NCBI RefSeq assembly: GCF_002849655.1
Contig: NZ_PDNW01000024.1
Coordinates: 1 to 49,951 of the forward strand
From: Pollutimonas subterranea
Lineage (GTDB): Bacteria > Pseudomonadota > Gammaproteobacteria > Burkholderiales > Burkholderiaceae_B
Direction: 5' to 3'
Length of the DNA stretch: 49,951 nucleotides
Part shown: in pieces, positions 1 to 49,951 of the stretch
Layout of the letters: each line of letters begins with the position of its first letter
How positions within the stretch are numbered: the stretch's first letter is position 1
Notes under the pieces: model-generated
What the model was told of the DNA's origin: nothing
What the model saw: only the letters and a program-made list of their open reading frames with translations
Databases searched by the model: none
Program-made: the position numbers and the translations under genes

Positions 1-127
1 AGATGTTCAGTGGTACGATTTGGCATAGGCAATCCCGTTTGGTTGTGGCGTCGAATACCAGTAACCATAAGCCTTTGGCACGGGATTGCCTACCCGTTTC
101 TACAACAATAATGAAATTTCCGGGCTA
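1..127 (-). mobile_element. Insertion sequence edge (partial)
   Basis: These 127 bases are the exact reverse complement of the last 127 bases of the window, and identity stops at base 128. Read on the minus strand, the sequence runs from an element terminus (CCCGGAAATTTCATT after a TTAG) toward an outward-pointing reading frame that begins MVTGIRRHNQ and leaves the window. The flank at the boundary reads TTAG here and CTAG at the other copy. This fits a YTAR-type four-base target as used by IS5-family elements, but other families with CTAG/TTAA-like targets (IS1380, for example) are possible. The transposase body is absent, so the family is undetermined. Confidence 0.75.
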
Positions 128-216
128 AGCGACCCCATCCAGCCCAGAGGCGATGAACCGACAAATACCTGATGGTCCTGGATCAATGACGGATCTCATC
201 ATGGCGTAGCCGCTAT

Positions 217-1254
217 TTAGTTAAAATTCCGGTACGCGCCCGGCGTACTGCCCGTCGAGATCTTGAATGCCCGGTGGAAGACGGACACCGACTTGAAACC
301 CAAGCCATGGGCAATGTCATCCAAGCTTTTGTTGCTGATGGTGAGGTCCAGAATGGCCAAGTCGCGACGCAAGCCGTCTTTTATGTTCTGGAAAGACGTG
401 TTTTCGGCAGCCAGCCTGCGAATCAGTGTGCGCGTCGACATATGCAATGAGTCCGCCACTTCCGTCAAGGAATGGTGCAGCCGCCCCCCACTATGTAGAT
501 ACTCGCGCACCTTCAACTGAAAAGAGTGCTCTTTATATGTGGTGAAGATCCAATCCCTGGGCGCCCTCTGCAAAAACGGCAGCAATTCGGCATAAGACCG
601 CCTGAACCCTAGTTTTCCGATGCCTTCCGGAAAAGAAATTGACGAACAGGACGCGTTAAACGTAACAGCAACAGGAAATAGAATCCGATAATCCTCTGCG
701 TACACGGGACAATCGAACCCCAGCGTAATCCTATGCAGCGGAAGTTCGCGCCCCACCAGCCAGGATGCCACGCCATGAATCAATTTCAACATCAACGCGT
801 GTCCGAATCGATTCAGTGCCACGTCAGGCCGGCGTGGCCGTACGGCAATGCAAGGGTAGGTATCTTTATCGCTGAAAACCAGTTCATAGTCGTCCAACAA
901 TAAATTCCAGAATTGGGTAAACCGATACATGGCGACCGACACAGAACTGGCGTCGAGCAGACCTTTGCAAAGCAGCTTGAGAGCCCCGCTTCGAATGCTG
1001 CGCGACCAGAGCCCCATCATTTCGTCTCCGGTACCGACCGCCGCCGCCTGATACAAGCGCACCAGCTGATTATGCGTGACGCGGGCATTGTCCTGCTTTG
1101 TCAATGCAGCGGGAATGCCGGCCTGGTTCAAAAACTCGTTGAACTGCCCTTGTGCGCAAATACCCTCAAGGCTGGACAACAAGTCTTGTAAAAAGCCGAT
1201 GGATACCGTGAAAGCGACAACGCGCTCGGTTGTCTCCTTTCCCGCCAGCATCAT
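217..1254 (-). CDS. AraC-family regulator with PF12625-type N-terminal domain
   Basis: This is a 345-residue cytoplasmic transcription factor. Residues about 20-215 look like the arabinose-binding-type N-terminal domain found in OruR/ArgR-like AraC proteins. The C-terminal domain has two helix-turn-helix units: residues about 262-282 (TEVADSLHMSTRTLIRRL) and 309-331 (LDDIAHGLGFKSVSVFHRAF), followed by the usual STGSTPGAYR ending. The start at 1254 follows a clear CAGGAG Shine-Dalgarno; the next codon is also ATG, so the start could be one codon later. It diverges from the acyl-CoA ligase at 1378 across 123 bp and probably controls that ligase, crotonase and binding-protein operon. The ligand is unknown. 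The IS edge ends only 89 bp beyond its stop codon. Confidence 0.9.
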   Translation of the reverse strand: MMLAGKETTERVVAFTVSIGFLQDLLSSLEGICAQGQFNEFLNQAGIPAALTKQDNARVTHNQLVRLYQAAAVGTGDEMMGLWSRSIRSGALKLLCKGLLDASSVSVAMYRFTQFWNLLLDDYELVFSDKDTYPCIAVRPRRPDVALNRFGHALMLKLIHGVASWLVGRELPLHRITLGFDCPVYAEDYRILFPVAVTFNASCSSISFPEGIGKLGFRRSYAELLPFLQRAPRDWIFTTYKEHSFQLKVREYLHSGGRLHHSLTEVADSLHMSTRTLIRRLAAENTSFQNIKDGLRRDLAILDLTISNKSLDDIAHGLGFKSVSVFHRAFKISTGSTPGAYRNFN

Positions 1255-1377
1255 CCCAGCTCCTGCAAATTGGCACTATTTGTGAGTCTGTCGTCACTAA
1301 GCGTCATAGCCACGCCCCAAGGGGTTCCATAAAATAAATCCATAAGATCAAGCATCGACCGCACACAGGAGACAACG
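1255..1377. promoter_or_regulatory. Divergent promoter region, araC-like gene / acyl-CoA ligase
   Basis: This 123-bp gap separates two divergently transcribed genes and must hold both promoters. An AT-rich segment with TAAAATAAATCC lies about 40-50 bp before the ligase start and could contain a -10 element. The ligase has a strong CACAGGAGACAACG ribosome-binding site. I could not define an AraC-type operator with confidence. Confidence 0.45.
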
Positions 1378-2982
1378 ATGACGACACTGGGCAACATGAT
1401 GAGTCTCCCGCTACTCATATCATCAATACTCACGCATGCTGTAAATAACAACCCGAACCAGCAGATCGTGACGGCCCTGGACGACGGAACCACGCACGAA
1501 TATACCTACACAAACTTCGCCGCCCGAACGAGAAAACTGGCAACTGCATTAAATACCAGAAATATCCAGCCCGGCGACCGGGTCGGAACACTTGCCTGGA
1601 ACACCTACCGACATCTCGAGATTTATTACGCGACATCCGGGATAGGAGCCATATGCCACACCATCAATCCGCGGCTACATCTTGATCAAATAGCCTTCAT
1701 CATCAACGATGCCCAGGACTCGATATTATTTTTCGATCATCACTTTACCGCGTTGGTCGAGAAGCTGGCTACCTTATGCCCAAGCGTCAGGGAATGGATA
1801 CTATTGAATGAAGGCGAACACAATAGCCGGCAAAGCGACTCATGGTCATCTTATTCCGACTGGCTGACCACAAGCGACACCGACTTTGCCTGGCCCGTCT
1901 TTGACGAAAACACGGCTAGCGGCCTTTGCTACACCTCGGGCACGACAGGAAACCCGAAAGGCGCACTGTATTCGCATCGATCCACTGTCCTGCACGCCTA
2001 TGCATCGTGCCACCCGGACGCCGTGGGCATTTCTTGCCGGGATGCGGTCATGCCGCTGGTCCCGATGTTTCATGTCAATGCATGGGGCCTGCCCTACTCC
2101 AGCCTTCTATCAGGTGCGAAAATCGTCATGCCGGGAGCCAACCTGAAAGGCGATGCCCTTTACCGCTTGTGCGAATCCGAAGGTGTCAGCATATCGGCGG
2201 GTGTTCCATCGGTATGGCAAGGCCTCCTGGACCATACGCAAGCAAATGGTCTTGTCTTCAGTACGCTGCGGCGCGCCGTTATTGGCGGCGCGGCCTGCTC
2301 GGCACATATGATCGTGGCGTTTGCCCGCATCAACGTTGCCGTCAGGCACGCCTGGGGCATGACCGAGGTTTCTCCGTTGGGTACAGTGTGCACGCTGACC
2401 TCCGAGCACCAAAATTTGTCGGCGCAGGAACAACAAACGGTCCTGTCCTCGCAAGGACGCCCCTTGTTCGGCGCCGAGTTCAAAATCATTAATGAAAACG
2501 GACAAAGGCTGCCCCACGATGGCGCAAGCACCGGCAACCTGATGGTCAAGGGTAACTGGGTCATAGATACGTATTACCGGGATACGAAATCGGCACTGAT
2601 GGACGGCTGGTTTCATACCGGCGATGTGGCCACCATCGATAAGCTGGGCTACTTGCGGATCACCGACCGAAGCAAGGATGTCATCAAGTCCGGCGGAGAA
2701 TGGATCTCTTCCATCGATATTGAAAATATCGCCATGGAGCACCCCGATGTGCTCGTTGCCGCCTGCATAGCCCAGAAACACGAGAAGTGGGGCGAAAGAC
2801 CTTTGCTGGTCGTGGTAAAGAAACCGTCGGCCACGGTGGGTGCAGCCGACATCCTGAATATGTTCATCAACCGCATCACGAAATGGTCAATTCCCGATGA
2901 GGTGAAATTCATCGACGACATGCCAATGACAGCGACGGGAAAGCTGCAAAAAAACGCATTGCGAAACTTATTTGAAAACTGA
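1378..2982 (+). CDS. AMP-dependent acyl-CoA ligase (AlkK-like, medium-chain type)
   Basis: This is a 534-residue member of the ANL adenylating-enzyme superfamily, expected to activate a carboxylic acid to its CoA thioester through an acyl-adenylate. The phosphate-binding loop YTSGTTGNPKG is at residues 185-195. The A8 hinge region WFHTGD begins at W411 and the catalytic A10 lysine is K522 in MTATGKLQK. The N-terminus (MSLPLLISSILTHA) resembles the medium-chain ligase AlkK and its relatives, so a fatty or arylalkanoic acid is a better guess than acetate. The start is set by CAGGAG eight bases upstream. It begins an operon with a crotonase (41 bp on) and a binding protein, suggesting uptake and CoA-dependent breakdown of one acid. 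The exact substrate cannot be read from sequence. Confidence 0.9.
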   Translation: MTTLGNMMSLPLLISSILTHAVNNNPNQQIVTALDDGTTHEYTYTNFAARTRKLATALNTRNIQPGDRVGTLAWNTYRHLEIYYATSGIGAICHTINPRLHLDQIAFIINDAQDSILFFDHHFTALVEKLATLCPSVREWILLNEGEHNSRQSDSWSSYSDWLTTSDTDFAWPVFDENTASGLCYTSGTTGNPKGALYSHRSTVLHAYASCHPDAVGISCRDAVMPLVPMFHVNAWGLPYSSLLSGAKIVMPGANLKGDALYRLCESEGVSISAGVPSVWQGLLDHTQANGLVFSTLRRAVIGGAACSAHMIVAFARINVAVRHAWGMTEVSPLGTVCTLTSEHQNLSAQEQQTVLSSQGRPLFGAEFKIINENGQRLPHDGASTGNLMVKGNWVIDTYYRDTKSALMDGWFHTGDVATIDKLGYLRITDRSKDVIKSGGEWISSIDIENIAMEHPDVLVAACIAQKHEKWGERPLLVVVKKPSATVGAADILNMFINRITKWSIPDEVKFIDDMPMTATGKLQKNALRNLFEN

Positions 2983-3023
2983 ATTCAACAAGCTTGTCTT
3001 AAGAAAAGCCATCTGGAGTTTAT

Positions 3024-3815
3024 ATGTCAACGCCGTACCTTAAAACACATGAAATCGACCAAATAGGCGTTGTAACGCTTAACAGGGAAAGCAAGCGCAA
3101 TGCCCTGGATGAAAGCGCGATTGCAGAAATCGACCAATATTTTTCCACTATCCCGTCGCATATCCGGGTCATCGTCATGGCAGCGAAAGGCGACCATTTC
3201 TGTGCCGGGCTTGATCTGAAGGAACACCACGACCAGGAGCGCAGCGCCGTGGACTTTATGCGCGTCTGCCAAAGCTGGCACCGTGCCTTCGATAAGATCC
3301 AGCACGGTGGTATTCCGGTCATCGCTTGCCTTCAGGGTGCGGTGGTGGGCGGCGGGCTGGAACTGGCAAGCGCCGCCCATATACGGGTTGCCGACATAAG
3401 CACCTATTTTTCCTTGCCGGAAGGAACGCGGGGCATCTTTACCGGCGGAGGTGCCACGGTCAGGACAGCCAAAATCATCACCCCGAACCGGATGGTGGAA
3501 ATGATGCTGACCGGACGGGTAATGGATATCCAGGAAGGCTTGCGTTTGGGCCTGGCCCATTACGTATGCAACAGTCCGGAAAACCCCGTATCCGCTTACG
3601 ATTTCGCCTTGTCGTTGGCGGAAAAAATAGCGGGCAATGCCCCCCTTTCAAACTATGCGATTGTCAGTTCAATCAACAAAATATCCGACATGTCGGCGAC
3701 AGACGGTTTATTTGCAGAGGGATTAATGGCAGCAGTGGTACAGACCGGCAACGATGTCCAGAGCCGGCTTAATGATTTCGTCAACAAAAGGGCTCACAAA
3801 GTAAAACCAGGCTGA
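3024..3815 (+). CDS. Enoyl-CoA hydratase/isomerase family protein (crotonase fold)
   Basis: This 263-residue protein has the normal length for a crotonase. The CoA-binding oxyanion-hole segment HFCAGLDLKEH is at residues 58-68 and the second oxyanion segment GAVVGGGLELAS at 105-116. Both acidic residues of canonical enoyl-CoA hydratase are present, E113 in GGLELA and E133 in LPEGTRG, so hydratase chemistry is plausible. It follows the acyl-CoA ligase by 41 bp with a GGAG ribosome-binding site. Together they could carry out the first steps of beta-oxidation or side-chain shortening of an imported acid. No acyl-CoA dehydrogenase or thiolase gene is nearby, so the pathway is incomplete in this window. 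Isomerase or hydrolase activity cannot be excluded within this family. Confidence 0.88.
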   Translation: MSTPYLKTHEIDQIGVVTLNRESKRNALDESAIAEIDQYFSTIPSHIRVIVMAAKGDHFCAGLDLKEHHDQERSAVDFMRVCQSWHRAFDKIQHGGIPVIACLQGAVVGGGLELASAAHIRVADISTYFSLPEGTRGIFTGGGATVRTAKIITPNRMVEMMLTGRVMDIQEGLRLGLAHYVCNSPENPVSAYDFALSLAEKIAGNAPLSNYAIVSSINKISDMSATDGLFAEGLMAAVVQTGNDVQSRLNDFVNKRAHKVKPG

Positions 3816-3845
3816 TAGTCGGCAACCCTAACACCCGCAGGAGAC

Positions 3846-5123
3846 ATGAACATGAATAGAAAAAATCATTCAACAATACCCTTGAGCGGCGCGGCCGTGG
3901 ATACTCGCATGGCACGTATCGTCACGTTATTGCTGGGATGCACCTTGGCACTATCAATGTCGTCCGCACAGGCTGAGACAAGCCTCAAGCCTCGGATCGG
4001 CGTGTTGACCGACATGTCCGGGACGTATTCCGATATCTCCGGAAAAGGGTCTGTTGTTGCCGCCCAGATGGCAGTCGAGGATTTTGCCGCCCAACACCCT
4101 GAGGTCAAGGCTGATGTTGTCTCTGCCGACCATCAAAATAAAACGGACGTTGGCCTGTCCATCGCGCGCGGCTGGCTCGACAACGAGCATGTGGACGTCA
4201 TTGCCGAACTGACCACATCATCGGTCGCACTGGCGACACAACGATTGGTCACGGAAAAGAACAAGCTTATGCTGATTACCGGCGCCGGGTCGTCGGACAT
4301 GACAGGCAAAGGTTGTACGCCAAACAGCATCAGCTGGGTGTACGACACCTACGGAATGGCAAATGGTACCGGGCGCGCCTTGGTGCGGGAAGGCGGCAAA
4401 AGCTGGTTCATGATTACCGTTGATTATGCGTTTGGCGAGGCGCTGGAACGCGATGCGGTCAAGTCGGTAATTGCGGAAGGCGGCACCATCGTTGGATCGG
4501 CACGCCACCCCCTCAGTTCGCCGGACCTGTCCTCACAAATTTTCGCGGCCATTTCGTCCAAGGCGCAGATAGTGGGCCTGGCCCATGCGGGCGGCGACCT
4601 TATCACCACGATCAAACAGGCTAAAGAATTTGGCTTGACGAAAGGTTCGCAGAACCTTGCCGCCCTGCTTATCTACATTTCCGATGTGCACGCCATAGGC
4701 CTGGAAGCGGCACAGGGCTTGTATCTGACGACAGCGTTCTATTGGGATCGCAATGACGAATCGCGGGAATGGTCCAAAAGATACTTCGAGCGCACGCAAA
4801 AAATGCCGACCATGGCCCAGGCAGGCGTTTATTCATCAGTCATGCACTATCTGAAGGCCGTACAGGAGACCAAGACAACCGACACGGCGACGGTCCGTAA
4901 AAAAATGGGTGAGACTCCAGTGAACGATATGTTCACGACCAATGGTGTCATTCGCGCAGACGGACGCATGATGAACGATCTTTATCTTGCCCAGGTAAAA
5001 ACGCCGGAAGAGTCCAAGTATCCCTGGGACTATTACAAGATCGTGGGAACCATCGCAGCCAAAGACGCATTTCGTTCCGTAGCGGATAGCGAATGTGCAT
5101 TACTGCGCAAAGACGGCGCCTGA
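3846..5123 (+). CDS. ABC-transporter substrate-binding protein, branched-chain amino acid (LivK-like) type
   Basis: This is a 425-residue periplasmic binding protein. The mature start IGVLTDMSGTYSDISGKGSV is the typical opening of the HAAT/Peripla_BP_6 family. The signal peptide is long: 21 polar residues precede a hydrophobic stretch ending SSAQA, with cleavage expected after residue 43. M22 (MARIVTLLLG) is an alternative start that gives a standard signal peptide, but AGGAG precedes the first ATG. In Proteobacteria such proteins next to acyl-CoA ligases often bind aromatic or aliphatic acids rather than amino acids. No LivHMGF permease or ATPase genes lie in the window, so this is an orphan component. 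It ends the acyl-CoA ligase operon and is followed by a GC-rich hairpin. Confidence 0.9.
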   Translation: MNMNRKNHSTIPLSGAAVDTRMARIVTLLLGCTLALSMSSAQAETSLKPRIGVLTDMSGTYSDISGKGSVVAAQMAVEDFAAQHPEVKADVVSADHQNKTDVGLSIARGWLDNEHVDVIAELTTSSVALATQRLVTEKNKLMLITGAGSSDMTGKGCTPNSISWVYDTYGMANGTGRALVREGGKSWFMITVDYAFGEALERDAVKSVIAEGGTIVGSARHPLSSPDLSSQIFAAISSKAQIVGLAHAGGDLITTIKQAKEFGLTKGSQNLAALLIYISDVHAIGLEAAQGLYLTTAFYWDRNDESREWSKRYFERTQKMPTMAQAGVYSSVMHYLKAVQETKTTDTATVRKKMGETPVNDMFTTNGVIRADGRMMNDLYLAQVKTPEESKYPWDYYKIVGTIAAKDAFRSVADSECALLRKDGA

Positions 5124-5129
5124 TCCCTT

Positions 5130-5150
5130 GGCCGCCAGACTCAGGCGGCC
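5130..5150 (+). terminator. Hairpin after binding-protein gene
   Basis: GGCCGCC, a seven-base loop, then GGCGGCC form a perfect 7-bp GC stem starting seven bases after the stop codon. There is no T-run, so it is either a Rho-assisted terminator or a 3'-end stabilising structure. It sits between two convergent genes. Confidence 0.5.
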
Positions 5151-5180
5151 TCCCTCGGCATCAGTACGTACTCCACCGCC

Positions 5181-5717
5181 TTACCACATCAAGTCGTCCG
5201 GGACCTGGAAGGCGGCATACGGATCATCCTCATCGACCTCGGTGCTGGTCTTTTTCACCCGCACGACGAGCGAAGGATCACGCTCGGCGACTTTATCCGC
5301 GACTATCCTGGGCACCAGCTCGGTCGCGCTGCCTAGGCGGATGATTACAAGGCGCCCGGCTATCAAATGTGCCTGGACTGCCGCCGACACATACAGCCGT
5401 TCAATCGTCTTGCCGTGGGTAAAATTGTAGGCGATGTCGCCGGCGCCCTTGCTCTGGCGACTCTGCTGCACCATCTGGGCAATTTGCGCCGCAATCGCCT
5501 TTTGGTTGGCGGCTGCGACGCGCTGGGCATTGAGTTCGCGGGTCCGCTCGAGATTCTTGTGTTGCGCTTCAAGCGCGGCCAGCCTTGCCTCATCAACGCT
5601 TTGCGTGCCGGTTCGGCGCTCGACCTTCTTCTGCTTGCTCTTATCCTGGTTGGCGCGTTTGGCTTTGTTTTTGTCGACCAGCCCCGCTTTCAAAAGCTGC
5701 TCTTGCAGCGAGACCAT
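5181..5717 (-). CDS. DUF2058 family protein (YaiL-like)
   Basis: This 178-residue protein begins SLQEQLLKAGLVDKNKAK, the hallmark N-terminus of the DUF2058/YaiL family. A highly charged Lys/Gln/Arg-rich helical middle (residues about 15-75, likely coiled coil) follows, then a compact C-terminal domain (YNFTHGKTIERLYVSA and onward). Members are annotated as nucleoprotein or polynucleotide-associated proteins, and their molecular function is not established. There is no signal peptide, so a cytoplasmic location is expected. It is monocistronic, convergent with the binding-protein gene on one side and divergent from the small CsbD-like gene on the other. Confidence 0.85.
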   Translation of the reverse strand: MVSLQEQLLKAGLVDKNKAKRANQDKSKQKKVERRTGTQSVDEARLAALEAQHKNLERTRELNAQRVAAANQKAIAAQIAQMVQQSRQSKGAGDIAYNFTHGKTIERLYVSAAVQAHLIAGRLVIIRLGSATELVPRIVADKVAERDPSLVVRVKKTSTEVDEDDPYAAFQVPDDLMW

Positions 5718-5911
5718 ATGTGTTACTCCGTAGATAGTATTCGAGGATGAGCGCTGCTTCCGATCTATCGCGACCGCTGCGCATTCAATGATGTTACAGG
5801 TTCAGATTGTATAGGTTGCGGCCCTTTCTTGTTATGGCTTTCGGGCATATTGATTGCTTTTACTTCGTGCTGGTGCAGCACCATTGGACTGGAATTCTTG
5901 AAGGAAGCACC

Positions 5912-6091
5912 ATGAACACCGATAAGGCTGGCGACACGAGCCCCGAAGTGAAAGGCGACATCAAGGAAGCCGCCGGTATTACAAGCGGTCAGGACAGGGA
6001 CCCGGGAGGCAAGGCAGAAAAAGGCCAACGGCCTTCGCCGCATAAGGACGAAGATAGTGAGGATGACATCGTCGATATGCCGGAAGAGTAG
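5912..6091 (+). CDS. Small acidic CsbD-like protein
   Basis: This is a 59-residue hydrophilic protein. I take ATG 5912 because GAAGGAAG lies seven bases upstream, although the frame is open back to 5807. The core VKGDIKEAAGITSG followed by GGKAEKGQ resembles the CsbD stress-protein pattern (KGxxKExxGxxTG...GKAEK). The C-terminus is an acidic tail (DEDSEDDIVDMPEE). CsbD proteins are general-stress proteins of unknown biochemical role. The resemblance is short and could be convergent in such a low-complexity sequence. A textbook Rho-independent terminator follows within 18 bp, which supports expression as a single short transcript. Confidence 0.65.
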   Translation: MNTDKAGDTSPEVKGDIKEAAGITSGQDRDPGGKAEKGQRPSPHKDEDSEDDIVDMPEE

Positions 6092-6108
6092 CCCCCTCAC
6101 CGAACCCT

Positions 6109-6136
6109 GCCCTCCTTCTCCGGAGGGCACTTTTTT
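6109..6136 (+). terminator. Rho-independent terminator
   Basis: GCCCTCC, loop TTCTCC, GGAGGGC form a perfect 7-bp stem, followed by AC and six Ts. It is oriented for the small CsbD-like gene ending at 6091 and lies just past the end of the convergent nuclease gene. Confidence 0.9.
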
Positions 6137-6142
6137 CAACGG

Positions 6143-7063
6143 TCAACGCCCGACTGTCGGCAATACTTGCAGCCCGGTGCGCCTGACAAACTCTTCGTAG
6201 CTGATGGGCAGCCCAGCCTTCGCGCTCGCCTTGTTTGCCTGCCAATGCACCCATGATCGTCCGGTCGTCGCATCGTGGACGACCTTGTACAAATAGCTCG
6301 GCACGGCCACCCGCCCGGCGCCAACAGTCTCCGGACGGTCGTCGTAAACAGGGCCGGTGAATACATAGACATCGCCGGCGGCGCGCATCACGTATTTGCG
6401 CGTGTCCTGCTCAATGTGGCTCCACGCCCCCCCATTCTGCGTTTGATTCTGCGGGACCATGTTGGCGAGCGAGAAGCTTTGTGCCATGGCCTGGGGATTA
6501 TGCATGTCGCCAGCCGGCGCCATATGCCCCCGCGAATACCCCGATTCTCGATAATCATCCAGCTCCGCACGTTCGCCCTTCGGCAGCCGGGCCTCTGCGT
6601 AGAATCTGTCGCCACGCTCTATGCTTCTGGCATGCAATAGCATCTGACGGTTCAGGCGCTGGGCGACGAATACAGGCGTCCTGGTCCTGCCGCTATGCAG
6701 GATGGCAAATGATGAAAAACACAGCTCGCGGAGTGCCGGCCCACCGGGAACGATCGGAGGCTGGCCATTCGGAAAGAACTCTGGGCACTGTACAAAACTC
6801 GTGCGGACCTGCGTTCCAACAGGAGCCGTCTGCGAAGCGAGCTCATCCTGGCCTGGCAGGCCGAGTTCGCGCAGAAGCGGCTCAATCGGAATCTGCTCGC
6901 GCAACTGTGGGTTAAGTACACAGCTCGCAATGCTGAACGCGGCGATGGTGGAAGCGCTAAGCGCCTTGAAGAAGCGGAGGAGGCGGCCGGCGGGCGCCTT
7001 GCTTGATTTTGAGTTTGTAGAGTAGCGTCTTTTACGGGGAACTGGCTTTTTCTTGCTCGTCAT
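6143..7063 (-). CDS. DNA/RNA non-specific endonuclease (NUC family)
   Basis: This 306-residue protein belongs to the Serratia-nuclease/endonuclease G family of metal-dependent nucleases that cut single- and double-stranded DNA and RNA. The active-site block is YSRGHMAPAGDM: H180 is the expected general base, and the first position of the usual DRGH is Ser (S177). The Mg-binding Asn is N210 in NQTQNGGAW, with E218 a few residues on. A basic N-terminus (residues 1-30) precedes a hydrophobic segment at 31-50 ending in IASC. The enzyme is therefore probably exported or membrane-anchored, with the catalytic domain outside the cytoplasm, where it could degrade environmental nucleic acid. It lies upstream of the lipoprotein gene's end by 41 bp but has no obvious functional partner. 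Confidence 0.88.
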   Translation of the reverse strand: MTSKKKPVPRKRRYSTNSKSSKAPAGRLLRFFKALSASTIAAFSIASCVLNPQLREQIPIEPLLRELGLPGQDELASQTAPVGTQVRTSFVQCPEFFPNGQPPIVPGGPALRELCFSSFAILHSGRTRTPVFVAQRLNRQMLLHARSIERGDRFYAEARLPKGERAELDDYRESGYSRGHMAPAGDMHNPQAMAQSFSLANMVPQNQTQNGGAWSHIEQDTRKYVMRAAGDVYVFTGPVYDDRPETVGAGRVAVPSYLYKVVHDATTGRSWVHWQANKASAKAGLPISYEEFVRRTGLQVLPTVGR

Positions 7064-7104
7064 TCAGCTGGAGATGGAATATCGCGGGTTGTTGCTCGAT
7101 CGAG

Positions 7105-7566
7105 CTAGCGCTCCATTGTAGGCGAACGATCAACCATGTATTTCCCGCCACTCTTGAAGTTGGCGTCCTGCATTTCGGCAGTACAGCGGGAGTTGCCGTA
7201 GAACACGACCTTGCCGTCATGGGCCATGATGACCGCCGCCTCGGTAGCGGAATAGACCGCTGCATACTCGTAACAGGTAAAGCCATAGGTGTTGCCGGAT
7301 TTCTCTTTGGGCGGCTCGCCCATCGCTTCGAGTATCGGCTTCAGATCCTGTCCAATATCGACCGAATACAAGACGGCTTGCAGCTTTTTCTGGCGTTCCT
7401 CGGCAACTGCCGTCGCCGCGTCGGAACCGCCCAGCGTTGTCTTCGCGACGTTGTAGCCGGCTTCCGCCATTTGCCCCGCCATCATCGGGGTACAGCCGGG
7501 CAAGGCGCCGAAACCGGTTGCCGCCGCGGCGATGAGTAATGTAATGGACCTGGTTATAGTTTGCAT
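7105..7566 (-). CDS. Predicted lipoprotein of unknown function
   Basis: This is a 153-residue protein. I choose the ATG at 7566 because GAGAGGG lies just upstream and because it places a signal sequence (MQTITRSITLLIAAAATGFG) at the N-terminus; the frame is open further upstream. The lipobox is ALPGC with C25 as the likely lipidated residue, although Pro at -2 is unusual. The mature part has no recognised domain. It contains two internal cysteines (TCYEY, NSRCTAE) and a KVVFYGNSRC motif near the end. It is co-directional with, and just downstream of, the two-TM protein gene at 7652-8182. No function can be assigned. Confidence 0.7.
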   Translation of the reverse strand: MQTITRSITLLIAAAATGFGALPGCTPMMAGQMAEAGYNVAKTTLGGSDAATAVAEERQKKLQAVLYSVDIGQDLKPILEAMGEPPKEKSGNTYGFTCYEYAAVYSATEAAVIMAHDGKVVFYGNSRCTAEMQDANFKSGGKYMVDRSPTMER

Positions 7567-7651
7567 GTGTGCCCTCTCGCACCGACCTGGCATAGTTTGT
7601 CGCCTTCCATAGTAACGCTGCATCCTGCCTGGCACCAATCGCTCGATCGAA

Positions 7652-8182
7652 TCACACCGTGCGTGCTACGTCAGCCCCCGACGCCGTCAATTTCTCCATG
7701 ACGGCATCGCACTCGCGAGCATCCCGGGGATGCACGATCAGCGACCAGCGCCCCTCTTCAGTGGCGGTTTTCACGCGCTGGATGACCAGTTGGTGATCCG
7801 GGCGCGATGTGATCAAACCACCGAGCAGCAAGCCGGCTATGGTGCATAGAAAGATGATCGCCATGGCACTCAGGCCGGGGGAAGTGAGAATAGCGGGAAG
7901 GTCGGCGGCGTAGAGCGCGAACCAGACGAGAATGCCGGCGACCAGGCCGGCCAGTCCGAGCATTGCGTGGGCGCGTATCGCCGTTCGGGCTATACCCTGC
8001 GGTTCAGGCTCCAGCTTTTTTGCATAATCGCTTTCGTTCGGTTCCACGAGCAGGACTTGCGTACTCTGCAGGCCAACCGTGGATTTTAGGACGTCGGCGG
8101 TTGAAAGCGCCACCGACTCTGAATCAAACACCGCAGCGATCTTGGTCGTAGCCTTTTCACCAAATAATTTTTGCCAATTCAT
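7652..8182 (-). CDS. Two-TM membrane protein of unknown function
   Basis: This 176-residue protein starts at ATG 8182 (MNWQKLFGEKATTK), preceded by CAGGA; a longer frame to 8230 lacks such a site. Residues 1-55 form an alpha/beta domain (KIAAVFDSESVALSTADVL...TQVLLVEP) like the small ligand-binding or stress-protein folds seen before glycine-rich TM pairs. Two hydrophobic helices follow (about 72-93 and 104-124, the second with GLLLGGLI), then a second soluble segment ending in a repeat-like alpha/beta unit (WSLIVHPRDARECDAVMEKL). The soluble parts on both sides of the TM hairpin suggest a cytoplasmic sensor or scaffold. I do not recognise a characterised homologue. Confidence 0.7.
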   Translation of the reverse strand: MNWQKLFGEKATTKIAAVFDSESVALSTADVLKSTVGLQSTQVLLVEPNESDYAKKLEPEPQGIARTAIRAHAMLGLAGLVAGILVWFALYAADLPAILTSPGLSAMAIIFLCTIAGLLLGGLITSRPDHQLVIQRVKTATEEGRWSLIVHPRDARECDAVMEKLTASGADVARTV

Positions 8183-8234
8183 ATGGGTTCCTGGACCGAC
8201 CGGTCTTTGTAATGATAATGATCGGTCCAAGCAA

Positions 8235-8268
8235 GCAGCGTTCCCGGGCTTGGTGCCGGGAACGCTGC
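8235..8268 (-). terminator. Strong hairpin downstream of nirK
   Basis: GCAGCGTTCCCGG and CCGGGAACGCTGC pair as a perfect 13-bp stem with an eight-base loop. It lies 39 bp past the nirK stop on the minus strand. No T-run follows in that direction (TTGCTTGGACC), so it may be a Rho-linked 3' end or an mRNA-stabilising structure that also insulates the next gene. Confidence 0.6.
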
Positions 8269-8306
8269 CTCGTCGCTACGACTTAAGGAGGCGCAACGCC
8301 TTACCC

Positions 8307-9695
8307 TTAATGTCCGGACGAATGATCGATCTTTTCAGTCGAGTGAAAGATCGTGTAGTCTTCCTTGCCGGTGACGCTAAGAATGCCCGACAAGCCTTTT
8401 TCAACCCGCGACAAGGCATGGTCCACAAGGATGTAGTTGCCCGGGACATCAACCTTGAATTCAACCATGGTGGCACCACCGGGTGGAACGAGCGTGGTCT
8501 GTACGTCGGTCAATGGAGGGCTGGTCAGCGATGCCTGATCGTAAACCTTGTCGAACACTTCGCCGATGACGTGAAAGCTGGACGTCAGGTTGGGACCGCC
8601 CACGCCAAAGAAGATACGCACTGTTTCGCCTACCGTGGCTTCCAGCTTGTACTTGGTGCTCAAGGCGTCCATGGAACCATTGAACATCAGGTGATCGGGA
8701 TTTTCGTCCAGCAACTTCTCGAGAGAGAATTCCTGCAGGCCTTGTGATCCATGCTTCTGCGCGGTGTACAGCTCGCCCTGCATCACGTAGAACTCCCGGT
8801 CGACCTTGGACAAGCCACCCTCTGGTTCGACAAGAATCATGCCGTACATGCCGTTGGTAATATGCTGGGCCACCATAGGCGTGGCGCAATGGTAGACGAA
8901 CAAGCCAGGATGCATTGCCTTGAAGGTAAAGCTCTTGGTTTGGCCGGGAGCCACTTGTGTAACTGCGGCACCACCGCCTGGGCCCGTAACAGCATGGAAA
9001 TCCACAGAGTGAATGTGGGTGGCTTCCTTGGCATTGGTCACATTTACCGTCACGGTATCGCCCACCCGAATGCGGACAAACGGGCCTGGCACCTTGTTAT
9101 TGAATGTCCAGTACTTGTAGGTGCTGCCGGTTGCCAGGCGCCCCTCTACCTCGGTTGTTTCCAGATCCAGCGTAATTTTCTTGGGTGCGCGTTTGCCGAC
9201 TGGCTCGCCGACCGCTGTGGGGTCCTGGGAGATGTCCAATGCAGTGCTTTCGACCGGCTCTTGTGGTTCGCCCACGATCAGCTTGCCGAACATGCCTGCG
9301 GCCTTATGGCCCGGCAAGGTGCACAGATATTCGAATGTGCCGCTTTTGGTCGCCCGGAAAACAATCGCCGTGGACGCACCCTTGCCTATGATCTGATCCG
9401 ATTGCGCGCCGAATGCCGGCACCGCTATATCGTGAATGGCACCGTCATCGTTGATGACGTTGATTTGCACAACGGCATTTTCAGGCACCTTCAGATCAGG
9501 ATTGATCTGGCCCGCAATAGCGCCCGTGTCGCCAATGAACACCAGCTTGCCGTCGGCAATACTGGTTCGGAACGTGAAGGTGATATCTGGCGTGTACGTT
9601 ACGTTGCCGCGCGTGGGCGCGGCTTCGGCAGCACCGGAAGGCGCCGCCCATCCCACTGAAAGGACAAAAGCCAAAAATGCATAGAATATTTTCAT
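8307..9695 (-). CDS. nirK: Copper-containing nitrite reductase with N-terminal cupredoxin domain
   Basis: NirK reduces nitrite to NO in the periplasm. The protein has 462 residues against about 340-380 for two-domain enzymes, because an extra plastocyanin-like domain precedes the core. After a signal peptide (residues 1-23), the extra domain carries a full type 1 copper set: H88, C125, H130, M135 (CTLPGHKAAGM). In the core, type 1 ligands are H229, C270, H278 and M283; type 2 ligands are H234, H269 and H426; the catalytic Asp and His are D232 and H375. All are present, so the enzyme should be active. Cupredoxin-NirK fusions are known, for example in Hyphomicrobium denitrificans, where the extra domain is linked to electron transfer. 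It diverges from the OPT transporter and lies near norCBQD. Confidence 0.95.
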   Translation of the reverse strand: MKIFYAFLAFVLSVGWAAPSGAAEAAPTRGNVTYTPDITFTFRTSIADGKLVFIGDTGAIAGQINPDLKVPENAVVQINVINDDGAIHDIAVPAFGAQSDQIIGKGASTAIVFRATKSGTFEYLCTLPGHKAAGMFGKLIVGEPQEPVESTALDISQDPTAVGEPVGKRAPKKITLDLETTEVEGRLATGSTYKYWTFNNKVPGPFVRIRVGDTVTVNVTNAKEATHIHSVDFHAVTGPGGGAAVTQVAPGQTKSFTFKAMHPGLFVYHCATPMVAQHITNGMYGMILVEPEGGLSKVDREFYVMQGELYTAQKHGSQGLQEFSLEKLLDENPDHLMFNGSMDALSTKYKLEATVGETVRIFFGVGGPNLTSSFHVIGEVFDKVYDQASLTSPPLTDVQTTLVPPGGATMVEFKVDVPGNYILVDHALSRVEKGLSGILSVTGKEDYTIFHSTEKIDHSSGH

Positions 9696-9742
9696 GAAAC
9701 CCCCTTAATAAAGAAAATCAACCGTTCACTGAAGCCCGGCGT

Positions 9743-9761
9743 TTGTCAGCTGCGCTTACAA
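9743..9761. promoter_or_regulatory. Candidate operator between nirK and the OPT gene
   Basis: The 19-mer TTGTCAGCTGCGCTTACAA is an interrupted palindrome (TTGTnAGCnnnGCTnACAA) with 14 of its 16 arm bases paired. It lies 48 bp before the nirK start and just upstream of the OPT gene, a good position for an operator serving one or both promoters. The TTG-N13-CAA spacing does not fit an FNR/NNR box (TTG-N8-CAA), so the regulator is unknown. Confidence 0.45.
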
Positions 9762-9846
9762 TTCGCGATCGATGAAATATACCTCGTTATCCCTTATAGG
9801 GGGGGTATTGAGAGATTTCTTTCTTAAACCGCTTTATCCAGCCCAC

Positions 9847-11850
9847 ATGTCTACTTCCGAGCCTTCACTAAAAGAACTCACCCTGCGCGGGGTCATACTT
9901 GGCGCCATCATCACCCTGATCTTTACGGCGTCGAATGTCTATCTGGGGCTTAAGGTTGGATTGACTTTCGCTTCGTCCATTCCGGCTGCGGTCATTTCCA
10001 TGGCATTACTGCGCGCATTCAAGGATTCAAATATCCTGGAAAACAATATCGTGCAGACCCAGGCGTCCGCCGCGGGGACTCTGTCCGCCATCATCTTCGT
10101 ACTCCCCGCTCTGCTGATGCTGGGTTACTGGCAGGGTTTTCCCATGCTCCAGACTGCGATGATTTGTGCATCGGGAGGCATACTGGGAGTTATCTTTACG
10201 GTTCCCCTGCGCCACGTGCTGGTTGTCAAAAGTAATCTGCCCTATCCGGAAGGTGTCGCCGCGGCCGAAATCCTGCGCGCCGGCAATAAAGAAGGCGGCG
10301 GCCAAGGCCTCAGGGATATCCTTGCAGGCGCAACGATTGCAGGAGGCTTTAGCCTGCTGACCAACGGATTCAAACTTGCCGCCGAAAGCGCCAGCTATTG
10401 GTTCAGTGCAGGACGTGCCATTTTTCAATTGCCCATGGGATTTTCATTTGCCCTGGTTGGCGCCGGTTACCTGGTGGGCACCGTCGGTGGCGCCGCCATG
10501 CTGTTTGGCGTGTTCCTCTCGTGGGGCGTGGCCGTGCCTTGGCTCACCGCCATCACTCCTATGCAGGAAGGCGTGACAATCGCCGACTTTGCAGTAAGTC
10601 TGTGGGTTTCGAAGGTTCGCCTGGTGGGCGCGGGAATGATCGGTATCGCAGCCATCTGGACGTTGCTTACGCTGATCAAGCCCATGTACGAAGGAATGAA
10701 GATTTCCTTCTCAGTACTCAGGGGCGGATCAGGATCACAAACTCTGGCTCGCACCGATACGGACCTGGCACCCAAGACGCTGCTTCGCATTACCTTGCTC
10801 ATGCTGGTCCTGCTGGCCGGTACGTTTTACTCGTTTGTTTCCTCGTCCGGCTTATCCACGGGCATGGCCTGGACCCTGGTCGTGGTGGGTACGCTGCTGT
10901 CGTTTTTGCTGGGCTTTCTGGTGGCTGCAGCTTGCGGCTATATGGCTGGCCTCGTCGGCTCATCGGCCAGCCCTATTTCGGGCATCGCCATTATCTCGAT
11001 CATTGCGGTTTCCGTAATTTTCATGGGCATAGGCCAGTCTCAAGAACTCTTGGCCGACGCAGCTAATATCCAGTTCTTTACCGCCTTGGCCATTTTCTGC
11101 ACTTCCGTGGTCGTTGCGGTCGCCGCCATTTCGAACGACAACCTGCAAGACTTGAAAACCGGCTGGCTCGTCCACGCAACACCTTGGCGCCAACAAGTGG
11201 CGTTGATTATCGGCGTTGTCGTGGGATCGCTGGCTATTCCGCCAGTACTTGAACTGTTGTACAACGCCTACGGCTTTATCGGCACCCTGCCCCGCGGCGA
11301 CATGGATCCGGCGCAGGCTCTCGCCGCGCCCCAGGCGACGCTGATGATCACAATAGCCACCGGCCTTTTCGCCCATACCCTGGACTGGACTTATATACTG
11401 ATCGGCATCGCCGCGGGGATCGCGATAATCATCATCGACGTACTGCTGGGCCGTCACACCTCCCGCTATCGGCTTCCTTCCTTGGCCGTCGCCATGGGCC
11501 TGTATCTGCCACCCACTATCGTAATGGCGCTATTCGTCGGGTCGCTTCTTTCATGGTTTGTGCAGCGGCGCATACGAACTGTGGCAAATAGCCGACATAC
11601 TGACGCGGGGCCACTGCTTAAAAACGCAGAGCGCAAAGGCACGCTATTTGCCTCCGGCCTGATCGTCGGTGAAAGCCTGGTAGGCGTGGTGCTGGCCATG
11701 CTCATCGTGGTTTCCGTGGGGTCGGGCGGAAGCGACGCCCCGCTGGCACTGGTAGGAGAAGACTTTGCGTTGCAAGCCAAAATGATTGGCCTGGCGGCCT
11801 TCGTTGCAATGTGCCTGATATTCGTTCGTCGTGCGTTGAAAGATAAATAA
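9847..11850 (+). CDS. OPT-family oligopeptide transporter
   Basis: This is a polytopic inner-membrane protein of 667 residues from ATG 9847 (MSTSEPSLKELTLRG); an in-frame ATG at 9772 would add 25 residues. The family signature is clear near the N-terminus: TLRGVILGAIITLIF..NVYLGLKVGLTFASSIPAAV, then NIVQTQASAAGTLSA and SNLPYPEGVAAAEIL, the conserved cytoplasmic-loop motif. About 14-16 hydrophobic segments follow. OPT proteins are secondary importers of peptides, or of metal chelates in the YSL branch. Neither candidate start has a strong ribosome-binding site. It lies divergent from nirK and upstream of the nor genes, separated from them by 173 bp. Import of a copper or iron chelate for the reductases is attractive, but this is inference only. 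Confidence 0.9.
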   Translation: MSTSEPSLKELTLRGVILGAIITLIFTASNVYLGLKVGLTFASSIPAAVISMALLRAFKDSNILENNIVQTQASAAGTLSAIIFVLPALLMLGYWQGFPMLQTAMICASGGILGVIFTVPLRHVLVVKSNLPYPEGVAAAEILRAGNKEGGGQGLRDILAGATIAGGFSLLTNGFKLAAESASYWFSAGRAIFQLPMGFSFALVGAGYLVGTVGGAAMLFGVFLSWGVAVPWLTAITPMQEGVTIADFAVSLWVSKVRLVGAGMIGIAAIWTLLTLIKPMYEGMKISFSVLRGGSGSQTLARTDTDLAPKTLLRITLLMLVLLAGTFYSFVSSSGLSTGMAWTLVVVGTLLSFLLGFLVAAACGYMAGLVGSSASPISGIAIISIIAVSVIFMGIGQSQELLADAANIQFFTALAIFCTSVVVAVAAISNDNLQDLKTGWLVHATPWRQQVALIIGVVVGSLAIPPVLELLYNAYGFIGTLPRGDMDPAQALAAPQATLMITIATGLFAHTLDWTYILIGIAAGIAIIIIDVLLGRHTSRYRLPSLAVAMGLYLPPTIVMALFVGSLLSWFVQRRIRTVANSRHTDAGPLLKNAERKGTLFASGLIVGESLVGVVLAMLIVVSVGSGGSDAPLALVGEDFALQAKMIGLAAFVAMCLIFVRRALKDK

Positions 11851-11987
11851 TGTGGCTTATACGATGCGTTTCCCGCATGAAAACTCGCAACAAGACATCA
11901 TATCCGTATAAATTGGTTACCTCATCACGATTGAAGAAAGGGTAGTGTAGCGATAAGCATCAGAAAAAAAGCCGATTCGGGAAGTTT

Positions 11988-12001
11988 TGCCACGCGTGGC
12001 A
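11988..12001. promoter_or_regulatory. Perfect 14-bp palindrome before the nor operon
   Basis: TGCCACGCGTGGCA reads the same on both strands and ends 22 bp before the start codon of the 41-aa protein that opens the nor cluster, just ahead of its AGGGGAG ribosome-binding site. It could be an operator overlapping the transcription start, or a small mRNA hairpin. It matches no FNR, NsrR or NorR consensus that I know. Confidence 0.4.
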
Positions 12002-12023
12002 GACAACAGGGGAGCGCTTCATC

Positions 12024-12149
12024 ATGCAAGATTCGGGGTTATATCGAATACTCAAGATTGTGAGCTATGTTGTTCTGGGACTGGGAGGGGCGGCAATCTG
12101 CTATGCCGCCGTCATTGCCGGGATGTATTGGTCCGGCATCGGCGTCTAG
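12024..12149 (+). CDS. 41-residue single-TM protein upstream of norC
   Basis: A short frame encodes MQDSGLYRILKIVSYVVLGL and then a Gly/Ala-rich hydrophobic helix ending MYWSGIGV. Most of residues 11-36 would form one transmembrane segment. Support for translation comes from a good ribosome-binding site (AGGGGAG, nine bases upstream) and from the stop lying only 12 bp before the norC start, as expected for a cotranscribed subunit or assembly factor. Small hydrophobic proteins accompany several haem-copper oxidases and NO reductases (CcoQ- or NorH-like), but this sequence matches none that I can name. It is first in the nor operon. Confidence 0.65.
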   Translation: MQDSGLYRILKIVSYVVLGLGGAAICYAAVIAGMYWSGIGV

Positions 12150-12161
12150 GTGGAGACGGAT

Positions 12162-13031
12162 ATGAATAAAAAACAGACTCGTCTATTTGCGGTGGCATCC
12201 ACCGGTATTGCCGCCCTGGTTCTTCTAGTGCTGACGCTGGACACCCACCGCCAGTTTCCCAAACTGACAAATTCCCACAACATCACAGATAGCGTTATCC
12301 GTGGGCAAAACGTCTGGCATGCCAACAACTGTATCAACTGCCACACGATGCTTGGTGAAGGCGCTTACTACGCCCCCGACCTCACCAAGATCACGCAGCA
12401 TCGCGGCGCGCCGTACCTCACGGCATTTCTCAAAGATCCTTCCCAGTTCTACGACGAACAAAAACATCGCCGGCTGATGCCCAAGCAGGACCTCACCGAC
12501 CAGGATATCGCAGACCTGATCGCGTTCATGGACTGGGTGAGCAAAGTCGACAATCAAGGCTGGCCTCCACGCCCTATCCTCGTAACCGGCGGCTCCATAC
12601 CCGGCACCGACCTTTCTGTCGCACAACAGGCAGGTCGTTCCGAACCCGGTGGCTCCGGCGAATTGCCGCCGGGAGCACGGCCGGTCACTAGCGGCAATGA
12701 TCCAATCGCAATAGGTGAAGCGCTCTTCAGTTCGGTGACGCCCACCTGTAACGCCTGTCACTCCACCGCGCCCGGGGTGAACCTGGCTGGCCCCACGCTG
12801 GCTGGTCTTGCGACCCGGGCTCAGGAAACGATGGCATCGCCCGATTACAAGGGAAAGGCCAAGACCGTCGAAGAATTCATTCACGAGTCCATCGTGGAAC
12901 CTAGCGCCTATCTGCACCCTGGCGCCATGTATTCGGCCAACGGTACATCGTTCATGCCGACCACCTATGCAAAAGACCTGACACCGGAGCAGATTGCCCA
13001 ATTAGTGGCTTACCTGGCAAGTTTCAAGTAG
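12162..13031 (+). CDS. norC: Nitric oxide reductase cytochrome c subunit with a second cytochrome c domain
   Basis: NorC passes electrons from periplasmic donors to NorB. I start at ATG 12162 after GGAGACGGAT; a GTG four codons upstream is also in frame. An N-terminal TM anchor (about residues 8-26) leads to the canonical NorC haem domain: CINCH at 57-61, the GEGAYYAPDLT signature and M107 as the distal ligand. Unlike ordinary NorC (about 150 residues), this one is 289 residues. A Pro/Gly-rich linker (about 140-180) joins it to a second class I cytochrome c domain with CNACH at 196-200 and M265 in GTSFMPTTYA as likely distal ligand. The protein should thus bind two haems c. It is followed by norB after 45 bp. 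Confidence 0.92.
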   Translation: MNKKQTRLFAVASTGIAALVLLVLTLDTHRQFPKLTNSHNITDSVIRGQNVWHANNCINCHTMLGEGAYYAPDLTKITQHRGAPYLTAFLKDPSQFYDEQKHRRLMPKQDLTDQDIADLIAFMDWVSKVDNQGWPPRPILVTGGSIPGTDLSVAQQAGRSEPGGSGELPPGARPVTSGNDPIAIGEALFSSVTPTCNACHSTAPGVNLAGPTLAGLATRAQETMASPDYKGKAKTVEEFIHESIVEPSAYLHPGAMYSANGTSFMPTTYAKDLTPEQIAQLVAYLASFK

Positions 13032-13076
13032 CACGCCAGCAAATCGGAATCGATATAAAAAAGATGAGGAGTCGCC

Positions 13077-14459
13077 ATGCGCTATAAATCGCAATCTGTT
13101 GCCTACTGGTATTTTGCACTTGCCCTGATCCTGTTCGGCCTGCAAATCGTATTCGGCCTTTTGTCGGCGACCAAGTACCTGGGACCCGATCCGCTTCTGA
13201 ACATCATGCCGTTCGATGTCACGAAAACGATACATACCAATCTGCTGATTGTGTGGCTGCTCACCGGCTTCATGGGTGCCACTTACTGGATGGTCAGCGA
13301 CGAATCGCGCAGCGAAATCTATAGTGTGAAGCTGGCCTATATTCAACTGGGACTATGGGCCGTAATGGGTGTATCGGCCGTAGTCGGCTATTTCTTTCGC
13401 TATGGCACCGGCAACAAGTTTCTTGAACAGCCGCTGCCGCACAAGATAGTCATCGTAATCGTGATGCTCATGTTCCTGTACAACGTGGCCATGACCATAA
13501 AGCGATCCGGGCGCTTCACCACCACAGAAGGCGTGCTGTTATTGGGGCTGGGCAGTTCCGCCGTACTCTATCTGCCTGCGCTCCTGCACTACGAAAATTA
13601 CATCGTATCCATTTACTATCGCTGGTGGACCATACACCTTTGGGTGGAAGGCGTTTGGGAGATGATACAAGCGGCTTTTCTCGCCTACTTGCTGATTCGC
13701 CTGTCTGGCGCCGACCGGGAGGTCATGGAAAAATGGCTTTATGTGATTGTCGGGCTGGTGTTCATAGCCGGCATACTGGGCACCGCTCACCACTACTACT
13801 GGATAGGCGTACCTACTTACTGGCTCCCACTGGGTGGCTTTTTCAGTGCACTCGAGCCCTTGGCACTGTTGGGCATGGCCATGTATGCCTATTCCGCCAT
13901 GCGGCGATCCGGCGTCAAGCACCCCAACAACCTGGCCTTGCACTGGACCCTGGGCAGCGCCATATTCGGATTGTTCGGCGCTGGGTTGCTGGGCCTGGCC
14001 CATACTTTTCCTGACATCAACAAATGGACTCACGGCACGCTGATTACTGCGATGCACGGGCATGCGGCTTTCTATGGCGCCTACGCGATGATCGTGCTGG
14101 CCATGATTTCCTATGCCATGCCGTCCATGACACGCACTCCCCATGAAAGAGGAACCAGCGTCGGCTATTGGGCATTCTGGCTGCAGATCAGCGGCATGTT
14201 CGGCATGACTTTGTCGTTCGCCACTGCCGGAATCGGACAAGTGTACCTCGAACGCGTACTGGGCATCGGCTATCTTGACGTACAGCTCAAGATCCAGATC
14301 CACTTCGTCATGCTGGTCGCCTGCGGATCGTTGTTCGCCACCGGTGTGGGCCTGTTCATCTATGACTTTTTCCGACATATCCCCGGTTCGCGAACGTCGG
14401 ATGCGGCGACAGGGGCTCCGTTCGCGGCATCACCGGCCACCAGCACGAGGGTAGGCTAG
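13077..14459 (+). CDS. norB: Nitric oxide reductase subunit B (cNOR catalytic subunit)
   Basis: This integral membrane haem-copper-oxidase-superfamily protein reduces two NO to N2O. Its 460 residues and 12 predicted TM helices match cNorB. Haem and metal ligands are present: H53 (TIHTNLLIVW) and H329 for low-spin haem b, H327 for haem b3, and H187, H238 and H239 for the non-haem FeB. The glutamates characteristic of NOR, E191 and E195 in HLWVEGVWEM, are also present. There is no quinol-oxidase N-terminal extension, so this is the cytochrome-c-dependent type, consistent with the adjacent NorC. AGGAG lies upstream of the start. norQ begins at the base after its stop codon, indicating tight coupling. 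Confidence 0.96.
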   Translation: MRYKSQSVAYWYFALALILFGLQIVFGLLSATKYLGPDPLLNIMPFDVTKTIHTNLLIVWLLTGFMGATYWMVSDESRSEIYSVKLAYIQLGLWAVMGVSAVVGYFFRYGTGNKFLEQPLPHKIVIVIVMLMFLYNVAMTIKRSGRFTTTEGVLLLGLGSSAVLYLPALLHYENYIVSIYYRWWTIHLWVEGVWEMIQAAFLAYLLIRLSGADREVMEKWLYVIVGLVFIAGILGTAHHYYWIGVPTYWLPLGGFFSALEPLALLGMAMYAYSAMRRSGVKHPNNLALHWTLGSAIFGLFGAGLLGLAHTFPDINKWTHGTLITAMHGHAAFYGAYAMIVLAMISYAMPSMTRTPHERGTSVGYWAFWLQISGMFGMTLSFATAGIGQVYLERVLGIGYLDVQLKIQIHFVMLVACGSLFATGVGLFIYDFFRHIPGSRTSDAATGAPFAASPATSTRVG

Positions 14460-15368
14460 GTGAATGAAGCAGGTCGCCGCAACAAATTGGTCGAGCTCGG
14501 TGCTTCCGTCTTCCCGGATCGCGCGGAGCCATCCAGGAAGCCTTCCGGCGACCCGTTGCCGGAACCGTTAACGGAGCCGTCGCCGGAGCCGTTAACGGAG
14601 CCGTTCTACATGCCGTCCGGCAATGAAATTGCCGTATTCGAACAATGCCACGCCAATCAATTGGCGGTGATGCTGAAGGGGCCTACCGGCTGCGGCAAAA
14701 CGCGCTTTGTGGAGCATATGGCCTGGCGCCTGGGCCGGCCCTTGATCACCGTGTCTTGCCATGACGACCTGACTGCCAGCGACCTCGTTGGCCGTTTTCT
14801 TATTCATCACGACCACATGGCATGGCAAGATGGGCCCCTTGCCAGCGCCGCGCGCCAGGGCGCCATCTGCTATCTGGACGAGGTGATCGAGGCACGCCAG
14901 GACACCGTCGTTGTCCTGCACTCGCTGACAGATCACCGGCGCACCTTATCCGTGGAAAAAACGGGGGAACTCATTCAGGCCGATCCTGGGTTCCAGCTGG
15001 TGGTGTCCTATAACCCCGGCTACCAACGCATGTTGAAAGACATGAAGCCCAGTACCCGGCAGAGGTTCGTCGCGCTGGATTTCGACTTTCCGCCGACCGA
15101 ACGCGAGATTGCCATCGTGCTGCGCGAAGGCGGGACCGACGCCGCCACGGCGCAAGCGCTGGTCACGCTGGCCCATAAGCTGCGCGGACTGCATGACCGG
15201 GGATTGGCCGAGGTTCCCAGCACACGGCTCCTGGTAGCGACCGCCAAACTTATCGCCGGAGGCATTCCTGTGCGACAGGCCTGCTACGTGGGGCTGGTCG
15301 CGCCCTTGTCGGACGATTTGTCGCTGGCTGGTGCCATGCGCGACCTGGTGGACCTGACCTTTGTCTGA
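14460..15368 (+). CDS. norQ: NorQ-type AAA+ ATPase (CbbQ/NirQ/NorQ family)
   Basis: NorQ works with NorD to activate NO reductase, probably by inserting FeB. Walker A GPTGCGKT is at residues 74-81 and Walker B with CYLDE at 137-141. The conserved start of the domain, FYMPSGNEIAVFE, is at 49-61. The initiator is GTG, directly abutting the norB stop. The first 48 residues are an unusual extension containing a perfect tandem octapeptide (PEPLTEPS, PEPLTEPF). ATG 14610 would give a shorter protein lacking the extension and beginning MPSGNEI, but it would cut into the conserved N-terminal motif. norD follows after 21 bp. Confidence 0.93.
   Translation: MNEAGRRNKLVELGASVFPDRAEPSRKPSGDPLPEPLTEPSPEPLTEPFYMPSGNEIAVFEQCHANQLAVMLKGPTGCGKTRFVEHMAWRLGRPLITVSCHDDLTASDLVGRFLIHHDHMAWQDGPLASAARQGAICYLDEVIEARQDTVVVLHSLTDHRRTLSVEKTGELIQADPGFQLVVSYNPGYQRMLKDMKPSTRQRFVALDFDFPPTEREIAIVLREGGTDAATAQALVTLAHKLRGLHDRGLAEVPSTRLLVATAKLIAGGIPVRQACYVGLVAPLSDDLSLAGAMRDLVDLTFV
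14559..14606 (+). repeat. 24-bp tandem repeat in norQ
   Basis: Two 24-bp units lie head to tail at 14559-14582 and 14583-14606 and differ at only a few bases. They encode PEPLTEPS and PEPLTEPF. Each contains CCGTTAACGGAGCCG, itself with an internal CCGTTAACGG palindrome, so slippage could expand or contract the NorQ N-terminus in frame. Confidence 0.8.
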
Positions 15369-15389
15369 ACCAGCCACGGAGAGCCATTT

Positions 15390-17423
15390 ATGGCGGAAGC
15401 CGAAGATGTCATCACCGATGCGGCGCGCCATGCGACGATCTTTGCGCGGCAATTGTGGAAACGCCATCAGGGCGCGTCCAACATGCCGAGAATCATACAG
15501 CTTGCCGAGGTCGCCGACCGCCTGGATTTGCTGATCGGTGCTGTCTTTGGCACTCACTATCCATTGCGCACTGCGCAAGCGCCCGCTGCACGAACTTTGC
15601 TCGCGAGGCTGTTCCGACGCAATGACCTGCCTTCCCCCGCCCAAGCAGTGCCATCGACCGATGGACGCTCTTTATGGCTGCCAGCAGACCTTCAGAGCGC
15701 TGATTTTGATTTAAGCCTGGACCAGTTTAGAACGATGGCCCTGCAACAGGCCATGCGTGCATTCCGCGGTAACGCGCGAAAGATTGCAAGCCTGCCCTCG
15801 CCCATGGAGCGCGATACATGCCTGATCGTTGAGGCCTGCGCCAGCGATCAGGCCTTGATCGCCATGCTGCCTGGCCTGGAACCCGCCATTCATGCGCTGC
15901 GCCAACAGGCACTCGGCGCCCGTCCGCCCCTACCTACGATTTCGCCTCTTCACCACCCGCTTGAACGGCTGTTGCGCGCTATCCTGGCCAGCCCCGGCGC
16001 ATCACCGCCCCCCGAGCTGGCCGGATGCATGGCACCTGCCACATTAGTGGCGCAAGGTCGCAAGCTGGCGCTACGACTTGCCCCTATAGACCTCGCATCG
16101 TCGAAATGGGGCAAGACTGCCGTGTACAAAGACCGCTGGACGGGCGATGTCCAGTTGGCCGATCCCCTTGCCGCCGGCTTCAACGCCACCGGCGCCCCGG
16201 GCGACACCGACGGCACGCAAAAGCCCCGCAGCGCCACGTTGACGCGCCGCCCCAAGGTTCGCGACGCCATCGAAGACGAAGACGACGACGAACAAGGCGT
16301 ATGGATGATCCAGCCATCCCAGCCGAACGAGCACGCGGAAGACCCCATGGGGATGCAACGCCCCACCGATCAGGACGACGAGACCCCTCCGGAGGAGTTT
16401 GCCGACTCGCTATCGGAGCTGGCCGAAGCACGGCTCGTATCGACACCAGGAAGTCCCAAGGACATCCTCTTGTCGGACGATCCACCCCAAGCTCATGCAG
16501 GACACCAAGACGACAGCGTCGCAGACGCCGGCTCATCGCAACTGCGTTACCCGGAATGGGACTGCCGGATCAGCGCTTACCGCGATCCGGGAGCAACCGT
16601 GCACTTATTGAAGCCTGGGCTAGGTCCCATCGAATGGGTCAAGGAAACGCTGGAAAAACATCAAAGCATGCTCGGCGTCATACGGCGGCGCTTCGAGATG
16701 CTGCGGCCGGAACGCATCCGCTTGCGCAAGCAACTGGAAGGCGACGGCATTGATTTGGCCGCCTATACCGAAGCACTTGCAGACCGGCGCGCCGGGCTGG
16801 CCATGCCTCAGGGCCTCTACGAAAGCCAGCGTCCAGGCAAGCGGGATATGGCCATCATGCTGTTGATCGACATCAGCGGATCCACCGACTCGTGGCTGTC
16901 ATCCGTACAACGCGTCATCGATGTAGAGCGCGAAGCCCTGTTGCTGGTATGCACTGCGCTGGAAGGCTTGAACGAGCCCTATTCCGTCCAGGCATTCTCC
17001 GGCGAGGGTCCACAGGGCGTTACCGTGAGCGCCATCAAGGATTTTGACGAGCGCTACGATATACAGGTCGCACAGCGCATCGCCGCATTGGAACCGGACC
17101 GCTATACGCGTACGGGCGCGGCCCTGCGCCATGCGAGCATGCTGCTCATGAAACAGCCGGCGCAACACCGTCTTTTGATGCTGCTGTCGGACGGAAAGCC
17201 CAATGATGCCGATGAATACGACGGTCGCTACGGCGTAGAGGACATGCGACAGGCCGTCAACGAAGCCAAGCTGCAGGGCATCTTCCCCTTCTGCCTGACT
17301 ATCGACAGACAAGCGGCGAGCTACCTGCCCGCTGTATTCGGGCCGCGCCAGTATGCATTGCTGCCCAAACCGGAAATGCTTCCCACTGTGTTGCTAGACT
17401 GGATGCGCCGCCTGCTTGCATGA
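15390..17423 (+). CDS. norD: Nitric oxide reductase activation protein NorD (VWA domain)
   Basis: This 677-residue cytoplasmic protein is the usual partner of NorQ. The C-terminal third is a von Willebrand A domain with the MIDAS motif DISGS at residues 494-498, followed by TRTGAALRHAS and LMLLSDGKPND, typical of NorD and the related CbbO and CoxE proteins. The N-terminal region is helical. The middle (about residues 285-390) is an acidic, low-complexity linker that includes EDEDDDEQ and several PPEE/DD runs and is probably disordered. It ends the nor operon, and a LysR gene converges on it 34 bp later. The NorQD pair is needed to assemble active NorCB in denitrifiers (family knowledge). Confidence 0.93.
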   Translation: MAEAEDVITDAARHATIFARQLWKRHQGASNMPRIIQLAEVADRLDLLIGAVFGTHYPLRTAQAPAARTLLARLFRRNDLPSPAQAVPSTDGRSLWLPADLQSADFDLSLDQFRTMALQQAMRAFRGNARKIASLPSPMERDTCLIVEACASDQALIAMLPGLEPAIHALRQQALGARPPLPTISPLHHPLERLLRAILASPGASPPPELAGCMAPATLVAQGRKLALRLAPIDLASSKWGKTAVYKDRWTGDVQLADPLAAGFNATGAPGDTDGTQKPRSATLTRRPKVRDAIEDEDDDEQGVWMIQPSQPNEHAEDPMGMQRPTDQDDETPPEEFADSLSELAEARLVSTPGSPKDILLSDDPPQAHAGHQDDSVADAGSSQLRYPEWDCRISAYRDPGATVHLLKPGLGPIEWVKETLEKHQSMLGVIRRRFEMLRPERIRLRKQLEGDGIDLAAYTEALADRRAGLAMPQGLYESQRPGKRDMAIMLLIDISGSTDSWLSSVQRVIDVEREALLLVCTALEGLNEPYSVQAFSGEGPQGVTVSAIKDFDERYDIQVAQRIAALEPDRYTRTGAALRHASMLLMKQPAQHRLLMLLSDGKPNDADEYDGRYGVEDMRQAVNEAKLQGIFPFCLTIDRQAASYLPAVFGPRQYALLPKPEMLPTVLLDWMRRLLA

Positions 17424-17457
17424 CGACATAGCGTCCGCTGACATCTTGGGCCTCGCC

Positions 17458-18372
17458 TCAGGAAGCCAACGACCAAGGGTGCTGGGCAAGGCGATCCCCG
17501 AGGAAATCCAGGAACGAACGTACCGCCGGCACGAGTCCCCGGCGTGATGCGAATACAGCGTGGACAATGCCAGGCTGTGGCGCCCACTGCGGCAAGACAT
17601 GAACCAGCCGGCCGTCTGCAATTTCCTCGCGGCACATATAGTCGGGCAACACCCCCATGCCGACGCCGCCAAGCACCGCAAATTTCAACGTCAGGAGATC
17701 GTCCGCGACAAATCCCGGCTTATGCGACACGGCGTACTGTGCGCCATGAGGACCGAATAATTGCCAAGTGGCACGTCCATCATTGACGGACATTGACACC
17801 GAATCAAGCAATGAAAGATCGCTGGGATCGGCAGGCGTGATCTGGCGCTCAAGCTGCCTTGGACTGGCAACAAGGAAAGTATGGCTAAGCCCCAGGTGCT
17901 TGATGACGGCGCTACCACTGTCGGCCAGTGTTGCGCGAACCCGCAGCGCCACATCGACGCCCTCTTCGATCAAGTCCACAACATGATTGCTGACGCGCAT
18001 ATGCACCTGGACCTGCGGATACATCAAGAGATAGTCGGACAAAATGGGCCCCACCGCATTCTGCGCAAGCGTGACCGGGCACACCACCCGGATGAGACCT
18101 CGCGGCTCTGACTGTACCTGGGCAACGGCGGCCTCGGCAGCCAGCGCTTCCTCACGCATTGAGGCGCAATGGCGGTAATACAGCTGTCCGACCGTGGTGA
18201 GGGAAATCTTTCGCGTCGTTCGCTGAAGCAGCCTGACTCCCAAATGGGCTTCGAGAGCGGCCACGCGGCGCGACAGGCGCGACTTGGGTACGCCCAGCGT
18301 GCGGCCCGCGGCGGCAAAACCACCCTGATTCACGACTTCGGCGAAGTACATCATGTCGTTCAGATCTTGCAT
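17458..18372 (-). CDS. LysR-family transcriptional regulator
   Basis: This 304-residue LTTR has its winged HTH at residues 1-60 (FAEVVNQGGFAAAGRTLGVPKSRLSRRVAALEAHLGV), the pattern of the PA0477/CrgA-like subgroup. An effector domain covers about 90-295 (GLIRVVCPVTLAQNAVGPIL, GVDVALRVR). It diverges from the azoreductase gene across 121 bp, and LTTRs of this subgroup often regulate a divergent NADH:quinone or azoreductase gene. Autoregulation and control of azoR in response to quinones or electrophiles is the likely role, by context only. It converges on norD. Confidence 0.92.
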   Translation of the reverse strand: MQDLNDMMYFAEVVNQGGFAAAGRTLGVPKSRLSRRVAALEAHLGVRLLQRTTRKISLTTVGQLYYRHCASMREEALAAEAAVAQVQSEPRGLIRVVCPVTLAQNAVGPILSDYLLMYPQVQVHMRVSNHVVDLIEEGVDVALRVRATLADSGSAVIKHLGLSHTFLVASPRQLERQITPADPSDLSLLDSVSMSVNDGRATWQLFGPHGAQYAVSHKPGFVADDLLTLKFAVLGGVGMGVLPDYMCREEIADGRLVHVLPQWAPQPGIVHAVFASRRGLVPAVRSFLDFLGDRLAQHPWSLAS

Positions 18373-18493
18373 CGCTTATCCATTGGGTTTGTTTTCAGGA
18401 CAATCTATCGCAGTTTTACAGTCTTATCAATAAACAAGTGCTAATGCAAAATGGGAACCATGCACTGTTGCTGTAAACAAATCTGGAGCACAT
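18373..18493. promoter_or_regulatory. Divergent lysR/azoR promoter region
   Basis: This AT-rich 121-bp spacer contains GTTTTACAGTC near the lysR side and GCTGTAAACAAA near azoR, so TTTACAG and CTGTAAA arms face each other about 50 bp apart. An LTTR tetramer could use such separated sites. GGAG precedes the azoR start. Confidence 0.45.
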
Positions 18494-19144
18494 ATGAAAC
18501 TTCTACACGTCGACTCAAGCATTAATGGCGCCAACTCCGTCTCGCGCAAACTCACCAAAGACATCGTTTCCCAATGGATGGCTGATCACTCCAACACCCA
18601 GGTCGAATACCTGGATCTGGCGGCCGATACGCCCAGCCATTTTTCCCAAGACGCCATGGGCTTCCGGCTTCCGCCATCAAGCGTCGCACTGACCGAAGCC
18701 CAGCGCCGCGAAAATGACCTGTCGGAAAAGCTGGTATCGCAGTTCCTGGCCGCCGATGTGATTGTGGTGGGCTCGCCTTTGTATAATTTTTCGATCTCCA
18801 GCCAACTCAAGTCCTGGATCGATCGCCTGGCCCAGGCAGGACGTACATTCACCTACACGGCAAACGGTCCCGAAGGATTGGCAAAGGGCAAGATCGTCAT
18901 TGCCGCGCTCAGCCGTGGCGGCATCTACTCAACCAGCGAAGCTGGGCAGGCCATGGAACACCAGGAAAGCTACCTGAAAACGATATTCGGCTTCTTTGGC
19001 ATTACCGACGTGCGCGTAGTGCGAGCTGAAGGTACTGATATGGGCGCCGAAAGCCGCACAAAGGCGCTGCAGACCGCTGATGAATGCATCAAGGTCCTGG
19101 CCACAAACTCGTTTGACCCAAGCACGGCTGAAGTCGCAGCCTGA
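18494..19144 (+). CDS. azoR: FMN-dependent NADH:azoreductase / quinone reductase
   Basis: This 216-residue flavodoxin-like enzyme of the AzoR family carries out two-electron reduction of azo dyes and quinones with NADH, as a cytoplasmic homodimer. The FMN phosphate-binding N-terminus is [20 protein letters not shown]. The flavin-contacting loop [18 protein letters not shown] starts near residue 94 and includes the conserved PLYNFSIPS-type signature. A second conserved segment is [10 protein letters not shown]. Length matches E. coli AzoR (201) closely. The adjacent divergent LysR protein is the probable regulator. A role in detoxifying quinones or electrophiles is inferred from the family. 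Confidence 0.93.
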
Positions 19145-19287
19145 CGGTCAATAGCGCTCGAGACTGTCCGCTTGCGTTGCGAAGCGGCTACAGTCCGACG
19201 CTAATCAGGGGCTACAATCAGGCCAGACATCTCGACCCCGATCCAATCCTGGCGCGGGGCCGGGACGAACTGAAACGCTTGCCTATT

Positions 19288-20676
19288 GTGACCCCCCTCT
19301 CTTTCTCTTCCCTGCCGCTCTCGCGCGCCATACTCGACAATCTTGATAACCTTGGTTATCAAGCCATGACCCCTATCCAGGCGCAAGGCCTGCCACTCAT
19401 CGTCGAAGGCCGCGATCTCATCGCCCAGGCCAAGACGGGTAGCGGCAAGACAGCAGCATTCGGCCTCGGCATTGTCCACTCACTGAACGTTGCCTTGTCG
19501 TCGACCCAGGCGCTGGTCCTCTGCCCCACGCGGGAACTTGCAGAGCAGGTCGCCAACGAACTGCGGCGCTTGGCGCGTGCATTGGGCAATACCAAGATCA
19601 TTACGCTATGCGGCGGAACACCCATACGCCCGCAAGTCGAATCCCTCAAGTTTGGTGCCCACATCATTGTTGCCACGCCCGGCAGGCTAATGGACCACAT
19701 CGACCGCAATACGGTGGACCTGTCCCGAATCAAGACGCTGGTGCTGGATGAAGCCGATCGCATGCTTGACATGGGCTTCTACGACGATGTCAATCACATC
19801 GTCAACGCCTGCCCCGCTCAACGCCAGACCCTGCTGTTTTCGGCCACTTATGCCGACGACATCCGCAAGGCCAGTGCGCGTTTTCTCAAAAAACCGGCGG
19901 AAGTCAAAGTCGAATCCGTCCACGACGCCAGCCATATAGAACAGTTTTTCTACGAAATCGAAGCCGATCGCCGGCTCGCCGTCGTGGGGCAGTTGCTCGA
20001 GCATTTTCGGCCTGTGTCCACGCTGGCCTTTTGCAATACCAAGGCGCAATGCCGCGAGCTGGTCAAGTATCTCGAGTCGCGAGGTTTCAGCGCCCTGTCC
20101 CTGCATGGAGACCTCGAACAACGCGAGCGTGAAGACGTGCTGGTTCAGTTTTCCAATCGAAGCTGTTCGGTGCTGGTGGCCACTGACGTCGCTGCGCGCG
20201 GCCTGGATATCCAGACACTGGATGCCGTCATCAACGTCGACGTAACGCCGGACCCGGAAGTTCATATTCACCGCATCGGTCGTAGCGGTCGGGGCGGAGC
20301 CAAGGGCCTGGCGCTCAGCCTGTGTTCGCCCGATGAAATGCGATGGGCGACCCAGATTGAGAAGTACCAAAACCAGCCTTTGGTATGGGTGAACCCCAAG
20401 ACACTCAAGCCTGCGCCAGGCGGCCGCCTTAATCCCCCGATGATCACGCTATGCGTGCAAGGTGGGAAAAAAGACAAGCTGCGGCCGGGCGACTTGCTGG
20501 GCGCCCTGACCAAGGACGCCGGCTTCGCCGCCGACCAGATCGGAAAGATCAACATCCTGGAATTCGTAAGCTTCGTCGCCCTGGACAGGCATATCGCCAA
20601 AGATGCCTACGACAAGCTGAGCAACGGCAATATAAAAGGCCGTCGCTTCAGGATGCGCTTTATGTCGGAAATCTGA
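19288..20676 (+). CDS. dbpA: ATP-dependent RNA helicase DbpA
   Basis: DbpA is a DEAD-box helicase acting in 50S ribosome assembly, recruited to 23S rRNA hairpin 92. From GTG 19288 the protein is 462 residues, close to E. coli DbpA (457), and starts with the aligned segment TPLSFSSLPL. The frame continues upstream without a better start. Motifs are the Q motif (TPIQAQ), Walker A AKTGSGKT at about 48-55, DEAD at 154-157, SAT and HRIGRSGRGG. The C-terminal RNA-binding domain PF03880 (TLCVQGGKKDKLRPGDLLGA and on) distinguishes DbpA from other DEAD-box proteins. The start is the least certain part because no clear ribosome-binding site is visible. Confidence 0.92.
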   Translation: MTPLSFSSLPLSRAILDNLDNLGYQAMTPIQAQGLPLIVEGRDLIAQAKTGSGKTAAFGLGIVHSLNVALSSTQALVLCPTRELAEQVANELRRLARALGNTKIITLCGGTPIRPQVESLKFGAHIIVATPGRLMDHIDRNTVDLSRIKTLVLDEADRMLDMGFYDDVNHIVNACPAQRQTLLFSATYADDIRKASARFLKKPAEVKVESVHDASHIEQFFYEIEADRRLAVVGQLLEHFRPVSTLAFCNTKAQCRELVKYLESRGFSALSLHGDLEQREREDVLVQFSNRSCSVLVATDVAARGLDIQTLDAVINVDVTPDPEVHIHRIGRSGRGGAKGLALSLCSPDEMRWATQIEKYQNQPLVWVNPKTLKPAPGGRLNPPMITLCVQGGKKDKLRPGDLLGALTKDAGFAADQIGKINILEFVSFVALDRHIAKDAYDKLSNGNIKGRRFRMRFMSEI

Positions 20677-20698
20677 CGCCCACACCCTGCCCTATGGG

Positions 20699-21373
20699 TC
20701 AAAGGTGCTCTTTAAGCCAATGACCCAGCTTGGCCGCCTTGGTGCTGAGGTAGTTTTCGTTGAAGGGATTGCGATTTACCTGAATAGGTATGCGCTCGAC
20801 TACAGGCACGCCAAGGCTTTCAAGGGTATTCACCTTGCGTGGATTATTCGTCATGAGCCTCAACGACGTAATGCCGAAGTGATCCAGCATGGGCTTGCAC
20901 AGGTCGTATCGTCGCATGTCGGCCGGAAAACCCAACTGTTCGTTGGCCTCGACGGTGTCGGCGCCGGCATCTTGCAACTGATAGGCACGTATCTTGTTTA
21001 CCAAGCCGATGCCGCGTCCTTCCTGCCGCATATACAGCAAAGCGCCGCGCCCTTCGGCAGCGATGGCCCTGAGTGCGGTTTCAAGTTGAGCACCGCAATC
21101 ACAACGCTGGCTGAACAGAGCATCGCCCGTCAAGCATTCCGAGTGTACGCGAGCCATTACGGGCTCGCCATTGTTGACGTCGCCTAAGGTAAGCATGACA
21201 TGCTCTTTACCAGTGGCGGCTTCGACGAACACATGGATGCCGAACGTGGCCCACGGAGTCGGCAATTCGCTTGATGCGACGTAGTCGAGTACCTGGACCG
21301 CGGGTTTGGGCGGTTCATTTCCTGATTTTTCGAATTCCAATACGCCAGCGTCAGCGCCATACAAGGGCTGCAT
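20699..21373 (-). CDS. ribA: GTP cyclohydrolase II
   Basis: RibA opens GTP to the pyrimidine precursor, the first committed step of riboflavin synthesis. This 224-residue single-domain form lacks the RibB half found in RibBA fusions. Zn ligands are C80, C91 and C93 ([17 protein letters not shown]); the active-site segment [19 protein letters not shown] and the C-terminal NNPRKVN motif are intact. I place the start at ATG 21373 ([10 protein letters not shown]), which has GAGG upstream; the frame extends 13 codons further. It is convergent with dbpA, with only 22 bp between stops. No FMN riboswitch is visible upstream. Confidence 0.94.
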
Positions 21374-21704
21374 AAATAAACCTCGAAACAGAAGTACACC
21401 GGAGATTAACATTCTTCAATCGGCTTATGTCGCGACGCAGCATGCCTCGCGGCCTATGCGCCGAGTTTCCACAAGCGGTCTCCGGGCCGCGAGCCTGACC
21501 ATCATGATACTTCTACGCTGACAACAGCAATAGTGGCGGCAACAGCTTTCACTGTCTCGCACAGAGGACAATCTGCCGGGATACCCTATTGCGACCGGCC
21601 CGTTTAATACGCGTCGGCGAAAACCCAGATAAAATGGAGAAGTCCAGCAAGTCGGTGAACGCCATCGGGCGCACTGACGGCTTTAATTTTGAAGACTTGT
21701 AAAT
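21374..21704. other. 331-bp gene-poor spacer upstream of ribA
   Basis: I see no supported gene here. The spacer must hold the ribA promoter (minus) and the promoter for the unknown pair that starts at 21705 (plus). One structured element stands out: CTCGCGGCC at 21446-21454 and GGCCGCGAG at 21485-21493 are perfect inverted arms with a 30-bp loop, which lies in the likely ribA leader. The conserved boxes of an FMN riboswitch were looked for and not found. Confidence 0.5.
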
Positions 21705-22070
21705 TTGAATACTACACCGATCGAATCCTGGGGCTTTCTACATCCCGAATGCCACGGTTCCAAGGCCCTGATGTTTTTCAGTTGGGACCTGGCCAAGACC
21801 ATTGAACAGCAGTTCACCTTGCACGCTCAGTCGTCTTTGGCCATACAACTGTACGAGGCGCAAAAAGCGGTCGACCGTCTGCTTAATCAATATGTACAGA
21901 TACAAGCCAACCCCGATGCGTTCGAAGGTCAAAGCATCGAGTTGCACCTTGAGAGCGACGAGGCCGACCCTGACACCGCCCCAGTTCTTGCGCTCCACAC
22001 TTCACCTCACCTCGAACAGCTGATCATCGAATCGCAGGCCCAGCAACAGGCATCGCGCGCCATCAACTAG
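21705..22070 (+). CDS. Conserved protein of unknown function, first of a tandem paralogous pair
   Basis: This 121-residue soluble protein begins at TTG 21705; no ATG in frame is better placed, and a stop lies 15 bp upstream. It shares the pattern SWGFLHPECHGSKALMFFSWD...TIEQ with the downstream gene's QWGYERADCRGSFALSLFLDD...LIEH, plus a following helix that ends with a VDRLLNQY or ANKLVQAY segment. The two are therefore paralogues from an ancient duplication, now quite diverged. No signal peptide, TM segment or known domain is visible. The helical, Gln-rich content suggests a small cytoplasmic protein. The ribosome-binding site is weak. Confidence 0.65.
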   Translation: MNTTPIESWGFLHPECHGSKALMFFSWDLAKTIEQQFTLHAQSSLAIQLYEAQKAVDRLLNQYVQIQANPDAFEGQSIELHLESDEADPDTAPVLALHTSPHLEQLIIESQAQQQASRAIN

Positions 22071-22116
22071 AACGACGCATATCCAGTCGTATGCGCGGTC
22101 CATCAACGGAGTCCAC

Positions 22117-22458
22117 ATGACTACAAAGCAATGGGGCTATGAACGCGCCGATTGTCGCGGAAGCTTCGCGCTAAGCCTGTTCCTGGACGACATGGATCGT
22201 CTTATCGAGCACTACACCGCACAGGCCGCAGTACAACCCGACGCCGTACTGTTTCAAGCCCAGGCCGCCGCCAATAAACTGGTGCAGGCCTATGGAAAGA
22301 ACGCGCGCAACACGACAGCCTTTAGCAACCAGTTCATCGAGATCAAGTCTGTGGTCGATGACAAGGGCATGCTGGTGCTTGTTCCGATCTTTTCAAGTGG
22401 ACTGAAGCAAAAGCTTGTCGAACTGCTTAATCGGAGCAACGGGACCAGCGTCCATTAG
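22117..22458 (+). CDS. Conserved protein of unknown function, second of a tandem paralogous pair
   Basis: This is a 113-residue soluble protein starting MTTKQWGYERADCRGSF, with GGAG nine bases before the ATG. It aligns along most of its length with the preceding protein: a W-G-aromatic start, one conserved Cys followed by x-G-S, an Asp eight to ten residues on, then a long helix. The C-terminal part (FIEIKSVVDDKGMLVLVPIFSSGLKQKL) matches IELHLESDEADPDTAPVLALHTSPHLEQL of the first copy in predicted beta-beta-alpha order. The pair lie 46 bp apart on one strand and are probably cotranscribed. Function is unknown. Confidence 0.7.
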   Translation: MTTKQWGYERADCRGSFALSLFLDDMDRLIEHYTAQAAVQPDAVLFQAQAAANKLVQAYGKNARNTTAFSNQFIEIKSVVDDKGMLVLVPIFSSGLKQKLVELLNRSNGTSVH

Positions 22459-22491
22459 ATCGTACGCGCTCATGTCACCTGGAATGCGTGT

Positions 22492-22692
22492 ATGAAAATC
22501 ACCATTATTCTGCTAAGCATTCTTGCCGCCACGGCAATGTGGTGGTGGACGGTACGATCCCACCGAAACGCCGGAAAGCCTGGATTCGCCCAGCGGTTCA
22601 AGAATCTCTTTAAATGCCTGGCTGCCGGAGCCGTCGTTTACTTCGTCCTGATGGCTTGCGCCCTCGCTTACTTAATGGTTACGACGCCATAA
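22492..22692 (+). CDS. Small two-TM protein
   Basis: This 66-residue protein has a hydrophobic N-terminal helix (MKITIILLSILAATAMWWW), a basic loop (SHRNAGKPGFAQRFKNLFK) and a second hydrophobic helix ending in MVTTP. The positive loop between the helices predicts both termini outside and the loop in the cytoplasm. It lies 33 bp after the paralogous pair on the same strand and may share their transcript. It is too small and featureless for functional assignment, but codon use looks normal and no better frame overlaps it. Confidence 0.55.
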   Translation: MKITIILLSILAATAMWWWTVRSHRNAGKPGFAQRFKNLFKCLAAGAVVYFVLMACALAYLMVTTP

Positions 22693-22896
22693 CGACGAAT
22701 ACGAATGGCCACATCCATACACGAAGCGAATAAGACTTGCAAGATCGCTCAAAATGAAATGTAATAGGCCTTACAAAACGTGGTATTCCTCTGCGCAAAT
22801 GTAACTCGCGTCATGAACCATTTCTTTTGATGCAGCATGAATGCCACAGTCGTCATAATCAGGGGCCCTGCAAAAGGGCGTCCACGTTTTTTCACT

Positions 22897-23418
22897 ATGA
22901 GTCCCATCATGCCTGCTATTGCCCATAAAATTCTGGCCGGCGTGCTGTTCGTATTAGCCGGCCACGTTGCCGTTGCCGCCCCCACGCAATGGCCGACCAG
23001 CCCGTCGCGAACTCAACTGCCGACGCCTTACGGAAACCTGCACGTTGCCAACAATGAATATGTATACGAGTCCCGCCTGCAGATCGACGATGCCGATATC
23101 GATCCCATGGTGCAGGGCATCCTGAACATTACCTACGCGTTCAGTACACCTAATTCCCATACAGCGCTCGTATCGATTAATACAGGGAATAACGCCTGCC
23201 CGTACACGTACCGATGGGTCGTCCTTGAAAAATCCGGCTACAGGGTTTCACCCGAGTTCGGGTCGTGCAACGATCAAATCAAGGTGACGGTGAAGGGGCG
23301 CAAGCTAACGATGCTTACCCCGAGCGCTCATACACCCAACAAGGTAGACATGTACGTCTACGACGGCAAGACGCTGAAGCACCGCAGTGCGCAAAGCGTT
23401 GCCGATAAAGGGCGCTAA
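22897..23418 (+). CDS. Secreted protein of unknown function
   Basis: This is a protein of about 173 residues with a signal peptide (hydrophobic HKILAGVLFVLAGHVAVAA, cleavage near AVAA-PTQWP). The start is uncertain: ATG 22897 gives a reasonable signal peptide, ATG 22909 is also good, and the frame is open to ATG 22837. The mature part contains two cysteines in a likely disulfide (NNACPYTYRW, FGSCNDQIKV) and a mixed beta pattern (YVYESRLQIDDADI, ALVSINTGNNA). A terminator-like short hairpin plus T-run (GCCCT..AGGGC..TTTTTT) sits just before the ATG. No family is recognised. A periplasmic location is expected. Confidence 0.6.
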   Translation: MSPIMPAIAHKILAGVLFVLAGHVAVAAPTQWPTSPSRTQLPTPYGNLHVANNEYVYESRLQIDDADIDPMVQGILNITYAFSTPNSHTALVSINTGNNACPYTYRWVVLEKSGYRVSPEFGSCNDQIKVTVKGRKLTMLTPSAHTPNKVDMYVYDGKTLKHRSAQSVADKGR

Positions 23419-23463
23419 CAGCGGCACATGTGGGGGCGAGCTGCGGCGCAATGTTTTCCCGCA

Positions 23464-24759
23464 TCAGGGTTTCATCACCTGATAGGGCAGCCATGTTGCT
23501 ATCGACGGCACAAGCATTACCAGCAGCAGTGCCAATAGCATTACACCCAGGAAGGGCCAAATGGCTCGTACACCTTCCGAGAACGGTATTTTTGCGATGC
23601 TGGACGTGATGAATAGCAGAAGAGCAACAGGCGGGGTCAGACCACCGATCTGGGTGATCATCACCATAATGATGCCAAGCTGAAGCTGGTCAATTTGAAA
23701 CACCGTGCCGATATAAACGATAGTCGGCACCATCACCACGATTACAGCCAAACCATCGAGCATCATGGTCAAGACCAGCATGACGGCAGTCAGCAAAAGC
23801 AGCATCAAGAGTCGGCTTTCGGTGACACCTCTCAGCGCATTCAAAACCTCATCATTGAAGTTCAGATAGCTCAGCAACCATCCCAGCACGCCTGCCATCG
23901 CGACAATTCCTGCGACCATTGCAGTTGTGATTGCCGCATCGACGAGCACACTGGGCAGATCACGCCAGCGCATAATGCGATACCACACCATGCTTACCAC
24001 CAGGCTATATACACAGGCGACGACACCAGCCTCTGTCGCGGTGAACACGCCTCCCAGGATACCGCCCATGATGACGACCGGCGCCAACAAGGCAGGCCAT
24101 ACTTTGACCGTGGCGCGGGCGATCTGCTTCAAGCTGGCACGCGGCAATGTATGGCGCAACTCAGGATAAGCTGGTAGATACGACATGCCGTAGATTAGCG
24201 TCATCAGGAGCACGGCTATCATGAGCCCAGGCATGACGCCCGCCATAAACAAGCCGCCGATCGATACACCTGTTATCGAGCCGTAGATAATCATCGTCAT
24301 GCTGGGAGGGATGATTGGTCCTATGGTTGAAGCTGCTGCTACCACGGCCGCCGCATAGCCCGGGCGATAGCCGCTGTCTTTCATAGGTGGAATAATTACA
24401 GAGCCGACAGCGGCCGCTTCGGCTGCGGAGGATCCGGAAATGTTTGCCATGGCGGTGCACGACAGGATGGCGGTATGTCCGAGACTTCCGCGGATATGGC
24501 CAACGACCGTTTGCGAAAACTGAATTAATCCGGCGCTCAGACCGCCACGCGTCATGATGGCGCCCGCCAAAATGAAGTACGGCAGTGCCAGCAAGCTGAA
24601 GGAGTCGAGCATCGCAAAAGCCTTTTGCGGCATGAGCGCTGGGACCAAGCCCGGAATTACCATAATACTGGTCAGACTTACCGACGCGATGGCAAGCAGA
24701 ATGGGTACGCCCAAAAAAATAAGCGTGAGCATGCAGATAAAAATAATGACCAGTGTCAT
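23464..24759 (-). CDS. dctM: TRAP transporter large permease (DctM type)
   Basis: This 431-residue inner-membrane protein is the ion-coupled translocation subunit of a TRAP transporter, importing an organic acid with a Na+ gradient. Family features are the N-terminal FLGVPILLAIA, ALPYFILAGAIMTRGGLSAGLI, the conserved SGSSAAEAAAVGSVIIPPMKDSGY and GPIIPPSMTMIIYG segments, and about 12 hydrophobic helices. Its start overlaps the stop of the small permease gene by four bases (ATGA). It is last in the dctPQM unit that diverges from the LacI gene and is presumably controlled by it. Confidence 0.94.
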   Translation of the reverse strand: MTLVIIFICMLTLIFLGVPILLAIASVSLTSIMVIPGLVPALMPQKAFAMLDSFSLLALPYFILAGAIMTRGGLSAGLIQFSQTVVGHIRGSLGHTAILSCTAMANISGSSAAEAAAVGSVIIPPMKDSGYRPGYAAAVVAAASTIGPIIPPSMTMIIYGSITGVSIGGLFMAGVMPGLMIAVLLMTLIYGMSYLPAYPELRHTLPRASLKQIARATVKVWPALLAPVVIMGGILGGVFTATEAGVVACVYSLVVSMVWYRIMRWRDLPSVLVDAAITTAMVAGIVAMAGVLGWLLSYLNFNDEVLNALRGVTESRLLMLLLLTAVMLVLTMMLDGLAVIVVMVPTIVYIGTVFQIDQLQLGIIMVMITQIGGLTPPVALLLFITSSIAKIPFSEGVRAIWPFLGVMLLALLLVMLVPSIATWLPYQVMKP

Positions 24760-25217
24760 GAGGGCTCTCCCGCTGCACGGCTGGAGGCCAATCGTGCGAC
24801 AACGCTAAGAACCAGGTACGCGCCACCGACCAGCATGCCGCAGTAAACCCAAGCCATGCTGACCCCTAAGCCAGGACTTTCCTGGAACTGTGTCACCTTC
24901 ATAATTCGCCATGTCAGCATCACTAGCGCACCGCCCAGAAGCAGCCACAAGACATCAGAGAACAATCCCAGGAAACGCTGTAATGCAAGCGGAAAAAGGC
25001 CAACCAGCGAGTCCACACGAAGATGAGCCATGCGATTGTAGGCAAGCGGAATCGCAATGAACACCAGCCAGATAAACGCGTATTTCTGAAATTCCTCGCT
25101 CCAGCTTAACGAAATATTGAAGAAAAAACGGTTGAAAACCTGGAGTGCGCCTATCGCAACCATGGCAGCAAATAAGATGGTCACCATGATTTCGGCAAGC
25201 CCATTGACGTAACGCAT
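24756..25217 (-). CDS. dctQ: TRAP transporter small permease (DctQ type)
   Basis: This 153-residue four-TM protein is the small membrane subunit that pairs with DctM. I start at ATG 25217 (MRYVNGLAEIMVTILFAAMV), preceded by AAGGA; a frame 12 codons longer has no such site. The conserved DctQ segments RFFFNISLSWSEEFQKYAFIW and NRMAHLRVDSLVGLFP are present. It lies between the binding-protein gene, 106 bp upstream with an intervening hairpin, and dctM, with which it overlaps by four bases. Confidence 0.92.
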   Translation of the reverse strand: MRYVNGLAEIMVTILFAAMVAIGALQVFNRFFFNISLSWSEEFQKYAFIWLVFIAIPLAYNRMAHLRVDSLVGLFPLALQRFLGLFSDVLWLLLGGALVMLTWRIMKVTQFQESPGLGVSMAWVYCGMLVGGAYLVLSVVARLASSRAAGEPS

Positions 25218-25279
25218 GGGGTGTCCTTTAGATATGAACTTCGATTGGAACATCTCGCGAGCAAGCGCGCGTGATGGCT

Positions 25280-25304
25280 CCTGACCGACCGCCGACCAGT
25301 CAGG
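25280..25304 (-). terminator. Intra-operon hairpin between dctP and dctQ
   Basis: CCTGAC and GTCAGG arms close a stem around a GC-rich loop 19-44 bp after the dctP stop. There is no T-run. Such structures between a binding-protein gene and its permease genes often protect the upstream message and lower permease expression. Confidence 0.45.
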
Positions 25305-25323
25305 AAGCCGTAGGGTTTATCTA

Positions 25324-26325
25324 TTAAAGCGCCCGGATCTGTTTCAGCAAATCCTCAGCGCCGCGGTCGGCCGCGAACTTATCCTGAGATGCGATGGCAT
25401 TAGCACGAAAGGTAGTGGTATCGACCTCTGTGATATCCATTCCTTTGGCTCGCAGGAAGTCGAACGCTTCTTTTTCGCGCAAAGGGGCCAGCGAGCGATT
25501 GACGTCGCTGGCAAGCCGCCCTGCCTCTAATACAACCGCCTTTTCTTTGTCGCTGAATTGGTTCCACTCGCTCATTGAGCACGCAAGCACCACCGGCCCC
25601 AGGAAGTGACGGGTCAGTGCAATATGCTTGGCGACCTCATAGAATTTTTGGGTGACGACAATGGCCGAACCGTGCTCGAATCCGTCCAGAACACCTGTTT
25701 GCATAGAGGTATACACCTCGCCGAACGACATTGGGGTCGCGTTCGCCCCCATGGCGTTAAGCGCATCAATGTAGACAGGGCTTTGGATGGTACGAATCTT
25801 CAGGCCTTTGAGGTCTGCCGGGGATTTTATCGATTGATTGGCAGTGACAACATTGCGCGCACCCCAGTTAGTCATCCAGGCGACTGCCTTAAAGCCGACC
25901 TTTTCCAGGTCAGCGCTCAATGCCACACCAACCTTGCCATCGAGCGCCGCACTCATATGATCGTAATCACGCCACAAAAAGGGTAAATCAATAACACCAA
26001 CGCGTTTAGAAAAGTTGTTGAGAATTGCCGTGCCTGTAACAGCGCAAGAAGCGCCGGCGCCCAGCTGCATGGCCTCGTACACAGCACGCTCTTCGCCTAA
26101 GGCGTTATTGGGGTAGATGCGTACAGTCAGGGTGTCGGAGTTATCTTTAATGTAATTGCCAAACACCCAGGCAGCCGTGTGCAGCTCGGACGACATCACG
26201 CCCTGCGCAGAGTGGGATATCTTGATCTCGCGTTTCGTTTGCGCGTGAACGCTGAACGTAGCCGAGAAAACGGCAGCCGCAATTAGCGCGGCGGAAAGGC
26301 TCTTTTTCTGGAAACGAATTTTCAT
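25324..26325 (-). CDS. dctP: TRAP transporter substrate-binding protein (DctP type)
   Basis: This 333-residue periplasmic protein delivers the substrate to DctQM. The signal peptide (MKIRFQKKSLSAALIAAAVF..FSVHA) should be cleaved after residue 28. DctP features are GEERAVYEAMQLGAGASCAV, the PADLKGLKIRTIQSPVYIDALNAMGANATPMSFGEVYTSMQTGVLDGFEHG region, where the Arg of KIRT is the usual carboxylate-binding residue, and the final helical segment. It is first in the minus-strand operon and its start lies 28 bp from a double LacI-type operator. By context the substrate is probably a sugar acid or hydroxy acid handled by the divergent dehydrogenase and lactonase genes. Confidence 0.93.
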   Translation of the reverse strand: MKIRFQKKSLSAALIAAAVFSATFSVHAQTKREIKISHSAQGVMSSELHTAAWVFGNYIKDNSDTLTVRIYPNNALGEERAVYEAMQLGAGASCAVTGTAILNNFSKRVGVIDLPFLWRDYDHMSAALDGKVGVALSADLEKVGFKAVAWMTNWGARNVVTANQSIKSPADLKGLKIRTIQSPVYIDALNAMGANATPMSFGEVYTSMQTGVLDGFEHGSAIVVTQKFYEVAKHIALTRHFLGPVVLACSMSEWNQFSDKEKAVVLEAGRLASDVNRSLAPLREKEAFDFLRAKGMDITEVDTTTFRANAIASQDKFAADRGAEDLLKQIRAL

Positions 26326-26352
26326 GATTTTGTCCCGTAAGTTTTAGTTTAT

Positions 26353-26381
26353 CGTTTTAGTAAACCGATTTACTAATAACG
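26353..26381. promoter_or_regulatory. Overlapping LacI-type operators, dctP side
   Basis: CGTTTTAGTAAACCG (26353-26367) is a palindrome around a central G with one arm mismatch. It overlaps a second imperfect copy, CGATTTACTAATAACG (26366-26381). The same sequence recurs at 26476-26490. Position just ahead of the dctP start suggests repression of the TRAP operon by the adjacent LacI protein. Confidence 0.75.
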
Positions 26382-26475
26382 TAGCATGTATCTTTTATCG
26401 ATACAATAAATCCATAATTGGCATTTACCCTAGGTACAGTTGTTCGTGATTCCACGTCGTGATACATTGAAATAT

Positions 26476-26490
26476 CGGTTTAGTAAATCG
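26476..26490. promoter_or_regulatory. LacI-type operator, lacI side
   Basis: CGGTTTAGTAAATCG is a 15-bp palindrome around a central G with one mismatch, nearly identical to the operator at 26353-26367. It lies 50 bp before the lacI-type gene and about 123 bp (centre to centre) from the other site, a spacing that would allow looping. Confidence 0.75.
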
Positions 26491-26539
26491 GTACACCATA
26501 TCAATACATATTCACGACAGTGGTGAAGCAAGGATTTGA

Positions 26540-27619
26540 ATGACGACAATTCAAGATGTCGCTAGATTGGCCAATGTTTCGGTAAGCTCGGTTTCAAACG
26601 TACTAAACGGCAGGGTCGACCGGATGCGCAAAGACACGTTCATTCGTGTCGAAGAAGCCATCAGTAAACTGAACTACCGCCCCAGCCATGCGGCGCGTCA
26701 ATTAAAAACAGGACGTATACCGATCCTTGGCTTGCTGGTTCCCACTGCTGCGAATCCCTCTTTCGGCCAGCTTGCAGTCGCCATGGAGAACTTCGCGCAG
26801 GAACGCTACGGCTATCGAGTGCTTTTATGCAATACCTATCGGGACAAACAGCTGGAGTCCCGTATGCTGGATGACCTGATCGACTTCGGCGTACGCGCCG
26901 TCGTAGTCGTCTCGTCACTAAGCGACGAGCGCCACATTGAAGCAGCGATAGACCGCGGGCTGGCAGTGATAAGCTTTGACCTTCCTGTCGAACCAGACGC
27001 TCTTATTCGGAACGACCACGTTCTCGCCGACAATCGGCTGGCGGGTCGCCTGGCCGCTCAACATCTAATCGAACATGGCCACAAACGGCTGGCATTTCTT
27101 ACGCCCCGGGGCCAGACCATGAGCCGCCGCCACAAGGTGGAAGGATTCTTAGCTGCCGTCAATGATGCCGGCGCAGGGGTTTCGGCGCAAGTTATAGAAA
27201 GCAAAACCGCGTCAAAATTCGGCGACTCTGAGCTCGGCGCACTAGGCTTTGAATCCGCAGAGCAGATACTGCTGATGAAGAACAGACCCACAGGCGTCGC
27301 CACAGTCAATGACATGACCGCTATTGGCCTAATGGCGGGCATACGCCATCTAGGACTTTCCGTTCCAGACGACGTCTCCATCGTCGGTATCGACGATCTT
27401 TCGATCTCCGCCTACATCTGGCCCCCACTCACGTCGGTTTCAATGCCCGTTACCGAAATGGCGCAAAAAATGGTCGATCGTGCCATTCAACATATAAACA
27501 CCCCTGGCCTGGCGGCCAAAGAAATCATCTTTGCCCCGCAGCTGGTCAACCGACAGTCCGTCGCTATCCCACCCGCTACAAGCAAGCCTATCCAAGGTAC
27601 TGACATACCACGCAGCTAA
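26540..27619 (+). CDS. LacI-family transcriptional regulator
   Basis: This 359-residue LacI/GalR protein has its HTH and hinge at residues 1-58 (TIQDVARLANVSVSSVSNVLNG, then the hinge helix NYRPSHAARQLKTG). A periplasmic-binding-protein-like effector domain follows, including IPILGLLVPTAANPSFGQL and DDVSIVGIDDLSISAYIWPPLTSV. AAGGA precedes the start. Two matching palindromes in the 214-bp divergent region are the probable operators. It overlaps the dehydrogenase gene by one base, so autoregulation would also set dehydrogenase and lactonase levels. The inducer is probably the TRAP substrate or a derived acid or lactone (inference). Confidence 0.93.
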   Translation: MTTIQDVARLANVSVSSVSNVLNGRVDRMRKDTFIRVEEAISKLNYRPSHAARQLKTGRIPILGLLVPTAANPSFGQLAVAMENFAQERYGYRVLLCNTYRDKQLESRMLDDLIDFGVRAVVVVSSLSDERHIEAAIDRGLAVISFDLPVEPDALIRNDHVLADNRLAGRLAAQHLIEHGHKRLAFLTPRGQTMSRRHKVEGFLAAVNDAGAGVSAQVIESKTASKFGDSELGALGFESAEQILLMKNRPTGVATVNDMTAIGLMAGIRHLGLSVPDDVSIVGIDDLSISAYIWPPLTSVSMPVTEMAQKMVDRAIQHINTPGLAAKEIIFAPQLVNRQSVAIPPATSKPIQGTDIPRS

Positions 27620-28602
27620 TGGCCAAAATTTTCCTCACACATAGCCGACACTCACTGGCGAACTATTACGGCAAGAACGCACTGGCGCAGCTTAGGACAT
27701 TGGGGGAAGTTATTCTGAATGAAGGCGCTGAAGAGCCTGATGAACAGCAATTGATTACCGCAGCCCGGGAGTGCGACATAATCGTAAGCTTTCGCGTGCC
27801 GGCCATCACAGCATCCGTGTTCGACCGACTTCCCAAATTGATCGCCGTTTGCCGAGTTGCTGTCGATGTGCGCAATATCGATATTGCTGCGGCAAGCGGC
27901 AATGGCATCCTAGTGACCCAAGCGTCCCCGGGCTTCGGTGCATCCGTGGCTGAATGGGTCATCGGCGTGATGATCAACATTAGTCGAAACATCAGCATTA
28001 CCAGCGCGGCGTACTGGTCGGGGCTCCCAGCGCCGGTGCTCATGGGCCAAGAGCTGCGAGGCGCGACTTTAGGCGTAATCGGCTATGGCACGATCGGACA
28101 GTACCTATGTCGTCTTGCGTCGGCTTTCGGGATGAATGTAAAGGTATACGATCCCTACACCCAGGCACAGGAAAATGGCATAGCCAATGTTTCCTTCGAC
28201 GAGGTGTTGACGACTGCCGATTACCTGGTCTGCCTTGCGCCCGCAACGCCAGAAACAGCGAAACTGATCAATAAGCGGGCATTCCAAAAAATGAAGCGCT
28301 CTGCTTTTTTTATCAACGCTTCCCGCGGAGAACTGGTGGACGAGAGCGATTTACTGCAGGCATTGAACGACGAAGCCATAGCCGGATGCGGACTTGATGT
28401 CGGCAGCGATGGCGATCAGAAACCTGCACTATCAATAGCCAGCCATCCCCGCGTCGTGGCAAGCCCGCATATCGCGGGCCTTACTCCACAGGCTGCTGAA
28501 CACCAGGCCATGGACACCGTGTCCCAGGTTCGGGACATTTTGGCAGGGAAAATTCCGGCCGGCTCGCTAAACGCCCAACATGCCTGGCGCTGGGCCAAAT
28601 AG
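27619..28602 (+). CDS. D-2-hydroxyacid dehydrogenase family protein, DQ-type active-site subgroup
   Basis: This 327-residue protein has an NAD-binding Rossmann motif GVIGYGTIGQYL at about 152-163, with D178 of VYDPY suggesting NAD. Catalytic R236 (NASRGELVDE) and H284 (SPHIAG) are present. The Glu that normally sits in LDVFxxEP is missing: the segment reads GLDVGSDGDQKP, leaving D264 or D266 as the possible acid. I recall relatives with an LDVGRAxDQMP motif, so this is probably a subfamily trait rather than a defect. Its start codon overlaps the lacI stop. It likely reduces a 2-keto acid, or oxidises a 2-hydroxy acid, made from the imported compound. The substrate is unknown. Confidence 0.88.
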   Translation: MAKIFLTHSRHSLANYYGKNALAQLRTLGEVILNEGAEEPDEQQLITAARECDIIVSFRVPAITASVFDRLPKLIAVCRVAVDVRNIDIAAASGNGILVTQASPGFGASVAEWVIGVMINISRNISITSAAYWSGLPAPVLMGQELRGATLGVIGYGTIGQYLCRLASAFGMNVKVYDPYTQAQENGIANVSFDEVLTTADYLVCLAPATPETAKLINKRAFQKMKRSAFFINASRGELVDESDLLQALNDEAIAGCGLDVGSDGDQKPALSIASHPRVVASPHIAGLTPQAAEHQAMDTVSQVRDILAGKIPAGSLNAQHAWRWAK

Positions 28603-28646
28603 GCACACGAAGCAAATAACGTCGCCTCAACCCTTTCGAGAATGCC

Positions 28647-29477
28647 ATGAATAGCCGACTTTCCACCACGACAGTGACTGCTTGCGACTGCCACATCCAT
28701 GTCTACGATCTCGAACGCTACCCTATCGCCCAGGCTTCGCCGGTTTCGCCACCTGCAGCGTCCTGGCAGACTTACTTGAGCCAGCGCAATGCCCTGGGCA
28801 TATCGCACAGCATTATTGTTCAGGCAATGGGATACGGCTTTGACAATCGGTGCACATTGGAAGCTTTGGCGGCGTCAGAAGGCACAGCAAAAGCTGTCAT
28901 TGCCATGCGACCCGACGCACCCGAACAGGAGCTTGCCGAACTGGATGCTGCCGGGGTCGTGGGCGTACGTTTCATGATGGTTCCCAATAACGGCAACATC
29001 ATGACGTGGGACATGCTGAACCCCGTGGCAGCCCGCATCAGCGACTTTGGCTGGAACATCAATTTGCAAGTGGATGGGCGAAATCTACTTGAATACGAGT
29101 CGTTGCTGCTGGCCCAACCCTGCACGATCGTCATCGATCACATTGGCAAATTCCTGGAGCCCGTCCCAACTTGTCACCCCGGCTTCCAGAGCCTGTGCCG
29201 CCTGCTCGATACCGGCCGCGTCTGGGTCAAACTATCTGCCGCTTACGAAACTTCCAAAGTTGGCTCGCCGAACTATGAAGATGTGGGCGTATTAGCCTCG
29301 GCCCTGGCTCATAACTACCCTGACCGTTGTCTGTGGGCCAGCAATTGGCCACACCCCGGTCAAACCCTGCGCCCCGATGACGTCGGGCTGGTCAGATTGC
29401 TGGATCGGTGGGCGCCGTCGGTCGAGGTGCGCAATAGAATCCTAAGCGCCAACCCGACTGAACTCTACCGCTTTTAG
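28647..29477 (+). CDS. Amidohydrolase-superfamily lactonase/isomerase (PF04909; LigI/galactarolactone-isomerase-like)
   Basis: This is a 276-residue TIM-barrel protein. The first-strand motif CDCHIHVYD (H16, H18) and the middle TIVIDHIGKF match the COG3618 group, which includes 2-pyrone-4,6-dicarboxylate lactonase and D-galactarolactone isomerase. The C-terminal motif reads CLWASNWPHPG, so the Asp of the WGTDWPH motif is Asn (N233). LigI-type enzymes work without a metal, but loss of this Asp should change the mechanism; some lactone isomerases have WxSNWPHP. Given the TRAP transporter, LacI regulator and hydroxyacid dehydrogenase alongside, an aldaro- or aldonolactone substrate is a reasonable guess. 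It is third in the lacI operon after a 44-bp gap. Confidence 0.86.
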   Translation: MNSRLSTTTVTACDCHIHVYDLERYPIAQASPVSPPAASWQTYLSQRNALGISHSIIVQAMGYGFDNRCTLEALAASEGTAKAVIAMRPDAPEQELAELDAAGVVGVRFMMVPNNGNIMTWDMLNPVAARISDFGWNINLQVDGRNLLEYESLLLAQPCTIVIDHIGKFLEPVPTCHPGFQSLCRLLDTGRVWVKLSAAYETSKVGSPNYEDVGVLASALAHNYPDRCLWASNWPHPGQTLRPDDVGLVRLLDRWAPSVEVRNRILSANPTELYRF

Positions 29478-29585
29478 TTTTTGTGGCGGGACCCATAAAG
29501 GGAAACCTTAAGTCCTCTTTGCGTAATGATCGCATGATGAAGCCCGTTAAGTTGATATTGGGCCCCCGCACAGCCTGTTTCCACA

Positions 29586-31361
29586 TCACTTCCTGGGCGG
29601 CTGTGCTTGTTGATAACGGCCCATAAGGTTGCCATATCCGACCACATGCCCTTTAGCTGCGCTCAGTACTTCGTCGCGCGTGGCACCGGGCAACAGGTCT
29701 AGCGTGGTATCGAGCGCGAGCAGCTGGAAATAATAGCGATGGGCCCGATCGCCTACGGGCGGCCGAGGGCCGAAGTAGCCAATGGACCCACGCGTATTCT
29801 GGCCTTGCAGCATACCCTCGGGCTCAGTGAGCCGTTCAGTCTTTTGCAGTCCCTCCGGCAGGCGTGTGGTGTTCGCCGGAATGTTGTAGGCCACCCAGTG
29901 CACGAACGGGGTCATGGGCTTGGCATCCGGGTCCTCGACAATCAGCACGTAAGATTTCGCCCCTTCCACTGCGGGCCACTCCAGCTGTACCGATAATCCT
30001 TCGCGGTAATCGCTGTGTTTGCCCGGTATGTCGCCTTCTAGCGAGAAGCTGGAGGACTGGAGATGCACGGATTTTCCAGTCTGATATCCGTCACGGTCTT
30101 TTAGCAGAGGAACACCGGAGCCCCGGTTGATTTGCTCCAGTATGGGCTGCTTGGGCGGCTCGTCCGGCATGACACTGCCGGCTTTCCCGGCGGTGTCACG
30201 CTCACCCGTGTAGGCAATGCGGAAAAGCGTGCCCTGATCATCGTCGGGCATCATGGCCAAGCCTATGGGCCGCGCAGTCTGGGTTTTGCCGTCTTCAGAA
30301 AGAAAACCGGTAACAAAGGGTTCAAATGCTACCGGCTTGCCGTCCTCGAAACGTAGCCGCACGACCTCATACCCGGACGGCTGGGCACGGTTCCATGAAC
30401 CGCGCATCGTCACGAACGCATCGCCCCGATACGTCGCGGGGAACTGGTCGCCGGTATAAAACACCATCTGCATCGCGGATGCATGGGCTGTGTAGCCCAG
30501 CACCATGGGCGTACTCATGGCCTGCCACTGTGCCCTGGCGATTTCCCCTGGCACTTCGCCCATCGGATTGATTCCGTCCTTACCCCAGGCATAAGGCCAA
30601 CCGTATCGCTCACCCCGTTCGAGCAGGTTAAGTTCCTCTGGCTGCTGGTCGTTCCCCAGGTGATCGAGGCCTTGGTCCATGCCCCAGAACTGGCCTGTGC
30701 CTGGATGGAAGGCGAAGCCGATCGTATTACGCAAGCCCGACGCAAAAATCGTGCGCTGCTTGCCATCAGGACTGACCCGCAACATGGCAGCGTGTTCGGG
30801 ATTGGTCTCATTGCAGGCATTGCAGCTGGAACCGATGCTGAGGTAGATCATGCCGTCCGGCCCGAAGACCATGCTGCGGTTAGGATGCTGGCCGCCGTCG
30901 GGCAGGTCGTCCACAAGCAGTTCAAGTTCACCCAAGGTGCCGTCTTCCTTGATTTCGGCTACATAGAGTTCCTTGACCGTGGCCATGTAGAGCTTTCCGT
31001 CATGCGTTGCCAGGCCGTGCATTTGCGGTCGATGCGCGACGGGCAGGGGCGTGTTCTTGTCCTTGCCCAACGGGTCGCGCAACAAGAGCACGTCACCTTC
31101 CTCCCGCCGGCTGATATAGATGTCGCCGTTTTCTGACACCGCTATGAGGCGCGCGTTCTTCAGCCCCGACGCAATCACGGAAATATCAAAGCCTTTCGGC
31201 AACTGCAGCTGCTTCAGTCGTTCTTCCGTCAAGGGCGCTGCAGCGGGCATGACGACACTCGTCAGGCTTTTCGCCGGTGCGCCCTCGTTCTGTTGCGCCA
31301 TGGTGGGCATGGCAATCGCCAGACAGAGGGTGCCTAGCCAGGAATAAGATGTCCGTTTCAT
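29586..31361 (-). CDS. Secreted PQQ-type sorbosone/glucose dehydrogenase-like beta-propeller fused to a PEBP domain
   Basis: This protein has 591 residues from ATG 31361 (MKRTSYSWLGTLCLAIAMPTMA); the frame is open 87 codons further, but GAGG and a signal peptide favour this start. Residues about 50-400 are a GSDH/sorbosone-dehydrogenase-type propeller: LPKGFDISVIASGLKNAR, HPNRSMVFGPDGMIYLSIGSSCNACNE, ASGLRNTIGFAFHPGTGQFW, NDQQPEELN, GDAFVTMRGSWNR. Residues about 430-580 are a YbhB/YbcL-type PEBP domain: FVHWVAYNIPANTTRLPEG, then GSIGYFGPRPPVGDRAHRYYFQLLALD. The CNACNE pair of cysteines is in the propeller. A periplasmic PQQ-dependent oxidase of sugars is the usual annotation, but the activity is unproven. 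It is monocistronic and divergent from exoD. Confidence 0.88.
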   Translation of the reverse strand: MKRTSYSWLGTLCLAIAMPTMAQQNEGAPAKSLTSVVMPAAAPLTEERLKQLQLPKGFDISVIASGLKNARLIAVSENGDIYISRREEGDVLLLRDPLGKDKNTPLPVAHRPQMHGLATHDGKLYMATVKELYVAEIKEDGTLGELELLVDDLPDGGQHPNRSMVFGPDGMIYLSIGSSCNACNETNPEHAAMLRVSPDGKQRTIFASGLRNTIGFAFHPGTGQFWGMDQGLDHLGNDQQPEELNLLERGERYGWPYAWGKDGINPMGEVPGEIARAQWQAMSTPMVLGYTAHASAMQMVFYTGDQFPATYRGDAFVTMRGSWNRAQPSGYEVVRLRFEDGKPVAFEPFVTGFLSEDGKTQTARPIGLAMMPDDDQGTLFRIAYTGERDTAGKAGSVMPDEPPKQPILEQINRGSGVPLLKDRDGYQTGKSVHLQSSSFSLEGDIPGKHSDYREGLSVQLEWPAVEGAKSYVLIVEDPDAKPMTPFVHWVAYNIPANTTRLPEGLQKTERLTEPEGMLQGQNTRGSIGYFGPRPPVGDRAHRYYFQLLALDTTLDLLPGATRDEVLSAAKGHVVGYGNLMGRYQQAQPPRK

Positions 31362-31605
31362 CGATCCGTACCTCGCGCAATAAGAAGAATTTCCGGTACG
31401 GATCGACGTCCCCCAAGTGAACCCAGGAAAGAACGCTTCCGTATACAGCCGGCATCGCGCCATCCGAAGAAGGATCAAATTAATGCGATAGCTGCCGGCG
31501 GTGCTCACCAGCAACTTATATTCCCCATTCTCCCGGCACAGGAACTGCAACGGCGCCAGATCGAACAATTCGCAGGAATCAACCGACAACCGAGAACCAC
31601 AGACG

Positions 31606-32214
31606 ATGAACAAACCCCACAAGCGAAAAGAAGCTGGTCACGATAATCCGCTGGAACATGTCATCGACTCGATCGTTGAACTGGGAAAGAAACAAGAAGC
31701 GGTGTCCGTGGCGGATATCCAGGAGAATGTGGGACAGCGCAGCTTTGGACCTTTCCTGTTCATACCCGCCATTTTCGAGATGAGTCCGTTGGGAGCCGTA
31801 CCCGGCGTGCCCACGCTGCTCGGTTTGATCGTGTTCATGACGGCCGGGCAAATGCTGTTTGGACGGCGTCACTTCTGGCTCCCCGGTTTTATATCAAAGC
31901 GTTCCATCAAGGGTGAGCGCATCGGGCCAGCCATGCAGAAGATTCGGCCTGTGGTCCAGCTCATAGACAAGGGACTTCGGCCCCGACTCCAGCGCATCAC
32001 GAAGAAGCCCTGGAATCGCGCCATGGCAGGCGTATGCGTGCTCTGCGCACTTACTGTGCCGCCATTGGAAGTGGTTCCATTCGGCAGCTCCGGGCCGTTT
32101 GCCGCCATCGCGCTCATCGGGCTGGGCCTGATGGGGCACGACGGGGCGTTTGTATGGCTGGGCGTCATAACGGCGGCCGTCGCGTTCTACTTGCTGAGCT
32201 TTACTTTATTCTAA
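31606..32214 (+). CDS. ExoD family membrane protein
   Basis: This 202-residue protein matches the exopolysaccharide-synthesis ExoD family (PF06055): an N-terminal soluble helix with VSVADIQENVGQRSFGPFLFIPAIFEMSPLGAVPGVPTLLG, then several TM helices, with the conserved PP.E..PFG segment (TVPPLEVVPFGSSGPFAA) near the C-terminus. The start at 31606 is chosen because the conserved domain begins soon after; a frame back to 31501 would add a low-complexity leader. ExoD affects exopolysaccharide production and alkali tolerance in rhizobia; its biochemistry is unknown. It is followed by an SDR gene after 56 bp. Confidence 0.88.
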   Translation: MNKPHKRKEAGHDNPLEHVIDSIVELGKKQEAVSVADIQENVGQRSFGPFLFIPAIFEMSPLGAVPGVPTLLGLIVFMTAGQMLFGRRHFWLPGFISKRSIKGERIGPAMQKIRPVVQLIDKGLRPRLQRITKKPWNRAMAGVCVLCALTVPPLEVVPFGSSGPFAAIALIGLGLMGHDGAFVWLGVITAAVAFYLLSFTLF

Positions 32215-32270
32215 TACCGGGCACAGATCTTGCAGAGGCTGGCAATACTGTCAAATCCGGAATCGTCACC

Positions 32271-33254
32271 ATGCAAAGTCTCGCTCGTTCCTGCATTGTT
32301 CTGACCGGCGCATCCAGCGGCATCGGCTTGGCCACAGCGCTGGGCTTCGCGCGCGAGGGGGCCCACTTGGTTCTTGCCGCCCGCGATCCACGTTCGCTTG
32401 CGTCCGTTGCCGCAGCATGCGAGCGGCTTGGCGGCCAGGCCCTGGCCGTGCCTACTGATGTAACCGACCCCGCTGCCGTGCAGGAATTGGCCCAGACGGC
32501 GATTCGACACTTTGGACGCATCGATATCTGGATCAACAATGTCGGCACCGGAGCAGTTGGCCGTTTCGAAGCTGTACCTATGGAATCGCACCGCCGAGTC
32601 ATTGAGGCCACCCTGCTTGGCCATCTCCATGGCGCGCATGCGGTGCTGCCGCATTTTCGGGCGCGCGGTCGCGGTACGCTGATCAACATGATTTCAATAG
32701 GTGGATGGGTGCCCTCGCCGTACGGAGCATCCTACGCCGCCAGTAAGTTCGGACTGCGAGGCTTTTCCGAGTCGCTGCGCGCGGAGGTATCGGATGCGCC
32801 GGGAATCCATGTGTGCGACGTGTATCCGACCTTTGTCGATACCCCCGGCATGTCGCATGGCGCCAATTACACTGGAAAAAGCATAAAGCCCGTCCCGCCG
32901 ATGCTTGACCCACGGGAAGTGGCAGCCAGAATTGTAGCGTTGGCCAAAGCGCCACGCGCGTCAATTTCTATCGGAAGCGTGGCATGGCCGGCGCGTATTG
33001 CGCATGCGATCGCCCCTGATCTCAACGGGCGCATGACGCGTCGGCTGATCGACCAGGCGTTCAAGCATGCGAACCCGGCAGCGATCTCGGACGGCAACTT
33101 GTTCGATCCATCAGAGGGCCATGCCATTGATGGCGGCTTCCGAAAAGACATGAAGCCGCCGATCTCAGCGCCGATTGCCGTGGCGGCAGGTATTGCTACC
33201 CTCGGTCTATGGTTGGCATACCGGCTGAAGGATCATCGCCGGCGCATTGACTAG
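32271..33254 (+). CDS. SDR-family oxidoreductase with C-terminal membrane helix
   Basis: This 327-residue classical short-chain dehydrogenase starts at ATG 32271 ([19 protein letters not shown]). The cofactor motif TGASSGIG is at 12-19, the NNVG-type motif at about 89-92 and the catalytic set S142, Y155, K159 (SYAASKFG). After the catalytic domain, a 70-residue extension ends with a hydrophobic helix ([20 protein letters not shown]) and a basic tail ([10 protein letters not shown]), suggesting anchoring to the inner membrane. Substrate unknown; similar proteins are common in Burkholderiales stress or envelope clusters. Its stop overlaps that of nrdJ by four bases on the opposite strand. Confidence 0.88.
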
Positions 33255-36100
33255 CCGCAGCTTCCGATCGCGCCGCAAGCCGTGCAGAAGTCGCAACCGT
33301 CTTTCTTGATGACCGTATGGTTGCCGCACTCGTTGCATGGCGCGCCGATCATTGCTGTATTCGACGACGAGCGCTGGGCCGGTTCGTCGGCCACAACACC
33401 CATGGCGTTGATGGGCATGCCCTCTTCCGTCAGAATGCCAAGCATGGCATAGCGATGGATAACCAATTGCGCCACGTAGGCCACCGTCGACGGATAATTC
33501 GCCTGCCGTTCGCTACCGGGGACGCGCGCCAGGAAGTCACCGCGCGGCTCGGCGTAATTCAGGAGCTTGCGCAGCTTCATGCCTATCCAGGCAGGATCCA
33601 CCACGCGCATATCCAGGCTTAGCAGCTTGCATAAACCGTCGAGTGCGCGAGGATGGGCGCCGGTCAGCCACATGCTGTATGGACGCCGGCTGCCATCCGG
33701 CATTTGAAGTTCCTTCAACATCAGGACAAAGTCATCTTGCGTGGAAGGATTGCGTACATCGGCGACCCACGCCAATGTACCGTCAGTGCCGGTTTTTGGC
33801 TCGTGCGGAGCAAAAAGTGCGTTCAATACCGGTGTGGGATCGTTCTCCTGGACGGCAAGCGCCCCCAAGCTGTTGTAGCGCCATTCCACGAGCCTGGCGA
33901 GGGCCGCCGTGGCGCTGGGCACCTGCACCAGTTCGCCGCTGGGCGGCATGGGCATTTGGAAGCCGTCGCCATAAGCACTGGACAACACGGACAATTTCTT
34001 GCGCAACCAGCCCCTGTCGTTGGCACGCATATCGGTGGAAAGCGTCTTGGCAATGGCGTCAAGGCCGCGCGGCGGCTGCCCACCCAGCACCCATACTTCG
34101 AAGGGCACATTGGCCTGATCGGCCACCACCACGGCAAATTCGCCCTGCGGCGTGTGTATGGTCTCGCTGACCCATCCGGAAGCACCCGCCGGCAGTCCCG
34201 GGCGGGACGGCCAGCGCAAGGACGCCAATGGCGGGGACATGGCGACTTCGGTCAGTACCAGGCGCTTGTCCTGCTCTGACAGAGTAATGGGTTGGGGATT
34301 GCTCGTTTCAGCCGCCGAGCCGACGGACAGCACAGCGCCAAGAATACTGTTGGGCCGGTACGTAGTGATGCCTTTCAGGCCACGGTGCCAGGCCTCGAGG
34401 TAGAGGCTCTTGAATTCGTCGTAGGGGTACTCGGCCGGCACATTGACCGTCTTTGAAATGGCGGCGTCGACGTAAGGCGCAACAGCAGCAACCATAAGCA
34501 TATGATCGATAGCGGAAATATCCAGCGCCGAAACGAAGGCCTCTGGAAGCTTGGTGACATCGCCGCCCTGGGCTCGATAGATGCGGTAGGCGTGATCTTC
34601 GACGGTATAGTCTTTCTTGCTGCCGTCGGCCATACGCTTCATGCGGTTGTAGAACCACGAAAAAGCAGGCTCGATGCCATTGGATGCGTTATCGGCGAAA
34701 GCCAGGGAAATGGTGCCGGTGGGGGCAATCGAGGTAAGGTGGGAATTGCGTATGCCATGCACGCGGATGGCATCCTGGATATCCGCCGGCAGGCGCGACG
34801 CAAAGCCGCCTTGTAGATACTTCTCGGCGTCCAGCAAAGGAAACGCGCCCCGCTCTTTGGCCAGATCAATGGATGATTCGTAGGCGGCGTCGCGCATTTC
34901 GCGCGCCATGTCGGCGGCCAGTTCGCGCCCCTGCTCAGTGTCGTAGCGCACGCCCAGCATGATAAGCGTGTCGCCCAAGCCCGTGAACCCTAGGCCGAGG
35001 CGTCGCTTGGCATCGGCCTCGCGCTTTTGCTCGTCGAGCGGCCATTTGGTGGCAATGAGCACATTGTCGAGCATGCGTACGGCGAGCTTGGTCGCCTTGC
35101 GCATTTGCTTGAAGTCAAACGCGGCATTGGCCGTAAATGGCGCCGTCACATAAGCCGTAAGATTCAGGCTGCCCAGGCAGCAGCAGCCATAATCGGGCAA
35201 GGGTTGCTCGCCGCAAGGATTGGTGGCCTCGATGGTCTCGCAGTAGGAAAGGTTGTTTTCAGCATTGATGCGATCGAGGTACAGCACGCCCGGCTCGGCT
35301 GCCGCGTAAGTGCTTTGCATGATCAGGTCCCACACTTCGCGTGCCCGTACCTTGCGGTAGACCCATAGTCCGTCGTCGCGCAGGTAGGCCCCGCTGCTCT
35401 TCAGGTCGGCGTTGGGTTCGTTGGCATGAGTCAGTTCGAACGATGCGTTGGCTTCGACCGCCTGCATGAAGGCATCGGTGACGCCGACCGAAACGTTGAA
35501 ATTATTCAATTGGCCACGCTCTTGCTTGGCCGTGATGAATTCCATGACATCGGGATGCGTCACATTGATGACCGCCATTTGGGCGCCACGACGGGCGCCG
35601 GCGGATTCGACGGTTTCGCATGACCGGTCGAAGACCCTCATGTAGGAAATCGGGCCGGAAGCGCTGCTGCCGGTTCCCTTGACCATGGCACCACGAGGCC
35701 GGATGGCGGAAAAGTTGTAGCCCACGCCACCGCCCCGCCGCATGGTTTCAGCGGCCTGGGCCAATGCCGTATAGATGCCCGGCTTGCCATCGACCCGTTC
35801 GGTGATGGAGTCGCCTACCGGCTGCACAAAACAATTGATCAAGGTGCTTTGCAGGTCGGTGCCGGCGGCGCTATTGACCCGCCCTGCCGGAATAAAACCG
35901 TGCTGCATCGCCCATAGGAACTCTTCCGCGTACTTTTTGCGCTGCTTCGGTTCTTCGACCTGGGCCAGCGCATTGGCCACACGGCTACGCACTTCGGTAA
36001 TGCTGTTTTCACCGCCTTTGGCGTACTTTTCGATAAGAACCTCGGTAGAGATATCTTGCGGTTGCGCCAGTGCAATAGCGGTGTTTTCCATTTGTTGCAT
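33251..36100 (-). CDS. nrdJ: Adenosylcobalamin-dependent (class II) ribonucleoside-diphosphate reductase
   Basis: The enzyme makes deoxyribonucleotides without oxygen or an iron cofactor. I start at ATG 36100 ([13 protein letters not shown]), after AAGGATC, giving 949 residues; the frame is open 36 codons upstream. Catalytic features are the redox cysteine C90 ([12 protein letters not shown]), the radical loop NPCGEQPL (N294, C296, E298) and PTGTISLAF. The C-terminus carries two tandem TSCPD-type domains (around [22 protein letters not shown] and [21 protein letters not shown]) and a zinc-ribbon tail with CNECG and CDFCTACG. It lies 117 bp downstream of the cioA-cioB-DUF2474 genes on the same strand. 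No cobalamin riboswitch is visible. Confidence 0.95.
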
Positions 36101-36217
36101 GCTTTTGATCCTTGGTGTCCGCGCCAGGCTCGTAGACAGCATGGCCGGCGGCGGTGGTAATAAAGAGCTGGTGGCCCGAACGGTACCATATAGATTGATA
36201 CCTTCCAATGATGCGGG

Positions 36218-36376
36218 TCAAGGGTTGCCGGCTGTCATCCCGGCAAGATCCATCACGATGCGCAGCAGGTAGGCGGCGATAGCCAGGGCAGCGATACTCG
36301 CGCCCCAAATACCTACGAGCCACGCGATGCGTTTAGGCCAGGACGGGCGTGGAGTTTTGCTGTTGTTTTCTGCCAT
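36218..36376 (-). CDS. DUF2474 small membrane protein associated with CIO oxidase
   Basis: This 52-residue protein (MAENNSKTPRPSWPKRIAWL and onward) has one TM helix at about 18-42. The PxWPKRxxWLVGIW start is the DUF2474 signature. These peptides follow cioB in many Proteobacteria and are thought to play a CydX-like stabilising role in the bd-type oxidase complex; that role is inferred by analogy. Its start overlaps the cioB stop (TGATG), so translation is coupled. A 110-residue frame that includes it begins inside cioB and is not credible. Confidence 0.85.
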   Translation of the reverse strand: MAENNSKTPRPSWPKRIAWLVGIWGASIAALAIAAYLLRIVMDLAGMTAGNP

Positions 36377-37383
36377 CAGTGATAGCCATCCTGTGCCGTC
36401 ACCTTGCCCCGGAATACGTAATAGGACCACGCGGTATACATCAGTATAAGCGGCACGATGAGCAAGGCGCCTACCAGCGTGAAGCCCTGGCTCTGCGGCG
36501 GGCCGGAGGCATCCCAAATGGTTATATCGGGCGGAATGATATTCGGCCATACGCTGATCCCCAGGCCGCTATACCCCAGGAATACCAGGGCCAGTGTCAG
36601 CAGAAAGGGGGCTGCGTGAGGACGGTTGTTCAAGGACCGCAAAAGAAAGTAGACCGCCAGCAGCACCAGCAAAGGCACGGGTGCAAACCAGAACAGGTTG
36701 GGCAGGCTGAACCAGCGCTCGGCGATGTCACTGTGTGTCAAGGGCGTCCAGATGCTCAACACCACTATCACCGCCAGCAATACCAGTGTCAACGGCCTAG
36801 CGAGCTGCCGCATCCGGTCCTGCAAGGGTCCCTGCGTCTTGAGGATAAGCCAGGTGCACCCCAACAAGGCGTATGCCGCGATCAGGCCCAGACCCGTAAA
36901 AATCGAAAAAGAATTCAGCCAGTCGAGCGCGCCGCCCGCATAAGAGCGATTCACGACGTTGATTCCATGGATATAGGCGCCCAGCGTCACTCCCTGGAAG
37001 AACGTAGCCGCGACGGAGCCGCCGATGAACGCCTTGTCCCAAAGGTGGCGCCGATGCGCCGGCGCCTTGAAGCGAAACTCGAAGGCGACGCCCCGAAATA
37101 TGAGCCCGAGCAGCATGAATATGAGCGGCAGCATGAAGGCGCTGAGGATTACCGAGTACGCCAACGGGAAAGCCGCCAGCAAGCCGGCGCCACCCAGCAC
37201 GAGCCAGGTTTCGTTGCCATCCCACACTGGAGCGACGGTGTTCATCATGACGTCGCGATCTTCTTTGCCCGTGACGAACAAATACAGTATGCCGATACCG
37301 AGGTCGAAGCCGTCCATGACGACATACATCAGGATGCCGAACAGAATGATAATTGCCCATATCAGGGCCAGATCAATACCCAT
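36376..37383 (-). CDS. cioB: Cytochrome bd-type (cyanide-insensitive) quinol oxidase subunit II
   Basis: This 335-residue inner-membrane protein with eight or nine TM helices belongs to the CydB/CioB family. The N-terminus is characteristic: GIDLALIWAIIILFGILMYVVMDGFDLGIGILYLF, then NTVAPVWDGNETWLVLGGAGLLAAFPLAY. These carry the conserved acidic residues of the proton path and quinone-oxidase core. It follows cioA by four bases and overlaps DUF2474. With CioA it forms a quinol:O2 oxidoreductase that works at low oxygen and resists cyanide and NO, useful beside an NO-producing pathway. Confidence 0.95.
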   Translation of the reverse strand: MGIDLALIWAIIILFGILMYVVMDGFDLGIGILYLFVTGKEDRDVMMNTVAPVWDGNETWLVLGGAGLLAAFPLAYSVILSAFMLPLIFMLLGLIFRGVAFEFRFKAPAHRRHLWDKAFIGGSVAATFFQGVTLGAYIHGINVVNRSYAGGALDWLNSFSIFTGLGLIAAYALLGCTWLILKTQGPLQDRMRQLARPLTLVLLAVIVVLSIWTPLTHSDIAERWFSLPNLFWFAPVPLLVLLAVYFLLRSLNNRPHAAPFLLTLALVFLGYSGLGISVWPNIIPPDITIWDASGPPQSQGFTLVGALLIVPLILMYTAWSYYVFRGKVTAQDGYH

Positions 37384-37387
37384 GATT

Positions 37388-38824
37388 CTATCCTCGGTTT
37401 ATGCTGACTTGTTCATGGGACTCATCGCTGTCCGGCGCCGCCGACAGAGGCCGGCTTGGCGTGTTGGGTTCACCGGGGCCGCCTTCAGGAGGGCCATCCA
37501 TCGCCATCAGGACAGGCCCCTTGCGGATCAAGGCCAGAATGTAGAGCGTGCCCGCGCCGAACAAGACGAAGTACACGACGACAAAAAGCGCCAGCGTGAT
37601 TCCGACTTCAAGTGCTCCATGCGGCGTGACCGCGTCGGCCGTGCGCATTACGTTGTAGACGATCCAGGGCTGGCGCCCTATCTCGGTGGTAAACCAGCCT
37701 GCCAGTATGGCGACAAGGCCGCTGGACCCCATATATAAGGAGAACCGCCACAAGCCCCTGGATTCGAACAGTCGGCCACGCATGCGCGCCACAAACGCCC
37801 ATAGGGCCAGCGCAATCATCAATATGCCGAGTCCGACCATGATGCGGAATGTCCAGAACACGACCAGTGCATTGGGCCGATCCTCCCTGGAGAACTCTTT
37901 AAGGCCGGCAAACTGCCCGGTCCAGCTATGGGTGAGTATCAAGCTGCCCAGGTGCGGGATCTCAAGGGCAAAATGATTTTTCTCTTCCTCCATATCGGGC
38001 CAGCCGAATAAGGTAAGCGGAACGCCCTCTTCGCTGGGACCATTTTCCCAATGCCCTTCTATTGCGGCTATCTTGGCGGGCTGGTGCTTGAGCGTGTTCA
38101 GGCCGTGAAAGTCGCCGATCACCGCTTGCAGCGGCGCCACGGCGAGTATCATCCACATGGCCATGGAGAGCATTTTGCGAATGGCCTGGTTATCGTTCTT
38201 GCGCAATAGATGCCAACTGGCCGAAGCGCCTACCATCAAGGCTGTGGCCAGGAAGGCGGCCACGCCCATGTGCGCGAGCCGATAAGGAAACGAAGGATTG
38301 AAAATAACTGCCAGCCAGTCGACCGGCACCACCCGTCCGTTGATGATCTCGTATCCGGCGGGCGTATGCATCCAGCTGTTGGAAGCCAGGATCCATGTCG
38401 CGGATATCAGCGTGCCCAGCGCAACCATGATGGTGGACAGGAAATGCAAGCCAGGGCCGACACGAGACCAGCCGAACAGCATCACACCCAGGAACCCTGC
38501 TTCCAGGAAAAACGCAGTCAGCACTTCGTAAGCAAGCAACGGGCCGGTCACGCCTCCGGCGAAATCCGAAAAATAGCTCCAGTTGGTACCGAATTGGTAG
38601 GCCATGACCAGCCCCGAAACCACGCCCATGCCGAAGTTCACGGCGAAAATCTTGATCCAAAAATGGTAGAGGTCACGGTATACGGTATTTTGGGTCTTGA
38701 GCCAGCAACCTTCCAGGACTGCCAGGTAGCTGGCAAGACCTATCGTTATGGCTGGAAAAAGGATGTGGAACGAGATCGTAAAGCCAAACTGGATCCGGGC
38801 CAGCAATAGCGCGTTGACATCCAT
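37388..38824 (-). CDS. cioA: Cytochrome bd-type (cyanide-insensitive) quinol oxidase subunit I
   Basis: This 478-residue catalytic subunit carries haems b558, b595 and d and oxidises quinol. The start MDVNALLLARIQFGFTISFH includes the haem-ligand H20, and GAGGAG lies upstream. Conserved segments are QFGTNWSYFSDFAGGVTGPLLAYEVLTAFFLEAGFLGVM, the Pro-rich WRPWIVYN-type element (GRQPWIVYNVMRTADAVTP) and the FVVVYFVLFGAGTLYIL helix. At 478 residues, with a short Q-loop, it belongs to the CioA class rather than long-loop E. coli CydA (522). It is first in the cioAB-DUF2474 operon, possibly with nrdJ downstream. Confidence 0.95.
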   Translation of the reverse strand: MDVNALLLARIQFGFTISFHILFPAITIGLASYLAVLEGCWLKTQNTVYRDLYHFWIKIFAVNFGMGVVSGLVMAYQFGTNWSYFSDFAGGVTGPLLAYEVLTAFFLEAGFLGVMLFGWSRVGPGLHFLSTIMVALGTLISATWILASNSWMHTPAGYEIINGRVVPVDWLAVIFNPSFPYRLAHMGVAAFLATALMVGASASWHLLRKNDNQAIRKMLSMAMWMILAVAPLQAVIGDFHGLNTLKHQPAKIAAIEGHWENGPSEEGVPLTLFGWPDMEEEKNHFALEIPHLGSLILTHSWTGQFAGLKEFSREDRPNALVVFWTFRIMVGLGILMIALALWAFVARMRGRLFESRGLWRFSLYMGSSGLVAILAGWFTTEIGRQPWIVYNVMRTADAVTPHGALEVGITLALFVVVYFVLFGAGTLYILALIRKGPVLMAMDGPPEGGPGEPNTPSRPLSAAPDSDESHEQVSINRG

Positions 38825-38916
38825 ATAGAACTCCTCGTGGGCGCGCGTTGCGCAGAACGTTCAAAACTGTTCGTTCCGGAGTCTGAAATAGTACACCTAT
38901 CTTAGGCAGGTCTGGC

Positions 38917-38941
38917 AGCGAGCCTGGCAGCCAGGCTCGCT
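38917..38941 (-). terminator. Perfect hairpin after the sugar-acid operon
   Basis: AGCGAGCCTGG, loop CAG, CCAGGCTCGCT form an 11-bp perfect stem nine bases past the stop of the dehydratase gene, the last gene of the ten-gene operon. No T-run follows on the minus strand. It separates that operon from cioA. Confidence 0.6.
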
Positions 38942-38949
38942 TCGGCGCA

Positions 38950-40734
38950 TCAATGATTGTTTCTTGACTCACCACGTTTCTGGATGACATCCAGGTATGC
39001 CGTTGCCGGCTCCAGGCAGGCGCCAGTGGCGTGCTGCCCGACCATGCCTCGATATATTTCTTCCCAAGGCGTCTGATTCACCAGTTGCGGTTTCACCCAC
39101 GCTGCCTTTCTTTGTGCCAGCTCTTCGTCGGAAACCAGTAAATCCACCCGACAATTGTTCAAGTCGATACGTATCATGTCCCCGGTGTTGAGCAGGGCCA
39201 GACCGCCTCCGATTGCCGCCTCGGGTGTTACGTTGAGGATGGACGGACTGGCCGACGTGCCGCTTTGCCGACCGTCACCCATTGTGGGCAAGGTTTCAAT
39301 ACCCCTGGAAATCAATGAGGCCGGAGGTTGCATGTTTACCACTTCAGCCCCTCCCGGGTAGCCGACCGGCCCGCAATTGCGGATAACCAGCAACGTCATC
39401 TCGTCAACGCCAAGGTCCGGATTCTCGATCCGGTCATGATAGTCTTCAGGGCCCTCAAAGACGACCGCCTTCAAATCGACAACGTTCGGATGAGCGGGGT
39501 CCGATAAGAAGCGCGCCCGGAACTCGGCATCGATGACGCTGATCTTGATCACGGCGCTATCGAAAAGGTTGCCGCTAAGCACGATATAGCCGGCGTCGTC
39601 CAGCAAGGGACTTTGGTATTTACGAATGACATCACGGTCGGGCTCCTGAACGCCCTCCAGGTTCTCCTGAATGGATTTTCCCGTTACCGTCATGGCGCCG
39701 CCATTAAGCTTGCCTGCCAAAAGCAGTTCTCTCATGACGGCCGGAACGCCGCCGGCGCGGTGAAAGGACTCGCCCAGGTAACGGCCTGCCGGCTGGCAAT
39801 CGACAAGCAAAGGAATTTTCGGGCCCAGGCGCTGCCAATCGTCCAGCGTATGGTCAACGCCCATGTGGCGCGCGATGGCGATCATGTGGATGGGACAATT
39901 GGACGATGCGCCAAGCGCCGCCGCCGCGACCACAGCATTTTCGAATGCTTCTTGGGTCATGATGTCCGAAGGACGGAGATTTTCGTGCACCATGCCGACG
40001 ATGCGCCGGCCGGTTTCATAGGACATCCAGCCACGCTCGCGGTATGGTCCGGGTATTGCGGCGCAGCCCGGCAAGGACATGCCCAGGGCTTCAGCCAGCG
40101 AATTCATCGACAAGGCCGTGCCCATCGTATTGCAATGACCCACAGAAGGGGCGGACGAGGCGACGTTATTCATGAATTCGTCATAATCGATTTCACCGGC
40201 CGAGAAGCGCTTGCGGGCATCCCAGACGACCGTTCCGGAGCCGGCTAGCTTCCCTTTCCACCAGCCGTCCAGCATCGGTCCACCCGACAGCACGATAGCA
40301 GGAATATTGACCGTGGCCGCCGCCATCAGGCAGGCGGGCGTCGTCTTATCACAGCCGGTCGTAAGCACGACACCGTCCAGTGGATAACCATGCAGGACTT
40401 CCACCAAGCCCAGGTAGGCCAAGTTTCTGTCCAGCGCCGCGGTCGGACGCTTGCCGGTTTCCTGGATGGGGTGCACAGGAAATTCAAGAGGGATACCGCC
40501 CATGTCGCGTATGCCGTCCCGCACCCGGGATGCCAGCTCTATATGGTGTCGATTGCACGGAGAGAGGTCGGAACCGGTTTGCGCAATCCCGATAATGGGC
40601 TTGCCCGACTGCAGTTCTTCCCGGGTGATTCCGTAATTCATATAGCGTTCGAGGTACAGGGCGGTCATCCCGGGATCCGACGGATTATCGAACCACCGGC
40701 GACTACGCAGCCGAGCACTGTCAGGTGTTGCCAT
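38950..40734 (-). CDS. IlvD/Edd-family sugar-acid dehydratase (arabonate/xylonate dehydratase-like)
   Basis: This 594-residue protein starts at ATG 40734 (MATPDSARLRSRRW), after AAGGGG; the frame is 34 codons longer. The three expected [2Fe-2S] cysteines are C60 (DLSPCNRH), C128 (TTGCDKTTPAC) and C201 (VGHCNTMGTA), the spacing of L-arabonate and D-xylonate dehydratases, which also share this length. The branched-chain-amino-acid enzyme IlvD itself is usually in a biosynthetic context, unlike here. It would convert an aldonate to a 2-keto-3-deoxy acid. It is the last gene of the operon that also encodes a KDF-type dehydrogenase and an FAH hydrolase, so it supplies their substrate. The sugar (arabinonate, fuconate, xylonate, rhamnonate, others) is not determined. 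Confidence 0.9.
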   Translation of the reverse strand: MATPDSARLRSRRWFDNPSDPGMTALYLERYMNYGITREELQSGKPIIGIAQTGSDLSPCNRHHIELASRVRDGIRDMGGIPLEFPVHPIQETGKRPTAALDRNLAYLGLVEVLHGYPLDGVVLTTGCDKTTPACLMAAATVNIPAIVLSGGPMLDGWWKGKLAGSGTVVWDARKRFSAGEIDYDEFMNNVASSAPSVGHCNTMGTALSMNSLAEALGMSLPGCAAIPGPYRERGWMSYETGRRIVGMVHENLRPSDIMTQEAFENAVVAAAALGASSNCPIHMIAIARHMGVDHTLDDWQRLGPKIPLLVDCQPAGRYLGESFHRAGGVPAVMRELLLAGKLNGGAMTVTGKSIQENLEGVQEPDRDVIRKYQSPLLDDAGYIVLSGNLFDSAVIKISVIDAEFRARFLSDPAHPNVVDLKAVVFEGPEDYHDRIENPDLGVDEMTLLVIRNCGPVGYPGGAEVVNMQPPASLISRGIETLPTMGDGRQSGTSASPSILNVTPEAAIGGGLALLNTGDMIRIDLNNCRVDLLVSDEELAQRKAAWVKPQLVNQTPWEEIYRGMVGQHATGACLEPATAYLDVIQKRGESRNNH

Positions 40735-40777
40735 GACAACATTCCCCTTGAATAGATTTAAAAATAGTCGATAAAAA

Positions 40778-41815
40778 TTACAGCGCTTGCGCCTTCTTGG
40801 CTTCCGCCATGACGGCGTCCACGGTCGGCTCGCCAATCTTGACCTTCAGGTCAGCAAGAATCGGAGCCAGGTCCTTGCGGATTTTTTCCTTTTCATCCGA
40901 GGAGAATTCAGACACTTTCACGCCCTTGCCCTTCAAGTAAGTCAGGGCCTCGATGGCCGCTTCACGGCTCACCTTGCGTTGAAACGCCTGGGATTCCTTG
41001 GCCGCCTGGCGAAGCACGTTGTGCTCATCGGCCGACAGGCCGTCCCACCATTTCTTGGAAGCCAGCAGCACGAATGGCGTATAGACGTGGTTGGAGATCG
41101 TCAGGTAAGGCTGGACTTCGTAGAACTTGCTGGTCTGGATGGTGCTCAACGGATTTTCCTGGCCATCGACCGTCTTGGTTTCAAGCGCGGTGAACAACTC
41201 CGTAAATGGCATGGGGATGGCGTTGGCGCCCAGTCCCTTGAACACGCTGAGTGCGACCTGGTTCTGCATGACGCGCAGCTTGATGCCGTCAAGGTCCTGC
41301 GCCTTGTTTATGGCAAGGCGCGAGTTGGTGATATTGCGGAAACCGTTTTCCCAGTACAGCAAGCCGATCAGTCCCTTGTCGGTCAGTTTGTCGAGCAGCT
41401 TCTTGCCTTCCGGACCATCCAGGACCTGGTCGGCCACCTTTTCGTTATCGAACAGGAAGGGCAAGTCGAACACGCCGAATTCCTTGACCATGCCCGCCAA
41501 AGGAGCCGTCGACACGAATGTCATCTCCTGGGAACCGCCGATCAGGGCATTCTGCATCTGCTCGTCCGAGCCCAATGCGCCATTTCCGTAAGTCTTGACG
41601 TTCATCTTTCCGCCGCTCAGGCGACCCACCTGTTCGGAAAAATGGCGCGTGGCCTGGCCCGCCGGGCTGTCATCGGCCAGACCATAGCCGAAACGGATGA
41701 TGCGGGTCTTGATGTCTTGCGCCATGACCGATTGCGTCGAGAGGCCCACGGCGGCAATCGCCGTAAAGCCCACAACCATATTCCTGATACTGAACGTCTT
41801 TTTCAACAACAACAT
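40778..41815 (-). CDS. dctP: TRAP transporter substrate-binding protein (DctP type)
   Basis: This 345-residue periplasmic protein starts at ATG 41815 (MLLLKKTFSIRNMVVGF) with AAGGGTGG upstream; an in-frame GTG three codons earlier is less likely. The signal peptide ends STQSVMA-QDIK. DctP hallmarks: ARHFSEQV-type N-lobe, ENGFRNITNSRLAI, then LDGIKLRVMQNQVALSVFKGLGANAIPMPFTELFTALETKTVDGQENP, including the conserved Arg of KLRVM. The close QENP motif places it in the DctP/SiaP-like sugar-acid group. It lies 27 bp after its dctM and 43 bp before the dehydratase gene, so the substrate is probably an aldonate or uronate. Confidence 0.93.
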   Translation of the reverse strand: MLLLKKTFSIRNMVVGFTAIAAVGLSTQSVMAQDIKTRIIRFGYGLADDSPAGQATRHFSEQVGRLSGGKMNVKTYGNGALGSDEQMQNALIGGSQEMTFVSTAPLAGMVKEFGVFDLPFLFDNEKVADQVLDGPEGKKLLDKLTDKGLIGLLYWENGFRNITNSRLAINKAQDLDGIKLRVMQNQVALSVFKGLGANAIPMPFTELFTALETKTVDGQENPLSTIQTSKFYEVQPYLTISNHVYTPFVLLASKKWWDGLSADEHNVLRQAAKESQAFQRKVSREAAIEALTYLKGKGVKVSEFSSDEKEKIRKDLAPILADLKVKIGEPTVDAVMAEAKKAQAL

Positions 41816-41842
41816 AGTTTCCACCCTTTAATTGATTTAGTA

Positions 41843-43123
41843 CTAATAAAACCAGCGCAACGGAGCCAATACGATTTCTGGAAAAATCACCAGCAGCGCG
41901 ATCAGACCCGTATACGCCAACACATATGGCCACACACCTTTGATGATGTCTTCCATTCTGATCTTGGCGACGCCGCACACCACGTTCAGGACAGTACCCA
42001 CCGGCGGCGTCAATAAGCCGGTACATCCCACCATTATGAAAATCACACCAAAATAAGTAGGGTCGATTCCCGCTTTCTTGATCACCGGCATCAACACCGG
42101 CGCCAGGATCAGGATGGTCGGCGTCAAATCCATGGCTGTCCCGATCAGTACAAGCAGGATGACAATGCAGAACATCAGCAACATGGGAGAATCAATCAGA
42201 GGCCCGAGCATACCGATCAGCGCCTGTGGCAGGTCGGCCAGTGTGATCATGTACGAGGTGACCAATGCGGCAGCCACCAGGAACATGACAATGGCCGTGG
42301 TCATGGCCGCATTGACCAGCAAGGGATACAGGCTCTTGATGGTGATTTCCTTGTAGACCACCATCCCGACAAACAACGCGTAGACCGCGGCGACAGCGGC
42401 CGCTTCGGTTGGCGTAAAAATGCCGAAACGCAAACCGCCAATAATGATGACCGGCAGGAACAAGGCCCAACCCGCATCCTTGAACGTCTTGGTGCGCAAG
42501 GACCAAGGTTCTTTCGGCGAGGACAACATGGTTTTCGAACGCGACGAAATAAACGCCCACACCATTACCAGGGTAAGACCCATCAGCAAACCGGGAACAA
42601 TGCCGGCAATAAACAGCTTGGTTACCGACACATTGGCCGCGACACCAAAGATAATGAATGAGATGGATGGCGGAATAATAGGAGCGATAATGCCGCCGGC
42701 GGCGATCAGGCCCGTAGCCTGGTTCATGTCGTAGCCACGGCTGCGCAGCATGGGTACCAGCATGGCCGCCAGTGCCGCCGCGTCGGCGACCGCCGAGCCG
42801 GACAGCGCCGCGAGCAGGATGCTGGCCATGATGGCGACATAGCCCAGTCCGCCCTTGATGTGTCCGACGAACGCGCTTGCCAGCGCCACCATGCGGCGCG
42901 ACATGCCGCCGGCGTTCATCGCCTCGCCCGCCAGCATGAAAAGAGGCACCGCCATCAAGGCAAAACTGTCGGCCCCCGTAAGCATATTCTGCGCCAGTAT
43001 CTGGGCGTCGAAAAAGGACAAATGAAACATCAGGGCGATGGCGCTGAGCAATAGCGCGAAGGCAATGGGCACGCCGAACGCCATAAAGCCGAGCAAGGTG
43101 CCCACAAAGATAAATACGGTCAT
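41843..43123 (-). CDS. dctM: TRAP transporter large permease (DctM type)
   Basis: This 426-residue membrane protein is the translocation subunit of the second TRAP system. Visible family segments: GVPIAFALLLSAIA, AVPLFMLAGEAMNAGGMSRRMVALA, LSGSAVADAAALAAMLVPMLRSRGYD, GPIIPPSISFIIFG (here APIIPPSISFIIFG) and GCTGLLTPPVGTVLNVVCGVA. About 12 TM helices are expected. It lies between dctQ and dctP in the order Q-M-P. Confidence 0.94.
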   Translation of the reverse strand: MTVFIFVGTLLGFMAFGVPIAFALLLSAIALMFHLSFFDAQILAQNMLTGADSFALMAVPLFMLAGEAMNAGGMSRRMVALASAFVGHIKGGLGYVAIMASILLAALSGSAVADAAALAAMLVPMLRSRGYDMNQATGLIAAGGIIAPIIPPSISFIIFGVAANVSVTKLFIAGIVPGLLMGLTLVMVWAFISSRSKTMLSSPKEPWSLRTKTFKDAGWALFLPVIIIGGLRFGIFTPTEAAAVAAVYALFVGMVVYKEITIKSLYPLLVNAAMTTAIVMFLVAAALVTSYMITLADLPQALIGMLGPLIDSPMLLMFCIVILLVLIGTAMDLTPTILILAPVLMPVIKKAGIDPTYFGVIFIMVGCTGLLTPPVGTVLNVVCGVAKIRMEDIIKGVWPYVLAYTGLIALLVIFPEIVLAPLRWFY

Positions 43124-43174
43124 AACAACTCTATTGGATGTTGATGGATGCGAACTCGAGGCGCCGGCGCGGTG

Positions 43175-43735
43175 TCAGACGTCTTCAACGTAGTCGTAGG
43201 AAGTCAGGAACTTGCTTGCATTCCCGGGTATGGCTGGCGCCCTGATGGCGACATAGAGATCGGCGAGGATCATCAAGGCCATCGCGGTAGCGCAAAACCA
43301 GACGGCTCCGCTAAAGATGGCAATGGGCACACCGGCTACGGGCGTCACGGTGCTGAGGCCAATCACGGTTTGCGCCCATCCCCCGTCTATCAACAACCAG
43401 AGAACGGCCAGTATCAGCAGCTGGCGCACTATGTGGATGACCTTCTGTTGCTTCACGGGCAGTCGTACCACCAGCATATTGACCGCCAGATGCTGCTTGG
43501 CGCGAAAGGCCAGGACAGAGCCGATGAAGATCAGCCATACGAAGGTCATGCGCGCCACTTCTTCGGAAATCATGATGCCGGAATTGAAAACATACCGCAT
43601 GACAACATTGCCGAAGACGAGAATCAGCATCAATAACAAACTGAATGCCATGACGGCCGCAAGCACGCCGTGCAAGACGTCCCCGGCTTTCTTTGCGAAT
43701 ACTGCTGCCCTGCTCTTATCATCCACCAACATCAA
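43175..43735 (-). CDS. dctQ: TRAP transporter small permease (DctQ type)
   Basis: This 186-residue four-TM protein carries the DctQ patterns NVVMRYVFNSGIMISEEVARMTFVWLIFIGSVLAFR and HLAVNMLVVRLP. It precedes dctM by 51 bp. Between it and the upstream SDR gene lie 85 bp with two small hairpins (43755-43771 and 43791-43806), which may set the relative expression of this transporter. Confidence 0.92.
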   Translation of the reverse strand: MMLVDDKSRAAVFAKKAGDVLHGVLAAVMAFSLLLMLILVFGNVVMRYVFNSGIMISEEVARMTFVWLIFIGSVLAFRAKQHLAVNMLVVRLPVKQQKVIHIVRQLLILAVLWLLIDGGWAQTVIGLSTVTPVAGVPIAIFSGAVWFCATAMALMILADLYVAIRAPAIPGNASKFLTSYDYVEDV

Positions 43736-43754
43736 AACTCCCGAAACGTGTCAA

Positions 43755-43806
43755 CAGGCCAATACGGCCTGTAAGAACTGCCTGCGCACCAGACACAAGC
43801 GTGTCT
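43755..43806 (-). terminator. Two small hairpins between SDR and dctQ
   Basis: CAGGCC-AATAC-GGCCTG (43755-43771) and AGACAC-AAGC-GTGTCT (43791-43806) each form a perfect 6-bp stem. Neither has a T-run. They lie in the only sizeable gap between the TctABC half and the TRAP half of the long operon. Confidence 0.4.
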
Positions 43807-43820
43807 TGTGCTTTACTGGG

Positions 43821-44576
43821 TCAAGGCATGTACTGCCCGCCGTTTACTTCAATGATCTGGCCCGTCACATACGCCGACATCTCGTTCGACGCGAGGTAAA
43901 GAAACGCCCCCACGCACTCCTGGGCGGTGCCGAATCGACCCATTGGTATGGACGAGCGCATGCCTTCCAATTGCTCGGCGGTGGTGAACTTTTCGTGAAA
44001 GGGAGTGGTGATCACACCCGGCGCGACCGCATTGACCCGGATGCGGCGCGGAATAAGCTCTTTGGCCAGGCCTTTGGTGATCGTGCTGACGAAGCCCTTG
44101 GATCCGGCATACAAACTGGATCCCGGCCCGCCGCCGTTGCGCGCGGCCACGCTGGTCAGATTGACGATGGATGAGCCTTCCGGCATGTGCGGCACCGCAT
44201 AGCGGGTACACATGAGCACCGAACGTACATTCAGGTTGACCACATCATCGAATACCCCATCGTTCATCTCGGTGATTGGCACGCGTTTGACCAAGGCACC
44301 GGCGTTATTGATGAGTACGTCGATACGGCCAAATTTCGCGACAGCTTCGGAAATCAAGTTCTCGCAGTCGGCCGTGTGATGCAGATCGCCCTGCACGGTC
44401 ATTGCACGTTGACCGGTGGCGTCGATTTCGTCAGCCACCGCCTTTGCGGCTTGTGGTGAAGAAAAGTAATGGACGACCACGCTGGCACCGAGGCGTCCGA
44501 ATTCCTGGGCGACTGCTGCACCGATACCCGTGGACGCACCCGTCACGACAATGACTTTGTTCTTCAGGTCATTCAT
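43821..44576 (-). CDS. SDR-family oxidoreductase (glucose-1-dehydrogenase/FabG-like)
   Basis: This 251-residue classical SDR starts at ATG 44576 (MNDLKNKVIVVTGASTGIG), preceded by AAGGAAGG. The cofactor motif TGASTGIG is at 12-19, NNAG at 90-93, catalytic S142, Y156, K160 (YAGSKG) and the usual ending GQIIEVNGGQYMP. The residue set after strand 2 (VVVHYFSS) lacks an acidic NAD-selecting Asp, so NADP use is plausible. Context suggests it oxidises the free aldose to the lactone or acts on a keto-acid intermediate. It overlaps the tctA gene by eight bases. Confidence 0.9.
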   Translation of the reverse strand: MNDLKNKVIVVTGASTGIGAAVAQEFGRLGASVVVHYFSSPQAAKAVADEIDATGQRAMTVQGDLHHTADCENLISEAVAKFGRIDVLINNAGALVKRVPITEMNDGVFDDVVNLNVRSVLMCTRYAVPHMPEGSSIVNLTSVAARNGGGPGSSLYAGSKGFVSTITKGLAKELIPRRIRVNAVAPGVITTPFHEKFTTAEQLEGMRSSIPMGRFGTAQECVGAFLYLASNEMSAYVTGQIIEVNGGQYMP

Positions 44577-46080
44577 ACTGCACCTTCCTTGCACCGTAAA
44601 ATGATTTATAAAATTTGATGAATACGGGCATGATCCAAATCAAGATAGCGAAAATGCCCAGCGCGCATGCAATAGGCCGACTGAAAAACATCAGGAAATC
44701 GCCATCGGCCTTGATCATGGAAAACACGAAGTTCTCTTCCAGCATGCCACCCAGCACGACACCCAGCACCGCCGGCGCGATGGGGAAGTCGTTTTCTTCC
44801 ATGAAGTAGGCGAGCAGGCCCACGCACAGCATGACGATGACTTCGAAAATGCTGTTATTGATGGCGAAAACACCTACGATGCAGAAGATCAGAATCAAAG
44901 GCATCAAAATATTCCGGGGAACATTCAGCACTGTCTTCGCCGCCTTGACGGCCAGGTATCCCAGCGGAAGCATGATGATGTTCGCCATGATGAACACGAT
45001 GAATACCGAATACATTTCAACCGGGCTGTTGGTGAATATCATCGGGCCGGGCGCCATATTCTTCATGTACAACACGCCAATGACGATGGCGGTGATGGAA
45101 TCCCCCGGAATTCCAAATACCAATGCGGGAATCCATGCTCCGGCCAACGCAGAATTATTCGCTGCGCCCGCCTCGACGATGCCTTCCACATGTCCGGTAC
45201 CAAATTTTTTCGGCTCTTTGGAAAAACGCTTGCTCACGCCATAAGACATCCATGCTGCGATGTCGGCCCCTGCCCCGGGCAAGGCACCTACCGCCGTGCC
45301 CAGTGTGCAGCCTCGGACGATGGACATGGGGTATTTTTTGGTCAGTCCCCACATGCCGGTAAAAATATTGCCCACACTCGCCTTGATTTCCACCCGCTTC
45401 TGCTCTGAGTTCGTGGCATAGCGCAAGACTTCAGAGATGGCGAACATGCCCACCATCATGGGAAGCAACGTGACGCCGTTCAGCAGATCTTCATTGCCAA
45501 ACGTGAATCGTGGAAATGCCGCAGGATTGTTCATGCCCACGCACGCCAGCAGCAAGCCTATGAAGAGCGACACGAAGCCCTTCAGTGTGCTGGCCGGCGA
45601 GATGAAGATGGCACACGACAGGCCGAGCACCACCAGCCAGAAAAACTCGTAGGAGGAAAAATTCAGCGCAAAATCGGCCAGCGCGGGCGCGGCAGCAATC
45701 AGCACAATGGTGCCGAACAAGCCGCCGACGAACGAAAACACAATGCTCGCGCCCAACGCGGTATCGGCCTGCCCCTTTTTTGTCATCGAGAAGGCTTCGT
45801 CGGTATAGGCCGCTGATGAAGGGGTGCCAGGAATGCGTAGCAGGCATCCGGGGATATCACCCGATGTAATGGCCATCGCCGTTGCCGTCACCATCATCGC
45901 CACAGCAGGCACAGGGTCCATGAAAAAGGTGATGGGAACCAGCAGCGCCACGGCCATCGTCGCGCTCAAGCCTGGCACCGCCCCCACAAACAAGCCGAAT
46001 ACGGCGGCAATTAGGATCACGCCCAATACGAAAGGGTCGGTGACCTGGTGGAATGCGGCAAGAAGATTCGTGAAGTCCAT
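44569..46080 (-). CDS. tctA: Tripartite tricarboxylate transporter large permease TctA
   Basis: This 503-residue polytopic protein (about 12 TM) starts at ATG 46080 (MDFTNLLAAFHQV); an earlier start would overlap tctB. The TctA family signature is visible: GVILIAAVFGLFVGAVPGLSATMAVALLVPIT, FMDPVPAVAMM, the GDIPGCLLRIPGTPSSAAYTDEAFSMTKKGQA segment and its repeat GALPGAGADIAAWMSYGVSKRFSKEP. TctA is the ion-coupled permease fed by the TctC/Bug protein encoded upstream. It lies four bases after tctB and overlaps the SDR gene by eight bases. Confidence 0.95.
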   Translation of the reverse strand: MDFTNLLAAFHQVTDPFVLGVILIAAVFGLFVGAVPGLSATMAVALLVPITFFMDPVPAVAMMVTATAMAITSGDIPGCLLRIPGTPSSAAYTDEAFSMTKKGQADTALGASIVFSFVGGLFGTIVLIAAAPALADFALNFSSYEFFWLVVLGLSCAIFISPASTLKGFVSLFIGLLLACVGMNNPAAFPRFTFGNEDLLNGVTLLPMMVGMFAISEVLRYATNSEQKRVEIKASVGNIFTGMWGLTKKYPMSIVRGCTLGTAVGALPGAGADIAAWMSYGVSKRFSKEPKKFGTGHVEGIVEAGAANNSALAGAWIPALVFGIPGDSITAIVIGVLYMKNMAPGPMIFTNSPVEMYSVFIVFIMANIIMLPLGYLAVKAAKTVLNVPRNILMPLILIFCIVGVFAINNSIFEVIVMLCVGLLAYFMEENDFPIAPAVLGVVLGGMLEENFVFSMIKADGDFLMFFSRPIACALGIFAILIWIMPVFIKFYKSFYGARKVQYE

Positions 46081-46084
46081 GACG

Positions 46085-46558
46085 TCACCACGCAATTGTT
46101 TCAAGCAGTCCCCAAGGCAAGGGCACCATGAGGACGCTATAGAACATAAAGTGGATAACGAAAGAGCCGATGGCCGCCACGGCAATGGCGAGCGGCCATC
46201 GCACCTTGAAGGCAAGGAAAAGCACCAGCAACACCAGGCCCGACGTGATGAGAAAGCCCAGGTATTCCGCCACGGCGAAATAGAAAAAGAGCGATCCAGG
46301 TATCAACAAAAACCGTAAGACCGACGCCTTGTCCCGCAACCAGGCGGGCATCATCGTGGGCGAATCAGTCTTCCGGTTTCTTAGGCCCTGGACTATCAAC
46401 AATATGGAACATGCCAGCATCCCGATGGCAATAGCGCGCGGAAACAGTCCCGCACCGAAGTTCTGGCCGGGGATTGCCGGAAAGGAAAGAGCCATCAAGA
46501 AAACGGCAATCGAAAAAATGCCGAGCACCACGCCGACGAGGGCATCATTGATCTTCAT
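46085..46558 (-). CDS. tctB: Tripartite tricarboxylate transporter small permease TctB
   Basis: This 157-residue protein with four hydrophobic helices begins MKINDALVGVVLGIFSIAVF and includes FPAIPGQNFGAGLFPRAIAIGM, the family's conserved segment after helix 1. A basic cytoplasmic loop follows helix 2. It is the small membrane subunit between tctC (77 bp upstream) and tctA (4 bp downstream). Confidence 0.92.
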   Translation of the reverse strand: MKINDALVGVVLGIFSIAVFLMALSFPAIPGQNFGAGLFPRAIAIGMLACSILLIVQGLRNRKTDSPTMMPAWLRDKASVLRFLLIPGSLFFYFAVAEYLGFLITSGLVLLVLFLAFKVRWPLAIAVAAIGSFVIHFMFYSVLMVPLPWGLLETIAW

Positions 46559-46635
46559 TGTCGCTCACAGGAAAAGGGAGGTGCCGGACAAGCCATACTT
46601 GCCTTGCCGGCCCTTCTTTGGAGGTTGCTACAGGA

Positions 46636-47616
46636 TCATTTTGCGGGTTCGCGGGCCATGCCGATGGCAGCAATGACTTCGCCGAATTCAGCTTCCGACT
46701 TCTGCATGAAGACGCCGTAATCGGCCCCGCCGGCATAGCCCACCCCGAAGCCGCGCGACTTCATGAAATCGGTGAACTCTTTGCTTTGGTTTATGTTCTT
46801 CAACGCGGCAACCATCTTTTGCGTTACGTCCTCGGGCAAGCCCTTGGGGCCGGCAATTCCACGCCAGACTCCTGTCGTCCAGTCGCTGCCTATCGATTCT
46901 TTCAAGGTCGGCACGTCGGGATACAAGGGCTCGCGCTTGTCGGCCATGACGGCAAGAGGCCTGGCCTTGCCCGCATCGATCATGGATCTCGCCTCGGGCA
47001 ATGAAGTAGGCACAATGTCTATACCGCCGGCGGCCAGTTCAAGCATGGCGGGCGCCGCACCGTTGGAAGGAACAAACGGTGCGGCCAGGGGATCGATATT
47101 GAGATTCTTGAGCAGGCCCGCCAAGGCAATGTGCCAGATGCCGCCTTGGCCTGTTCCCGAAGCCTTCAACTTGCCCGGATTGGCCTTGATGGCGTCGATG
47201 AGCTCGGCCATCGTCTTGTAGGGCGACGAAGCGCTGACCGACACCGCCGCCGGATCTACATTCATCAGGGCGAGAGGGGTGTAGTCGGCAGGGGAAAGCG
47301 TGGTCAGGCCCTGCTTCTTCATCATCGCTATCTCGACGGTCAACATGCCCAGAGTGTAGCCATCGGGCTTGGCCTTTGCGATGGCCGAGTGACCCACGAC
47401 ACCGTTACCGCCGGTACGATTGACGACGTTCACCGGTTGTCCGAGTTCTTTTTCCAGCTGAGCGGCAATAATGCGAGCGGTGGCATCCGTGCCGCCGCCA
47501 GCCCCCCAAGGCACAATCATGGTGATGGGTCTTTCGGGCCAGGCCGCATGGGCCGTGCTGACCACCAGTCCGGCAACAAGAGTCATGGCCGATTTAAACA
47601 AGAACCTTTTTTTCAT
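46636..47616 (-). CDS. tctC: Tripartite tricarboxylate transporter receptor TctC (Bug family)
   Basis: This 326-residue periplasmic solute receptor has a signal peptide ending STAHA-AWPERP. The mature start WPERPITMIVPWGAGGGTDATARIIAAQLEKELGQPVNVVNRTGGNGVVG is the classic Bug pattern, followed by SPYKTMAELIDAIKANPGKLKASGTGQGG. Unlike most Bug proteins, which are orphans in Alcaligenaceae, this one is next to its own TctBA permease and so probably has a dedicated role. The substrate may be the sugar acid or lactone processed by the operon. Confidence 0.94.
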   Translation of the reverse strand: MKKRFLFKSAMTLVAGLVVSTAHAAWPERPITMIVPWGAGGGTDATARIIAAQLEKELGQPVNVVNRTGGNGVVGHSAIAKAKPDGYTLGMLTVEIAMMKKQGLTTLSPADYTPLALMNVDPAAVSVSASSPYKTMAELIDAIKANPGKLKASGTGQGGIWHIALAGLLKNLNIDPLAAPFVPSNGAAPAMLELAAGGIDIVPTSLPEARSMIDAGKARPLAVMADKREPLYPDVPTLKESIGSDWTTGVWRGIAGPKGLPEDVTQKMVAALKNINQSKEFTDFMKSRGFGVGYAGGADYGVFMQKSEAEFGEVIAAIGMAREPAK

Positions 47617-47813
47617 TTGTCTCTCTCCAGTCTTTTATAAAAATAGTGACATGTTTTCTGAAGCGCATGCATATTGCTTACCGCTACCTGCCCATTTCCT
47701 CCTTGTATAGCGTTGAAAAAGCCATCGTGGCGCCGGACGTTTTTAGTGCATGGTAATGCCGCTCGCACGTCCGATGACAAGATAATTGACTCGGTACTTT
47801 CCCGAATGCGCGC
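47617..47813 (-). other. 197-bp intra-operon gap between FAH hydrolase and tctC
   Basis: This is the longest gap in the ten-gene operon. I see no open frame of note. It may contain an internal promoter for the transporter genes (AT-rich TCTTTTATAAAAATAG lies 25 bp before tctC), but no terminator with a T-run is visible. Confidence 0.4.
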
Positions 47814-48671
47814 CTAATCCAGCAATGCGGCATCCCAAGCATGTACCTTCTGTTCCTGCTCGCCCAAACCCTCTATGCCCAAACGCATGACGTCACCCGC
47901 TTTCAGGTACAAAGGTGGCTTCTGTCCGAGCCCGACACCGGGCGGGGTGCCCGTTGAAATCAGATCACCGGGATACAGCGTGGTGAACTGGCTGATGTAA
48001 TGAATGAGATAAGCCACATCGAAAATCATGGTTTTGGTGCTGCCATTCTGGAAGCGCTTGCCATTGACGTCGAGCCACATGGCAAGGTCTTGCGGATCGG
48101 CGATCTCATCAGCGGTAACCAGCCACGGACCAATGGGACCGAAGGTGTCGCATCCCTTGCCCTTGTCCCAAGTGCCGCCACGCTCGATCTGGTATTCGCG
48201 CTCGGACACGTCATTGACCACGCAGTATCCCGCGACATGCTTGAGCGCATCGGCCAGGCTGACATAACGCGCCTTGGAACCTATCACCACACCCAGCTCG
48301 ACTTCCCAATCGGTCTTGACGGAACCCTGTGGAATAACAACGGCGTCATTGGGGCCAGTGGGCCGAGACCACTTATTGAACAGAATGGGTTCCTTGGGCA
48401 CTTCGGCGCCAGTCTCGGCAGCATGATCGCTATAGTTCAACCCCACGCAAATAAACTTGCCCATACCTGAATAAGGCGTGCCGATGCGTCCGGGATGCTC
48501 GATGAGCGGCAGGCTGCTAACGTCGATAGCCTGCAAGGTTTTCAGCTGTTCCGGGCTCAGGCTTTCTGCGGTAATGTCGGATACCTTTCTCGACAGGTCA
48601 CGGACCTTGCCCTGGGCATCCAGGCATCCGGGCTTTTCGTTTCCAACAGGTCCATATCGCAATAGCTTCAT
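47814..48671 (-). CDS. Fumarylacetoacetate hydrolase-family protein (2,4-diketo-3-deoxy sugar-acid hydrolase type)
   Basis: This 285-residue FAH-fold protein carries metal ligands E123, E125 (DWEVELGVVIG) and D154 (GYCVVNDVSERE), plus the lysine-bearing loop LFNKWSRPTGPNDAVVIP and the C-terminal GDLISTGTPPGVGLGQKP. The length and these motifs fit 2,4-diketo-3-deoxy-L-fuconate hydrolase and ureidoglycolate-lyase-like members. With the KDF-type dehydrogenase immediately upstream (25 bp), it is best read as the enzyme that cleaves a 2,4-diketo-3-deoxy acid to pyruvate plus a hydroxy acid (lactate from a 6-deoxy sugar, glycolate from a pentose). Cytoplasmic. Confidence 0.88.
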   Translation of the reverse strand: MKLLRYGPVGNEKPGCLDAQGKVRDLSRKVSDITAESLSPEQLKTLQAIDVSSLPLIEHPGRIGTPYSGMGKFICVGLNYSDHAAETGAEVPKEPILFNKWSRPTGPNDAVVIPQGSVKTDWEVELGVVIGSKARYVSLADALKHVAGYCVVNDVSEREYQIERGGTWDKGKGCDTFGPIGPWLVTADEIADPQDLAMWLDVNGKRFQNGSTKTMIFDVAYLIHYISQFTTLYPGDLISTGTPPGVGLGQKPPLYLKAGDVMRLGIEGLGEQEQKVHAWDAALLD

Positions 48672-48696
48672 GATTTTTTCCTTTTAAATTCGTGGA

Positions 48697-49443
48697 CTAG
48701 TTGGACCAGCCACCATCAATAATATGTGTCGTACCGGTCGTAAAAGACGATTCGTCCGAGGCCAGATATACCGCCAGGGCGGCGATCTCTTGCGCCTTGC
48801 CGACTCGCCCTATGGGCTGGCGTGACACGAATGCCGCGTGTATTTCCTGCTCGGTCTTGCCGTACTTGCTGGCCTGGGATGCGATACGCCCCCTGAGCGA
48901 TGGGGACTCCACTGTGCCCGGGCAAATGGCATTGCAGCGTATGCCTTGCGAAACGAAGTCGGCCGCTACCGCCTTGGTCAGGCCGATGACAGCAGCCTTG
49001 GTGGTTCCATAGACGAAGCGATTAGGCACGCCTTTTATGCTGGAAGCTGCAGACGACATATTGATGATCGAGGCCTGGGGGCGCTGCAACATGCCGGGCA
49101 AGAATGCCCGGATCATGTGATACATGGCCGTGACGTTCAAATCGAATGAAAAATTCCAGGCATCCAGATCACAATCAAGAATGGTTCCATCGTCGACGTA
49201 GCCGGCGCAATTGAACAAGACATCGATGCCGCCAAGCTCGGCGGACAAGGCCTTTACTTGATCAGGCTTGGTGACGTCGAGGCGATGCACCTGGCAACCC
49301 GCCAGGTCGGCAAGCAAGCCTTCATTGATATCGGTGGCAATAACCCGGGCCCCCTCCGCCGCAAACAGCTCGGCGGTTGCCCGCCCTATCCCCTGCCCCG
49401 CTGCTGTCACCACTGCGGTCTTCCCAGCCAAACGACCTGCCAT
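48697..49443 (-). CDS. SDR-family 2-keto-3-deoxy sugar-acid dehydrogenase (2-keto-3-deoxy-L-fuconate dehydrogenase-like)
   Basis: This 248-residue SDR starts at ATG 49443 (MAGRLAGKTAVVTAAGQGIG), with GGAG seven bases upstream; an ATG four codons earlier (49455) is possible. The motif TAAGQGIG at 13-20 replaces the common TGASxGIG and, with RATAELFAAEGARVIATDIN and D38 at the end of strand 2 (NAD preference), is typical of the DHRS6/KDF-dehydrogenase group. Catalytic residues are S130/S131, Y145 and K149 (VYGTTKAA). It would oxidise the 2-keto-3-deoxy acid to the 2,4-diketo acid. It is first in the ten-gene operon and diverges from the broken iclR gene. Confidence 0.88.
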   Translation of the reverse strand: MAGRLAGKTAVVTAAGQGIGRATAELFAAEGARVIATDINEGLLADLAGCQVHRLDVTKPDQVKALSAELGGIDVLFNCAGYVDDGTILDCDLDAWNFSFDLNVTAMYHMIRAFLPGMLQRPQASIINMSSAASSIKGVPNRFVYGTTKAAVIGLTKAVAADFVSQGIRCNAICPGTVESPSLRGRIASQASKYGKTEQEIHAAFVSRQPIGRVGKAQEIAALAVYLASDESSFTTGTTHIIDGGWSN

Positions 49444-49512
49444 TCTTTGCTCCATTATTTTCCAGCACTCAGGACGCGCGCTTCGAAAGAATGGCGTCTT
49501 GTATTTTATTTA

Positions 49513-49525
49513 TGAAATAGCATTT
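49513..49525. promoter_or_regulatory. Candidate IclR operator, operon side
   Basis: GAAATAGCATTTC is a perfect GAAAT-N3-ATTTC palindrome 58-70 bp before the first operon gene. A near-identical site (AAAATAGAATTTC) lies at 49676-49688 near the iclR start. Confidence 0.55.
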
Positions 49526-49675
49526 CCGATTACAGCGCTTATCCTAAGCCAGACATTGCGCTCGATCAATCAAATACTGTGCGATCCGCACTAGGGATTT
49601 CCCGCTGAATAGGCGTATTCCCTAAAATACCCTCAAAACCTGAACAAAAATGTCATCAAGGAGTAATTCGTATAT

Positions 49676-49688
49676 AAAATAGAATTTC
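49676..49688. promoter_or_regulatory. Candidate IclR operator, regulator side
   Basis: AAAATAGAATTTC matches the palindrome at 49513-49525 at 11 of 13 positions. It lies 34 bp before the iclR start codon, within a very AT-rich stretch (TATATAAAATAG, CATATAAAATTT) likely to contain the iclR promoter. Confidence 0.5.
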
Positions 49689-49721
49689 TCATATAAAATT
49701 TGTTGTGTGGTCGGAGCGCTT

Positions 49722-49862
49722 ATGAATAACACCACGTTGGGCGGCACGCCAGACACGGATGAGCCACCTGCAGATAAGGTCACGCGCTACGCGGCGCCGG
49801 CGCTGGAGAAAGGGCTCGACATCCTAGCCCGGAAATTTCATTATTGTTGTAGAAACGGGTAG
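49722..49862 (+). pseudogene. IclR-family regulator truncated by an insertion sequence
   Basis: The frame encodes MNNTTLGGTPDTDEPPADKV and then TRYAAPALEKGLDIL, the well-known (Y/A)APALEKGLDIL start of IclR-type HTH proteins. At 49825 the IS begins, the frame continues with foreign residues (ARKFHYCCRNG) and stops at 49862. Only about 35 of an expected 250-270 codons remain, before the recognition helix, so the protein cannot function. The gene is divergent from the sugar-acid operon, which it probably regulated. The GCGCTTATG start has a weak GGAG a few bases upstream. Confidence 0.85.
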
Positions 49863-49951
49863 GCAATCCCGTGCCAAAGGCTTATGGTTACTGGTATTCG
49901 ACGCCACAACCAAACGGGATTGCCTATGCCAAATCGTACCACTGAACATCT
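49825..49951 (+). mobile_element. Insertion sequence edge (partial), right copy
   Basis: These 127 bases are the exact reverse complement of bases 1-127. The element starts after CTAG in the iclR gene. Inside it, TAGGCAATCCCGT (49860-49872) and ACGGGATTGCCTA (49914-49926) form a 13-bp perfect inverted repeat, and a transposase-like frame begins at ATG 49884 or ATG 49926 (MPNRTTEH) and runs off the window. Family undetermined. Confidence 0.78.

Follow-up and report, generated by a model that had tools for sequence, protein, structure and literature searches.

A conserved ten-gene operon of Pollutimonas subterranea with two unrelated importers and a predicted route for aldonic acid breakdown

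Introduction

Among the described systems close to the locus considered here is that of H. huttiense, where an IlvD/EDD D-xylonate dehydratase feeds the same 4-dehydrogenase and hydrolase steps, and where C785_RS20550 (catalytic residues His83 and Glu86) and C785_RS13675 convert D-KDP to glycolate (PMC6336799). The 4-dehydrogenases of type 1, which act on L-KDF, share a pattern of Arg148, Thr183, Arg192, Arg214 and Trp252 together with the catalytic Ser, Tyr and Lys (PMC11199699). Dehydratases resembling CcXyDHT, an enzyme with Cys60, Cys128 and a C-terminal His, require a fixed configuration at C2 and C3 (PMC5770437).

With regard to uptake, the TRAP binding protein CxaP is reported, in the part of the source available, for D-xylonic, D-fuconic, D-galactonic and D-gluconic acids (PMC12076931). 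A table in PMC5812351 gives 100-200 copies of tctC for some bacteria, and few substrates are known for the TTT importers. A Tct system fixed beside defined chemistry is a good place to seek one.

Results and discussion

The window, that is, the whole stretch of 49,951 nucleotides of contig NZ_PDNW01000024.1 that was analysed, contains the following features.

38950..40734, minus strand: putative IlvD/EDD aldonate dehydratase, PRK13017 subfamily, D-xylonate dehydratase-like (1029.3 bits, cut-off 684)
40778..41815, minus strand: dctP, TRAP binding protein, CxaP orthologue (528.9 bits to 7bbr)
41843..43123, minus strand: dctM, TRAP large permease (PF06808, TIGR00786)
43175..43735, minus strand: dctQ, TRAP small permease (PF04290)
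43821..44576, minus strand: SDR2, glucose 1-dehydrogenase-like SDR (NF005559, 227.8 bits, cut-off 215; nearest solved structures 3afm/4w7i)
44569..46080, minus strand: tctA, TTT large membrane subunit (PF01970)
46085..46558, minus strand: tctB, TTT small membrane subunit (PF07331)
46636..47616, minus strand: tctC, TTT binding protein (PF03401; nearest solved structure 4x9t)
47814..48671, minus strand: FAH-superfamily enzyme, predicted 2,4-diketo-3-deoxy-acid hydrolase, FucG/LRA6-like (337 bits to 8gsr)
48697..49455, minus strand: SDR1, predicted NAD+-type L-KDF/D-KDP (4S) 4-dehydrogenase, type 1 (structure matches and residues)
49456..49721, no strand: divergent control region with three operator-like sites (49504-49517, 49666-49679, 49685-49698)
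49722..49827, plus strand: 5' part (about 35 codons) of iclR, the divergent gene for an IclR-family regulator, interrupted by a repeated element
49828..49951, no strand: end of the repeated element; six contig ends in this genome carry it, among them the two of this contig

Gene families, key residues, conservation and modularity can be read from the sequence itself. All ten ORFs are intact and collinear on the minus strand, with zero internal stops, and the ten-gene run that an earlier note had described at 38950-49443 is real; its labels agree with the family searches (two SDRs, FAA_hydrolase, TctC/TctB/TctA, DctQ/DctM/DctP and ILVD_EDD), the three Tct families all scoring above their gathering scores. 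From SDR1 to the dehydratase the junctions measure 25, 197, 77, 1, -11, 85, 51, 27 and 43 nt, so that the gaps are, as had been stated, mostly below 90 nt (eight of nine junctions, one being an overlap); with the ATG one codon in for tctA and SDR2, the tctB-tctA gap widens to 4 nt and the overlap of tctA with SDR2 shrinks to 8 nt. The first ATG of SDR1 is at 49455, and the second, at 49443, which the earlier note had chosen, has GGAG six bases upstream and is probably the start. The identical ten genes recur in identical order in L046 and L047, from two further genomes of the genus, and the arrangement is therefore not due to chance. The genes are presumably co-transcribed.

Upstream, the regulator is split by the repeat in this very genome: its remainder lies on another contig (C15, from base 128), and an intact relative at L046:16894-17748 is an IclR by Pfam. 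This divergent gene did not appear in the earlier gene list. A query with 49829-49951 gave six full matches in the genome and one 29-base partial match inside contig C67. When the whole window was scored with a matrix derived from 17 sites in relatives, the three operator-like sites took the top three scores (21.3-23.3 bits), compared with maxima of 11.2-17.3 bits in 20 Markov simulations of the window; the operator-like sites beside iclR are conserved.

The enzyme set fits the published Route III (Watanabe 2019, PMC6336799), and the proposal that dehydration and oxidation at C4 would be followed by hydrolysis to pyruvate plus a hydroxy acid gains support at the level of sequence (PMC6336799, PMC11199699). 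SDR1 matches the H. huttiense L-KDFDH structures 8y11 (370.8 bits) and 8xwk (370.7 bits), is identical to that enzyme at 170 of 246 aligned residues (members of type 1 share over 50% similarity with its characterised enzymes), and conserves 12 of the 12 residues checked (R148, T183, R192, R214, V89, L189, F211, Q215, W252 and S137/Y151/K155), the type 1 pattern among them. In the alignment, the FAH enzyme has both His83 and Glu86, as in C785_RS20550; against the 2,4-diketo-3-deoxy-L-rhamnonate hydrolase equivalog NF053535 it scores 442.5 bits and misses the cut-off of 500.

The nearest solved structures to the dehydratase are 7m3k and 5oyn, the best being 7m3k, labelled a galactonate dehydratase. 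Cys60, Cys128, Cys201 and a C-terminal NNH are present in the alignment and supply the cluster cysteines and the C-terminal His, Cys201 matching what we take to be the third [2Fe-2S] cysteine of CcXyDHT-type dehydratases. The recognition helix, LYLER at 26-30, has Leu26, Glu29 and Arg30 of CcXyDHT and not Tyr27, Gly30 and Trp31 of the L-arabinonate enzyme; as 7m3k shares the former three, however, the helix residues cannot separate xylonate from galactonate. Assignment as an L-arabinonate dehydratase was rejected, the NF009559 score of 530 bits lying below the cut-off of 882. The earlier view that an IlvD/EDD enzyme is unusual next to KDF dehydrogenase and hydrolase does not hold, as 35 of the 80 named-record loci have the trio clustered on a single strand.

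The 4(S) type of SDR1, the FAH residues and the C2/C3 rule of the dehydratase together point to D-xylonate or D-gluconate. Fuconate and rhamnonate were considered and set aside, the stereochemistry favouring D-xylonate and then D-gluconate. L-KDFDH nevertheless prefers L-KDF, being 12-fold worse on D-KDP and 105-fold worse on D-KDGlu, so that L-fuconate, fed through another dehydratase, may be an alternative supply to SDR1; three UxaA-family genes lie elsewhere in the genome. D-galactonate and D-fuconate lead to 4(R) products, and these are poorly handled by the SDR1 family (36.9 for L-KDFDH on L-KDP, as against 641 on D-KDP).

The TRAP system bears on the same question. DctP is identical to CxaP at 242 of 333 residues (73%), with a 63-residue identical run at 177-239, and is its orthologue in a conserved gene context, with the same sugar-acid ligands predicted. 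Genome G149 encodes a DctP with 100% identity to CxaP across 333 residues, beside the same tct, dct and dehydratase neighbours. A relationship to the YiaMNO 2,3-diketo-L-gulonate TRAP was rejected (NF011634, 522.2 bits, cut-off 800; NF007374, 73.6 bits, cut-off 260). That D-gluconate, or D-galactonate or D-fuconate, would be the principal substrate, giving glycerate or lactate, is quite unlikely, even though CxaP is reported for these three acids too (PMC12076931, seen in part), L-KDFDH accepts D-KDGlu as a 4(S) substrate, and the label of 7m3k points the same way; L-KDFDH favours D-KDP over D-KDGlu 8.5-fold (published Table 1), and the 4(R) products of the other two hexonates are disfavoured as noted above.

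We put at about two in three the probability that aldonic acids, most likely D-xylonate and next D-gluconate, are taken up and degraded non-phosphorylatively by means of this operon. Oxidation of the aldoses would probably take place in the periplasm; two genes of the genome score above the cut-off of PQQ_membr_DH (TIGR03074), a family that takes in quinate/shikimate enzymes too. The aldonic acids would then be imported by the CxaPQM-type TRAP system and dehydrated by the IlvD/EDD enzyme to 2-keto-3-deoxy acids (D-xylonate to D-KDP), the 4(S)-hydroxyl would be oxidised with NAD+ by SDR1, and the resulting 2,4-diketo acid would be split by the FAH enzyme into pyruvate and glycolate, or glycerate in the case of a hexonate.

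What, then, would the Tct system carry? Most tct loci outside the block contain other enzymes, namely Ldh_2, a different SDR and, in three of eight, a UxaA-type dehydratase, which makes a different substrate probable; Tct probably imports another acid than TRAP does, and the module evidence favours substrates that differ rather than coincide. In the genus of the window the usual tct partners, Ldh_2 and an SDR, are missing from the operon and SDR2 stands in their place; SDR2 was rejected as a type 1 L-KDF 4-dehydrogenase, its three substrate arginines being replaced by Ser, Phe and Ser. The earlier note had suggested that the importers take up two forms of the substrate. Two different substrates or epimers are possible, but acid as opposed to lactone uptake finds no backing, since none of the ten genes codes for a lactonase and nothing hints at lactone import.

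It is improbable that both importers carry forms of one substrate, whether acid and lactone or epimers meeting at one 2-keto-3-deoxy acid, for example D-xylonate via TRAP and D-arabinonate via Tct with a UxaA-type dehydratase from another locus. D-KDP does arise from D-arabinonate and D-xylonate alike (PMC6336799), the UxaA-type gene lies beside tct in three of eight tested non-composite loci (L052, L253, L061), contig C8 of this genome carries one that is 81% identical to that of L253, and an IclR of 61-84% identity is found upstream of KDFDH-FAH in some genomes and of tct in others. However, a MalK-type ABC importer is part of the C8 locus itself, so that Tct is not needed there, and the UxaA-type gene is missing in five of the eight tct loci over the stretch covered.

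Tct and TRAP in one such operon are uncommon, as the earlier note had held: the pair occurs in 13 of 44 inspected DctP-orthologue loci and in 4 of 80 named-record dehydratase loci, and of the 43 genera searched 10 have a DctP orthologue, three of them with the block. The block is uncommon yet conserved, and includes the operon of the characterised CxaP. The operon appears to be assembled from three modules, each also found apart: regulator, 4-dehydrogenase and hydrolase (IclR-KDFDH-FAH alone in L048 and L049); tctCBA with its own dehydrogenases (tctCBA-Ldh_2-SDR alone in L253, L255 and L256); and dctQMP with the dehydratase (alone in, e.g., L180 and L186). In Advenella, to which the host of this operon is related, the hydrolase is inside the composite operon and the 4-dehydrogenase is not; in L089 the latter lies 7 kb away behind its own iclR, and the 20 kb examined around the CxaP-type locus L173 contain no SDR1 orthologue. 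A GlcD-family gene follows the dehydratase in 10 of 13 composite loci (below the equivalog cut-off in four of four tested) and is absent there in the genus of the window (window, L046, L047).

Such modularity would also be expected if Tct were a passenger, belonging to a separate module that degrades an unrelated acid and shares the transcript by position only, which we consider rather unlikely. Besides the tctCBA-Ldh_2-SDR loci without TRAP, there is one with tctCBA-Ldh_2 (L254) and there are two with neither Ldh_2 nor SDR (L257, L258); the FAH-tctC gap varies, being 197 nt in the window and L046 and 60 nt in L047; and an operator-like site lies just before tctC (47629, 14.2 bits, a score reached in 7 of 20 simulations). 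Yet 13 genomes from three genera retain the composite. In a tree, two stand-alone copies fall within its clade, a pattern that one gain followed by one loss would explain, as might two separate gains. Moreover, in four loci the SDR adjoining LRA6-like hydrolases shares 50-57% identity with that of the stand-alone module, suggesting related chemistry.

A more elaborate proposal, and a decidedly speculative one, is a stereochemical funnel under one IclR-type regulator, with the operon as one of its halves, in which TRAP would feed 2R,3S aldonates to the IlvD/EDD enzyme and Tct would bring in a second acid family, both meeting at one 4-dehydrogenase and one hydrolase. The Tct acids would be 2S,3R aldonates (UxaA-type dehydration) or 3-deoxy acids (C2 oxidation by Ldh_2), with the enzymes at another locus, and SDR2 would be a new stereo- or cofactor-complementing step. 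If so, selection for a common end-pathway would have brought two unrelated importer families together in one operon.

For a breakdown route that is itself known, the unusual feature is two unrelated importers side by side, kept in three related genera. The characterised CxaP is now placed in a conserved gene run next to a second, TTT-type importer, and a sugar-acid operon is given a concrete prediction, D-xylonate to pyruvate and glycolate. Biotechnology might also profit from so compact an operon, which would combine Route III for D-xylonate with an importer.

Comparison with known systems

Route III of H. huttiense IAM 15032 (PMC6336799) shares with the window the IlvD/EDD dehydratase, the NAD+ 4-dehydrogenase (C785_RS13675 type) and the FAH hydrolase leading to pyruvate and glycolate; its genes, however, are distributed over several clusters, whereas in the window they form a single run together with TRAP and TTT importers, and a lactonase gene is absent. 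TctABC is predicted in sugar-acid clusters elsewhere, in Halomonas (galactarate/glucarate) and, with the IclR-type GalR, in Salinivirga (D-galactonate); unlike in the window, the portion of that account available describes no TRAP system for the same pathway (Leyn 2017, PMC5507952). According to the same portion, the L-fuconate/L-galactonate loci of Halomonas use lgoD, uxaA and uxaB/uxaF instead and are given without mention of a TTT importer, but have late steps of COG0179 and COG1028, a TRAP importer and two sugar-acid pathways together (PMC5507952).

Another close system is CxaPQM of Advenella mimigardefordensis (7bbr; PMC12076931, PMC5812351 and PMC11668362, in the parts available). The CxaP-type run, as found in G149, differs from the window in having Ldh_2 and a different SDR at the place of SDR2, a GntR-family gene before FAH and a GlcD-family gene at its end; like the window, it holds FAH, tctCBA, dctQMP and the dehydratase, and the DctP proteins are alike at 73% identity.

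Operon structure and conservation

The earlier note described ten genes in one operon, and open frames together with Pfam and NCBIfam searches bore out both the gene families and their order. Ten minus-strand frames at 38950-49455 run from a KDF-type 4-dehydrogenase (SDR1) and a 2,4-diketo-3-deoxy-acid hydrolase (FAH), through tctC, tctB and tctA of a TTT importer (Tct), a middle SDR (SDR2), and dctQ, dctM and dctP of a TRAP importer, to an IlvD/EDD dehydratase. Eight of the nine gene junctions are under 90 nt, including one overlap, and the widest gap, between FAH and tctC, is 197 nt. The gene-order search in related genomes that the note had proposed was run, and all ten genes are collinear, with identities of 76-97%, at two loci of the same genus (L046 and L047); a DctP match at E 1e-80 was absent from the other two of the five genomes examined in this genus. 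A separate promoter or terminator inside the 197-nt or the 85-nt gap was considered; promoter-like matches (4 observed, 6.4 expected) and terminator-like matches (13 observed, 12.5 expected) are at chance level, and the hairpins of the 85-nt gap are not conserved in L047.

On the same strand, 3' of the dehydratase (36376-38824), lie a cydA-like gene scoring under the equivalog cut-offs and a cydB-like gene scoring over that of TIGR00203. The 125-nt gap separating them from the dehydratase contains a perfect inverted repeat, and frames resembling cydA and cydB, judged as frames only, are also found 3' in L046.

Distribution of the composite operon

Of 268 genomes of the family, 72, spread over 10 of the 43 genera searched, encode an orthologue of DctP (E 1e-110 or better). 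The 44 DctP loci inspected (the window, L046, L047, L051, L084, L166-L184 and L186-L205, with L198 truncated upstream) cover all ten genera; they take in every one of the 17 whose DctP identity is 72% or more, and 27 of the 55 in the 53-62% range. The tctCBA genes stand upstream of the TRAP genes in 13 of these loci, that is, 13 of the 17 in the closer group and none of the 27 in the more distant one; many of the 44 have dctQMP and the dehydratase without Tct. The 13 composites belong to three genera: three to the window's own, four to a genus that includes Allopusillimonas (g14) and six to one that includes Advenella (g40). The composite loci from named records, L086-L089, overlap genomes G095, G122, G102 and G153 and are not extra genomes. 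Among 80 dehydratase loci from named records (51 of them longer than 21 kb), a TRAP importer of the operon's type shares the dehydratase's strand in 6, Tct in 4, and both in 4.

In a midpoint-rooted tree of TctA and TctC, the 13 composite copies fall in a clade of 15, within which the stand-alone copies of G103 and G047 are nested. Two changes account for this topology: either a gain and a loss, or a gain on two occasions. Within titles and the openings of abstracts, the literature search found no report of a sugar-acid operon that combines TTT and TRAP importers.

Enzymes and candidate substrates

SDR1 is identical to the L-2-keto-3-deoxyfuconate 4-dehydrogenase of Herbaspirillum huttiense at 170 of 246 aligned residues and keeps all 12 residues checked (Val89, Ser137, Arg148, Tyr151, Lys155, Thr183, Leu189, Arg192, Phe211, Arg214, Gln215 and Trp252), Lys155 being placed by the SDR triad. 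The other residues to check were drawn from PMC11199699. By alignment, FAH carries the His83/Glu86 pair named for C785_RS20550, which together with C785_RS13675 made glycolate from D-KDP, the 2-keto-3-deoxy acid derived from D-xylonate (PMC6336799, in excerpt). FAH was not filed in the L-rhamnonate hydrolase equivalog because its score, 442.5, is under the curated cut-off of 500.

With 1029 bits, over a cut-off of 684, the dehydratase falls in the PRK13017 subfamily; for the L-arabinonate dehydratase equivalog it reaches 530 bits where 882 are required. It possesses Cys60/Cys128/Cys201, the helix residues Leu26/Glu29/Arg30 and a C-terminal His, in line with the account of the D-xylonate dehydratase from Caulobacter (PMC5770437, in excerpt). 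The helix residues do not settle the substrate, because they are identical in 7m3k, labelled a galactonate dehydratase. According to the same excerpt, characterised pentonate dehydratases of this family take various aldonates provided that the configuration at C2 and C3 is kept. The SDR1 family, we infer, wants 4(S) substrates. By the stereochemistry of the sugars, D-xylonate and D-gluconate would satisfy both demands; L-fuconate and L-rhamnonate would not fit the dehydratase.

The earlier note had regarded an IlvD/EDD dehydratase beside a KDF-type dehydrogenase and hydrolase as unusual, a view that did not hold, as the three are clustered in 35 of the 80 named-record loci. This count leaves out L089 because its dehydratase, SDR1-type and FAH-type genes are 7-19 kb apart. 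In 12 of the 80 the dehydratase has a same-strand SDR1 type but no FAH type.

The window's genome holds two genes above the cut-off of TIGR03074 (PQQ_membr_DH), presumably the glucose/quinate/shikimate family, and these would allow sugar oxidation ahead of uptake. Oxidation before uptake is reported for Advenella (PMC5812351, in excerpt). In the ten composites outside the window's genus a GlcD-family gene sits 3' of the dehydratase, whereas the window, L046 and L047 lack it there; the four tested score between 356 and 380, short of the 568 that the equivalog requires. A 390-aa protein adjoins the TRAP genes and dehydratase, or the dehydratase, at eight loci of relatives (L169, L171, L172, L091, L092, L093, L098 and L150). 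By its motif it presumably resembles the COG3970 D-KDP dehydratase, an identity that would favour pentonates. It was set aside as evidence because the two proteins tested gave a single sub-threshold Pfam match and zero NCBIfam matches.

SDR2 was ruled out as a second KDF-type dehydrogenase, its substrate arginines being missing, and as an orthologue of the SDR that occupies its position in Advenella and g14, to which it is only 31-34% identical. The compound 4-deoxy-L-erythro-5-hexoseulose uronate is like a 2-keto-3-deoxy-uronate. Its reductases are among the nearest solved relatives of SDR2, going by the titles of 4w7i and 4tkl.

Tct modules

In the window's genus, SDR2 takes the place of another SDR, which stands beside Ldh_2 at tct loci. 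Of eight tct loci examined outside the composite (L052, L061 and L253-L258), six have Ldh_2 and five of those six, all but L254, have this other SDR; L257 and L258 have neither. A UxaA-type dehydratase is present at L052, L253 and L061, and SDR1 and FAH types at L052 and L061. SDRs adjoining LRA6-like hydrolases (L259, L261, L262 and L268) match this other SDR at 50-57% identity, and SDRs in tandem with genes of the SDR1 and FAH types (L265, L269 and L270) match it at 53-59%. It adjoins the hydrolase in 7 of 12 LRA6-type loci and is missing from five (L260, L263, L264, L266 and L267). Going by gene context alone, it is a candidate 4(R) dehydrogenase of the LRA5 kind.

Contig C8 of the window's genome (L278, 6001-26000) carries a UxaA-type dehydratase, a 2-hydroxyacid dehydrogenase and a MalK-type ABC importer, with divergent SDR, Ldh_2 and GntR genes and a TRAP importer nearby. 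Here the tct-type pair of SDR (60%) and Ldh_2 (64%) adjoins the UxaA-type gene, and tct genes are absent from the 20 kb examined, an arrangement that would agree with importer exchange between modules. It also makes it less likely that Tct works for the enzymes of C8, where the SDR, Ldh_2 and UxaA-type genes stand with an ABC importer in those tct-free 20 kb.

A split regulator and operator-like sites

A divergent IclR-family gene is found upstream in several relatives; the Advenella composites that were checked (L086, L173 and L177) have none nearby, and at L173 a GntR-family gene precedes FAH. In the window's genome the gene is in two pieces:

Window 49722-49951 and contig C15 1-856 (L208), divergent from the operon: iclR, cut by a repeated element

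The gene is cut after about 35 codons and its remainder starts near base 128 of C15; the frame is uninterrupted in L046, L047 and L051. The repeat terminates six contig ends, namely both ends of the window (1-123 and 49829-49951), which spans the whole 49951 bases of contig C16, and ends of C2, C11, C23 and C68. By inspection, CTAG lies on either side of the break and the inverted ends are similar, the pattern that an insertion sequence duplicating a 4-base target would leave. The uninterrupted junction, sought in L046 as a 9-base word, was absent there, the codons of L046 differing at this point; the putative continuity of iclR across the break rests on the protein match.

An operator matrix was made from 17 sites near relatives' iclR genes, picked by eye and none from the window. 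Its three top window-wide matches (21.3-23.3 bits) all fall within the 266-bp iclR-SDR1 interval, against maxima of 11.2-17.3 in 20 simulated windows; the next best match, with 14.2 bits, precedes tctC at 47629 and scores no better than chance. The best site adjoins the IclR gene in seven loci outside the training set (L048, L049, L087, L088, L089, L167 and L168), which amount to five distinct places (L087/L168 and L088/L167 share contigs) and, being related to the training loci, form no independent sample. The loci lacking IclR (L086, L173 and L177) have no match above 13.4.

Between iclR and SDR1, L046 carries an amino-acid-type ABC importer (13707-16621; binding protein, ATPase and two permeases), which brings the gene run to three families of importer. 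A similar binding protein and, as a frame only, a similar permease are present in L052 (13638-15920). The window's interval has no room for such an importer.

The TRAP importer and comparison with Advenella

Further TRAP genes occur in this genome. In the window a DctM begins at about 23551 (32% identical to the operon's) and a DctP at about 25426 (29%), and contig C4 (L185, 13196-18370) has an FAH-dctP-dctQ-dctM cluster with 42% identity in FAH and 61% in DctM.

The operon's DctP is identical to CxaP, the TRAP binding protein of Advenella mimigardefordensis (CxaPQM), at 242 of 333 residues, including a 63-residue identical run at 177-239. Reports link CxaP with D-xylonic, D-fuconic, D-galactonic and D-gluconic acids (PMC12076931) and give KD values of 1.9-8.0 uM for several substrates (PMC11668362). 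The DctP of genome G149 and CxaP show 100% identity across 333 residues, and the G149 locus (L173) reads FAH, tctCBA, Ldh_2, SDR, dctQMP, dehydratase and GlcD-family gene. The proposed pathway of the operon follows established chemistry, and its TRAP importer is of a familiar type; what is new is the conserved composite operon carrying a second, unrelated importer.
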